Origin: Rhodobacterales bacterium
GTDB lineage: Bacteria > Pseudomonadota > Alphaproteobacteria > Rhodobacterales > Rhodobacteraceae
NCBI GenBank assembly: GCA_025362795.1
Contig: JANYFE010000090.1
Coordinates: 1-38,977 of the forward strand
Length of the DNA stretch: 38,977 bases
Reading direction: 5' to 3'
In this document: positions 1 to 38,977 of the stretch, in pieces
Layout: the number at the start of each line of letters is the position of its first letter
Position numbering within the stretch: the stretch's first letter is position 1
Program-made: the position numbers and the translations under genes
The notes under the pieces: model-generated
What the model was told of the DNA's origin: nothing
Database searches by the model: none
Seen by the model: only the letters and a program-made list of their open reading frames with translations

Positions 1-138
1 CGCATTCATCGCTTGACGGTAGAACCCCCGATCAGGCCTACTTCAACCTGCCGCCGCCTGTAACGCTGGCGGCGTAATCGAGGCGGAAAACCACTTAGAA
101 AACGCCCAGAACCTGTTCAGATAAACCGAACCACCTCT
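1..138 (+). mobile_element. 3' end of an IS3-family insertion sequence
   Basis: Seen: the last codons of a transposase (3-77), then a non-coding end that finishes in the inverted repeat CCGAACCACCTCT at 126-138. The reverse complement of that repeat, AGAGGTGGTTCGG, occurs exactly at 38838-38850. In both places it is followed five bases further in by CTGAACAG, giving 21 matches over 26 positions. This identifies the right terminus of an element whose left terminus is at the other edge of the window. The outermost base of the element is uncertain by about three bases, and no target duplication can be checked because the far side lies outside the window. The element interrupts a GH43 gene. Confidence 0.85.
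3..77 (+). CDS. IS3-family transposase OrfB, C-terminal end only
   Basis: A reading frame open from the window edge encodes 24 residues, starting HSSLDGRTPDQAYF and ending in VTLAA before a TAA at 75-77. The H-S-S-L-x-G-x-T-P-x-x-Y pattern is the conserved tail just after the DDE integrase core of IS3-family OrfB proteins. The catalytic residues lie upstream, outside the window. It is the same family as the orfA start at the right edge. The small size reflects the window boundary and is not evidence of decay. Confidence 0.85.
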   Translation, partial: HSSLDGRTPDQAYFNLPPPVTLAA

Positions 139-401
139 GTATAGACCGGCCAGAACCGCTCATCCGCGTAAGACAGACACGGCGCCCATACTCCGCAACT
201 GTCAGGGTTGCCGCGCATATCCAGCAAGTCCGGCCGGTTCAAGGGCCGCGCCACCAGCGTCCAGTTCACCAAGTCAGTCGAGTGATGAATCTGCACCCCC
301 GGGTACCATTCGAAAGTCGAGGTCGCGATGTAATAATCCGACCCAACCCGGCAAATAGATGGATCAGCATTGAACCCGCGCAGGATGGGATTCCCGATCA
401 T
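117..401 (-). pseudogene. GH43 beta-xylosidase/arabinofuranosidase-like, cut after about 87 codons by an IS
   Basis: The reading frame starts at ATG 401 with a GAGGG ribosome site. It encodes an unmistakable glycoside hydrolase family 43 N-terminus: [17 protein letters not shown] (the Asp of NADPS is the usual catalytic base), then [19 protein letters not shown] and [18 protein letters not shown]. Family members run to 300-550 residues; this one ends at 94. The homology stops at about position 140, where the IS inverted repeat begins, and the last six or seven codons and the TGA at 117-119 are IS sequence. The product cannot be active. It lies downstream of, and in the same direction as, the Gfo/GH2/ABC operon, so it was probably part of that glycoside-use locus, with its own AT-rich promoter region. 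Confidence 0.85.
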
Positions 402-412
402 GTCGCCCTCGA

Positions 413-426
413 TTTCACGCGTGAAA
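413..426. promoter_or_regulatory. Perfect 14-bp palindrome before the GH43 fragment
   Basis: TTTCACGCGTGAAA is perfectly self-complementary and lies 12 bp upstream of the GH43 start codon. Beside it is a very AT-rich stretch (427-475), which is the likely promoter. The position, between promoter and ribosome site, suits a repressor operator. The central step is GC rather than the CG usual for LacI-family operators, so the regulator is unknown. Confidence 0.5.
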
Positions 427-480
427 ATGCATTTATCATTTTTATTTTATTCAATAAATACAAAATTTCATTTGCTGTCC

Positions 481-504
481 CTAGACATCCCACCGGGTGT
501 CTAG
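481..504 (-). terminator. Stem-loop after the minus-strand Gfo/TIM/GH2/ABC operon
   Basis: CTAGACATCC pairs with GGGTGTCTAG (ten pairs including one G-U) around a CACC loop, 17 bases past the stop codon of the oxidoreductase gene. On the minus strand no run of T follows, so it may be a weak or Rho-assisted terminator or an RNA-stabilising 3' end. Confidence 0.45.
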
Positions 505-520
505 GCCCCCCCCACTTTTG

Positions 521-1654
521 TCAGCGCAGCAGGGCCCGCGCCTCGTCCGGTCCCAAAGCCGCTGGCCGCGTGCAAGTCGTGGTCAGGGTCACGAACTGCC
601 CTGTGGCCCCCGAAGTCAGACAGGCGGTCATCACGTCCACTCCGTGCAGCGTCCGCTCCAGCGAGCAGCGGTGATCGCGTCCCTCCATCATCGCGGCGGC
701 CATATCCGCCAGCCCTGCCGTGCGGTAGTTGGCGAGCGGCCCGTGTTTGGCATGTTCCTGATTTGGCACGCCAAACGGATGATCCCAACCCGGAACCGCC
801 GATATCACCCCATCACGGCCTGCCACTTCGACCGTCCCGCCAAAGAAGTTGGGGTCCGGCACATACAGAGTGCCTTCAGTGCCATAGAACTCGAAATGGG
901 TCCGCCGATGGCTCCACACATCCCAAGATGTCACCAGATCGATCGCCGCCCCGCTGTGAAACTCTAGCAAAGCCCGGATATTGGTTGGCGTCTCGACCGC
1001 GATCTCTTCGCCAGCCCGTGCCCCAGATCCAATCGTTCGCGTTGGCGTGGCTGAGGTCGCCAGCGCACCGACCCGCTTCACCGGCCCCAAGAAGTTGATC
1101 AAGTTTGCCACATAATATGGACCGAGATCCAGCATCGGCCCCGCACCAGGCAAGAAGAAGAATTCCGGCGACGGATGCCAACCCTCTGGCCCATGGTTCT
1201 GCACGGCGGCCGTTCCTGCCGTCACGCTGCCGATGCGCCCCTCGTCAATCAGGGCCCGCGCCTGCTGATGCGATCCGCCGAGAAACGTATCCGGCGCGCA
1301 ACCGACTGACAGCCCTTTGGCCTTGGCGAGATCGCGCAGGGTTGTGCCCTGCTGCAGCGTGAGAACCAGCGGCTTCTCGGAATAGGCATGCTTGCCAGCC
1401 TCGAGGATTTGCTTGCTGATGCCATAATGTGCATCCGGGATCGTCAGGTTGATGATGATATCAACATCTTTGTTCGCCAGCAGATCATCCACTGACTGCG
1501 CCTTGACGCCAAACTCTGTCGCCCGGGCCGTCGCCGCCGCCATGTTCATATCGGCCACTGCTCGCACGTCCAGCCCCTTTAACAAAGGGGCAAGCCGCAG
1601 ATAGGCCGCCGAGATATTGCCACATCCAATGATGCCGATGCCCATGTTTGCCAT
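521..1654 (-). CDS. Gfo/Idh/MocA-family NAD(P)-dependent oxidoreductase
   Basis: Predicted cytosolic sugar or polyol dehydrogenase of 377 residues. Near the N-terminus GIGIIGCGNIS is the Rossmann dinucleotide-binding loop. SEKPL supplies the family's catalytic-site Lys. GAGPMLDLGPYYV replaces the usual D-x-x-x-H with Asp...Tyr, as in one large subgroup of the family. ATG 1654 is chosen because AAGGGG lies eight bases upstream; a TTG at 1660 and an ATG at 1645 are alternatives. The upstream TIM-barrel gene stops two bases before it, so the two are translationally coupled. It is the last gene of the ABC/GH2 operon. Its likely role is oxidising or reducing a sugar released or imported by that operon, probably in partnership with the adjacent TIM-barrel protein. 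The exact substrate is unknown. Confidence 0.85.
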   Translation of the reverse strand: MANMGIGIIGCGNISAAYLRLAPLLKGLDVRAVADMNMAAATARATEFGVKAQSVDDLLANKDVDIIINLTIPDAHYGISKQILEAGKHAYSEKPLVLTLQQGTTLRDLAKAKGLSVGCAPDTFLGGSHQQARALIDEGRIGSVTAGTAAVQNHGPEGWHPSPEFFFLPGAGPMLDLGPYYVANLINFLGPVKRVGALATSATPTRTIGSGARAGEEIAVETPTNIRALLEFHSGAAIDLVTSWDVWSHRRTHFEFYGTEGTLYVPDPNFFGGTVEVAGRDGVISAVPGWDHPFGVPNQEHAKHGPLANYRTAGLADMAAAMMEGRDHRCSLERTLHGVDVMTACLTSGATGQFVTLTTTCTRPAALGPDEARALLR

Positions 1655-1656
1655 GC

Positions 1657-2406
1657 TCAAAGCCCCTTGCCGGTTGCCAGCGACCGTGTCGCAAACCGCC
1701 GGTCGTCGGCGGGATTGTCATGCTCCATCACGTAATATGAAACACCCGCTGCCTTCAGCGCTGCCATGATGGTCTTCCAGTCAACTGTGCCGTGGCCAAC
1801 ATCGGCCCAACCATCCTCATCCAGTTTCTCACCTTTGGCCGCTATATCCTTGACATGTGCCGCAGAAATCCGTTTTCCAAATGCCGCAATCCAGAGCAGA
1901 GGATTGCCGCCACCGCGCACAACCCAAGCCACGTCCATCTCCCATTCCAGATTGGGACCGCCCTGCAGTATCTGGAACATCGGCACGGTACCGTCCGCAC
2001 AGCCCGCAAATTCGAAATCATGGTTGTGCCAACCAAAGCTAAGCCCCGCCGCCACCAGAGGTGCCCCGGCCTTTTCCAGCCTTGCGCCAAACGCCTTCCA
2101 CCCCGCACCGTCCGCCGGACGATCCGCCGGCATGACATGCGGGCAGTAGACCTTTTTCATACCCACGGCCTTGGCGACCTTGATTACGAAAGCCGGGTCG
2201 CTTTCAATCATCGGCAAACCGAAATGCCCTGTCGACATGGTCAACCCGTTCGTCTTCAGCCCATCCGCCAGCGTGGCGAGGGTTGCGTCATCTGAATACA
2301 GCCCCCCAAACCCCTCGGTGTCTTTATAGCCAACTGCGGCTAGCATTTTCAGCGTCGCGGGCAGAGGCCCGAAATTGCGGGAGGAGTAGAGTTGATAGCT
2401 GAACAT
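1657..2406 (-). CDS. Sugar phosphate isomerase/epimerase-like TIM-barrel protein
   Basis: A 249-residue protein of the AP-endonuclease-2/xylose-isomerase-like fold. Candidate metal-site elements appear in the usual order: WHNHDFEF, EWEMDVAWV, AAHVKDI and YYVMEHDN. The fold covers isomerases, epimerases, IolE-type dehydratases and the eliminases of keto-sugar pathways; the start (SYQLYSSRNFG) and the HNHDFEF motif resemble the IolE-like branch more than tagatose epimerases. It lies 12 bases after the GH2 gene and immediately before the Gfo/Idh/MocA gene. Pairing of these two families is typical of keto-sugar conversion. No signal peptide is seen, so it is cytosolic. The reaction is not assigned. 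Confidence 0.8.
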   Translation of the reverse strand: MFSYQLYSSRNFGPLPATLKMLAAVGYKDTEGFGGLYSDDATLATLADGLKTNGLTMSTGHFGLPMIESDPAFVIKVAKAVGMKKVYCPHVMPADRPADGAGWKAFGARLEKAGAPLVAAGLSFGWHNHDFEFAGCADGTVPMFQILQGGPNLEWEMDVAWVVRGGGNPLLWIAAFGKRISAAHVKDIAAKGEKLDEDGWADVGHGTVDWKTIMAALKAAGVSYYVMEHDNPADDRRFATRSLATGKGL

Positions 2407-2418
2407 GGTTCGGTCCTT

Positions 2419-4806
2419 TCAAAGCGGCCCGTAGGTCGCGGAATGCAGGTCACGCAGGGAGAATACGGGGGCGGGCCCGGGGGCAGCCGGCGTAAAGGTC
2501 AACGTCACGGGGTGCCCCGGAAACAGGGTCACGGCATTGTTGGAAAAACGCCCCGGTTGGTCGGATTCCAGCGCAACAAACAGCGCCAAAGCCTCCGCCG
2601 CAAGGGTAATTTCAAAGCAGCCATCCACCTCTTTGAGGCATTTTGTGACATTGGCGGGCAGCAAGTCATAAGTTTTGTAAGGTTTGGGCGCGAAGACGTC
2701 ACCGCCGAGCCGTGTGTCGCCCGTTGCCCAGACATAGGCGAGCATCTCGCCCTTGTGCAACGCGCCAGATGGAACCCTGACGACCATAACCGCCGCCTCT
2801 GGGCCAACCGGCAAAGTCTGACGCACGAGGTCGCGCGTCGTGCCATCCATCGCGACGGCGACCGCGTTGACGGTCAGTGTGACCAGCGCGGCGGTGTCGT
2901 TCACGGCCCGCAGCTCGATGCCATTCTTGACCGGCACTGCCGAAACGAAGATGGGTTTGTAGAAGGCTTGTGACATGTGGTGCAGCAGCTTCCAGCCTCC
3001 GCCATGATCCAGTGAAGCCCAGGAACACACCGGCCATGTGTCGTTCAACTGCCAGATCAGCGTACCCATGCAATGCGGTTTCAGGCTGCGCCAATGGGTG
3101 ACGGCGGTCTTGATCGCCAGCCCTTGCTGGACCTGAGACAGATAGACAAAATTCTCGAAATCCACAGGAAAGCGGAAGTAGCGGAACATCGTCTCGGCAA
3201 TCCGTGCGTTGCCCCCCGCGTTCTTTTGATGGCTCTCCATCACAGGAGCGGCGATGTTGAAATCGACGGGGTTGGCGAACTTTCGGATCACGTTCATCGA
3301 CGGATAACTTTGAAAGCCAAACTCTGAACAAAATCGAGGGCTTACATCGCGGTAGTGGTCAAAGTCGCGACCCTCGTGCCACACGCTCCAAAAGTGCATG
3401 TCGCCCTTGCTATCATCGTGCCACGCATCGCCAAAATCCATTGGCCCCGGCGAAGGACTGGACGGCCACCAAACAGCTCCGGGAACCGCCGCTTTCAAAG
3501 CCTGCTCGATCGTCCGGTTGAGCCGATCATAACCCACCAGATACAGATCGCGGTTCGCCCGCGTTTCCGGGAACCAAGTCAACGCGCCGATCAGTTCGTT
3601 GTCACCGCACCACAGCACCAGCGACGCGTGATGGTGCAGACGTTGTGCATTTTCGCGGACCTCAATCGCCACATCCGCCAAAAACACTTCATCAGCCGGG
3701 TAAATGTGACAGGAAAACATGAAGTCCTGCCAGACCATCAGCCCAAGCTCATCGCAGAGATCATAGAACCAGTCGGCCTCGTACCGCCCGCCGCCCCAGA
3801 CCCGCAGCATGTTCATGTTGGCATCGACCGCCGATTGCAGCAGCCCTCGCGTGTCCGCAGGATTGATCCGCCCCGCAAGTGCATCCTGCGGGATCCAGTT
3901 CGCCCCCTTGCAGAACACGTCGCGCCCGTTGATCCGAACCTTGAACCCCAAACCCGCCGCGTCTTTTTCCGTGACCAGTTCTGCAGACCGCAACCCGATC
4001 CGGCGGGTCACGACGTGCGGCCCCAACGTCACGGTGAGGTCATGCAAGACTTGCACACCTTGCCCGGCCGGCCACCACAGTCGGGGATCGTCGATCACCA
4101 GCGACGCAACCGCACGACCCTCCACCACCCGCGCCACTACCGCGACGCCAGCGAGATCAAAGGCAACCTCGCCGTCACCGTCAACCGCCGCGTCAATCGT
4201 CACGACGGCCCGACCCGGGGTATGCGATTGAGTGACCACCACCGAGGAGATCCGGTCCGAGATCGCTGGTTCCAAGTAAAGGTCGCCATATACTCCAAAC
4301 GTTGCCAGCGCGATGTTCCAGTCCCAGCCAAAATCGCAGCTGGGCTTGCGCAACATATTCCCGTTATGGATGGGCGTGTTGTTGGCGCTGAACGGCACAA
4401 AATACCGTTGCGCCGCCTGTCGGCGCGCTGCCTCGACGGCCGGAGAGCGGAACGTGATCGCAATATCGTTGTGGCCGACTTTCAGTGCTTCAGACAGATC
4501 GATTCGGTACGACCGGAACATATTGTCCGACGCCAGCACCAGAACGCCGTTCACCGCAATCTCGGCCACAGTGTCCAACATTGACACCACCAGTACCTGA
4601 TCGACCCGGTCCACTTCAAACGACCGCTTCACGATCCAGTCGCGCTGACATATCCAGCGCAGGCCATATTCATTTCGTCCGAAATACGGGTCCGGGATCG
4701 CACCCGCTTGGCACAAGGCGTCAATCCCGTCGCCGGGCATGGTCATCAAGACGACCGTACCGCCGCTTTCTTCCGAAAGCAGCCACTGGCCCGCAAGATC
4801 TAGCAT
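2419..4806 (-). CDS. Glycoside hydrolase family 2, beta-mannosidase-like
   Basis: A 795-residue enzyme of the size usual for GH2 beta-mannosidases. The N-terminal sugar-binding-like domain (about 1-180) includes FGWDWNIALATFGVYG. An immunoglobulin-like domain follows (about 185-275), then the TIM barrel with MNMLRVWGGGRYE. WCGDNE (399-404) provides the acid/base Glu404, and FCSEFGFQS (492-500) the nucleophile Glu495. These are established GH2 landmarks. There is no signal peptide, so it acts in the cytosol on imported oligosaccharide or glycoside, probably hydrolysing terminal beta-mannosides. Its start is two bases after the ABC ATPase stop, which ties it to transport. The preference for beta-mannose over other beta-sugars is inferred from overall resemblance only. 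Confidence 0.85.
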   Translation of the reverse strand: MLDLAGQWLLSEESGGTVVLMTMPGDGIDALCQAGAIPDPYFGRNEYGLRWICQRDWIVKRSFEVDRVDQVLVVSMLDTVAEIAVNGVLVLASDNMFRSYRIDLSEALKVGHNDIAITFRSPAVEAARRQAAQRYFVPFSANNTPIHNGNMLRKPSCDFGWDWNIALATFGVYGDLYLEPAISDRISSVVVTQSHTPGRAVVTIDAAVDGDGEVAFDLAGVAVVARVVEGRAVASLVIDDPRLWWPAGQGVQVLHDLTVTLGPHVVTRRIGLRSAELVTEKDAAGLGFKVRINGRDVFCKGANWIPQDALAGRINPADTRGLLQSAVDANMNMLRVWGGGRYEADWFYDLCDELGLMVWQDFMFSCHIYPADEVFLADVAIEVRENAQRLHHHASLVLWCGDNELIGALTWFPETRANRDLYLVGYDRLNRTIEQALKAAVPGAVWWPSSPSPGPMDFGDAWHDDSKGDMHFWSVWHEGRDFDHYRDVSPRFCSEFGFQSYPSMNVIRKFANPVDFNIAAPVMESHQKNAGGNARIAETMFRYFRFPVDFENFVYLSQVQQGLAIKTAVTHWRSLKPHCMGTLIWQLNDTWPVCSWASLDHGGGWKLLHHMSQAFYKPIFVSAVPVKNGIELRAVNDTAALVTLTVNAVAVAMDGTTRDLVRQTLPVGPEAAVMVVRVPSGALHKGEMLAYVWATGDTRLGGDVFAPKPYKTYDLLPANVTKCLKEVDGCFEITLAAEALALFVALESDQPGRFSNNAVTLFPGHPVTLTFTPAAPGPAPVFSLRDLHSATYGPL

Positions 4807-4808
4807 GA

Positions 4809-5885
4809 TCAGATCCGCAGCTCCGACGTTTCGTCAAATAGTGAAGATTTGGCAATGTCTACCTTCAGATGGACCTTCGTGCCAGCAACCGGACGATGTT
4901 CGACCGGAACCCGAACCGAGATTTGTTTGCCCTCTGCCTCCAGCCAAACCAGACTGTCAGCACCCATCGGCTCGTCAATCTCGACCACAGCCGGAATGGT
5001 CAGCCCGGGAACGGCTTCGTCCACGATGGCCAAATGTTCCGGGCGTAGTCCGATAATGGCCTTGGGCCGGTCCATGATTGCGCCGCCCTCATAGCCGACC
5101 AAATTCAACGTGACGTCGCCAAACTTGAACGCCTTACCACCACCAACCGTTGTGCCCTTGATAAAATTCATCGCTGGCGATCCGATAAAGCCCGCGACGA
5201 ACAAGTTCGACGGGCGGTTGTAAATTGTTTGCGGTGCGTCCAGTTGCTGAATGATGCCGCCGCGCATGATAGCGATGCGGTCGGCCAAAGTCAGCGCCTC
5301 GATCTGATCGTGGGTGACATAGATCATCGTGTTTTTAAGGCGGTTGTGCAGGCGCTTCAATTCAACCCTAAGTTCGCTGCGCAGCTTGGCGTCCAGGTTG
5401 GACAACGGCTCGTCAAACAGGAACACATCGACATCCCGCACCAAAGCGCGACCAATCGCCACCCGCTGGCGTTGTCCACCAGACAGGGCACCCGGCTTGC
5501 GATCCAGCAGCGGCCCGATTTGCAGTATTTCGGACGCGCGTTGCACCCGCTTTTCGATTTCTTCCTTGGGCAGCTTGGCGATTTTCAGGCCAAAGCTCAG
5601 GTTACCCCGCACGGTCATCTGCGGATAAAGCGCATAGGACTGAAACACCATGCCAATGCCGCGCTCCGACGGCTCCGCCCAAGTGACGTTCTTGCCCTTG
5701 ATGTGAATCTGCCCTTCCGACAGCTCCAGCAAACCCGCCAGGCAGTTCAGCAATGTAGACTTGCCACAGCCAGACGGCCCCAAAAGTACGATGAATTCGC
5801 CCTCCTCCACATCAAGGTTCAGATTTTTGAGAACCTCCGCGGCGCCGAATTTCAGGCTCAGGTTTTGGACAGAAACAGAGTGCAT
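4809..5885 (-). CDS. Sugar ABC transporter ATP-binding protein (UgpC/MalK type)
   Basis: A 358-residue ATPase energising the CUT1 importer encoded just upstream. Walker A is GPSGCGKST (36-44), the signature LSGGQ (134-138), Walker B FLFDEP (155-160), and the switch His lies in VTHDQ (about 190). The C-terminal third carries the OB-fold regulatory region typical of MalK/UgpC. The ATG at 5885 is preferred, with AAGGG upstream; an upstream in-frame start at 5915 would overlap the preceding permease by 26 bases and adds ten unconserved residues. The permease stop lies four bases upstream. Such ATPases often serve several importers, but the tight operon argues for this one. Confidence 0.92.
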   Translation of the reverse strand: MHSVSVQNLSLKFGAAEVLKNLNLDVEEGEFIVLLGPSGCGKSTLLNCLAGLLELSEGQIHIKGKNVTWAEPSERGIGMVFQSYALYPQMTVRGNLSFGLKIAKLPKEEIEKRVQRASEILQIGPLLDRKPGALSGGQRQRVAIGRALVRDVDVFLFDEPLSNLDAKLRSELRVELKRLHNRLKNTMIYVTHDQIEALTLADRIAIMRGGIIQQLDAPQTIYNRPSNLFVAGFIGSPAMNFIKGTTVGGGKAFKFGDVTLNLVGYEGGAIMDRPKAIIGLRPEHLAIVDEAVPGLTIPAVVEIDEPMGADSLVWLEAEGKQISVRVPVEHRPVAGTKVHLKVDIAKSSLFDETSELRI

Positions 5886-5889
5886 GTGA

Positions 5890-6792
5890 TCAACCCTTGA
5901 CGGCGCCGGCTGCAATGCCGCGCACGAAGTACTTGCCAGAAACGAAGTAGATGGTCAGCGGCACGATGCCGGTCAGGATCGTGGCCGCCATGTCGACGTT
6001 ATAGGCTTTGCCACCCATTGAGGAGTTGACGATGTTGTTCAACTGCACCGTCATCGGATAGTTGGTCGGTCCGGCGTAAATCACGCCGAAGAGGAAGTCA
6101 TTCCAGATGCCAGTCACCTGCAGGATCACGGAAACTGTGAAGATCGGCACCGACATTGGCACGAAAATTCGGAAAAATATGCCCCAATACCCAGCGCCGT
6201 CGACCCGCGCTGCTTTGAACAGCTCTTGGGGTAGCGACGCAAAGTAGTTGCGAAACAAAAGCGTCTGGATTGGCAGACCAAAGATGGTGTGCACCAGAAT
6301 GACCGCCCAAAGCGTCGAAAATATGCCCAGTTCACGGGTGATGATGACCAACGGATAGATCATCACCACATAGGGAATGAACGACCCCAGCAGCAGGATG
6401 GTAAAGAACACTTCCGAGAATTTGAATGGCCAGTTGGCCAGTGAATAGCCCGTCACTGACGCCACCGCGATCGATACGATGGTAGAAGGCACCGTGATCT
6501 TGACCGAATTCCAGAAGCCGACCTTGATGCCCTCGCAGTAAAGCCCGGTACAGGCCGAATCCCACGCCTTGGACCAGGCATCGAACGTCGGGTGCAGAGT
6601 TGGCACAAAGATGTTGCCTGACTGGACTTCTGCCATGCTTTTGAACGAGGTCATGATCATGATGTACAGCGGCAACAAGAAGAACAGTGCACATACGATC
6701 AATACGGCATAAACGACGAAGCGTTCCCACGTGATGAACGGTTTCGGCTTTGCGCCAGATGGGGTTGTGGCGAACGAGGCTGCATTGGTCAT
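5890..6792 (-). CDS. Sugar ABC transporter permease (MalG-like)
   Basis: An inner-membrane subunit of 300 residues with about six hydrophobic segments. The first is VVYAVLIVCALFFLLPLYI, followed by TSFKS, and the protein ends GIAAGAVKG as MalG-type permeases do. The cytoplasmic EAA loop is readable as ELFKAARVDGAGYWGIFFRI. ATG 6792 has GAGGAG upstream; the longer frame to 6843 would run into the previous permease. The MalF-like gene stops 11 bases upstream. The two permeases should form the heterodimeric channel through which the sugar delivered by the binding protein crosses the membrane. Confidence 0.92.
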   Translation of the reverse strand: MTNAASFATTPSGAKPKPFITWERFVVYAVLIVCALFFLLPLYIMIMTSFKSMAEVQSGNIFVPTLHPTFDAWSKAWDSACTGLYCEGIKVGFWNSVKITVPSTIVSIAVASVTGYSLANWPFKFSEVFFTILLLGSFIPYVVMIYPLVIITRELGIFSTLWAVILVHTIFGLPIQTLLFRNYFASLPQELFKAARVDGAGYWGIFFRIFVPMSVPIFTVSVILQVTGIWNDFLFGVIYAGPTNYPMTVQLNNIVNSSMGGKAYNVDMAATILTGIVPLTIYFVSGKYFVRGIAAGAVKG

Positions 6793-6803
6793 ATCATTGC
6801 TCC

Positions 6804-7757
6804 TCAAGCCTGCGATTTCTTGCCAAATTCCATACGGATCCACGGGATCAGAACGATCGCCATCGCCACTAGCATGACGGTCGATGCCGACAATGATTGC
6901 CCAAGGTTGGCCGAGAAGTTCTGATAAATGTACCGCGATGGCACGTCGGAAGAGATACCCGGGCCGCCATCAGTGATTGCCACGACCAGATCATAGATCC
7001 GCACCGCACCCGAGGTCACAATGACAAAGATCGTGACAAGAACAGGCTTCATCATGGGAATGACGATCTGGATATACGTGCGCCAGGCCGGAATGCCGTC
7101 TACCTTGGAGGCTTTCCAGATGTCTTCGTCGATGCCACGCAATCCCGCGAGCATAAGTGCCATGACAAAGCCGGTGCCCTGCCAGATGCCGGCGATAACA
7201 ATGGCATACATCACCATCTTGCGGTCGGCGATCCAGCCAAAGCTGAAACTGTCCCATCCCAGCTGCCGCATGGACGCCTGCAACCCGTATTCCGGCGACA
7301 TGATCCACGCCCAGACGTGCCCCGTCACGACGAACGACAGCGCAAAAGGATAGAGATAGATTGTGCGGAACACACCTTCTGCCCTGATCTTCTGATCCAT
7401 CAGCACCGCTAGCAAAAAGCCAAGAGAAACAGCGATTGCAATCGAAAGCACCGCATAAGTCACCATATTTGGCAGCGCACCTGTGCAGGTGAACCGCCAG
7501 TCTGCCATGCCGATATGCGTGATGGCCGGGCAACTCATCCAGCGGTCGGTGTTAAACAGCCGCCTGTAATTCGCCAATCCAACAAACCCGTCGATCCATT
7601 CTTTTGGAGTGAAAATCGGCAAAATCTTGATGTTGGTGAACGAAAACAAGACAGTCCAGATGGTCCCGCAAACAAACACCCCCAACACGATCAGCATCAT
7701 CGGCAAGGACGCGGCCTTGGACCATAGATTGCGGAATAGGGGGTTTGGTCTGTCCAT
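6804..7757 (-). CDS. Sugar ABC transporter permease (MalF-like)
   Basis: A 317-residue inner-membrane protein of the CUT1 permease family. It has an N-terminal hydrophobic segment (LPMMLIVLGVFVCGTIWTVL), further membrane spans, and an EAA-like loop DIWKASKVDGIPAWRTYIQI that contacts the ATPase. A periplasmic insert between the first two spans contains the cysteines of SCPAITHIG and FTCTG. It follows the binding-protein gene after a 93-base gap holding a strong stem-loop, which probably sets lower expression of the membrane subunits relative to the binding protein. The start ATG 7757 has GGTAGG upstream. Confidence 0.92.
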   Translation of the reverse strand: MDRPNPLFRNLWSKAASLPMMLIVLGVFVCGTIWTVLFSFTNIKILPIFTPKEWIDGFVGLANYRRLFNTDRWMSCPAITHIGMADWRFTCTGALPNMVTYAVLSIAIAVSLGFLLAVLMDQKIRAEGVFRTIYLYPFALSFVVTGHVWAWIMSPEYGLQASMRQLGWDSFSFGWIADRKMVMYAIVIAGIWQGTGFVMALMLAGLRGIDEDIWKASKVDGIPAWRTYIQIVIPMMKPVLVTIFVIVTSGAVRIYDLVVAITDGGPGISSDVPSRYIYQNFSANLGQSLSASTVMLVAMAIVLIPWIRMEFGKKSQA

Positions 7758-7792
7758 TGGCCTACCGTGTTGCTTGAGGAAAGTGAAGAAAC

Positions 7793-7822
7793 AGGCCCGG
7801 CCGCCAGATGGGGGCCGGACCT
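7793..7822 (-). other. Intra-operon stem-loop between binding-protein and permease genes
   Basis: AGGCCCGGCC and GGCCGGACCT pair at nine of ten positions, with two more inner pairs around an AGAT loop. On the minus strand it is followed by GTTTCTTC. A hairpin at this point in binding-protein-dependent operons commonly stops part of transcription or protects the 3' end of the binding-protein message; which applies here cannot be told from sequence. Confidence 0.55.
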
Positions 7823-7850
7823 GCTGTTCAGTCAGTTGGTCAGCGAAGGC

Positions 7851-9089
7851 TCACTTAGGTGCGGCTTCGATGATCGCTGCGAACTTTGCCTGTGCGTCGG
7901 CCACAGACATGTCGGTGTTTGCAAAAAACTCATTCAGCAGATCATTGATCTGGTTGAGTGAGTCACGGTCGATCATCTGCGAGCCGCTCGGGAACACCGC
8001 GGTCGAATGGTCCAGGATTTCAAGACCTTTCTTCATGCAGTCGTTGGCCTTCGACAGGTCAACGTCGGCGCGCATCGGCAGCGAGCCCTTTTTCAGGTTG
8101 AACGCAACCTGAACGTCCTTGGTAACCAGCGTCGAAGCCAGCGTCAACTGAGCGGCGGTGATCGCCGGATCAGCGTTCTTCGGGAAGTAGAAGACGTCGC
8201 CGCCGGTATCCAGAACCGGGGTCAGACCCAGGCCCGGAAGGCAATCGAAGTCCTTGCCGGCAACCAGACCTGCAACCGCGAATTCGCCGCCAGCCCAGTC
8301 TCCCATGATGTTGGCAGCAGCTTTGCCCTGAATGACCAGGCTCACAGCTTCGTTCCACTGCGGAACGATTTTGTCAGCCGGGGCAAACTGCCGTGCGGCA
8401 GCAATCGCCTCGAACACCTTGGTGAACTCCGGCCCTTTGGCGATCGTCATGTCGCGGTCTTTGTAGACCTTGACGTAGTTGTCGACGCCAGCCACCGCGA
8501 CCATCAGGTCACCAGCCAGCAGTCCGATTGCCCAACCTTGCGCCAGCGACAGCGGCTGGATGCCCTTTGCCTGCAACGCAGGCGCCGCTGCGATCAGCTC
8601 GTTGTAGTTGGTCGGCACGGCCATACCGTTGTCTTCGAACACTTTGCGGTTGACCCACATCCACTGACCCGAATGCAGGTTGACCGGTACGCAATAGACC
8701 TTGCCGTCAACAGTGCAGGATGCCAACTGCGATGCCGGGCGCAGGATGTGTGCCCAATCTTCCTTGGTCGCAAGATCGGTGATGTCCTGCATCAGGCCGG
8801 CCTTGATCAGTTCGTCAGCGTCTTTGCCGGGGTTAAGCTGGGTCGCACCCATCGGGTTGCCGCCCATGATCCGGCTGATGATGATCGGACGCGCTGTGTC
8901 GCTCGAACCGGCGATCGCGCCGTCGACCCAGTGGTTGCCAGTCGCGTCAAACGCCTTGGCAAACTCGGCGACCGCGGCGGATTCGCCACCAGAAGTCCAC
9001 CAATGGGTGACTTCCAGATCCGTGGCCATTGCGACCGACGGCAGTGCTACCGAAGCGCAAAGCGCTGCGGCCAATTTCCAGTTCTTCAT
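7851..9089 (-). CDS. ABC transporter sugar-binding protein, family 1
   Basis: A 412-residue periplasmic protein and the first gene of the import operon. The N-terminus MKNWKLAAALCASVALPSVAMA is a Sec signal peptide with cleavage likely after AMA. The mature start LEVTHWWTSGGESAAV is the pattern of the glucose/mannose-type family 1 binding proteins. The start has GGGAGGA seven bases upstream. Two LacI-type operators lie 17 to 51 bases upstream of the start, so expression is probably repressed by the divergent LacI-family gene. Context (GH2 beta-mannosidase, broken GH43) suggests a plant- or algal-derived oligosaccharide, but the ligand is not readable from sequence. Confidence 0.92.
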   Translation of the reverse strand: MKNWKLAAALCASVALPSVAMATDLEVTHWWTSGGESAAVAEFAKAFDATGNHWVDGAIAGSSDTARPIIISRIMGGNPMGATQLNPGKDADELIKAGLMQDITDLATKEDWAHILRPASQLASCTVDGKVYCVPVNLHSGQWMWVNRKVFEDNGMAVPTNYNELIAAAPALQAKGIQPLSLAQGWAIGLLAGDLMVAVAGVDNYVKVYKDRDMTIAKGPEFTKVFEAIAAARQFAPADKIVPQWNEAVSLVIQGKAAANIMGDWAGGEFAVAGLVAGKDFDCLPGLGLTPVLDTGGDVFYFPKNADPAITAAQLTLASTLVTKDVQVAFNLKKGSLPMRADVDLSKANDCMKKGLEILDHSTAVFPSGSQMIDRDSLNQINDLLNEFFANTDMSVADAQAKFAAIIEAAPK

Positions 9090-9105
9090 GTAGTCCTCCC
9101 AGTTT

Positions 9106-9119
9106 CTAAATCGTTATAG
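9106..9119. promoter_or_regulatory. LacI-type operator, proximal imperfect site
   Basis: CTAAATCGTTATAG matches the distal site in 12 of 14 positions and keeps the central CG step; five of its seven base pairs are symmetric. It begins 17 bases upstream of the binding-protein start codon, so an occupied site would block transcription or early elongation. Its centre is exactly 21 bp from that of the distal site. Confidence 0.65.
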
Positions 9120-9126
9120 TCCGATC

Positions 9127-9140
9127 CTATAACGTTATAG
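9127..9140. promoter_or_regulatory. LacI-type operator, distal perfect site
   Basis: CTATAACGTTATAG is a perfect 14-bp palindrome with the central CG and AACGTT core characteristic of GalR/CytR-like LacI-family operators. The neighbouring LacI-family protein has an I-A pair before TVSR in its recognition helix, close to the V-A of GalR-type proteins, which fits an AACGTT core. The assignment to that protein is an inference. Confidence 0.7.
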
Positions 9141-9301
9141 TTTTTTCGATCAAGCAATCTTTTCGCTTGCCGTCAGCGATTTTCAGGGCGCTCAATAAGG
9201 TTGAATGATCCTGAAAATAGTGCCGCCTCATGCCCTCGCGTCTACCTTTCTGCACCGCAACATCGCCCTCATCTAACCGCAGGGTTGGCATTTTCCCCTG
9301 C

Positions 9302-9315
9302 GGAAAACGGTTTCC
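9302..9315. promoter_or_regulatory. Second-type LacI-family operator-like palindrome
   Basis: GGAAAACGGTTTCC is symmetric at six of seven pairs around a central CG. It lies 130 bp upstream of the LacI-family start codon and differs clearly from the CTATAACGTTATAG sites. It could be an autoregulatory site, or a site for another LacI-family protein encoded elsewhere. Confidence 0.45.
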
Positions 9316-9444
9316 GTTTAGGCGTTGCTGCACCGTTCTGCAGGCCACTGGTGCCGTTGGCAGACTTGACCGCTGCGCTTGCAAACACCCCGGATTGCGC
9401 CCGCTGATTCGCGGCGCCAGACGAATCGCGGGGGATGAATTTAC

Positions 9445-10467
9445 ATGACCGGCCTCCACATCCTGCCCCCTGATTCGGAACGCCCGACACTTAAAACCAT
9501 CGCCGCCGAGACCGGCCTTGCCATCGCGACCGTCAGTCGTGCGCTGAAAGATGCGTCCGATATTGGCGAGGAGACCAAGCGCCGCGTCCGCGAAACCGCC
9601 GAACGGCTGGGCTATCGGCCGAACCGCGCTGGCGTCCGCCTGCGCACCGGCAAAACCAATGTCATAGCGCTCACCATGTCGACAGAAGCCGACGTGATGA
9701 ACCACACGTCGCGCCTGATCTATTCGATTGCTGAAGCGTTACGCGGCACGTCCTACCATCTGGTCGTGATGCCGTTTTTCCCCGATCAGGATCCGATGGA
9801 CCCGATCCGCTACATTGTTGAAACCGGTTCTGCCGATGGCATCTTGATGAACCAGACTACGGCCGACGATCCCCGAGTCCGTTATCTGGCCGAACACAAC
9901 TTCCCGTTCGCAACCCATGGCCGCACGTCGATGGGTCTCGATCACCCCTATTTCGACTTCGACAACGAAGAGTTCGCCCGGATCGGCGTTCGTGCTCTCA
10001 AGGCCAAAGGTCGCAAGCGCCTGATTCTGGTGCCCCCGCCCCGGTCGCAAAGTTATGCCGGACACATGATCACGGGTTTTGCAGACGAGGCGGCAACCCA
10101 GGGCCTGACATTCGAGGTGATGGAAGACGTTACCAGCGATTCCGGCGCCGGCATAGTAGAGGCTGCTTTTGCGCGCCGCATGGCTGCGGACCCGTTAATC
10201 GACGGCATCCTCGCGGGGTCCACCACCTCTGCGATGGCAGCGGTTGCCGGCTCTGAACAAGTCGGTCGCGTGATAGGTCATGATTTTGATATTGTGGCAA
10301 AAGAAGCAATTACCTTCTTGCACCGTTTCCGTCGCGAAATCATCGTGGTAGAAGAGAACGTCGGCCGGGCCGGCAATTTTCTGGCCCGAGCCGTCATGGC
10401 CGCAATCGAGCGGCGCGCACCGGAACACGGCCAGTTTCTGGACCGACCCGATCACGTACAACGATAA
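9445..10467 (+). CDS. LacI-family transcriptional regulator (AglR-like)
   Basis: A 340-residue repressor-type protein. The N-terminal helix-turn-helix (about residues 14-60) reads LKTIAAETGLAIATVSRAL, followed by the hinge helix RLGYRPNRAGVRLRTG. From about 70 onward is a periplasmic-binding-protein-like effector domain (NVIALTMSTEADVM). It resembles alphaproteobacterial AglR-type sugar regulators. It is divergent from the CUT1/GH2 operon and first in a tight operon with two TIM-barrel genes and an oxidoreductase (16-base gap to the next gene), so it probably controls both directions. The effector is probably the imported sugar or a keto-derivative. The start ATG 9445 is preceded by GCGGGGGA. 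Confidence 0.9.
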   Translation: MTGLHILPPDSERPTLKTIAAETGLAIATVSRALKDASDIGEETKRRVRETAERLGYRPNRAGVRLRTGKTNVIALTMSTEADVMNHTSRLIYSIAEALRGTSYHLVVMPFFPDQDPMDPIRYIVETGSADGILMNQTTADDPRVRYLAEHNFPFATHGRTSMGLDHPYFDFDNEEFARIGVRALKAKGRKRLILVPPPRSQSYAGHMITGFADEAATQGLTFEVMEDVTSDSGAGIVEAAFARRMAADPLIDGILAGSTTSAMAAVAGSEQVGRVIGHDFDIVAKEAITFLHRFRREIIVVEENVGRAGNFLARAVMAAIERRAPEHGQFLDRPDHVQR

Positions 10468-10482
10468 GTCCTGGAGGACGCC

Positions 10483-11538
10483 ATGAAGACGATCAAAGGC
10501 CCAGCGCTGTTTCTGGCACAGTTCGCGGGAGACACCGCACCTTTCAACTCTTTCAAATCCATTACCAAATGGGCCGGCGACATCGGCTACAAGGGCGTAC
10601 AGGTGCCCTCATGGGACGCCAGGCTCATCGACCTCGACAAAGCCGCCAGTTCCAAGACTTATTGCGACGAACTCAAGGGCATCGCTGCCGAAAATGGCGT
10701 GCAGATCACCGAGCTTTCGACTCACCTGCAAGGCCAGCTTGTCGCCGTACATCCCGCCTATGATACCGCCTTCGACGGTTTCGCTGCACCCGCCGTGCGT
10801 GCCAATCCCAAGGCTCGGCAAGAGTGGGCGGTCGATCAGGTCAAAAAGGCGCTGACCGCATCGAAAAACCTTGGTCTGACCGAGCAGGCGACTTTTTCAG
10901 GTGCCTTGGCATGGCCCTATATCTACCCGTGGCCGCAGCGTCCCGCGGGCTTGGTCGAAGAGGCCTTTGACGAACTCGCCCGCCGCTGGACTCCGATCCT
11001 AAACTTTGCCGACAGCCAAGGTATCGATCTGTGCTACGAAATTCACCCCGGTGAAGATCTGCACGACGGCATCAGCTTCGAGATGTTTCTGGAGCGTGTC
11101 AAAAACCACCCCCGCGCCAATATGCTGTACGACCCCAGCCACTACGTTCTGCAACACCTTGATTACCTTGAACATTTAGACATTTACCACGACCGCATCA
11201 AGATGTTCCACGTCAAGGACGCCGAACTGAACCCAACCGGTCGTCAAGGCGTCTACGGCGGCTTCCAGTCCTGGATCAACCGCGCTGGACGCTTCCGCAG
11301 CTTGGGCGACGGTCAGGTCGATTTTGCCGGCATTTTCTCCAAACTCACCCAGCACGACTTCTCAGGCTGGGCCGTGGTCGAATGGGAATGCTGCATCAAG
11401 CACCCCGAAGACGGCGCCCGCGAAGGCGCTGAATTCGTCGCTGCTCACATCATCCGCGTCACCGAACGCGCCTTTGACGACTTTGCCGACGCAGGGTCCG
11501 ACATCGCCGCTAACCGGAAAATGCTTGGCTTGTCATGA
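10483..11538 (+). CDS. Sugar phosphate isomerase/epimerase-like TIM-barrel protein
   Basis: A 351-residue cytosolic TIM-barrel enzyme, longer than the usual 260-300. Metal-ligand motifs appear in order: CYEIHPGEDLHDG (Glu), MLYDPSHYVLQH (Asp), MFHVKDAEL (His) and WAVVEWEC (Glu), consistent with a divalent metal centre. The extra length includes the aromatic segment TFSGALAWPYIYPWPQRP around residues 138-155, probably part of the substrate pocket. It has a CTGGAGGA ribosome site and overlaps the next TIM-barrel gene by four bases. Members next to Gfo/Idh/MocA dehydrogenases include enzymes acting on 3-keto-sugars by elimination or hydration; that role is plausible here but unproven. Confidence 0.85.
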   Translation: MKTIKGPALFLAQFAGDTAPFNSFKSITKWAGDIGYKGVQVPSWDARLIDLDKAASSKTYCDELKGIAAENGVQITELSTHLQGQLVAVHPAYDTAFDGFAAPAVRANPKARQEWAVDQVKKALTASKNLGLTEQATFSGALAWPYIYPWPQRPAGLVEEAFDELARRWTPILNFADSQGIDLCYEIHPGEDLHDGISFEMFLERVKNHPRANMLYDPSHYVLQHLDYLEHLDIYHDRIKMFHVKDAELNPTGRQGVYGGFQSWINRAGRFRSLGDGQVDFAGIFSKLTQHDFSGWAVVEWECCIKHPEDGAREGAEFVAAHIIRVTERAFDDFADAGSDIAANRKMLGLS

Positions 11539-12371
11539 AGATCGGCTGCAACCTTTTGCTCTGGTCCAGTCGCCTTGGTCCAGAGCATCTGCCGATTTTG
11601 CGGCTGCTGAAGTCGCTTGGTTACGATGGGGTAGAGGTTCCTGTTTTCTCCGGCACCCCGGCCGAACAGGTCGAGATCGGCCGCATGGTCGCAGGTGAGG
11701 GCCTGATTTCCAGCATGGTCGCCACCATGAAACCCGGCGCCGATCCGTTGTCTGACGACCCGACCGAACGCGCCGCCGGGGCCGAACATCACAAGTGGCT
11801 GGTTGACTGCGCCGTTGCCTTGCAAGCCAAGGTAATTTGCGGCCCCTTCCACCAACCCCTCGCTCAGTTCTCCGGCAGTGGAATCACCGCCAAGGAATGG
11901 GACCGGATGGTCGAAAGCCAGACAGCAATGGCTGATTACGCAGGCGAAATCCGGCTCGCCATCGAACCCGTCAACCGCTTCGAATGTTACGCGCTCAACA
12001 CCGCCGCTCAGGCCGCGCATCTCGCCGCAACCGTAAACCGCCCCAACTACGGCTACCTCCACGATACATTCCACGCAAATATCGAGGAAAAAGACCCGAT
12101 CGCGGCCCTAAAGACTCATCTCCCCGCGATCACCCATTTCCACGTCAGCGAAAACGACCGCGGCACGCCGGGTCAGGGTCACGCCGCCATCCTGCCCGCA
12201 CTCAAAGTGCTGAAAGCTGCAAACTTCCCGTATTGGATTTCGGTCGAGGCATTCGGCTTTGCTTTGCCCGACATCGCCGCCGCGACCAAAATCTGGCGGC
12301 CGCTTTTTGATTCTGAAACCCAACTCGTCACCGATGCGATCGCCCTGATCCGCATGGGCTGGACCGAATAG
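11535..12371 (+). CDS. D-tagatose/D-psicose 3-epimerase-like TIM-barrel protein
   Basis: A 278-residue protein with motifs of the ketose 3-epimerase group: LAIEPVNRFEC (catalytic and metal-binding Glu), YLHDTFHANIEE (Asp), HFHVSENDRGTPGQGH (His and the Gly-rich loop) and ISVEAFG (second Glu). Family enzymes use Mn2+ or Co2+ and epimerise C3 of free ketoses; some relatives act on keto-glycosides. ATGA overlap with the preceding gene couples translation. With the LacI regulator and Gfo/Idh/MocA gene it forms a four-gene operon. No ketose-producing enzyme is evident nearby, so a keto-sugar substrate produced by the dehydrogenases is an alternative to a free ketose. Confidence 0.85.
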   Translation: MKIGCNLLLWSSRLGPEHLPILRLLKSLGYDGVEVPVFSGTPAEQVEIGRMVAGEGLISSMVATMKPGADPLSDDPTERAAGAEHHKWLVDCAVALQAKVICGPFHQPLAQFSGSGITAKEWDRMVESQTAMADYAGEIRLAIEPVNRFECYALNTAAQAAHLAATVNRPNYGYLHDTFHANIEEKDPIAALKTHLPAITHFHVSENDRGTPGQGHAAILPALKVLKAANFPYWISVEAFGFALPDIAAATKIWRPLFDSETQLVTDAIALIRMGWTE

Positions 12372-12380
12372 GAGACCATC

Positions 12381-13541
12381 ATGGCCATTACCTCAGCCCA
12401 CGTTGCCCGCCCCGCCCGCATCCGTCTCGGAATGGTTGGCGGCGGTCGCGGCGCGTTCATCGGGGCCGTCCACCGCATTGCCGCCCGGCTGGATGACCAA
12501 TACGAACTGGTCGCCGGGGCGTTTTCTTCCGACCCCGACCGCGCGGCAGCCTCTGCCGCCGACCTCGGCGTCGCCCGCTCCTATGCGTCGTTCGAGGAAA
12601 TGGCGCAGAAAGAATCCCGGCGCAAGGACGGGATCGAGGCTGTCGCCATTGTCACCCCCAACCACATGCATGCGCCTGCCGCCCTGCCTTTCCTGAAACG
12701 CGGCATTCATGTCATCTGTGACAAACCCCTGACCGCCACTCTGCAAGAAGCCAAAAAACTCGCCAAAGCGATCGAGGCATCGGGCACCGTCTTCGCCCTG
12801 ACCCACAATTACACCGGCTACCCGATGATCCGCCAAGCCCGCGAAATGGTGGCAGCCAGCGAACTCGGTGACATCCGCCTCGTCAATGTCGAATACGCGC
12901 AAGACTGGCTCGCTGAACCGGTGGACAACAAACAAGCCGACTGGCGCACTGACCCCGCCCGCTCCGGGGCTGGCGGTTCTACCGGCGACATCGGCACTCA
13001 CGCGTTCAACCTTTCAAACTTCGTGTCCGGCCTGACCCTCGATACCCTCGCCGCCGACCTGCAATCTTTCGTCCCAGGCAGGCGGGTTGATGACAACGCC
13101 AACGTCCTTTTGCGCTATACCTCCGGGGCGCGTGGCATGTTGTGGTGCAGTCAGGTCGCGTCGGGCCTTGAAAACGGCCTCCGTTTGCGGATGTTCGGAA
13201 CGAAAGCTGGCATCGAATGGGCCCAGGAAAACCCCAACTACCTGACCGTCATGCCGCTGGGCAAACCGCACTACCGCCTGACGCGCGGCGGCCACGGCAC
13301 GGGTGACGCGGCCGCCCGCATGACCCGGGTTCCCGCAGGCCACCCGGAAGGCTATCTCGAAGGTTTCGCCAATATCTATGCCGAAGCCGCCCTCGCTATT
13401 GTCGCCCGCCGCGACGGTACACCCTTGGACAAAGCCGTCACTTTCCCCGGTGTGAAAGAGGGACTGGAGGGCGTGGCCTTTGTCGACGCTTGCGTCCGAT
13501 CCTCCAAGCGCAACGGCGCATGGACCAGCCTCGCGCTGTGA
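12381..13541 (+). CDS. Gfo/Idh/MocA-family oxidoreductase with DKP in place of EKP
   Basis: A 386-residue NAD(P)-dependent dehydrogenase. The Rossmann loop is [17 protein letters not shown] (about 17-33). The active-site segment reads [11 protein letters not shown], with Asp replacing the usual Glu of EKP but Lys retained. [14 protein letters not shown] gives the D-x-x-x-H pair. A long C-terminal region with [16 protein letters not shown] is shared with the proteins at 22966-24123 and 30620-31765, suggesting a common subfamily. It is last in the LacI-TIM-TIM-Gfo operon, after a nine-base gap containing AGGAG, and is followed by a long hairpin. It likely oxidises or reduces a hydroxyl of a hexose or glycoside; the substrate is unknown. 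Confidence 0.88.
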
Positions 13542-13552
13542 TTTCCGGTTCC

Positions 13553-13588
13553 CGGCCAGGAGTTTTCACCCGAAAATTCCTGGCCGGC
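13553..13588. terminator. Long perfect hairpin between convergent operons
   Basis: CCGGCCAGGAGTTTTC pairs with GAAAATTCCTGGCCGG (16 pairs including one G-U) around a four-base ACCC loop, 12 bases after the oxidoreductase stop. The A/T block inside the stem means the transcript ends in U-rich sequence when read partway, so it could work in both directions between the convergent transcription units. Confidence 0.65.
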
Positions 13589-13666
13589 TGACCTGTCGTG
13601 CCGGCAATCCCTAACAAAGCGTTACGGCGATCCTTCGCAAGCCATTGATTTTGTTGACATTGGAAA

Positions 13667-13686
13667 AGCGTCCAGAACTGGACGCT
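13667..13686 (-). terminator. Rho-independent terminator overlapping the trgB stop codon
   Basis: On the minus strand AGCGTCCAG and CTGGACGCT form a nine-base inverted repeat directly followed by TTTTCC. It begins within the trgB stop codon. A short stem followed by T residues is the classic intrinsic terminator layout. Confidence 0.6.
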
Positions 13687-14743
13687 ACCGCCGCAGTATT
13701 TGCCGTTCGCGCTGCAACCACAGCGCCGTCAGGATCAGTGGCGCATTTTCAATCTCCCCGCTCAGCAGCAGTTCCATCAGCCGGTCGAACGAAATCAGAT
13801 GCCCACGAATATCCTCCGCCTCCTCTGCCGCGCCGAACACCCCTGCTGAGCCATCCGGCAAATCGACCAGCGCCACAAAGCTGTAAATGTATTCGCTGAC
13901 CGCCCCCGGACTGGGGTAATAGGCCGCGACAGGGATCAAGCGATCCAGCCGCAAATCCGCCTCCTCCACTGCCTCGCGCCGCGCCGCCGCTTCCGGCGTC
14001 TCACCCGGATCAATCCTTCCGGCGATCGCCTCGATCTGCCAAGCCTGCGCGTCCCCACGCGCCAAGGGCCCCACCCTGAACTGCTCCACCACCAACACAA
14101 GATCGCGCACCGGGTCATACGGCAGCACAGTTACCGCATCGCCAGACACAAACGCCGCGCGTGTCACGACGTCGCTCATTCCGCCGTAAAACCGACGCCA
14201 TGAAACATCATACTCCTCGATCGCAAAGAACCGTGCATAGGGCAGCCGTTGTTCTGCAACCCGCACATCCTTCGACTCCGCCCGCCAGCGCACCGCGGTC
14301 GGCGCCGACTCCGCCCGCACCCGCGACGCCCCACGCACCAGTATCGCGCTCAGCCGCGCCGCGACCTCTGCCGGCGGCATGTGGCCCATAAACACCATGA
14401 CATCCTGCGCTACGGCCACCACCGTGTCCGCCCAGTTCCGCTGCCAATCTGCGGCCTGCCAGGGCTCTTTGCCTAGACCGACATGCACCATGACCGCGGC
14501 CACCGCGACCCGCCGCTGCCCAAACACCGCCATGAAGTAATCAAGCCGCGCGACTTCGACTGGCGACAGCGCTACCACGATCCCAGCGGCCTGCGCCCCA
14601 GCGTGCGCCATCAGGACTGAGGCGCTGCGCCCCTGCAGCAGCGCAAGTCCCGGCATCTTAACAACAGGGCCGCTTAACGCACGCCCAACGACCACGGTAG
14701 CCAAAGTCGGGTTGCACATCATCCCCGAAAGAAAGACATCCAT
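13685..14743 (-). CDS. trgB: TrgB: gamma-glutamylcyclotransferase-like domain fused to NUDIX hydrolase
   Basis: A 352-residue two-domain protein. Residues 1-130 (MDVFLSGMMCNPTLATVVVG) match the AIG2/gamma-glutamylcyclotransferase-like fold. The C-terminal part is an ADP-ribose-pyrophosphatase-type NUDIX hydrolase; the NUDIX box runs from GRIDPGETPEAAARRE into AVEEADL. This fusion next to TrgA is the tellurite-resistance pair described in Rhodobacter sphaeroides. The usual YGTL at the start of the cyclotransferase-like domain is SGMM here, so that activity is doubtful while the NUDIX box looks intact. Start ATG 14743 is two bases after the trgA stop; a frame extension to 15040 is only a shadow of trgA. 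Likely role: removal of nucleotide-sugar or oxidised metabolites under stress. Confidence 0.88.
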   Translation of the reverse strand: MDVFLSGMMCNPTLATVVVGRALSGPVVKMPGLALLQGRSASVLMAHAGAQAAGIVVALSPVEVARLDYFMAVFGQRRVAVAAVMVHVGLGKEPWQAADWQRNWADTVVAVAQDVMVFMGHMPPAEVAARLSAILVRGASRVRAESAPTAVRWRAESKDVRVAEQRLPYARFFAIEEYDVSWRRFYGGMSDVVTRAAFVSGDAVTVLPYDPVRDLVLVVEQFRVGPLARGDAQAWQIEAIAGRIDPGETPEAAARREAVEEADLRLDRLIPVAAYYPSPGAVSEYIYSFVALVDLPDGSAGVFGAAEEAEDIRGHLISFDRLMELLLSGEIENAPLILTALWLQRERQILRR

Positions 14744-14745
14744 CC

Positions 14746-15186
14746 TTAGGTCCAGCGCTTTGCCGCGAACTCGGCCGCAAGACCACCCAGGGCGCCGCCA
14801 ATGATCAGCGTGGCAATCAGGTTCTGCGCCCACAACAGTTTGCCGTATTGCAGCATCAGCATCGGAACATCCAGCACCGCCTCGCCCGCGTCCTGATACA
14901 GCATCTTGGTTGAGCGGCGGATCATGAAATAAATTGCAAACCCAAACAGTGCCCAGAACACCAGAAACAAGGCCCCGCGCAGCCCCAGGCTGACGCCTTC
15001 CTTGTAGCCGCGTCCCGCGTGTGTTCCCACTGCTCGCCACCCAATCAACAGACCCAGCGCCGCGGTGATTTCCGGGAAATAGCCGGTGGTCGTGCCTTCG
15101 GGCAGTTGCGGTATATAGGCCAGCGCCGCGAGGTAGCCGACGATGGCAAAGACTACAGCTCCGATGAATTTCGCGGCTGTCGGCAT
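14746..15186 (-). CDS. trgA: TrgA: tellurite-resistance membrane protein
   Basis: A 146-residue integral membrane protein with four hydrophobic segments: AAKFIGAVVFAIVGYLAAL, an ITAALGLLIGW segment, GALFLVFWALFGFAIYFMI and ATLIIGGALGGLAAEF. The start MPTAAK, the LPEGT motif and the end AAKRW are the family pattern of TrgA in Rhodobacteraceae. ATG 15186 is chosen over a TTG two codons upstream. It lies 48 bases after the cfa gene and two before trgB on the same strand. The biochemical function is unknown; linkage to tellurite resistance is from Rhodobacter genetics. Confidence 0.85.
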   Translation of the reverse strand: MPTAAKFIGAVVFAIVGYLAALAYIPQLPEGTTTGYFPEITAALGLLIGWRAVGTHAGRGYKEGVSLGLRGALFLVFWALFGFAIYFMIRRSTKMLYQDAGEAVLDVPMLMLQYGKLLWAQNLIATLIIGGALGGLAAEFAAKRWT

Positions 15187-15234
15187 CAGCAACCTGCCTT
15201 TTCTGGGGGATTTCTGGGGCGGGTCACTTGTCTG

Positions 15235-16449
15235 TCACGCCACGGGTCTGGCCACGGTAATCTGCGTCACATCGCAGTTACCGCCCTCAAACGCCCCCGC
15301 GCAAGAGGTCAGGTAGAAATTCCACATCCGTTTGAACCGCTCGTCAAAGCCCAGACCTGCCACCTCGATCCAACGCGCGTTGAACGTCTCGTGCCAGCGC
15401 CGCAAGGTCTGGCTATAGCTTTTGCCAAACTCGACCGAACCCAGGACTTTCAAACCCGCCCGCTCCACTTCGCGGCGCAGCGCTGTGGGCGAAGGCAGCA
15501 TGCCGCCCGGAAAGATGTATTTCTGAATGAAATCCACCGACTTGCGATAGACTTCGAACCGCGCATCCGGCACCGTGATGATCTGCAAGGTCGCCCGCGC
15601 CCCTGGCCGCAGGCGGCTCATCACGGTGGCGAAATAGGTCGGCCAATATTTTTCGCCCACCGCTTCGAACATCTCGATAGACGCGATCCCGTCATACACC
15701 CCGGTCTCGTCGCGGTAGTCCTGCAACTTGATCGTAACCCGGTCCGACAAGCCCGCCTTGGCGATCCGCGCCACCGCGAAATCGTGTTGCGCCTGCGAAA
15801 TCGTCAGTCCCGTCACCCGTAGCCCGCGCTCGCGGGCTGCGTATTCGGCAAAACCACCCCAACCGCAACCAATCTCCAGCACATGATCGCCAGGTTTGGC
15901 CCCCATCTGATCGACCATCGAGGCGTATTTCTGCACCTGCGCCTTTTCCAGGCTTTCCTGTCCAGACCGGAACAGGGCGCTGGAATAGGTCATCGTCTCA
16001 TCCAGCCACAATTTGTAGAAATCATTCCCCAGATCATAGTGATACGCGATGTTCTTCTTGGCCTGCCGCTTGCTGTTCGATTGTAGCCAGAACCGCAACC
16101 GTTCAAACGCCCGCACCAGCACAAAACCGGGAAATCCGTCGTAGACCGCTTCATTATCAATGTGGACCAGATCCATGAACCCTTGCAGGTCAGGAGTCGT
16201 CCACCAGCCTTCAAGATAGGCTTCACAAAATCCCAGGTCGCCATCCCGGATAAGCCGGCCAAAGACATCCGGATTTTCGATGCTGATCTCCGCGGCAGGC
16301 CCTGGCTTCTTGCCCTCGGCCCGAAAAACCCGGCCATCCGGTAGCCGAAAGTCCAGCCGCCCGCGCTGCAGCCGGGAAATCGTGTCAAAGGCCGCCGTAA
16401 AATAGCGCGGCAGGCCGGTTTGCCCTTTTGTGGATGTCAGATTGGTCAT
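15235..16449 (-). CDS. cfa: Cyclopropane-fatty-acyl-phospholipid synthase family protein
   Basis: A 404-residue SAM-dependent methyltransferase that adds a methylene (or related one-carbon group) to unsaturated acyl chains of membrane phospholipids. Landmarks: AYHYDLGNDFYKLWLDET, MTYSSALF, the SAM loop VLEIGCGWGGFAEYAA, and a C-terminal KYIFPGGMLPS as in Cfa proteins. ATG 16449 is preferred over an in-frame GTG at 16464. It follows the photolyase gene by 51 bases on the same strand. In Rhodobacter sphaeroides a phr-cfa pair belongs to the sigma-E singlet-oxygen response, and the same order here supports a shared stress operon. A furan-fatty-acid-related role is a possible alternative in this family. 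Confidence 0.9.
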   Translation of the reverse strand: MTNLTSTKGQTGLPRYFTAAFDTISRLQRGRLDFRLPDGRVFRAEGKKPGPAAEISIENPDVFGRLIRDGDLGFCEAYLEGWWTTPDLQGFMDLVHIDNEAVYDGFPGFVLVRAFERLRFWLQSNSKRQAKKNIAYHYDLGNDFYKLWLDETMTYSSALFRSGQESLEKAQVQKYASMVDQMGAKPGDHVLEIGCGWGGFAEYAARERGLRVTGLTISQAQHDFAVARIAKAGLSDRVTIKLQDYRDETGVYDGIASIEMFEAVGEKYWPTYFATVMSRLRPGARATLQIITVPDARFEVYRKSVDFIQKYIFPGGMLPSPTALRREVERAGLKVLGSVEFGKSYSQTLRRWHETFNARWIEVAGLGFDERFKRMWNFYLTSCAGAFEGGNCDVTQITVARPVA

Positions 16450-16500
16450 AGTTTCACCGTCCACTGGTTAACAGCATGTTTCCAGAACATTTGCTGACAC

Positions 16501-17895
16501 TCAAGCGTTTCGTTGCGCCAGTGCCGCCAACGCTCGCTCCCGCCCTTGGGCAAGTGGGATGATGGGTGCCGGATAGGGCAGTCCCGGGTCGAGATGCCAC
16601 GCAACCGGCACAGTGTCATAGTAGCGCTGCGCTTCGACCGAACCCCGATCCAGCCAACGCCGCCGATAGCCACCCGTGGCATCAAACTTTTCCGCCTGCG
16701 TCGCGGGGTTGAATATTCTGAAATATGGAGCGGCGTCCGGCCCCGAACCCGCCACCCACTGCCAGCCCATAGCGTTGCTGGCGGCATCCCAGTCGGTCAG
16801 ACACTTCGCAAACCACGCCTGCCCCACCCGCCAGTCGGTCAACAGATGCTTAGTCAGGTAACTTGCTACGATCATCCGCGCCCGGTTGTGCATGGTGCCC
16901 GAAACATACATCTGCCGCATCGCCGCGTCGACCACGGGCTCCCCAGTCATCCCGCGCCGCCAGCGCTCTGCATCAGCGTTGTCGCCGCGCCAAGCGAACT
17001 GGTCCCATTCTTCCCGCCAATTGCGTTCTACAATCTGGGGGGAGTGAAAGAGCAGATGATACGCAAATTCACGCCACACCAACTCCTTGAGGAACGTCTC
17101 TGCCCCCGAGGCACCCTCTTGCAATGCCCGCCAACCAGCGTGCCAGACCTGCCGCGGGCCAATCTCCCCATAGGTTAGATTCTCTGACAACCCCGAGCCG
17201 GCAGCTTCTTGCAGATAGTCGCGCCGCTCCCGATACCCTCCAACGCGATCCCTCAAGAACGTATCCAGACGACCAAGCGCAGCCGCCTCGCCAACCCGCT
17301 GATACGGCATTACCACAGCCGCCCCGCGCCGCATTGCCTTGCCCCAGTCTGGCAATTCGTCATTCGCTGGCCAGACCTTCACCCCCGTTAACGCCGACGG
17401 AGGCGCCAGACATGTCCCGATCTCCCGCGCACGCACCGCATTCCAATACGGGGTGTAAACCCGATAGTATCCGCCCTGACCGGTCGCCACCTCCCAAGGT
17501 TCATGCAACACATGTCCCGAGAAGCTCCGCACTTCAACGCCCGTGTCCTTCAGCGCCGTCTTGACCGCCCTATCCCGTGCCGTCGATGCCGGATCATACA
17601 AGCGTGACCACCAAACGCCTGTGGCCCCGGTCTCCGCGACCAACCGGCGCAAAACGCCCAGCGCCCCACCACGCCGCAAGACCAGCCGCACCCCGAACGG
17701 CGCCAGCGCTTCTGTAAAAGCCGCAACCGCCAACCCAAGCCGCCACTTCGCCGCCGCGCCAATCGCCTCGGTCTCGGGATCAAGCACGAAGACCGGCAAG
17801 AGTGCGCGACCGGAAGTCGCCGCTGCCGCCAGCATCGGCTGATCCGTCAAACGCAGATCACGCCGGAACCAAAGTATCAAAGGGCCATCACTCAT
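16501..17895 (-). CDS. phr: Deoxyribodipyrimidine photolyase
   Basis: A 464-residue class I CPD photolyase of normal length. The N-terminal alpha/beta domain starts LILWFRRDLRLTDQPML, which binds the antenna cofactor. The C-terminal FAD-binding region includes GRLDTFLRDRV, ELVWREFAYHLL, VDAAMRQMYVSGTMHNR and the near-invariant NAMGWQWVAGSGPDAAPY. It splits UV-induced pyrimidine dimers using blue light. ATG 17895 has AGGA upstream. It heads the minus-strand run phr-cfa-trgA-trgB, and the 5' region carries a good match to an ECF-sigma promoter, so induction by singlet oxygen or light stress is likely. Confidence 0.93.
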   Translation of the reverse strand: MSDGPLILWFRRDLRLTDQPMLAAAATSGRALLPVFVLDPETEAIGAAAKWRLGLAVAAFTEALAPFGVRLVLRRGGALGVLRRLVAETGATGVWWSRLYDPASTARDRAVKTALKDTGVEVRSFSGHVLHEPWEVATGQGGYYRVYTPYWNAVRAREIGTCLAPPSALTGVKVWPANDELPDWGKAMRRGAAVVMPYQRVGEAAALGRLDTFLRDRVGGYRERRDYLQEAAGSGLSENLTYGEIGPRQVWHAGWRALQEGASGAETFLKELVWREFAYHLLFHSPQIVERNWREEWDQFAWRGDNADAERWRRGMTGEPVVDAAMRQMYVSGTMHNRARMIVASYLTKHLLTDWRVGQAWFAKCLTDWDAASNAMGWQWVAGSGPDAAPYFRIFNPATQAEKFDATGGYRRRWLDRGSVEAQRYYDTVPVAWHLDPGLPYPAPIIPLAQGRERALAALAQRNA

Positions 17896-17922
17896 CGAAA
17901 AATCCTGCAATCACATCAGACA

Positions 17923-17950
17923 AATACGCCAGCCAACTGGCAACGGATCA
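17923..17950 (-). promoter_or_regulatory. Putative sigma-E (ECF11/ChrR-type) promoter of the phr operon
   Basis: On the minus strand TGATCC is followed after exactly 16 bases by CGTATT, 28 bp upstream of the photolyase start. TGATCC is the -35 element known for the Rhodobacter sphaeroides sigma-E that controls phr and cfa genes in the singlet-oxygen response. The -10 match is from memory of the ECF11 motif and is less certain. Confidence 0.6.
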
Positions 17951-18072
17951 CTTGCTTCTGCCCATCCACAAATACTATCCGAGGGACCACACGGCGTCTT
18001 GCGAAGTGGAAAACCCGCTTTGCAGCGCTCGCTGTAGCCAGGCCTGCGGCGCTTGCTGTCACAACACTCGCT

Positions 18073-18900
18073 TCAGCTGAGACTTGCAATGACGATCCGC
18101 GCCGCAGCCATCATCGGGTCGATCGTGTCTTTCAGCAGTTGATTGCGGTCAAAACGGTCTGGGTCGTGCGCCAGGGCGGTGCGCAGCGACTGGCCGAATA
18201 CCATCCGAAGCTCTGTGCCGATATTGAATTTGCAGACCGCCGTCTGGCGGGCAAGCACACGGCGCTGCCCGGGTTCGATCCCCGAACCCCCATGCAGCAC
18301 CAAAGGCAGATTTGGGGCTGCGGTCTGAATCTCTTGCAAGAGCGCCCTGTCGACTTTGGCGGAAGGTTCGGTCATCAGATGGCTGTTGCCAACCGAAACG
18401 GCCAATGCGTCGACACCGGTTTCGATCACAAAACGCGCCACTTCGGCCGGATCAGTGCCAGCAGAGACCATCCGGTTGTGATAACCGACGACCCCCAGCT
18501 CGGCCTCGACGGACACGCGGTGACGGTGGGCCAAGTCGACAATCTCACGTGTCAGCGCGATGTTATCCGCCAAAGGCAACGCTGAGCCGTCATACATGAC
18601 AGAGGTGAAGCCGCAGTCGATGGCCGCCTGACATACGGCAAGGCTTTCGCCATGATCCAGATGCGCCACGACGGGCACCGAAGTGGCGTCGCCCAAGGTT
18701 CGGAACATAGCACCCAAGACTGCGAGTGGAATGTGGTCACGGCATCCGGGGCCTGCTTGCAGGATGATCGGTCGCTGCTCCGCCTCGGCTGCACGCACAA
18801 AGGCCAGTGCATCTTCCCACCCCAACACCACAAGTGCCGCGACTGCGGTGCCGTCGGTCAGGCACGGGGTCAGCACATCGGCCAAAGAAGCTATTGTCAT
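18073..18900 (-). CDS. iolJ: Class II aldolase, IolJ-like
   Basis: A 275-residue zinc-dependent aldolase of the fructose/tagatose-bisphosphate family. AHLDHG (79-84) gives the catalytic Asp region and a zinc His; further motifs are VMYDGSALP, SVEAELG, AVSVGNSHL, VLHGGSGI and KFNIGTELR. In the inositol pathway IolJ cleaves 2-deoxy-5-keto-gluconate 6-phosphate to dihydroxyacetone phosphate and malonate semialdehyde. Overlap of four bases with iolB and co-transcription with iolC strongly favour this over a glycolytic or tagatose role. Start ATG 18900 lies within the end of iolB. Family-wide motifs cannot by themselves tell the substrates apart. Confidence 0.8.
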   Translation of the reverse strand: MTIASLADVLTPCLTDGTAVAALVVLGWEDALAFVRAAEAEQRPIILQAGPGCRDHIPLAVLGAMFRTLGDATSVPVVAHLDHGESLAVCQAAIDCGFTSVMYDGSALPLADNIALTREIVDLAHRHRVSVEAELGVVGYHNRMVSAGTDPAEVARFVIETGVDALAVSVGNSHLMTEPSAKVDRALLQEIQTAAPNLPLVLHGGSGIEPGQRRVLARQTAVCKFNIGTELRMVFGQSLRTALAHDPDRFDRNQLLKDTIDPMMAAARIVIASLS

Positions 18901-19739
18901 TTGAATTTCGCGATCATGTCTTTGATGCCCGGGATGGTTTCGATCTGATCGGCGTGGCTGGGCTGAAAGTACTGCACGAGGGATCGCTGGGTTTCGCCGG
19001 CCAGAATGGTAAAGTAATACATCTGATAACCGGGCAGGACACAGCAGGGGTGATAACCTTTGTCGATCACCATCGTCGACCCGTCGACCAGATGATAGGC
19101 ATCGCCCGGTTTGCCGTCCTCACGTTGCAACATTTGCAGACCGGAACCATGTGGCGGGTTGAAGCGAAAATTGTACACTTCGTCGTGGTGGGTCTCCAGC
19201 GGCAGGCGATTCGTATCATGTTTGTGGCTGGGAAAACCTGACCAGCCGCCCGTGCCCACCGTATACAGTTCGGACACCAGCAAACGGCCGACCTTGTCAT
19301 GGTATTTGCTGCCCAAGATGTGCTTGATCTTTCGGTGGGTCTTTGTCTCGTCCGAGCCATACTGAATTGGATCGATATCCCGTGCGAGAATCGCGAAAGG
19401 GGGGAAAACCGTGTCAAACAACGCCCCTGCGACGAAAATTTCGGCTGTGGCACTTTGGCATGTGATCTCAGCAGTGGCACCGGTTGACACATAGACCGCT
19501 TCGGGTTCGCCGTTCCACACGGTCTGGCGACGGTTGCCAATGGCGGCAAATAACTGCCCCCCCGTCCGCACGTCGATGGTCCCGGTGGCCGGAACGATGC
19601 AGGTTTCGTATCCGGTCACGGTTGAGACAAAACTCTCACCGCGCTGCAGCTTGATGATGTTGAAATAGACCAGAGGCACATGTGGATGGCTGGCACCGAT
19701 GATCGGCTGATTCCGGTTGTCGTAAGGAGCGATATGCAT
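18897..19739 (-). CDS. iolB: 5-deoxy-glucuronate isomerase IolB
   Basis: A 280-residue cupin-fold isomerase that converts 5-deoxy-glucuronate to 2-deoxy-5-keto-gluconate. The conserved block HKHDTNRLPLETHHDEVYNF contains the metal-binding His and Glu residues and is close to diagnostic. Preceding it are KHILGSKYHDKVGRLLVSE and WSGFPSH, and GYHPCCVLPGYQMYY follows. ATG 19739 has GGAAGGG upstream and lies 21 bases after iolC. It sits between IolC and the IolJ-like aldolase, giving three consecutive lower-pathway steps in one operon. Confidence 0.93.
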   Translation of the reverse strand: MHIAPYDNRNQPIIGASHPHVPLVYFNIIKLQRGESFVSTVTGYETCIVPATGTIDVRTGGQLFAAIGNRRQTVWNGEPEAVYVSTGATAEITCQSATAEIFVAGALFDTVFPPFAILARDIDPIQYGSDETKTHRKIKHILGSKYHDKVGRLLVSELYTVGTGGWSGFPSHKHDTNRLPLETHHDEVYNFRFNPPHGSGLQMLQREDGKPGDAYHLVDGSTMVIDKGYHPCCVLPGYQMYYFTILAGETQRSLVQYFQPSHADQIETIPGIKDMIAKFK

Positions 19740-19760
19740 GGCTGGCCCTTCCGCGAGAAG

Positions 19761-20726
19761 TCAATATCGACGCATGAACTTTTCAAGTGTTTCGGTGTCG
19801 GGCGAGGCTGGGGCGCATCCGATTCCGGCGACGATAATCGCCGCCGTCGCAGCCCCGCGTCTGACAGCGCGGTCCAGCGGGTGGCCCGAAGCGAGCCCCG
19901 CCAGTAGACCGCCCATGAATCCGTCGCCCGCGCCCATTGGCTTCAGGGCGGCGACCGGGAAGATGGATGTGTCAAAACTAAAGTCCGGGGTGAAGGTGGT
20001 CGCACCTGACGCGCCGCGTTTGTAGATGGTGAACAATGCGCCGGTTTGAGCCATGGCCCGAGCAAGGGCCTGGCCCTGCCGATGAGCCCCCGCCATCAGG
20101 CCGAACTCGTCATCGTTGCCGATGACAATATCCGCCTTTGCTGCTGCCTCATGGCATACTCGCGCGGCCTCTGCCTCTGATCCCCAGGAATATGCTCGGT
20201 AGTCAATGTCCAGCACTACTAACGCTTTTGCGGCCCTTGCGGCAAGAATGGCGTAAAACGTGGCGGCGCGGGACGGTTCGTTCGCCAGCGCAGTGCCCGT
20301 CACGACCAGGGCTGCCACACCGGTAAAGTCGACTGGCGCCACGTCGTCCTGCGACAGGGCAAAATCGGCGGCCCCGTTGCGATAAAGGACCGACTGGGTG
20401 TTGGTTGCGATGGTTTCCACGACAGCCAGCGATGTCCGTGCCTCGCCCGTGACCGGTCGGACATGGGTGGTATCGACGCCATAGCGTGCAAGTTCCGCCA
20501 CGCAATACCGCCCGACTGCGTCCTCGGATACGCGTGTCAGTAAGGCGGCCCTTGCCCCCTGCCGAACCAGGGCCACCGCGATATTGCCCGCCGATCCCCC
20601 GATGGCCGAGGTGAACCGCTGGGCCGCTTCGATCCGGGTGCCGGGCGGATCAGCGTAGAGGTCCAGGCCGACACGCCCTACTACCACGAAACGGTTCAGC
20701 CGCATCCGTTGCCAAAGCTGCTGCAT
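19761..20726 (-). CDS. iolC: 5-dehydro-2-deoxygluconokinase IolC
   Basis: A PfkB/ribokinase-family sugar kinase of 321 residues that phosphorylates 2-deoxy-5-keto-gluconate. IolC-like marks are GRVGLDLYADPPGTRIE near the N-terminus, FTSAIGGSAGNIAVAL, VTGEARTSLAVVET and VLYRNGAADF; the catalytic-base loop GAGDGF is at 265-270. The start is uncertain: ATG 20726 has a GGGCGGG stretch upstream, ATG 20705 is also possible, and the frame extension to 20783 (TTG) is unlikely. It is the first gene of iolC-iolB-iolJ and divergent from the dehydrogenase operon at 20952, with the shared regulatory region between. Confidence 0.9.
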   Translation of the reverse strand: MQQLWQRMRLNRFVVVGRVGLDLYADPPGTRIEAAQRFTSAIGGSAGNIAVALVRQGARAALLTRVSEDAVGRYCVAELARYGVDTTHVRPVTGEARTSLAVVETIATNTQSVLYRNGAADFALSQDDVAPVDFTGVAALVVTGTALANEPSRAATFYAILAARAAKALVVLDIDYRAYSWGSEAEAARVCHEAAAKADIVIGNDDEFGLMAGAHRQGQALARAMAQTGALFTIYKRGASGATTFTPDFSFDTSIFPVAALKPMGAGDGFMGGLLAGLASGHPLDRAVRRGAATAAIIVAGIGCAPASPDTETLEKFMRRY

Positions 20727-20882
20727 CAGATGCCCGCCCCATGCGGGAGATCGTGGGTCATAGAGGAGACTGGCGCTGCCCAAAAACTCAAAACCAGCGT
20801 CCGCGAAACGACTAACGCGGAATGCGCGTCGGGGAGGTTTGAGGCCATGCGTTCACCTTTTTCCGGAGGGCACGAAATTGCA

Positions 20883-20910
20883 TTGACGCCGTCTTGGAGG
20901 ATACGATACT
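20883..20910 (+). promoter_or_regulatory. Sigma-70-type promoter of the 20952 operon
   Basis: TTGACG (20883-20888) and GATACT (20905-20910) are separated by 16 bases. They match five of six and four of six positions of the -35 and -10 consensus. The predicted start point, near 20917, falls inside the 18-bp palindrome that follows. Confidence 0.55.
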
Positions 20911-20913
20911 TAT

Positions 20914-20931
20914 TTTGCAACCGGTTGCAAA
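20914..20931. promoter_or_regulatory. Perfect 18-bp LacI-type operator
   Basis: TTTGCAACCGGTTGCAAA is perfectly self-complementary with the central CG typical of LacI-family operators. It overlaps the predicted transcription start of the oxidoreductase operon and ends 20 bp before its start codon; the AAAAGGA ribosome site follows. The likely binder is the LacI-family protein encoded at 24120-25115. Confidence 0.75.
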
Positions 20932-20951
20932 TCATTTAAAAGGACATCGCC

Positions 20952-22052
20952 ATGCGCGAAATAGGCATAGGGATGGTGGGCGGCGGCTATATGGGCAAGG
21001 CGCATTCGGTCGCCATGGCGGCTGTCGCAACGGTGTTCGACACCGCATTGCGACCCCGGCTTGAGATGATCTGCGCCACATCTGACTCTTCGGCAGAACG
21101 TTACCGCGCTGCTTACGGCTTTGCTCGCGCAACCGCTGACTGGCAGTTTCTGGTGAGGGATTCTAAGGTCGAGGCAGTTGTTATCGCCTCGCCGCAAACT
21201 ACCCATCGCGCCATCGCAGAGGCGGCCTTTGCGCAGGGCAAACCGGTGTTTTGCGAGAAACCGCTGGGAGCGAGTCTTGAGGACAGCCGCGCGATGGTTG
21301 CGGCAGCGGCGGCATCAAATTGCGTGAACATGGTCGGGTTCAACTATATCCGCACACCGGCCTCGCAATTCGCCCGTGCGTTGGTAGCGCGGGGCGAGAT
21401 CGGCGCGGTGACATGGTTTCGCGGCGAACACAGCGAGGACTTCGATGCCGACGTAAGCAAGCAAGCCTCCTGGCGCAACTTTGGCGAGTCGAATGGCACG
21501 ACCGGCGATCTCGCACCACATATGATCAACGCGGCGCTTACGCTGATCGGCCCCATGGCTCGATTGAGTGCTGACATCGCCACTGTTCACTCGGAACGTC
21601 CTGGCGCTTCAGGGCGCTTGATCAATGATGACATCGGCCAATTCATTTGCCGGTTTGCCAACGGCGCCATGGGGCATTTATCGTTCAGCCGGGTAGCGAT
21701 GGGCCGAAAAATGGGCTATGCTTATGAAATAACTGGCACAAAAGGCGCGATCCGTTTTGATCAAGAGGATCAGAATGCGCTGTGGCTTTACCGAGCCGAT
21801 GATCCGGTGGATGTGCGCGGATTTCGCAAGATCCTGATGGGGCCAGAACATCCGGACTATTTGGCGTTCTGCCAAGGGCCGGGGCACGGGACTGGCTATC
21901 AGGACCAGATCATCATCGAGGCGCGCGATTTTCTGCAGGCGATCGCCAGCGGTGCCTCGACTTGGCCGACCTTTCAGGACGGCATGGAAGTTAACCGCAT
22001 CATCGCTGCCGCGCGGGTGTCGGCGGCGACTGGGGCCTGGGTGGATTTGTGA
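20952..22052 (+). CDS. Gfo/Idh/MocA-family dehydrogenase, IolG/levoglucosan-dehydrogenase-like
   Basis: A 366-residue NAD(P)-dependent dehydrogenase. The Rossmann loop GMVGGGYMGKAHSVAM is followed by VFCEKPLGAS (catalytic-site Lys) and GTTGDLAPHMINAAL (Asp and His). Features such as VNMVGFNYIRTPA, the block GFRKILMGPEHPDY and a C-terminal P-x-F-x-D-G helix recall from memory the levoglucosan dehydrogenase branch that oxidises C3 of a sugar; inositol 2-dehydrogenases are the other near relatives. It heads an operon with an IolE-like protein and another Gfo/Idh/MocA enzyme, under the palindromic operator. Inositol dehydrogenase and 3-keto-sugar-forming dehydrogenase are the two main alternatives. 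Confidence 0.85.
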   Translation: MREIGIGMVGGGYMGKAHSVAMAAVATVFDTALRPRLEMICATSDSSAERYRAAYGFARATADWQFLVRDSKVEAVVIASPQTTHRAIAEAAFAQGKPVFCEKPLGASLEDSRAMVAAAAASNCVNMVGFNYIRTPASQFARALVARGEIGAVTWFRGEHSEDFDADVSKQASWRNFGESNGTTGDLAPHMINAALTLIGPMARLSADIATVHSERPGASGRLINDDIGQFICRFANGAMGHLSFSRVAMGRKMGYAYEITGTKGAIRFDQEDQNALWLYRADDPVDVRGFRKILMGPEHPDYLAFCQGPGHGTGYQDQIIIEARDFLQAIASGASTWPTFQDGMEVNRIIAAARVSAATGAWVDL

Positions 22053-22065
22053 AAGGACACACGAC

Positions 22066-22950
22066 ATGATCAAGATCGGCAACGCCCCATGTTCGTGGGG
22101 GGTCGAATTCGCGGCCGATCCGCGCAACCCCGAGTGGCGGCGCGTGCTGTCGGATTGCGCGGAAGCGGGCTACAAAGGGATTGAATTGGGCCCCATCGGG
22201 TTCATGCCCGAAGACCCAGCCGTTCTGGCCGATGCCCTTGCCAAGAATGACCTGACACTGATCGCTGGCGTGGTATTTCGTCCATTTCATGACCCGGCGG
22301 CGTGGGAGGACGTGTGGGACGCGGCCAAACGCACTTGCAGGTCGCTGACCTCACATGGCGCACAGCATTTGGTCCTTATCGATTCGATCTCGCCGCGCCG
22401 CGCCCCCACAGCGGGACGCGCAAATGAGGCGGAACAGATGGCTCTGGCCGAGTGGGCCGGATTTGTGGACCGCATCCGAAAAGTGGCCCAACTTGGGGCC
22501 GATCTTGGCCTGACTGTTGGCATTCACGCGCACGCCGGAGGCTTCATCGACTTTGAACCGGAGTTGGAACGCTTGCTATCAGCGGTCGACGAAAACCTCT
22601 TGAAGATTTGCTTTGACACCGGACACCATTCCTATGCAGGTTACGACCCTGTCGCGTTCATGCGCCGCCACATCGGGCGGATTTCCTACATGCATTTCAA
22701 AGACATCGACCCAAAGGTCAAAGCCCGTGCGGTGGCCAACCGCACAGGGTTTTATGACGCCTGCGGGCAGGGGATTTTCTGCAACCTCGGAACCGGAGAC
22801 GTGGACTTTCCCGGCGTGAGGCAAATCTTGCTAAAAGCCGGGTTCAGCGGCTGGTGCACAGTGGAACAGGATTGCGACCCGGCGGGTGGCACCTCGCCCA
22901 TCGAAGACGCACTTGCCAACCGCAGATATCTTTCCTCAATCGGTTTCTAG
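22066..22950 (+). CDS. IolE-like TIM-barrel protein (inosose dehydratase-like)
   Basis: A 294-residue cytosolic protein. MIKIGNAPCSWGVEFAADP is the characteristic start of IolE-type 2-keto-myo-inositol dehydratases and close relatives. GIELGPIGFMPED, LVLIDSISPRRAPTAGR, GIHAHAGGFID, ICFDTGHHSYAG, YMHFKDID and CTVEQD provide the metal site and pocket. ATG 22066 with AAAGGA is chosen; the frame extension to 21952 runs inside the upstream gene. It lies 13 bases after the dehydrogenase. Either it dehydrates 2-keto-inositol, or it performs the analogous elimination on a 3-keto-glycoside; the neighbouring lower inositol genes favour the first, the missing iolD the second. Confidence 0.82.
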   Translation: MIKIGNAPCSWGVEFAADPRNPEWRRVLSDCAEAGYKGIELGPIGFMPEDPAVLADALAKNDLTLIAGVVFRPFHDPAAWEDVWDAAKRTCRSLTSHGAQHLVLIDSISPRRAPTAGRANEAEQMALAEWAGFVDRIRKVAQLGADLGLTVGIHAHAGGFIDFEPELERLLSAVDENLLKICFDTGHHSYAGYDPVAFMRRHIGRISYMHFKDIDPKVKARAVANRTGFYDACGQGIFCNLGTGDVDFPGVRQILLKAGFSGWCTVEQDCDPAGGTSPIEDALANRRYLSSIGF

Positions 22951-22965
22951 AAGGGGTCAAAAAAA

Positions 22966-24123
22966 ATGAAACGACTGAACTGGGGCATGATCGGCGGCGG
23001 TCAAGGCAGCCAGATTGGCCCCGCGCATCGACTGGCGGCCGGGCTGGACGGCCATTTCAACTTTGTGGCAGGGGCGCTGGATCATGACCCGGAAGCAGGG
23101 CGTGAATTTGCACGATCGCTGGGCATCGCCCCCGACCGCACTTACGGCGATTGGCGTGAGATGCTGGCGGGCGAAAGAGACCGCCCTGATAGGGTGGATC
23201 TGGTGACGGTGGCGACGCCCAATTCGACACACTATGAGATTTCGAAGGCATTTCTGCAGGCGGGCATCAATGTGCTGTGCGAAAAGCCGATGACGTTAAC
23301 AGAGCCGGAGGCCGAAGATCTGGTGCTGGCCGCTCGAGCGGCGGGCCGGATTTGCGCGGTTAACTATGGCTACACCGGCTATGCGCTGGTGCGGCACATG
23401 CGGGCGATGGTGGCGCGGGGTGATCTTGGCCGCATCCGATTGGTCGTGGCCGAATTCGCCCACGGCCACCATGCCAACGCCGCCGATGTCAACAACCCGC
23501 GGGTGCGCTGGCGCTATGATCCAGCGCAGGCGGGTGTGTCGGCGCAGTTTGCCGATTGCGGGATCCACGCGCTGCACATGGCAAGTTTTGTGACCGGGCA
23601 AGAGGTGGCGAAACTGTCGTCTGACTTCGCCTCTTGCCTGCCTGAACGGCTGCTTGAAGATGACGCGATGGTCAATTTTCGCATGGATGCAGGTACAGTA
23701 GGCCGCCTTTGGACTTCGTCCGTCGCTATAGGGCGACAGCATGGCCTGTCCCTGCAGGTGTTTGGCGAAACCGGCGGTTTGCGGTGGAGCCAAGAGCAGC
23801 CGAACCAGTTGTACTACATGCCGCTGGGACAACGCCTTCAGGTGATTGAGCGCGGTGAGGGCAGCCTTTCGCCAGAAGCCGACCGTGCCAGCCGGGTGGC
23901 TGTGGGCCATGCAGAGGGTATGCCGTTGGCTTTTGGCAACATTTATCGCGATCTGGCGGAAAGCCTGTTTGCAGCAAAGCAGAACCGTACCCCGGAACCT
24001 GCCATTTCATTGTTCCCGACCGCCGAAGACGGCCTGCGATCTATTGCTGCCATTCATGCTGCGGTGGCTTCTGCCAAACGCGACGGCGCATGGGTTGACG
24101 CGAGGCCCTCGCTGTTTCGTTAA
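22966..24123 (+). CDS. Gfo/Idh/MocA-family oxidoreductase
   Basis: A 385-residue dehydrogenase. WGMIGGGQGSQIGPAHR forms the nucleotide-binding loop, VLCEKPMTLT the EKP motif, and SAQFADCGIHALHM the Asp-His pair. Its extended C-terminal region (AVGHAEGMPLAFGNIY) is alignable by eye with the proteins at 12381-13541 and 30620-31765, which suggests related substrates in three separate operons of this window. It follows the IolE-like gene by 15 bases and overlaps the convergent LacI-family gene by four bases at the stop codons. In an oxidation-elimination-hydration-reduction scheme it could be the final reductase. Confidence 0.86.
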   Translation: MKRLNWGMIGGGQGSQIGPAHRLAAGLDGHFNFVAGALDHDPEAGREFARSLGIAPDRTYGDWREMLAGERDRPDRVDLVTVATPNSTHYEISKAFLQAGINVLCEKPMTLTEPEAEDLVLAARAAGRICAVNYGYTGYALVRHMRAMVARGDLGRIRLVVAEFAHGHHANAADVNNPRVRWRYDPAQAGVSAQFADCGIHALHMASFVTGQEVAKLSSDFASCLPERLLEDDAMVNFRMDAGTVGRLWTSSVAIGRQHGLSLQVFGETGGLRWSQEQPNQLYYMPLGQRLQVIERGEGSLSPEADRASRVAVGHAEGMPLAFGNIYRDLAESLFAAKQNRTPEPAISLFPTAEDGLRSIAAIHAAVASAKRDGAWVDARPSLFR

Positions 24124-25115
24124 CCAAGCGGCCTGAGCGTACGGCGTTCGACGATGTGGCAAGGGAAAAGGCGAACTTCAGGACGGCGTCCGGGGTCGGC
24201 AAAACTTGAGGTGATGAGATCAATCGAGGAGCGGATGATCGCTTCGAACGGCTGGTGGATAGTGGTCAGGGAAATGTTTTCCCAGCCGGACATTTCCATA
24301 TCGTTCAGGCCGATGATCCCAAGGTCATCCGGAACATTGACGCCGACCTCTTGCGCTGCCGACAAGGCCCCGATTGACAACACGTCATCGGCACAAAAAT
24401 ACGCATCGACCATGGTGCTTTGTAGCAATCGCGCCATCTCCTTTCGCCCGGCCTCAAAACTGTAGGCCCCCGCGAAACTGGCGCTTGTTCGCAGCCCGTG
24501 TTCGCTTGCAGCCGCGGTGAATCCTGCAAGCCGGTCTTGCGTGGTCGAGGCATGCTCTGGCCCCCCCATGAACCCCAACTGGCGGTAGCCGCGCACCATC
24601 AACGTATGCGCCGCCATTCGCCCCGCGCTTACGTTGTCAATACCCACTACATTCACATCCGGCGCATTTGACGCCCGGCCAAAGGTGTGCACCACCGGCA
24701 AAGCCGCATCTCGAAAGGCCCGGGCAAAGCCATTTGGCAGATGCGACGTGGCCACGATGACCCCTTCCACTGAATACTGGCGCAACAATTGAACCGATCG
24801 CGCAGGGTCGGTTTCATCAGACAGGTTCACCAACAACGGACGAAGGCCCTTTTCCTGAATAATGCGGGTGAACAGATCGAAAATTTGCAAAAACACCGGA
24901 TTGTGGAAATTGTTCGACACCAGACCTACCAGCTGGGTCTTGCGGGTCGTCAGGCTACGGGCCAGCAAATTGGGACTGTAGCCCAACTGCGTCGCTGCCT
25001 TTTCAACCTTGCCACGGGTTTTTGCCGAGATAGAGGCGCCTTCGGTAAAAGTTCGCGACACCGCTGCCCGCGAAACGCCCGCCAGTTCGGCGACATCTTT
25101 CAACGTAATCGCCAT
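24120..25115 (-). CDS. LacI-family transcriptional regulator
   Basis: A 331-residue regulator. Residues 1-50 form the DNA-binding domain (LKDVAELAGVSRAAVSRTF, then the hinge QLGYSPNLLARSL). Residues from about 60 form the sugar-binding-protein-like effector domain (LVGLVSNNFHNPVFLQIFD) and include CADDVLSIGAL. Its recognition helix differs from that of the other LacI protein (R-A versus I-A before VSR), which fits a different operator core; the CCGG-centred palindrome at 20914-20931 is the candidate target. It is convergent with the dehydrogenase operon and shares four bases with it. It likely represses the iolC and dehydrogenase operons. Confidence 0.9.
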   Translation of the reverse strand: MAITLKDVAELAGVSRAAVSRTFTEGASISAKTRGKVEKAATQLGYSPNLLARSLTTRKTQLVGLVSNNFHNPVFLQIFDLFTRIIQEKGLRPLLVNLSDETDPARSVQLLRQYSVEGVIVATSHLPNGFARAFRDAALPVVHTFGRASNAPDVNVVGIDNVSAGRMAAHTLMVRGYRQLGFMGGPEHASTTQDRLAGFTAAASEHGLRTSASFAGAYSFEAGRKEMARLLQSTMVDAYFCADDVLSIGALSAAQEVGVNVPDDLGIIGLNDMEMSGWENISLTTIHQPFEAIIRSSIDLITSSFADPGRRPEVRLFPCHIVERRTLRPLG

Positions 25116-25494
25116 TCAGTCCCGAACCCAAGAGTTTTGCGTCTTTCGCAGCAACTTAAGGGACCGAGTTGTCATTGTCATTGCACTTTTGGGCACGTAT
25201 TTTATGACGCCGCCGCACCGCGCGGCCAATGCGGTCAAATCTTTGTGGTGCGACAAGGATCGAAAATGGCACTTTGGCGCATGCGGCTCGGGCAATATCA
25301 GGCTGTCCGCTGGCAGTGGGCGGACGTATTGGTTGGAAGGGCACCAACGTCACACCGTGACTATTTCACCGTTGACAAGGCAATGACCGCGGTCTTACCC
25401 GCGCGGCTGGCTGTTTTACGCCCTCATCCAGCGAGGGGATCTGGCCACCCCGCTGTTTCCCGTTGTGCCTTTGTAGTGCAGTCCTCTTGCGGAG
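25116..25494. other. Intergenic region with no recognisable gene
   Basis: These 379 bases should contain the promoter of the LacI-family gene and the 3' end of the aldolase transcript. Open frames on both strands here have no family motifs, plausible start sites or neighbours. A possible hairpin pairs CAGCGAGGGG with CCCCGCTG (25429-25455), and GACCGCGGTC at 25385-25394 is a short palindrome. Neither is placed convincingly as a terminator or operator. Confidence 0.5.
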
Positions 25495-26259
25495 TCATGC
25501 CTTCCAGGCGGCGGCCAAAGCACGGGCGCCGCGCAGCAAAATGCCAGAATCGACATCGACTGCAGTGAAAGTGGTACCGGCGGCGACCAGTTCGCGCAGT
25601 AACGGCTGATCCAGCGACAACACGCCAGCGGGTTTACCAGCGGCCGTGATACGCCGGACCGCAGCGAGCACGGCAGCCTTGACCTCCGGATGGCCGGGTT
25701 GGCCAGGATAGCCCATGCTGGCGGCCAGGTCCGCCGGTCCGATGAATATGCCATCCACGCCATCCACGGCGGCAATCGCCTCGATCTCGGCCAGTGCTGC
25801 CACAGTTTCGACCCGCAACAAGAGGCAGATCTCGCCATTCGCCCGTGCCGCATAGTCCGCGATCGTGCCATATCGGCTGGCCCGGGTGCTGCCTGCAACG
25901 CCGCGAATGCCATGCGGCGGATAACGAACGGCGGCGACGGCCCGGGCCGCCTCTTCTCCGTTTTGCACATAGGGCACCAGAATTGTCAGCGCCCCGAGGT
26001 CCAGCAGACGCTTGATCTCGACAGGATCATTCCAGCCCGGCCGCACGGCAGCATGAGTTGGATACGGTGCGGCGGCCTGCAACATCGCCATCACCATCGC
26101 ATGGTCGATCGTGGTATGTTCGGTGTCGATCACCATCCAGTCAAACCCGCAACCCGCCAGCGCCTCTGCGTGGCCAGAACCGGGGATCGAACACCAGATG
26201 CCGATCTGTTGCCGTCCAGCGGCAAGTGCGGCCTTGAACGCGTTGATCGGAAGTTCCAT
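25495..26259 (-). CDS. HpcH/HpaI-family class II aldolase
   Basis: A 254-residue cytosolic metal-dependent aldolase of the type that splits 2-keto-3-deoxy sugar acids or 4-hydroxy-2-keto diacids to pyruvate and an aldehyde. Motifs: GIWCSIPGSGHAEALAGCGF, DWMVIDTEHTTID, AAVRPGWND (substrate Arg), GALTILVPYV, GIRGVAGSTRASRYG, LLLRVET (metal Glu) and GIFIGPADLAASMG (metal Asp). ATG 26259 with AAAGG eight bases upstream is preferred to a TTG at 26274. It could finish catabolism of a keto-deoxy acid made by one of the neighbouring pathways. It is monocistronic or the last gene after the secreted-protein pair, separated by 97 bases. Confidence 0.88.
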   Translation of the reverse strand: MELPINAFKAALAAGRQQIGIWCSIPGSGHAEALAGCGFDWMVIDTEHTTIDHAMVMAMLQAAAPYPTHAAVRPGWNDPVEIKRLLDLGALTILVPYVQNGEEAARAVAAVRYPPHGIRGVAGSTRASRYGTIADYAARANGEICLLLRVETVAALAEIEAIAAVDGVDGIFIGPADLAASMGYPGQPGHPEVKAAVLAAVRRITAAGKPAGVLSLDQPLLRELVAAGTTFTAVDVDSGILLRGARALAAAWKA

Positions 26260-26356
26260 GCGCTGGCCTTTCAAGATGCCTTGCGCACCTGTAAATCACA
26301 AGGGCGGCAACAGAGGCCAATGCCTTGGTGGATGGGGCAGAGACAGAATGCCTGCC

Positions 26357-26821
26357 TCAGTCTAGCGCAAAGACGGTTGGGTTCACATTGAGCCCCGCGG
26401 CATCGGGGGCGGCGACCGCCACGGTCTGTTCGGTCGCAAAACGCCGCCCCGTTGCCAAATCGCGCAGCCAAACCTCGCCAGCTTTCGTTTCGACCCGATA
26501 AGACATGCCATCCATTTGAACGGTCGGCCCGCCAGCGGCAGAGGTCATAACGCCCGGCCCGGCCATCATCACGCCTGGACCGGCGGCATATTCAATCACC
26601 GCGCCATTGAAAGTGTACAAAATACCGCCCGGATGCAGCCCGGGCAGCAGCGGGATGTAGTCGACGGGATGTATGACCGAAATCACGATCCCATCACTGT
26701 CGCGCGGCAGCGCGATCATGACTGGCGGCGAAAAAACAGGATTGGTCGCAATCGGTTCGGCAGAGGCCGGCAGCGTCAGCAGGATCAGGGCAATGCCTGA
26801 AAGTTGCGCATTGATCGTCAT
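26357..26821 (-). CDS. Small secreted protein, unrecognised family
   Basis: A 154-residue protein not matched to a known family. MTINAQLSGIALILLTLPAS followed by Ala is a clear Sec signal peptide, with cleavage probably before EPIATN. The mature part has hydrophobic, Gly- and Pro-rich beta-like stretches (PLLPGLHPGG, YAAGPGVMMAGPGVMTSAAG) and ends WLRDLATGRRFATEQ then VFALD; no cysteine occurs in the mature chain. ATG 26821 has AAGGAAGG nine bases upstream, and the longer frame is a shadow of the gene behind it. It lies 35 bases after the barrel-like gene on the same strand, so the two probably act together at the cell envelope. Confidence 0.75.
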   Translation of the reverse strand: MTINAQLSGIALILLTLPASAEPIATNPVFSPPVMIALPRDSDGIVISVIHPVDYIPLLPGLHPGGILYTFNGAVIEYAAGPGVMMAGPGVMTSAAGGPTVQMDGMSYRVETKAGEVWLRDLATGRRFATEQTVAVAAPDAAGLNVNPTVFALD

Positions 26822-26856
26822 CGTAGGTAGCCTTCCTTTGGTTGACATTTCACAGT

Positions 26857-27855
26857 TCAGAACCGGGCCAGCGTAACGCCGACAGACCCGGTAACAATCG
26901 GCCCATCCCCGGAATATCCGGTTAAATTCTCGACCCCGAGTTTCAGGGAAATTCTGCTGCGCGGCAGGCTTACCGCCACACCGGCATTCAGGCTGCGGCC
27001 GTTCCATTCCGTGATCAGATTGAGACGTTCACTGATCTCCCATGCCAGGCCGCCAAAGACCACGGTGCCATGCGCACTGCGCCCTTCAGCTACATCTCGG
27101 GCGGTATTGTGGGCAAAGCGGCCCGATCCGACGCCTAAATGCAGGACGCCGTCGAACGGCATGACCCCGCCTGCTGCGTCAAAGGCCCAACTGCCCGCCG
27201 CATAAAAACTCGCCTCGCCGTCGGTGAATTTGGCGAACAGGTTTTCTCCGCCCACTGCCACCGATAGACCGTCCGAAAGATAATGGCTCAGGGTGAAGCC
27301 CCAAGAGATCCGATCCGAATTGCCCAGCCGCGACAGGTCGTTGAACGACATCTGCACCGAAGCACCCAGACCGTTGAACGCATTGCCAAAGCCCAACCCA
27401 AGGCCCAGCGCCGCATCGGAGCTGGTGGTAAAGGGCACGCGTGACACGCCCCCCAGACTGGCCGACAAGATCGCCCTGGCGGTCTGGTTGGCAAAGACAG
27501 CGGGACCGAACCCCGAGGGAATGGTCAATTCATGGGCTGCGCCGTTGGGCAGCGCCACCTTGGCAGCCCGGTACAATTCGCGGGGCGCACGGGGGTTTGT
27601 CAGGTTCATCCCTGCAAGTAGTTTGGTCAGGTGACGTTCGGTGGTGATTTCGGGACCAAAGGCGAAATGCCCGGTCTTGGGATCGCGCCTCAGTACATCG
27701 GCGGCCAGCAGTGCCTGGACGTCGGGCAGCTGCAAGACAAAGCCGTTGATGGAAATCGCGTCGAACGCACCATTGCCGCTTAACGACCCAGCGCCGTCCG
27801 CCGCCGCAGCTTGCGTCGCCAGTGTCCACAATGCTACCCAGACCAATCGCCGCAC
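26857..27855 (-). CDS. Outer-membrane beta-barrel-like protein, unrecognised family
   Basis: About 332 residues. The GTG at 27855 is preferred because AGGAGG lies six bases upstream and it leaves a compact signal peptide, RRLVWVALWTLATQAAA; a GTG at 27897 is the alternative. The first part of the mature chain is helical or mixed. From about residue 120 there are alternating Gly- and aromatic-rich strands (LGLGLGFGNAFNGLGASVQM, ISWGFTLSHYLSDGLSVAVG, ASFYAAGSWAF). The chain ends GVTLARF with a terminal Phe, the usual outer-membrane insertion signal. No TonB box or porin loop is evident. The function is unknown; export or surface display of the partner protein is one possibility. Confidence 0.7.
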   Translation of the reverse strand: MRRLVWVALWTLATQAAAADGAGSLSGNGAFDAISINGFVLQLPDVQALLAADVLRRDPKTGHFAFGPEITTERHLTKLLAGMNLTNPRAPRELYRAAKVALPNGAAHELTIPSGFGPAVFANQTARAILSASLGGVSRVPFTTSSDAALGLGLGFGNAFNGLGASVQMSFNDLSRLGNSDRISWGFTLSHYLSDGLSVAVGGENLFAKFTDGEASFYAAGSWAFDAAGGVMPFDGVLHLGVGSGRFAHNTARDVAEGRSAHGTVVFGGLAWEISERLNLITEWNGRSLNAGVAVSLPRSRISLKLGVENLTGYSGDGPIVTGSVGVTLARF

Positions 27856-28137
27856 AACGCCCCTCCTGCATCTGAGGTGCAGTGTTGTGCTCTTCACGTT
27901 TCATGGCAAGATCGGGGGTCTAGTCCTTTCGATTATGCACCCGGTTCCTTGGGGAAACAGGCGCATGCCACCGATCAACTGCCAGAAAATATCGCGCTTC
28001 GGCACAGGTTTACGTGTGTTTTTGCGGACGCATAGTCCAAAGCTTTATGCTCCATTCCGCGTTTGCGTCGTTCGGATTCGAATTGACAGTGCTGCCCGAT
28101 TGAGCGGACCTGTGCTGGGCGAAAACGTCAAAGCTTG
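27856..28137. other. Divergent intergenic region
   Basis: 282 bases between the barrel-protein gene (minus) and the SDR gene (plus). TTGACA at 28083-28088 is a perfect -35 hexamer, but no good -10 follows at 16-18 bases. ATTCGAAT at 28076-28083 is a small palindrome beside it. No gene is seen. Confidence 0.4.
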
Positions 28138-28932
28138 ATGCGGGTGCAGCGGATGAAGATGGGGCTGGACGACAAGGTGATCCTGATCACAGGTGCGGCG
28201 GGCGGCATTGGACAGGCAATTGCGCATTTGGCGGCGGCAGAGGGGGCGACCGCCCTGTTCCTGACTGATCGCGACGAGGCGGGGTGTCGGCAGACCGCGG
28301 CAGATCTGCGGGCTGGCGGCTGCGCCGCGGATTGCTGTTTTGCCGATCTGGCCGATGTCGTGGCGCCCCCGACTATCGCAGCGGCTGCCATCGCTCGGTT
28401 TGGCCGGATCGACGGCTTGGTGAATGCAGCCGCACTGACGACCCGAGGTTCGTTTCTCACCGGCACAGCCGCGCTGTGGGACCAGCTTTTCGCCGTCGAC
28501 GCCCGCGCCCCGTTCTTACTGATGCAGGCGGTGATCATTGATGCGATATCGCGCTGCGCCCCGGCGTCCATTGTCAACATTCTGTCGATGAACGCTTATT
28601 GTGGCATTCCTGAACTTGCCATCTACTCCGCCACCAAAGGGGCATTGGCCACCCTGACCCGCAACGCCGCCCGCGCCCACATGGCGGACCGCATCCGGGT
28701 GAACGGCGTCAACCTGGGTTGGGTCGCAACGCCGGCCGAAATGCATATGCAGGCCGACATTCTGGGCCGGGGTCCCGGCTGGCTGGCGGAAGATTCTGCC
28801 AAGTTGCCGCTGGGCAGGCTGATTGCGGCGGAGGAATCAGCGCGATTGGCGGTGTTTCTGCTCGGAGACGCCTCAGTGCCAATGAGCGGGTCGGTGGTGG
28901 ATTTCGAACAGAAGGTGGCTGGGGGAATTTGA
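28138..28932 (+). CDS. Short-chain dehydrogenase/reductase (SDR)
   Basis: A 264-residue classical SDR. VILITGAAGGIGQAIA is the NAD(P)-binding TGxxxGxG loop; DGLVNAAALT corresponds to the NNAG-like segment; Ser in NILSMNAYCG and YSATKGALA supply the catalytic Ser, Tyr and Lys. The C-terminus reads PMSGSVVDFEQKV, a variant of the usual G-G. The start is uncertain (ATG 28138, 28153 or 28159) because none has a strong ribosome site. It probably oxidises or reduces a sugar, polyol or sugar acid. It is first in a plus-strand block, directly before the RpiR regulator. Confidence 0.85.
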   Translation: MRVQRMKMGLDDKVILITGAAGGIGQAIAHLAAAEGATALFLTDRDEAGCRQTAADLRAGGCAADCCFADLADVVAPPTIAAAAIARFGRIDGLVNAAALTTRGSFLTGTAALWDQLFAVDARAPFLLMQAVIIDAISRCAPASIVNILSMNAYCGIPELAIYSATKGALATLTRNAARAHMADRIRVNGVNLGWVATPAEMHMQADILGRGPGWLAEDSAKLPLGRLIAAEESARLAVFLLGDASVPMSGSVVDFEQKVAGGI

Positions 28933-28955
28933 CCCGTCCAAGGAGGAGCAGCGGC

Positions 28956-29834
28956 ATGCAGCGCGATGTTAAACCGACCGAACCCGCCCGCGACTATGAA
29001 GGACTGCGGGAGGCTCTTGTGGCGCGGGCGGGCAAGCTGAGCAAGCGCCTGTCGCAGGTCGCACAATTCTGCCTGAACCACCCCGAGGAAGTGGCGATCA
29101 ATACCCTTGTCCGATTGGCCGAACAGGCGCAGGTGCCGCCCGCTACCATCACCCGCTTTGCCAAAGAATTGGGCTTTGCGGGCTTTGCCGAATTGCAGGG
29201 CGTGTTCCGCGAGCGACTGCTTGGGCCACGCCTGCCTTATACCGCACGGATGGCAGTGCCAGCGGTTCAGCCGGGTGCCGAACGCATCGGGGATGCCGAT
29301 CTTGACCAGCCCGGACTGGTCTTTGGCAGCTTCGTGCAGGCCGCTGTTCATTCCCTGCTGCGGATCGAAGAGGCGCTGGACAGGTCGCAGCTGGATGCCT
29401 TTGTCGGCGTTTTGGCAGGGTGCGAGGCGGTGCATGTCGCTGCGGCAAGGGGTGCGTTTGGCCTTGGCGCCTATGCGGTCTACGGACTGTCCAATATCGG
29501 CAAGCGCGCGCATTTGGTCGACAATCTGGGCGCGATGCGTGCCGAGCAGATCTTTGCCGTTGGTCCCGCCGATGTGCTGCTGGTGATGACCTTCGACGAC
29601 TACACCCCCGAAACTGTCGAGGCCGCCCGCAGCGCCGCCCACAATGGTCGCGTCGTTCTGGCAATCACCGATAATGAGCTTAGTCCGGTCGCGGGCCTTG
29701 CGGATCATGTTTTGTATGTACCTGAGGCACGGCTGGGCCACTTCCGGTCGCAGGTTCCGGCCATGGTGGTTTGCCAGGCGATCATCGTTAGTCTGGGGCG
29801 ACGGCTGGGCACATCGCGCAATGAAAAGAATTAA
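28956..29834 (+). CDS. MurR/RpiR-family transcriptional regulator
   Basis: A 292-residue regulator. The N-terminal winged-helix domain (about 1-80) includes LSKRLSQVAQFCLNHPEEVA and PPATITRFAKELGFAGFAEL. A C-terminal SIS sugar-phosphate-binding domain (about 125-265) includes VHVAAARGAFGLG and DVLLVMTFDDYTPETV. ATG 28956 has AAGGAGGAG upstream; the frame extension to 28719 lies within the SDR gene. In alphaproteobacteria RpiR-family proteins control inositol and other sugar operons. Its position before the SDR-Gfo-TIM-ABC block suggests it controls that block, with a phosphorylated intermediate as effector. Confidence 0.9.
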   Translation: MQRDVKPTEPARDYEGLREALVARAGKLSKRLSQVAQFCLNHPEEVAINTLVRLAEQAQVPPATITRFAKELGFAGFAELQGVFRERLLGPRLPYTARMAVPAVQPGAERIGDADLDQPGLVFGSFVQAAVHSLLRIEEALDRSQLDAFVGVLAGCEAVHVAAARGAFGLGAYAVYGLSNIGKRAHLVDNLGAMRAEQIFAVGPADVLLVMTFDDYTPETVEAARSAAHNGRVVLAITDNELSPVAGLADHVLYVPEARLGHFRSQVPAMVVCQAIIVSLGRRLGTSRNEKN

Positions 29835-29862
29835 TCAAAAACTACAAAATGAAAAATTCGTT
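29825..29862 (+). promoter_or_regulatory. AT-rich probable promoter/operator of the SDR-Gfo-ABC block
   Basis: A sharply AT-rich patch between the regulator stop and the SDR start, in otherwise GC-rich DNA. AAATGAAAAATTC (29847-29859) has near-symmetry around GAA and TTC. A similar string, AAATGAAATTTT, occurs on the minus strand at 462-473 before the broken GH43. No -35/-10 pair is clear. It is a candidate RpiR binding site by position only. Confidence 0.35.
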
Positions 29863-29907
29863 GCGTCGAATCGCGTCCCGGCTAAGGATAAGGTCGGGGG
29901 AACCAGA

Positions 29908-30627
29908 ATGAACGGTTTTGATTATTCGGGAAGCCAGGTGCTGGTGGTCGGAGCCAGCCGCGCCGGGATTGGGGCCGCGATCGCGCGCGCGTTTCAACAG
30001 GCCGGAGCCATCGTAACCATCACCGGGGTCGAACCGGAGCCCGCCGAGGAAGATCGTGGTCGGTTCACCTATTGCCAGTTGGACGTGACTGATCTGGCAG
30101 CGGTGCGCGACCTGTCCGCAAAGTTGCCCGAGCTGGACATTTTGATAAACGGTGCTGCGATCACCTCACGTGGCGAAGAAATGGCCCCGGCGTTCTTTGA
30201 AAACGTCGTCAACGTGAACTTGCATGGCACCTTCCGCACAGCCGAGGCATTTTATCCGCAGTTGAAAGCCGCAAAAGGCATCCTGATCAACATCGCGTCG
30301 ATGTATGCCCAATTCGGCAGCCCGCGAAACCCGGCGTACGGGGCCAGCAAGGCCGCCGTGGTGCAGTTGACCAAGTCGCTCGCCATCGCTTGGGCTGCCG
30401 ATGGGATCCGCGTCAATGCGGTTGCCCCCGGTTTCATAGTCACCCAGCAGTCCGCCCGCAGCCGCACCGACCCAACGCATGTCGCAGCTGTAAACCTGCG
30501 CACGCCGATGGGCCGCTGGGGCCAGCCAGAGGATGTTGTGGGGCCGGTGCTGTTCCTGTGTTCGCCCCTTGCAGGTTTCATGACCGGCACCTGTCTGGCA
30601 ATTGATGGAGGGTATTCGATTGCCTGA
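29908..30627 (+). CDS. Short-chain dehydrogenase/reductase (SDR)
   Basis: A 239-residue classical SDR. VLVVGASRAGIGAAIA is the cofactor loop, DILINGAAIT the NAG-like motif, ASMYAQFGSPRNPAYGASKAA the Ser-Tyr-Lys triad, and FMTGTCLAIDGGYSIA the standard C-terminus. ATG 29908 is used, with GGGGGA upstream; the longer frame to 29644 is inside the regulator gene. It overlaps the following oxidoreductase by eight bases, and the codons for its C-terminal GGY supply that gene's ribosome site. It is probably a sugar or sugar-acid dehydrogenase in the pathway fed by the CUT2 importer. Confidence 0.9.
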   Translation: MNGFDYSGSQVLVVGASRAGIGAAIARAFQQAGAIVTITGVEPEPAEEDRGRFTYCQLDVTDLAAVRDLSAKLPELDILINGAAITSRGEEMAPAFFENVVNVNLHGTFRTAEAFYPQLKAAKGILINIASMYAQFGSPRNPAYGASKAAVVQLTKSLAIAWAADGIRVNAVAPGFIVTQQSARSRTDPTHVAAVNLRTPMGRWGQPEDVVGPVLFLCSPLAGFMTGTCLAIDGGYSIA

Positions 30628-31765
30628 CATTGCCCGGATTGGCGCCGGCGTCATCGGTACGGGCTTTATTGGCACCGTGCATATCGAGGCCTTGCGCCGA
30701 TTGGGCATTTCTGTGGCAGGCGTGCTGGGATCAAGTGCAAGGCGCGGGTCGGCAAGAGCTGCCGCCTTGGGCGTCCCGCGGGCTTATGCGTCTCTGGACG
30801 AACTGCTAGATGATCCTGCGGTACAGGTCGTCCATGTAACTTCGCCGAACGAGGCGCATTACCTTCAAGTCAAACAGATCCTGGCGGCGGGGCGGCATGT
30901 GGTGTGTGAAAAACCACTTGCGATGACCGCGGCCCAATCGCAGGAGATGGTGGCAACCGCCAATGCCAGCGGTAAAGTCGCAGCAGTCTGCTACAACACC
31001 CGCTTCTACCCGCTGAACCAGCAGGCACGGGGCATGGTTGCGGCGGGCGATCTTGGCGATATCCGGTTGATCACCGGGCAGTATCATCAGGACTGGCTGG
31101 CCAAGCCGACCGACTGGAACTGGCGGCTGGAGGCGGATCAAGGCGGAACATTGCGCTCGGTTGGCGACATCGGCACGCACTGGGTGGACCTCACCAGTTT
31201 TATCAGCGGTCAGCGGCCCTGTGCCGTTTTGGCGGAACTCGCCACGTTTATCCCCCTGCGGCAAAAACCGTTAGGCCCAGCGGAAACCTTTACCGCCACA
31301 AAGGGTGCCACCGAACCGCGCAACGTTACGACCGATGATGCGTCCGCAATCCTCCTGCGCTATCCGAACGGCGCAAAGGGTGTTCTGTCCACCAGCCAGA
31401 TCAGCCACGGGCACAAGAACAGCCTCAACTGGGACATCGCCGGGTCAAACGCCTCTGCCGCTTGGACCGGTGCGGCACCGGATCAACTGTGGATTGGCCA
31501 CCGCGACGCACCCAATCAGATACTACAGCGCGATCCCTCGCTGATGAATCAAACCGGAGCCGCCGCTGCTTTTTTGCCCGGCGGCCATGTCGAAGGCTTT
31601 GCGGACACCTTCCGCGCCCTTTTCGCACAAGTGTACCGCGATGTGGCCCAAGGCAAACGATCAGCGGATGCGACCTATGCAACGTTTGACGATGGCCATT
31701 ACGAAATGCAATTCTGCGATGCCGTGCTGCGCAGCGCGGCGACCGGGGCTTGGACAGATGTTTAG
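30620..31765 (+). CDS. Gfo/Idh/MocA-family oxidoreductase (probable TTG start)
   Basis: A 381-residue dehydrogenase. The Rossmann loop is GVIGTGFIGTVH, the EKP motif VVCEKPLAMT, and SVGDIGTHWVDL the Asp-His pair. The C-terminal GGHVEGFADTF and the end GAWTDV match the extended subgroup seen at 12381 and 22966. The start is inferred as TTG 30620, seven bases after GGAGGG; an ATG at 30605 lacks a ribosome site at proper distance. The gene overlaps the SDR stop, indicating translational coupling, and is followed nine bases later by a TIM-barrel gene. Confidence 0.85.
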   Translation: MPDIARIGAGVIGTGFIGTVHIEALRRLGISVAGVLGSSARRGSARAAALGVPRAYASLDELLDDPAVQVVHVTSPNEAHYLQVKQILAAGRHVVCEKPLAMTAAQSQEMVATANASGKVAAVCYNTRFYPLNQQARGMVAAGDLGDIRLITGQYHQDWLAKPTDWNWRLEADQGGTLRSVGDIGTHWVDLTSFISGQRPCAVLAELATFIPLRQKPLGPAETFTATKGATEPRNVTTDDASAILLRYPNGAKGVLSTSQISHGHKNSLNWDIAGSNASAAWTGAAPDQLWIGHRDAPNQILQRDPSLMNQTGAAAAFLPGGHVEGFADTFRALFAQVYRDVAQGKRSADATYATFDDGHYEMQFCDAVLRSAATGAWTDV

Positions 31766-31774
31766 GAGCGTGCC

Positions 31775-32686
31775 ATGAAACTGGGTCTGCTGACCGTTCC
31801 CTTTGCCGACGCCTCGCTTTCAGAGATTGCGAATTGGTCCGCTTCGGTAGGATTCGAGGCTCTGGAGATTGCCTGCTGGCCCAGTGCAGGTGGCGAGACG
31901 CGGCGATATGCAGGAACGTCACACATCGCCGTCGAGGGTATGACCACGGAGAAAGCCAGCGAGATCACCGGAATGCTGACTGAAAAGAGCATCACCATTT
32001 CCGGCCTCGGCTTTTACCCCAACCCATTGCACCCCGACGTGGGCCATCGCGAAAGCGTCTTGGCGCATCTGAAAAAGGTGATCACCGCCGCAGGCAAGAT
32101 GAAAGTAAAGGTCGTCAACACCTTCATGGGCGGCGACCGAGCGCTGACCCTCGATCAGAACTGGCAACGCGCTCTGCATGTCTTTCCCGACATCATCGCA
32201 CATGCCAGTGACGCCGGGGTCACGCTGGCTTTCGAAAATTGCCCGATGATTTTTTCGCATGACGAATGGCCCGGCGGTCACAACATCGCCTATGCTCCGA
32301 AAATCTGGCGGCGCATTTTCGAGACTTGGCCAGACGTCGGCATGAATTACGATCCCAGCCATTTGGTGTGGCAGATGATCGACCAGGTCCGCTTTATCAG
32401 CGAGTTTGGCCCAAAAATGGTGCATGTTCACGCCAAAGACCTGATGATCGACCGCGACGGGCTGTACGAAAACGGTATCATGTCACTGGGAATCGGCTGG
32501 CAGGTACCGCGGATGCCGGGCCTGGGAGATATCGAATGGGCCGGGGTTTTCTCTAGCCTCTACCGTGCAGGCTACGATGGCTCGGTGATAATCGAACACG
32601 AGGACCGCAATTTCGAAGGTTCGCAGGACAACATCAAGCGCGGATTTCTGCTGGCGAGAGACGTCCTTCGCCCCTTCGTGAAGTAG
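31775..32686 (+). CDS. Sugar phosphate isomerase/epimerase-like TIM-barrel protein
   Basis: A 303-residue cytosolic TIM-barrel enzyme. The metal-ligand series is complete: LAFENCPM (Glu), MNYDPSHLVWQ (Asp), MVHVHAKDL (His) and VIIEHED (Glu). KVVNTFMGGD and ACWPSAGG line the predicted pocket. It lies directly after a Gfo/Idh/MocA gene and before the CUT2 binding protein, so it probably acts on the imported sugar after oxidation. The exact reaction (isomerisation, epimerisation, dehydration or elimination) cannot be read from the sequence. Confidence 0.85.
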   Translation: MKLGLLTVPFADASLSEIANWSASVGFEALEIACWPSAGGETRRYAGTSHIAVEGMTTEKASEITGMLTEKSITISGLGFYPNPLHPDVGHRESVLAHLKKVITAAGKMKVKVVNTFMGGDRALTLDQNWQRALHVFPDIIAHASDAGVTLAFENCPMIFSHDEWPGGHNIAYAPKIWRRIFETWPDVGMNYDPSHLVWQMIDQVRFISEFGPKMVHVHAKDLMIDRDGLYENGIMSLGIGWQVPRMPGLGDIEWAGVFSSLYRAGYDGSVIIEHEDRNFEGSQDNIKRGFLLARDVLRPFVK

Positions 32687-32718
32687 GACGAGAACAACGT
32701 TAAAAGGGAGGACTACCA

Positions 32719-33738
32719 ATGAAGAAACTTTTGCTTGGAACCGCCGTTGTCGCCGCTAGTTTTGGCAGCATGGCCAGCGCTGAAGGCTACAAGATCGGTA
32801 TCTCAAACACCGTGCAAGGCAATGGCTGGCGCGAGGAAATGGTCTGCGCGATGAAGGCGCAGGCATTGGCCTCGGGCGAAGTTACCAGCCTGAATATCGC
32901 CCATCGCAACACCGATGCGGCGGGTCAGCTGGAGGATATCCGCAACCTCATTCAGGCGGGCGTCAATGCCATCGTGGTCAACCCGGCCAATGCCGACGGC
33001 ATCAATGCTGCGATCAAAGAAGCCACCGACAAGGGCATCGTCGTGGTGGCAGTCGATCAGGCGGTGACGGAACCTTCGGCCTATATCATCTCGAACAACC
33101 AGGAAGAATATGCCTATCTCGGTGCGAAATGGCTGTTCACCCAGATCGGCGGCAAAGGAGCGGTGGTCTATATGCGTGGCGCCGCGGGTGCTGAGGCCGA
33201 CAATGACCGCGATAAGGGTTTCAAGAAAGCTCTAGCCGAGTTCCCGGGTGTGACGGTAGCGCAAGAGGTGTTCACCGGCTGGCAACAGGATCAAGGCAAG
33301 CAACAGATCAACGACATCATTGCGGCCGGCACCAAGTTCGATGGCGTCTGGACAAGCGGGATCGACAACGTGATCGTGGATGCTTTCGTTGAATCGGGTG
33401 CGCCAATGGTGCCAATCGTCGGCGCCGACAACGCTGGCTTTGTCGGTCAGCTGGCAACAGTTGCGGGGCTGAAAGGCGCTGCCGTGACCAACCCGGGTTC
33501 GGTTGGTGGTGCAGGTGTTGCACTCGCGCTGCAAATCCTGGATGGCAAAGCGCCGAAAGATCACACCGTTCTTGTCGACCCGGTTCTTTGGGACAACACG
33601 ACGGATGCGGGCAAAGCGTCGATTGCAGCAGCGCAGAACCCCAACCTGAACCCCGAATGGCCGGTGTCGGTATCGATTCCGAACTGGACCACGTATTCGA
33701 TGGACCAAATCATCGCCTGCAAAGGTCCAGGTGAATAA
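32719..33738 (+). CDS. Ribose-type (CUT2) sugar ABC transporter binding protein
   Basis: A 339-residue periplasmic binding protein. MKKLLLGTAVVAASFGSMAS followed by Ala is the signal peptide; the mature start EGYKIGISNTVQGNGWREEM and the VVNPANADGINAAIKEATDK block are typical of the RbsB-like type I fold. It has an AAAGGGAGGA ribosome site. It is the first gene of a full importer, followed after a stem-loop by the ATPase and two permeases. The ligand is unknown; relatives bind pentoses, hexoses, inositols or autoinducer-type sugars. Confidence 0.92.
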   Translation: MKKLLLGTAVVAASFGSMASAEGYKIGISNTVQGNGWREEMVCAMKAQALASGEVTSLNIAHRNTDAAGQLEDIRNLIQAGVNAIVVNPANADGINAAIKEATDKGIVVVAVDQAVTEPSAYIISNNQEEYAYLGAKWLFTQIGGKGAVVYMRGAAGAEADNDRDKGFKKALAEFPGVTVAQEVFTGWQQDQGKQQINDIIAAGTKFDGVWTSGIDNVIVDAFVESGAPMVPIVGADNAGFVGQLATVAGLKGAAVTNPGSVGGAGVALALQILDGKAPKDHTVLVDPVLWDNTTDAGKASIAAAQNPNLNPEWPVSVSIPNWTTYSMDQIIACKGPGE

Positions 33739-33756
33739 GTCCGGTTGAAACCAATC

Positions 33757-33781
33757 GGCCCCCGGCGCAGTGTCGGGGGCC
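33757..33781 (+). other. Stem-loop between CUT2 binding-protein and ATPase genes
   Basis: GGCCCCCG and CGGGGGCC form eight perfect pairs (plus weak inner pairing) 19 bases after the binding-protein stop and 25 before the ATPase start. No T run follows. Like the one in the CUT1 operon, it sits where differential expression of binding protein over membrane subunits is set. Confidence 0.6.
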
Positions 33782-33806
33782 ACGTCACACCAACCCCGCA
33801 GGCCCG

Positions 33807-35297
33807 ATGATCGAACCGCAGGAAACGCCCGTTCTGGACGCCAAAGGCGTGTCGAAATCCTTCGGCGCGGTACTGGCGCTGCGGGACGCCTCCCTGCGTG
33901 TTCGCAAGGGTGAAATCGTTGCTCTGATGGGCGCGAATGGTGCGGGAAAATCTACTTTCGTCAAGATCCTGACTGGGGTTCTAAGGCCCGACACCGGCCA
34001 TGTCCGCATCAAGGGCCGTGACAGTCAAGTCGGCTCACCCGCTGAGGCGCGGCGGTCGGGGGTGGTCCCAGTGTATCAGGAACCTTCGCTGATCCCAGAT
34101 CTGGATGTCGCCGACAATCTGCGCCTCGGCAACACCCGCGCTGAACCTTTCCGCCATTGGGTTGCGGAACTGGGCATTCCTGATTTGCGCATGGATGACA
34201 TGATCGGCCGCCTGCCTTTGGCGACCTTGCGCATTCTCGATCTCGCCCGCGCCTTGGCCGCCGAACCCGATGTCCTGCTGCTCGACGAAATGACCGCAGC
34301 ATTGCCTACCGATCTCGTGGAACGCGTGCTGCGTGTCATACGGCAACAGGCCGATGCCGGGCGTTCGGTCATCTATATATCGCACCGCTTTACCGAGATT
34401 GCAGCGCTTTGTGACAACGCCACTGTCCTGCGTGACGGTGTCACAGTCGGCAGTGTGCCCATCGCGCCGGGGATCGAGGAGCGGATTGTCGAGATGATGC
34501 TGGGTGCCGACCTCAGCCACACAAACGCCGCGCCCCTTTCGGTCAAGTCGCGCCCCAGCGACCTGCCCCGCCTGCGCTTGCGCGGCATTGGCGCGGGGCC
34601 GCGGTTGACCGATGTGTCCTTTGACCTGCACAAAGGCGAAGTGCTGGGTGTCGTGGCGTTGGAGGGTCAAGGCCAGGACGAATTGTTCGATGTGCTGGCA
34701 GGCAACCTGCGCGCCACCGCGGGCACTGTGGAAATCGATGGAAGGCCCGCCAGCTTCCGCCACCCCGCCGATGCAATCGTGGCGGGGCTGACCTTTGTGC
34801 CCGGCAACCGGTCCCAGGCCTTGCTGATGCCGCGTTCCGTGCGGGAGAATATCGCGCTGCCGCTGGTGGCAGAGTTGCGCAAATGGGGCATTATCTCGAA
34901 GCGGGATGAGGATGCGCGGGTTTCGGCTGCCATTGAGCGCCTGCAAATCGACACCCGTGCGCAAGGCGAGGTGCGCAGGCTGTCGGGCGGCAATCAGCAA
35001 AAGGTGACGATTGCCCGCTGGGTCGCCAAAGGGGTGCAGACCCTGCTACTGTTCGACCCGACACGCGGCATCGACATCCGCACCAAGCGGCAGATTTACA
35101 CGCTGGTTCGCGACCTCGCCAATAAGGGAGCCGCCGTGCTGTTCTATACCTCCGAACTCGCCGAGGTTCGCCTGGCCTGCGACCGCGCAGTGGTGATTTT
35201 CAACGGGAGGGTGGTGGCTATGGTTGAGGCTGCCGATGCCGACGAACCGACACTGTTAAGGGCGGCCTATGGGCTGACCGAGAAAGCACCCGTATGA
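33807..35297 (+). CDS. CUT2 sugar ABC transporter ATPase with two nucleotide-binding domains, one degenerate site
   Basis: A 496-residue RbsA/MglA-type tandem ATPase. Domain 1 has a good Walker A GANGAGKST (42-50), Walker B LLLDE (157-161) and H193, but its signature is LPLATLR (136-142) instead of LSxGxxQ. Domain 2 has a broken Walker A (LEGQGQDE, about 285-292), a good signature LSGGNQ (392-397) and LLLFDPT (413-419), where Pro stands in place of the catalytic Glu. Combined head-to-tail, one composite ATP site is normal and the other degenerate. Its end overlaps the first permease by four bases. It powers import of the ligand of the binding protein upstream. Confidence 0.92.
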   Translation: MIEPQETPVLDAKGVSKSFGAVLALRDASLRVRKGEIVALMGANGAGKSTFVKILTGVLRPDTGHVRIKGRDSQVGSPAEARRSGVVPVYQEPSLIPDLDVADNLRLGNTRAEPFRHWVAELGIPDLRMDDMIGRLPLATLRILDLARALAAEPDVLLLDEMTAALPTDLVERVLRVIRQQADAGRSVIYISHRFTEIAALCDNATVLRDGVTVGSVPIAPGIEERIVEMMLGADLSHTNAAPLSVKSRPSDLPRLRLRGIGAGPRLTDVSFDLHKGEVLGVVALEGQGQDELFDVLAGNLRATAGTVEIDGRPASFRHPADAIVAGLTFVPGNRSQALLMPRSVRENIALPLVAELRKWGIISKRDEDARVSAAIERLQIDTRAQGEVRRLSGGNQQKVTIARWVAKGVQTLLLFDPTRGIDIRTKRQIYTLVRDLANKGAAVLFYTSELAEVRLACDRAVVIFNGRVVAMVEAADADEPTLLRAAYGLTEKAPV

Positions 35298-36268
35298 CCC
35301 GGTTCTTGGCCAACAATGGCTGGACCCTTGGTCTTGCAGGCTTGCTGGCTATGCTGTTGGTCGCCACCAAAATGATCCAGCCCGAATTTGGTGTCTCGGG
35401 TCTTGATTCGCTTGGCCGTGCCTCTCTGCCATTTGCCTTGGCCACTCTTGGCATGGCGGTAGTGGTGATTGCAGGCGGCATTGACTTGTCCTTCGCTTCG
35501 ATGATGGCGGTGTGCAGCGTCACGGCTGCTTTGCTGATGGAAGGTGCCAGTGACGGCACCTCGGCCCTGGTCGTGCTGGCAGTTCTGGCCCTTGGCGCAG
35601 CGATGGGCGCCATCAACGGCACCCTGATCGTTGTGACCAGGGTGCCCGATATCGTCGTGACTTTGGCGATGCTGTTTGTCTGGCAAGGCACCGCCCTGTT
35701 GATCCTGAACGCCCCCGGTGGTGCTGCCGCACCGTGGCTGCGCAGCCTGATCGTGGGCGGCGTCGCCCTGCCCGGCGTTTCGCCCGCTCTGACCGAGTGG
35801 CTGCCGAAATCACTCGTCTTTCTGCTGGCCTGCCTTTGCGCGATCTGGCTGCCCATCCGCCGTTCCAAACTCGGCCTGATGTTCTACGCCATTGGATCTG
35901 ACGCTTCGGCCGCCTTTCGTTCCGGCGTGCCGGTCGGTCGCACCAAGATCGCCGCCTATGCTGTTACCGGCCTCTTCGCTGCGTTGGGCGGTTTGTCTGT
36001 GACCATGTCCACCGGCATTGGCGAGCCCATCCCCGGCCCCTACCTGCTGGCCGCCGTAGCCGCCGTCGTGCTGGGCGGGGTGGTTCTGGGCGGCGGGCGT
36101 GGTGGCTTGCTGGGTCCGATTCTCGCTGTGTTTGTGCTGCGATTGGTGCGGATGGACCTGACGCTGATGTCGGTCGACCCCAACGTCACAACCATCGTCG
36201 AAGGCTCGATAATGGTGGTCGTCGTGATGCTCGGTGGCGTGCTGGCAACGCGGGGGCGCAGGACATGA
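35294..36268 (+). CDS. CUT2 sugar ABC transporter permease (RbsC-like)
   Basis: A 324-residue inner-membrane protein with about eight to ten hydrophobic spans. The conserved VVIAGGIDLSFASMMAV, the GAINGTLIVVTRVPDIVVTLAM stretch and the end VVLGGVVLGGGRGGLLGP are hallmarks of RbsC-type permeases. ATGA overlaps join it to the ATPase before and the second permease after, so the three are translated together. Two different permeases imply a heterodimeric channel, unlike the homodimer of ribose transporters. Confidence 0.92.
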   Translation: MTRFLANNGWTLGLAGLLAMLLVATKMIQPEFGVSGLDSLGRASLPFALATLGMAVVVIAGGIDLSFASMMAVCSVTAALLMEGASDGTSALVVLAVLALGAAMGAINGTLIVVTRVPDIVVTLAMLFVWQGTALLILNAPGGAAAPWLRSLIVGGVALPGVSPALTEWLPKSLVFLLACLCAIWLPIRRSKLGLMFYAIGSDASAAFRSGVPVGRTKIAAYAVTGLFAALGGLSVTMSTGIGEPIPGPYLLAAVAAVVLGGVVLGGGRGGLLGPILAVFVLRLVRMDLTLMSVDPNVTTIVEGSIMVVVVMLGGVLATRGRRT

Positions 36269-37236
36269 CGGTGACCGACACTCCGCCCCGCGCCCGCATC
36301 GGTCGCTTCATGGCCGCAAACCCGCTGGTGCCGCTAATCCTGCTGCTGATTGCGCTGTTGGGTCTGCTAGAGGCGATGAACCCTGGGATCATCAATCGCC
36401 TGTGGCTGGCCAATGCGATCAAGATCGCGATTCCGTTGGCCATGCTGGCAGCATGCCAAACCCTGACCATGTTGACCGGCGGCATTGATTTGTCGGCTGG
36501 CACCGCGGCGACAATTGCAGCCTATGTCACCGCGACCCTGTCGCCGCTGATCGGCGTGCCAGCGGCGGTGGCAGTGGCGGTGGCCTGTGCCGCACTAATC
36601 GGGCTGGTCAACGGCTTTGGCGTGGCAATCTGCCGGGTGCATCCGTTGATTATGACGCTGGGCACCGGACTTATCGCCACCGGCTGCCTTCTGGTCTATC
36701 AGCGCTTTGTCATCTCGACCGGAACCCATATCCCGGACTTTCTGGTCTGGCTCGGGACAGGCCGCACTGTGGGCTTGCCAAACGGGCTGGTGCTGTTCAT
36801 TCCCTTCGCCGTCCTGCTGATCTGGGGTCAAAGGCGTACCGGCTTTGGCAGGCTGCTCTATGCCTTAGGCTCGAACGAGAATGCCGCCCGGTTGTCCGGC
36901 GTGCGGGGCTGGCAGGTTTATCTGTCGCTGTATTCCCTGTCCGGCATCATCGCCGGGATCACCGGGCTTCTATATCTGGGCCTTGTCAAAACCCCCTCGC
37001 TGTCACTGGCGTTACCTTTGGACTTGCCCTCGGTCGCAGCGGCGGTCGTTGGCGGCACCTCGATCTTTGGCGGGCGGGGAGGTTATGCCGGAACGATTGT
37101 CGGCGCGTTGATCCTGACTGTGCTGACGACGATGCTGACACTGCTGCACATGCCCGAGGGGGCGCGGCGCATCCTGTTCGGGCTGATTATCCTGGCCGTC
37201 ACGGCTCTGTACATCCGCCTGACGGACCGGACCTGA
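36265..37236 (+). CDS. CUT2 sugar ABC transporter permease (RbsC-like), second subunit
   Basis: A 323-residue inner-membrane protein related to the preceding permease. TLTMLTGGIDLSAGTAATI, IGLVNGFGVAICRVHPLIMT, YALGSNENAARLSGV and VVGGTSIFGGRGGYAG are the family motifs. It overlaps the first permease by four bases and is followed three bases later by a Gfo/Idh/MocA gene. It should form the transmembrane channel with the first permease. Confidence 0.92.
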   Translation: MTVTDTPPRARIGRFMAANPLVPLILLLIALLGLLEAMNPGIINRLWLANAIKIAIPLAMLAACQTLTMLTGGIDLSAGTAATIAAYVTATLSPLIGVPAAVAVAVACAALIGLVNGFGVAICRVHPLIMTLGTGLIATGCLLVYQRFVISTGTHIPDFLVWLGTGRTVGLPNGLVLFIPFAVLLIWGQRRTGFGRLLYALGSNENAARLSGVRGWQVYLSLYSLSGIIAGITGLLYLGLVKTPSLSLALPLDLPSVAAAVVGGTSIFGGRGGYAGTIVGALILTVLTTMLTLLHMPEGARRILFGLIILAVTALYIRLTDRT

Positions 37237-37239
37237 CGC

Positions 37240-38259
37240 ATGGCAACCCGGGTTCTGATCATCGGCTTGGGCAACATGGGGCGCTCGCATGCGTTGGCCC
37301 ATCACCATAACCCAGCCGCCCAGATTGTCGGCCTCGTCACCCGTTCTGAAGTTGACCTGCCCGCCGAACTGCACAGCTATCCGCGTTTTCGCAGCCTTGC
37401 AGAGGGCCTTGAGACCCACCCCGATCTTGTCGTGATCGCCACGTATTCCGATAGCCATGCAGATCTGGCCATTCAGGCGATGGAAAGCGGTGCTCATGTC
37501 TTTGTTGAAAAACCCCTCGCCACAACCGTCGCCGATGCCGAGCGTGTCGTGGCCACCGCCCGCCGCACCAGGTGCAAACTGGTTGTCGGCTATATCCTGC
37601 GGCACCACCCGTCGTGGCAACGTCTTATTGCCGAGGCCCGGGCCTTGGGTGGGCCCTATGTGTTCCGCATGAACCTGAACCAGCAGTCCCACGGCCACGC
37701 ATGGGACGTGCATAAGGCGCTGATGCAGACCACATCTCCCATCGTCGATTGCGGTGTGCATTACGTTGATGTCATGTGCCAGATCACCGATGCGCGGCCA
37801 GTGCGCGTGCATGGCATGGGCCTGCGCCTAAGCCCCGAAATCGCGCCCGAGACGTACAATTATGGCCAATTTCAGGTGATCTTCGAGGATGGTTCAGTCG
37901 GCTGGTACGAGGCGGGCTGGGGACCGATGATGTCTGAGACGGCATTTTTCATAAAGGATATCATCAGCCCCAATGGTGCGGTGTCGATTGTCGATGGCGC
38001 ACAGGATGGCTCGTCTGACCTGGAGGGGCACACCAAGGTTGGCGGCATTCTGTTGCACCGAGCGGATGGTGACCGGCGGATCGAGACGCTGGCAGACCCC
38101 GGCCATCAGGGTTTATGTTGCGCCGAACAGGCCTATGTGCTGCGCGCGATTGACGAAAACATCGATCTGGACCGTCACATGCAGGACGCTCTGCAATCGT
38201 TGCGTATTTGTCTGGCCGCCGATGAAAGCATTCGCACCGGGCAGGTCGTGGCGCTCTGA
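37240..38259 (+). CDS. Gfo/Idh/MocA-family oxidoreductase
   Basis: A 339-residue dehydrogenase and the last gene of the CUT2 operon. VLIIGLGNMGRSHAL is the Rossmann loop, VFVEKPLATT the EKP motif, and TSPIVDCGVHYVDVM the Asp-His pair. It lacks the long C-terminal insert of the three related proteins in this window and belongs to a different subgroup (GYILRHHPSWQ, MNLNQQSHGHAWD). Placement directly behind the importer suggests it performs the first oxidation of the imported compound. The start ATG 37240 has only a weak ribosome site, consistent with coupling to the permease. Confidence 0.88.
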   Translation: MATRVLIIGLGNMGRSHALAHHHNPAAQIVGLVTRSEVDLPAELHSYPRFRSLAEGLETHPDLVVIATYSDSHADLAIQAMESGAHVFVEKPLATTVADAERVVATARRTRCKLVVGYILRHHPSWQRLIAEARALGGPYVFRMNLNQQSHGHAWDVHKALMQTTSPIVDCGVHYVDVMCQITDARPVRVHGMGLRLSPEIAPETYNYGQFQVIFEDGSVGWYEAGWGPMMSETAFFIKDIISPNGAVSIVDGAQDGSSDLEGHTKVGGILLHRADGDRRIETLADPGHQGLCCAEQAYVLRAIDENIDLDRHMQDALQSLRICLAADESIRTGQVVAL

Positions 38260-38712
38260 GTCCGCTTCCTACCATTGGTACCCGCGGCCCGCCGAAGCCA
38301 ACGGGGCTTCCCTTTCGGGCCTGAAAGAGACCTTTCAGCAGCAGCCCCTAACCGCGAAACCTACCCAAACCATGGCTACGGTCAGGGTTCGTGTCGATCA
38401 AGACGGCAGTGGCAGCGGGAGTTCAGGTCATGCTGGTCAGTTGCGGGTCGCAGTGGCTAGGTCAATGTTCCCGCTGGCGGTGCCCCCCCTGCTCGCGCTG
38501 CCACTACCGTCTGAGGATTGCCAGATGTTGCACGACAACGAAGGTTCGCGAAAATCGGTTTCGGCACTGTTGGTCGCCGAGCAAAGCGTGCCGCTGGCTA
38601 TCAGGCCGCGCGGCAGCGGGCCGGATCGCGCCACGCCCCTTTGGGAACCAGAACCGATTTACAGCGTTGATGTTTGTGTGCGGCGAAATGCGTCGCCTTA
38701 ACAGGAGATGTT
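38260..38712. other. Region without a supportable gene; tandem hairpins at its start
   Basis: After the oxidoreductase stop two small hairpins occur: GAAGCC/GGCTTC (38294-38310, followed by CCTTT) and CTGAAAG-AGAC-CTTTCAG (38321-38338). They are probably the 3' end of the CUT2 operon message. The following 370 bases contain open frames on both strands with no motif, signal peptide or ribosome site that I can support. It may be degraded sequence. The last part should carry the promoter of the small lipoprotein gene. Confidence 0.45.
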
Positions 38713-38859
38713 ATGCACAGAACTCTAATTACAATTTCGATTTTGGGTGCGCTTGGCGCATGTGACCAGCTTTCGCAACAGCAGATGTATGGCACGCTTG
38801 GCGGTGCAGCGGTCGGGGCTGCGGTCACGCCACACAAAGAGGTGGTTCGGGAAAACTGA
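38713..38859 (+). pseudogene. Small lipoprotein (glycine-zipper type), truncated by the IS
   Basis: ATG 38713, with ACAGGAGA upstream, opens a frame of 48 codons. MHRTLITISILGALGACDQL has a lipoprotein signal with lipobox LGAC (lipidated Cys17). GTLGGAAVGAAV begins a glycine-zipper segment like that of small envelope lipoproteins of Rhodobacteraceae. The zipper then breaks off: the remaining codons (KEVVREN and stop) are the IS left end, whose inverted repeat begins at 38838. The original C-terminal part is missing, so the product is probably non-functional, although the lipid anchor could still be made. Confidence 0.75.
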
Positions 38860-38977
38860 ACAGTTGGGATAAGTGGATTTTCCGCGCAACAACGGCATGA
38901 TTGCCGCATGCGAGGAGATGACCATGACGAGACGACCGCGCCGGAACCACAGCCCGGCATTCAAGGTGTGAGGAGGA
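38838..38977 (+). mobile_element. 5' end of an IS3-family insertion sequence, same family as at the left edge
   Basis: The left inverted repeat AGAGGTGGTTCGG (38838-38850) is the exact reverse complement of the repeat at 126-138. CTGAACAG (38856-38863) and AAGTGG-ATTTTCCGC farther in also match the other end, with small gaps. The orfA ribosome site GAGGAG and its start follow. The element reads in the same direction as the copy at the left edge and continues past the window. Confidence 0.85.
38924..38971 (+). pseudogene. IS3-family orfA start, with an early stop
   Basis: ATG 38924, preceded by GAGGAG, encodes MTRRPRRNHSPAFK, the usual start of OrfA helix-turn-helix proteins in this IS group. 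Family members continue AKVALAA; here the frame reads Val and then TGA at 38969-38971. Either this copy is damaged by a small deletion or frameshift, or the last bases of the window are unreliable. Confidence 0.6.

Follow-up and report, generated by a model that had tools for sequence, protein, structure and literature searches.

A LacI-associated locus in a Rhodobacterales bacterium that probably couples uptake of beta-linked disaccharides to oxidation-elimination cleavage

The window analyzed here, a 38,977-nucleotide stretch of a Rhodobacterales contig, carries between positions 521 and 13541 two Gfo/Idh/MocA oxidoreductases, three TIM barrels of family PF01261, one GH2 enzyme, a CUT1-type importer and a LacI-family regulator, as found in a family profile scan (Table 1). 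The genes form two divergent sets around LacI, a minus-strand set at 521-9089 and a plus-strand set at 9445-13541, so that the gene inventory given in the preliminary description was borne out. The GH43 enzyme it had added to this combination is real but survives only as a short fragment, with no GH43 inside 521-13541. The fragment is broken off beside what resembles the end of an IS3-family element at the contig edge. Bases 1-125 match 279 plasmid records, 265 of them over at least 80% of their length; among the ten matches listed, two are annotated at this place as IS3 family transposase and one as transposase, six are featureless there and one belongs to an unannotated record. Farther along the contig, at 18-25 kb, there is a distinct cluster of inositol type.

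Table 1. Positions of genes and sites in the window
Feature	Position	Strand	Family matches and remarks
IS3-family-like insertion element end, contig edge	1..125		matches to plasmid sequences
GH43 beta-xylosidase N-terminal fragment, 94 aa	117..401	-	PF04616, 118 bits; broken off beside IS-like end
Gfo1, predicted NAD-dependent glucoside 3-dehydrogenase	521..1660	-	PF01408 + PF22725
OGE, predicted Mn-dependent 3-keto-O-beta-glucoside beta-eliminase	1657..2406	-	PF01261
GH2 beta-mannosidase, predicted cytoplasmic	2419..4806	-	PF22666 + PF17753
ABC importer ATPase, MalK/UgpC type	4809..5915	-	PF00005, PF17912, PF08402
CUT1-type permease	5890..6843	-	PF00528; GlcU-like 160 bits, below cut-off 340
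CUT1-type permease	6804..7757	-	PF00528; GlcT-like 86.6 bits, below cut-off 360
Solute-binding protein (SBP)	7851..9089	-	PF01547
Second, imperfect operator-like site	9106..9119		2 mismatches to CTATAACGTTATAG; 21 bases from first
Palindrome CTATAACGTTATAG, predicted LacI operator	9127..9140
LacI-family regulator	9445..10467	+	PF00356, PF00532
HYD, predicted 2-hydroxy-3-keto-glucal hydratase	10483..11538	+	PF01261
EPI, ketose-3-epimerase-type TIM barrel, accessory	11535..12371	+	PF01261
Gfo2, predicted 3-keto-glucose reductase	12381..13541	+

Gene order was compared in the best 80 of 584 confirmed relatives. Gfo1 lies less than 200 bases after OGE in all 78 relatives with room to see it, which speaks for the route proposed below. 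Of 72 relatives, 59 have GH2 at most 900 bases upstream of OGE, the gap exceeding 300 bases in eight of these, while in 13 of the 72 the ATPase rather than GH2 adjoins OGE, which is kept there. Since both neighborhoods are conserved among the 80 relatives, the arrangement is not a product of chance. OGE was detected in 23 of 61 genomes (E up to 1e-20), and HYD (E < 1e-80) in 22 of those 23. As for GH43, a stretch with 74-88% identity to the fragment occurs in 51 of the 80 relatives, and in 28 of 77 loci a relative of the fragment comes after Gfo1 at a distance of less than 400 bases. One such relative that is intact (locus L046) combines PF04616 with PF17851, and its nearest solved structures are beta-xylosidases.

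The product of 1657-2406 resembles AtOGE, the 3-keto-O-glucoside beta-eliminase of Agrobacterium (PDB 8bvk; E 8.6e-42). The active-site residues named for AtOGE, H132, H134, D163, H189 and E233 (PMC10628242, here and below as far as its accessible portions go), align with H127, H129, D158, H184 and E228 of OGE. H127, H129, D158 and H184 are invariant across an alignment of 14 proteins, and E228 is kept in 90% or more. Thus, at the level of sequence, OGE has both the His/Asp/His/Glu metal site and the catalytic His that mark the eliminase of Agrobacterium-type operons, and we predict it to be a Mn-dependent 3-keto-O-beta-glucoside beta-eliminase. AtOGE cleaves 3'-keto-cellobiose but not 3'-keto-maltose (PMC10628242). 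Operons like that of Agrobacterium are present in R. nepotum (L151) and R. rhizogenes (L154); their hydratases are 69-70% and their Gfo proteins 63-64% identical to those of the window, but the eliminases only 34-36%, which counts against our main reading.

HYD aligns with the 2-hydroxy-3-keto-glucal hydratase 8ro4 at 69.4% identity over 350 columns (E 9.6e-177), and its predicted assignment as such a hydratase, the one expected of an Agrobacterium-type operon, draws on this overall identity rather than on active-site residues. Gfo2, which matches 3v5n (E 7.6e-164), is 64% identical to the Gfo protein adjoining the hydratase in the R. nepotum operon, and is predicted to be a 3-keto-glucose reductase. 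The two genes are neighbors in all 26 relatives showing both, a predicted reductase beside a predicted hydratase, and in the R. nepotum and R. rhizogenes operons the pair adjoins an OGE and a GlycDH-type flavoprotein. The third barrel, EPI, is of another kind. It superimposes on 5zfs with a TM score of 0.90 at about 29% identity, and among 14 aligned rows E144, D177 and E238 are invariant and H203 is present at 90% or more; we take these four to be metal ligands of the ketose 3-epimerase type. The E/D/H/E ligands and the fold, both of which EPI shares with D-allulose/D-tagatose/L-ribulose 3-epimerases, point to that type, although EPI falls short of the D-psicose 3-epimerase equivalog cut-off (108 versus 300 bits). 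EPI stands beside the HYD/Gfo2 pair in only two of the 26 relatives showing both, and the proposal that all three barrels take part in the route is not supported. EPI is an accessory protein of ketose-3-epimerase type whose role our main reading leaves unexplained.

The fold matches of Gfo1 include scyllo-inositol dehydrogenase, levoglucosan dehydrogenase and DgpA1. Because identity is at most 23% among the 50 structural matches listed, its reaction can be deduced only from position and fold. Gfo1 probably replaces the flavin-dependent glucoside dehydrogenase GlycDH. A homology search with a query from another genome (G064) did not find GlycDH in this genome, while the same query found itself in G064 and a 96% match in G063. 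Likewise, PF13618, the small-subunit family of GlycDH, is absent from this genome, whereas the same search finds it in two of 14 control genomes; the pairing of a flavin GlycDH with a Gluconate_2-dh3 subunit, characteristic of Agrobacterium-type operons, is therefore not seen here. Neither Gfo protein reaches the LgdA equivalog cut-off (48.9 and 110 versus 650 bits), nor do the models of the Bacteroides glycoside 3-dehydrogenases BT2158/BT2159, NF058561 and NF058563, give more than 41.4 bits against cut-offs of 750 and 650. The overlap of families, the weak matches to IolG and IolE and the inositol-type cluster on the same contig might suggest that the locus instead serves an inositol, inosose or ketose pathway, the Gfo proteins being polyol dehydrogenases and the barrels inosose dehydratases or epimerases. 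However, the scores are far below the cut-offs (IolG 54.4 and 68.8 versus 355 bits; IolE 30.1 and 69.7 versus 290), and two barrels specifically match an eliminase (8bvk) and a hydratase (8ro4), which makes this explanation highly improbable. Plain inositol or epimerase enzymes, named in the preliminary description as the outcome that would speak against it, are accordingly not suggested.

Substrates can be approached through the importer. SBP has a signal-like N-terminus, as judged by eye, its nearest solved chains are 8hqq and 5dvf, and it shares 57% identity with the binding protein encoded at a locus in S. meliloti 4H41 (L124). The gene order there is that of the published SMc04255-SMc04259 locus, and our equating of the two rests on this order and on residue T24, which fits; the published end residue of SMc04259, D441, is at odds with the length of the L124 protein, 411 residues, which counts against our main reading. 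The binding protein of SMc04255-SMc04259 takes cellobiose with a Kd of 33 nM and gentiobiose with a Kd of 53 nM, whereas none of maltose, lactose, lactulose, glucose, mannose and xylose elicited a response from SMc04259 (PMC3454389, in its accessible portions). By analogy with this relative, beta-diglucosides are likely substrates, and mannosides, put forward earlier, do not appear to be what the oxidoreductive arm chiefly acts on.

GH2 matches the beta-mannosidase structures 2vjx/2je8 (E 5.4e-130), and its catalytic-type motifs lie at E404 and E495, which are presumably the Glu pair of this beta-mannosidase family. Given this assignment and its place upstream of OGE in most relatives, GH2 might be the main enzyme, with the importer taking beta-mannobiose or glucomannan-derived glucosyl-mannose and Gfo1 and OGE acting on 3-keto-mannosides, which would give the same glucal since elimination erases the C2 configuration. 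A gene of the D-lyxose isomerase family (PF07385) also lies between GH2 and OGE in seven of the 80 relatives, scoring 235 bits where the NCBIfam D-lyxose/D-mannose isomerase cut-off is 350, and glucosyl-mannose was proposed as the true SMc04259 ligand by the authors of PMC3454389. On the other hand, OGE persists in the 13 relatives where the ATPase takes the place of GH2, and SMc04259 binds beta-diglucosides and is silent to mannose, glucosyl-mannose being outside the ligand panel (PMC3454389). We regard this alternative as possible but doubtful. Less likely still is the degradation of aryl or other natural-product beta-glucosides, as proposed for Agrobacterium: AtOGE does favor 3-keto-phlorizin over 3'-keto-cellobiose (PMC10628242), but oligosaccharides are what the kind of importer, GH2 and GH43 suggest, and SMc04259, the related binding protein, takes beta-diglucosides, aryl glucosides seemingly being outside its panel (PMC3454389).

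Our preferred reading, which we consider quite probable, is a LacI-controlled locus for uptake and breakdown of beta-linked disaccharides by oxidation-elimination cleavage. The CUT1-type importer would carry cellobiose- or gentiobiose-like sugars to the cytoplasm, where Gfo1 with NAD+ would oxidize C3 of the non-reducing glucosyl unit. Mn-dependent OGE would then beta-eliminate the other sugar to leave 2-hydroxy-3-keto-D-glucal, HYD would add water to yield 3-keto-D-glucose, and Gfo2 would reduce this to D-glucose with NADH, thereby recycling the cofactor. We infer the role of Gfo1 as a 3-dehydrogenase, its cofactor and the substrates in this organism; among homologs elsewhere, elimination has been shown, and hydration and reduction have preliminary evidence (PMC10628242). 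Beta-mannosyl ends would be hydrolyzed by GH2 and beta-xylosyl ends by GH43, intact in relatives and broken here, so that one importer could serve three kinds of end sugar. Against this reading, one GH1 and three GH3 matches in the genome leave room for hydrolytic beta-glucosidases, and the association of OGE with GH1 is positive, not negative (GH1 in 15 of 23 OGE genomes). The binding-protein ligands, moreover, are those of a relative at 57% identity.

The sequence of oxidation, elimination, hydration and reduction suggested earlier was right in kind, two of the barrels matching an eliminase and a hydratase, but it is not a new route, since the same chemistry was published for the Agrobacterium tumefaciens GlycDH-OGE-HYD-Gfo operon in 2023 (PMC10628242). 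In Agrobacterium-type operons, oxidation falls to a flavin GMC dehydrogenase with a Gluconate_2-dh3 subunit, whereas a Gfo protein is predicted to oxidize here. The OGE-type proteins of R. nepotum and R. rhizogenes have a signal-like N-terminus by eye; in contrast, OGE shows no visible signal peptide by the same inspection and none of the route enzymes of the window looks exported. Unlike in Agrobacterium, the locus includes a CUT1-type importer and GH2. The S. meliloti 4H41 locus shares with the window LacI, SBP, two permeases, ATPase, GH2, OGE and Gfo1 in the same order, with the operator pattern intergenic, but its HYD and Gfo2 are encoded at another place in the genome (L153); the accessible portions of PMC3454389 deal with the transporter and beta-mannosidase only. 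The levoglucosan pathway LgdA-LgdB1-LgdB2-LgdC also has two Gfo proteins, two PF01261 barrels, an ABC importer and analogous steps (PMC10066097, PMC7676230, both in part), but its substrate differs and neither Gfo of the window passes its dehydrogenase cut-off. DgpA/CGE cleavage of C-glycosides shares C3 oxidation followed by elimination in a Mn-dependent barrel, although DgpA chains are only 19-20% identical to Gfo1; AtOGE works without a second subunit and cleaves O-glucosides only (PMC10628242), and no CGE-like beta subunit was named among the products of 521-13541 covered by the general family scan. Caulobacter LacABC with a DUF1080 3-ketoglycoside hydrolase likewise uses disaccharides via a 3-keto intermediate, but with a periplasmic, membrane-bound dehydrogenase (PMC9007349, accessible portions); DUF1080 had no match among the scanned proteins of 521-13541. 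The locus thus appears to be a variant of known chemistry, seen in Rhodobacterales and Rhizobiales, wholly intracellular and paired with ordinary hydrolases.

Within the genome, CTATAACGTTATAG is the sole site at one mismatch or fewer, and a reversed control pattern also occurs once. Of 59 relatives, 44 carry a degenerate form of it in the interval separating LacI from SBP, and 15 lack the pattern in its exact form. We infer that LacI acts at CTATAACGTTATAG; the hit of the control pattern and the 15 relatives count against this.

More broadly, we give even chances to a cytoplasmic, NAD-balanced beta-disaccharide module, widespread in Rhodobacterales and Rhizobiales, in which one importer feeds cutters for glucosyl ends (Gfo1, OGE, HYD and Gfo2), mannosyl ends (GH2) and xylosyl ends (GH43, if unbroken) and, in a few members, an EPI-type barrel may bring further sugars into the route through epimerization of 3-keto intermediates. 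If this is true, many Rhodobacterales and Rhizobiales genes labeled broadly as Gfo/Idh/MocA oxidoreductase or sugar phosphate isomerase/epimerase would gain functions, and Sinorhizobium would become a genetically tractable test bed for why redox cleavage is used despite hydrolases at hand. Such a three-cutter module would also explain the beta-mannosidase beside the Sinorhizobium transporter for cellobiose and gentiobiose, a small puzzle dating from 2012.

The composition of the locus at 521-13541 stands as it had been described: two Gfo/Idh/MocA proteins, three PF01261 barrels, a GH2 enzyme and an ABC importer with its solute-binding protein (SBP), encoded in two divergent gene sets with a LacI-type regulator between them. 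The GH43 enzyme, which the preliminary description had counted with this combination, is an N-terminal piece lying outside these limits (see the table). The order SBP-permease-permease-ATPase-(GH2)-OGE-Gfo1, in which OGE is the predicted eliminase and Gfo1 the first Gfo protein, is repeated across Rhodobacterales and Rhizobiales in 80 named loci, which are the best 80 of 584 eliminase relatives and all fairly close kin. The nearest named relatives of OGE come from Rhodobacteraceae around Pseudorhodobacter, the best of them (83%) from a Pseudorhodobacter antarcticus MAG, which probably places the organism of the window, itself an entire contig, in that group.

Features of the contig, with positions and predicted roles
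Feature	Position	Strand	Assignment
GH43 fragment	117-401		N-terminal piece, 94 residues, PF04616
Gfo1	521-1660	-	predicted NAD-dependent glucoside 3-dehydrogenase
OGE	1657-2406	-	predicted 3-keto-O-beta-glucoside beta-eliminase
GH2	2419-4806	-	beta-mannosidase by sequence
ATPase	4809-5915	-	importer
Permease	5890-6843	-	importer
Permease	6804-7757	-	importer
SBP	7851-9089	-	solute-binding protein
Palindrome	9127-9140		predicted operator
LacI	9445-10467	+	regulator
HYD	10483-11538	+	predicted 2-hydroxy-3-keto-glucal hydratase
EPI	11535-12371	+	third barrel
Gfo2	12381-13541	+	predicted 3-keto-glucose reductase
Inositol-type cluster	18073-25115		
LacI-like protein in that cluster	24120-25115		by eye
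Open frame	26857-27897		346 residues
Third sugar cluster	28135-38259		

The OGE barrel has a sole strong relative among solved structures, 8bvk (E 8.6e-42), which is AtOGE, the 3-keto-O-glucoside beta-eliminase of Agrobacterium (PMC10628242). In the sections of that paper drawn on here, AtOGE binds metal through H132, D163, H189 and, weakly, E233, has H134 as its catalytic residue, and cleaves 3'-keto-cellobiose but not 3'-keto-maltose. All five residues are conserved in the alignment with OGE of the window, as H127, D158, H184, E228 and H129, respectively. Across 14 aligned proteins, H127, H129, D158 and H184 do not vary, and E228 is kept in at least 90%, the exception being the row of Rhizobium rhizogenes (L154), the end of which is unlike the other rows. 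The predicted hydratase HYD shares 69.4% identity with 8ro4, whose deposited name is 2-hydroxy-3-keto-glucal hydratase. It adjoins Gfo2 in every one of the 26 named relatives in which both are visible; in a 27th, only a cut HYD can be seen. In Rhizobium nepotum (L151) and R. rhizogenes (L154), a Gfo2 homologue (64 and 63%) occurs together with a hydratase and an OGE (34 and 36%), and genes for a GMC flavoprotein and a Gluconate_2-dh3 subunit adjoin them (these families come from a scan of L154, and the L151 flavoprotein is 96% identical). Preliminary evidence, as given in the same sections, is that the Agrobacterium hydratase releases 3-keto-glucose and that a Gfo protein reduces it to glucose (PMC10628242). 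Among 61 genomes, at cut-offs of our own choosing, HYD (E below 1e-80) is present in 22 of the 23 that bear OGE (E up to 1e-20) and in six without OGE, an association confounded by kinship; the tally omits weak HYD matches, such as those of G011 and G051, and includes one HYD with in-frame stop codons (G029).

In the Agrobacterium-type operon, oxidation falls to GlycDH, a flavin GMC glucoside dehydrogenase. Its presence elsewhere in the window's genome can be rejected: the best of five GMC_oxred_C matches reaches E 0.009 against the L154 GlycDH, and none reaches E 0.001. A GlycDH query taken from another genome (G064) found itself there, a 96% match in G063 and relatives of 28-36% in four other genomes; it found nothing in G067 and nothing in the window's genome, from which PF13618, the family of the GlycDH partner subunit, is likewise absent. 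Gfo1 directly follows OGE, within 200 bases, in all 78 of the 80 loci with room to show it. The structure predicted for it (mean pLDDT 89.6) resembles those of scyllo-inositol dehydrogenase, levoglucosan dehydrogenase and DgpA1, with identity of at most 23% among the 50 matches listed. From this position and fold, we infer that Gfo1 probably occupies the oxidising role in place of GlycDH, as an NAD-dependent glucoside 3-dehydrogenase. The two versions would also differ in location. Judged by eye, the OGE-type proteins of L151 and L154 begin with a signal-like stretch of about 25-30 residues that OGE of the window does not have, and 8bvk is numbered 25 below the full-length L151 frame (with the L151 start as judged in this analysis), which suggests that the flavin version acts outside the cytoplasm and the window version inside it. 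In another R. nepotum locus (L152, 15573-16595), a 47% relative of Gfo1 has a hydratase/Gfo2 pair nearby, together with a different importer, so enzymes of the Gfo1 type may serve several modules.

The gene upstream of OGE is GH2 in 59 of the 72 loci (of 80) with room to show it, counting distances of up to 900 bases, with gaps of more than 300 bases in eight of them; in the remaining 13 it is the ATPase, no more than 250 bases away. The same operon order is seen in Sinorhizobium meliloti 4H41 (L124). We take the latter as the locus of SMc04259, a CUT1 binding protein encoded beside the predicted beta-mannosidase SMc04255 (PMC3454389), since both the gene order and T24, counted in the L124 protein, fit; D441 of the table in that paper does not fit this protein of 411 residues. 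As far as the portion of the source used here goes, SMc04259 is induced up to 19-fold by gentiobiose, binds cellobiose and gentiobiose with Kd values of 33 nM and 53 nM, respectively, and shows no response to maltose, lactose, lactulose, glucose, mannose or xylose (PMC3454389). The SBPs of the window and of L124 share 57% identity.

The third barrel, EPI, is accessory. It has a fold like that of ketose 3-epimerases (TM 0.90 to 5zfs, 29% identity) and keeps, in the alignment, the four residues that serve as metal ligands in those enzymes. In the window the EPI gene separates HYD from Gfo2, as do its relatives in G009 (75%) and L047 (59%); the relative in L086 (42%) comes after Gfo2. Two of the 26 named loci showing HYD and Gfo2 have it. 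Its relatives (E up to 1e-20) occur in 16 of the 61 genomes, four of them about 50% identical and beside a different Gfo.

The contig as a whole carries six Gfo/Idh/MocA genes. An inositol-type cluster combines IolC (314 bits, exceeding the cut-off of 300), an IolB-like protein, a class II aldolase, two further Gfo proteins and an IolE-like barrel, and a third sugar cluster comprises an SDR, an RpiR-type regulator, a Peripla_BP_4 binding protein, a TIM barrel, two Gfo proteins and, by eye, a second SDR and ABC importer parts. The open frame between these clusters has no Pfam or PADLOC match, PADLOC having returned none for two proteins at 26-28 kb.

The SBP start codon is preceded, at a distance of 37 bases, by CTATAACGTTATAG, a perfect palindrome that probably serves as the operator for this LacI; a second, imperfect copy is 21 bases from it. 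Searched at up to one mismatch, the genome contains no other such site. Since the reversed control pattern is likewise present once, rarity by itself says little. Position is the stronger argument: of the 59 relatives with this divergent pair in view, to which the count is confined, 44 have CTRTAACGNTAYAG in the LacI-SBP interval, and the 1.48 Mb of sequence from relatives contains 50 plus-strand matches to it, 47 of them in that interval. A promoter scan returned no promoters and one terminator-like call, overlapping the operator; Rfam and tRNA searches of the window gave no matches.

The chemistry is already known, as are the eliminase and the hydratase. Membership in the levoglucosan, inositol and BT2158-type pathways was rejected, the cut-offs being missed in each case. 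Our literature search found no paper on a cytoplasmic version with an oxidising Gfo, a CUT1-type beta-diglucoside importer and GH2/GH43, nor one linking such a variant to the Sinorhizobium locus, and two 2024 papers likely to bear on it, one in Angewandte and one in Nature, the latter reportedly on a broad-specificity route, may already describe it.

GH2 has no signal peptide by eye. Mannose release by this enzyme would fit the D-lyxose isomerase family gene standing between GH2 and OGE in seven of the 80 loci (rhizobia; e.g. L082:9197-9931). As to GH43, contig bases 1-125 match 279 plasmid records, of which the ten listed comprise two annotated there as IS3 family transposase, one as transposase, six featureless and one unannotated. 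Together with the GH43 fragment, these matches indicate that in this assembly the operon's final gene is broken off at, or next to, a probable insertion element; the contig edge is probably the end of an IS3-like element. GH43 is intact in relatives such as L046, L076, L088 and L090, that of L046 being closest to solved beta-xylosidases. Its start follows Gfo1 within 400 bases in 28 of the 77 loci with room and farther away in 23, and none is seen in 26, including L124 of S. meliloti. That the redox route replaces beta-glucosidases in this organism can be rejected: its genome has one GH1 and three GH3 matches, and the association of OGE with GH1 is positive, GH1 being present in 15 of the 23 OGE-bearing genomes (among 61). 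The route is thus better regarded as an addition to hydrolases. In our reading, one importer would be combined with three end-specific cutters, the redox route acting on glucosyl, GH2 on mannosyl and GH43 on xylosyl ends.
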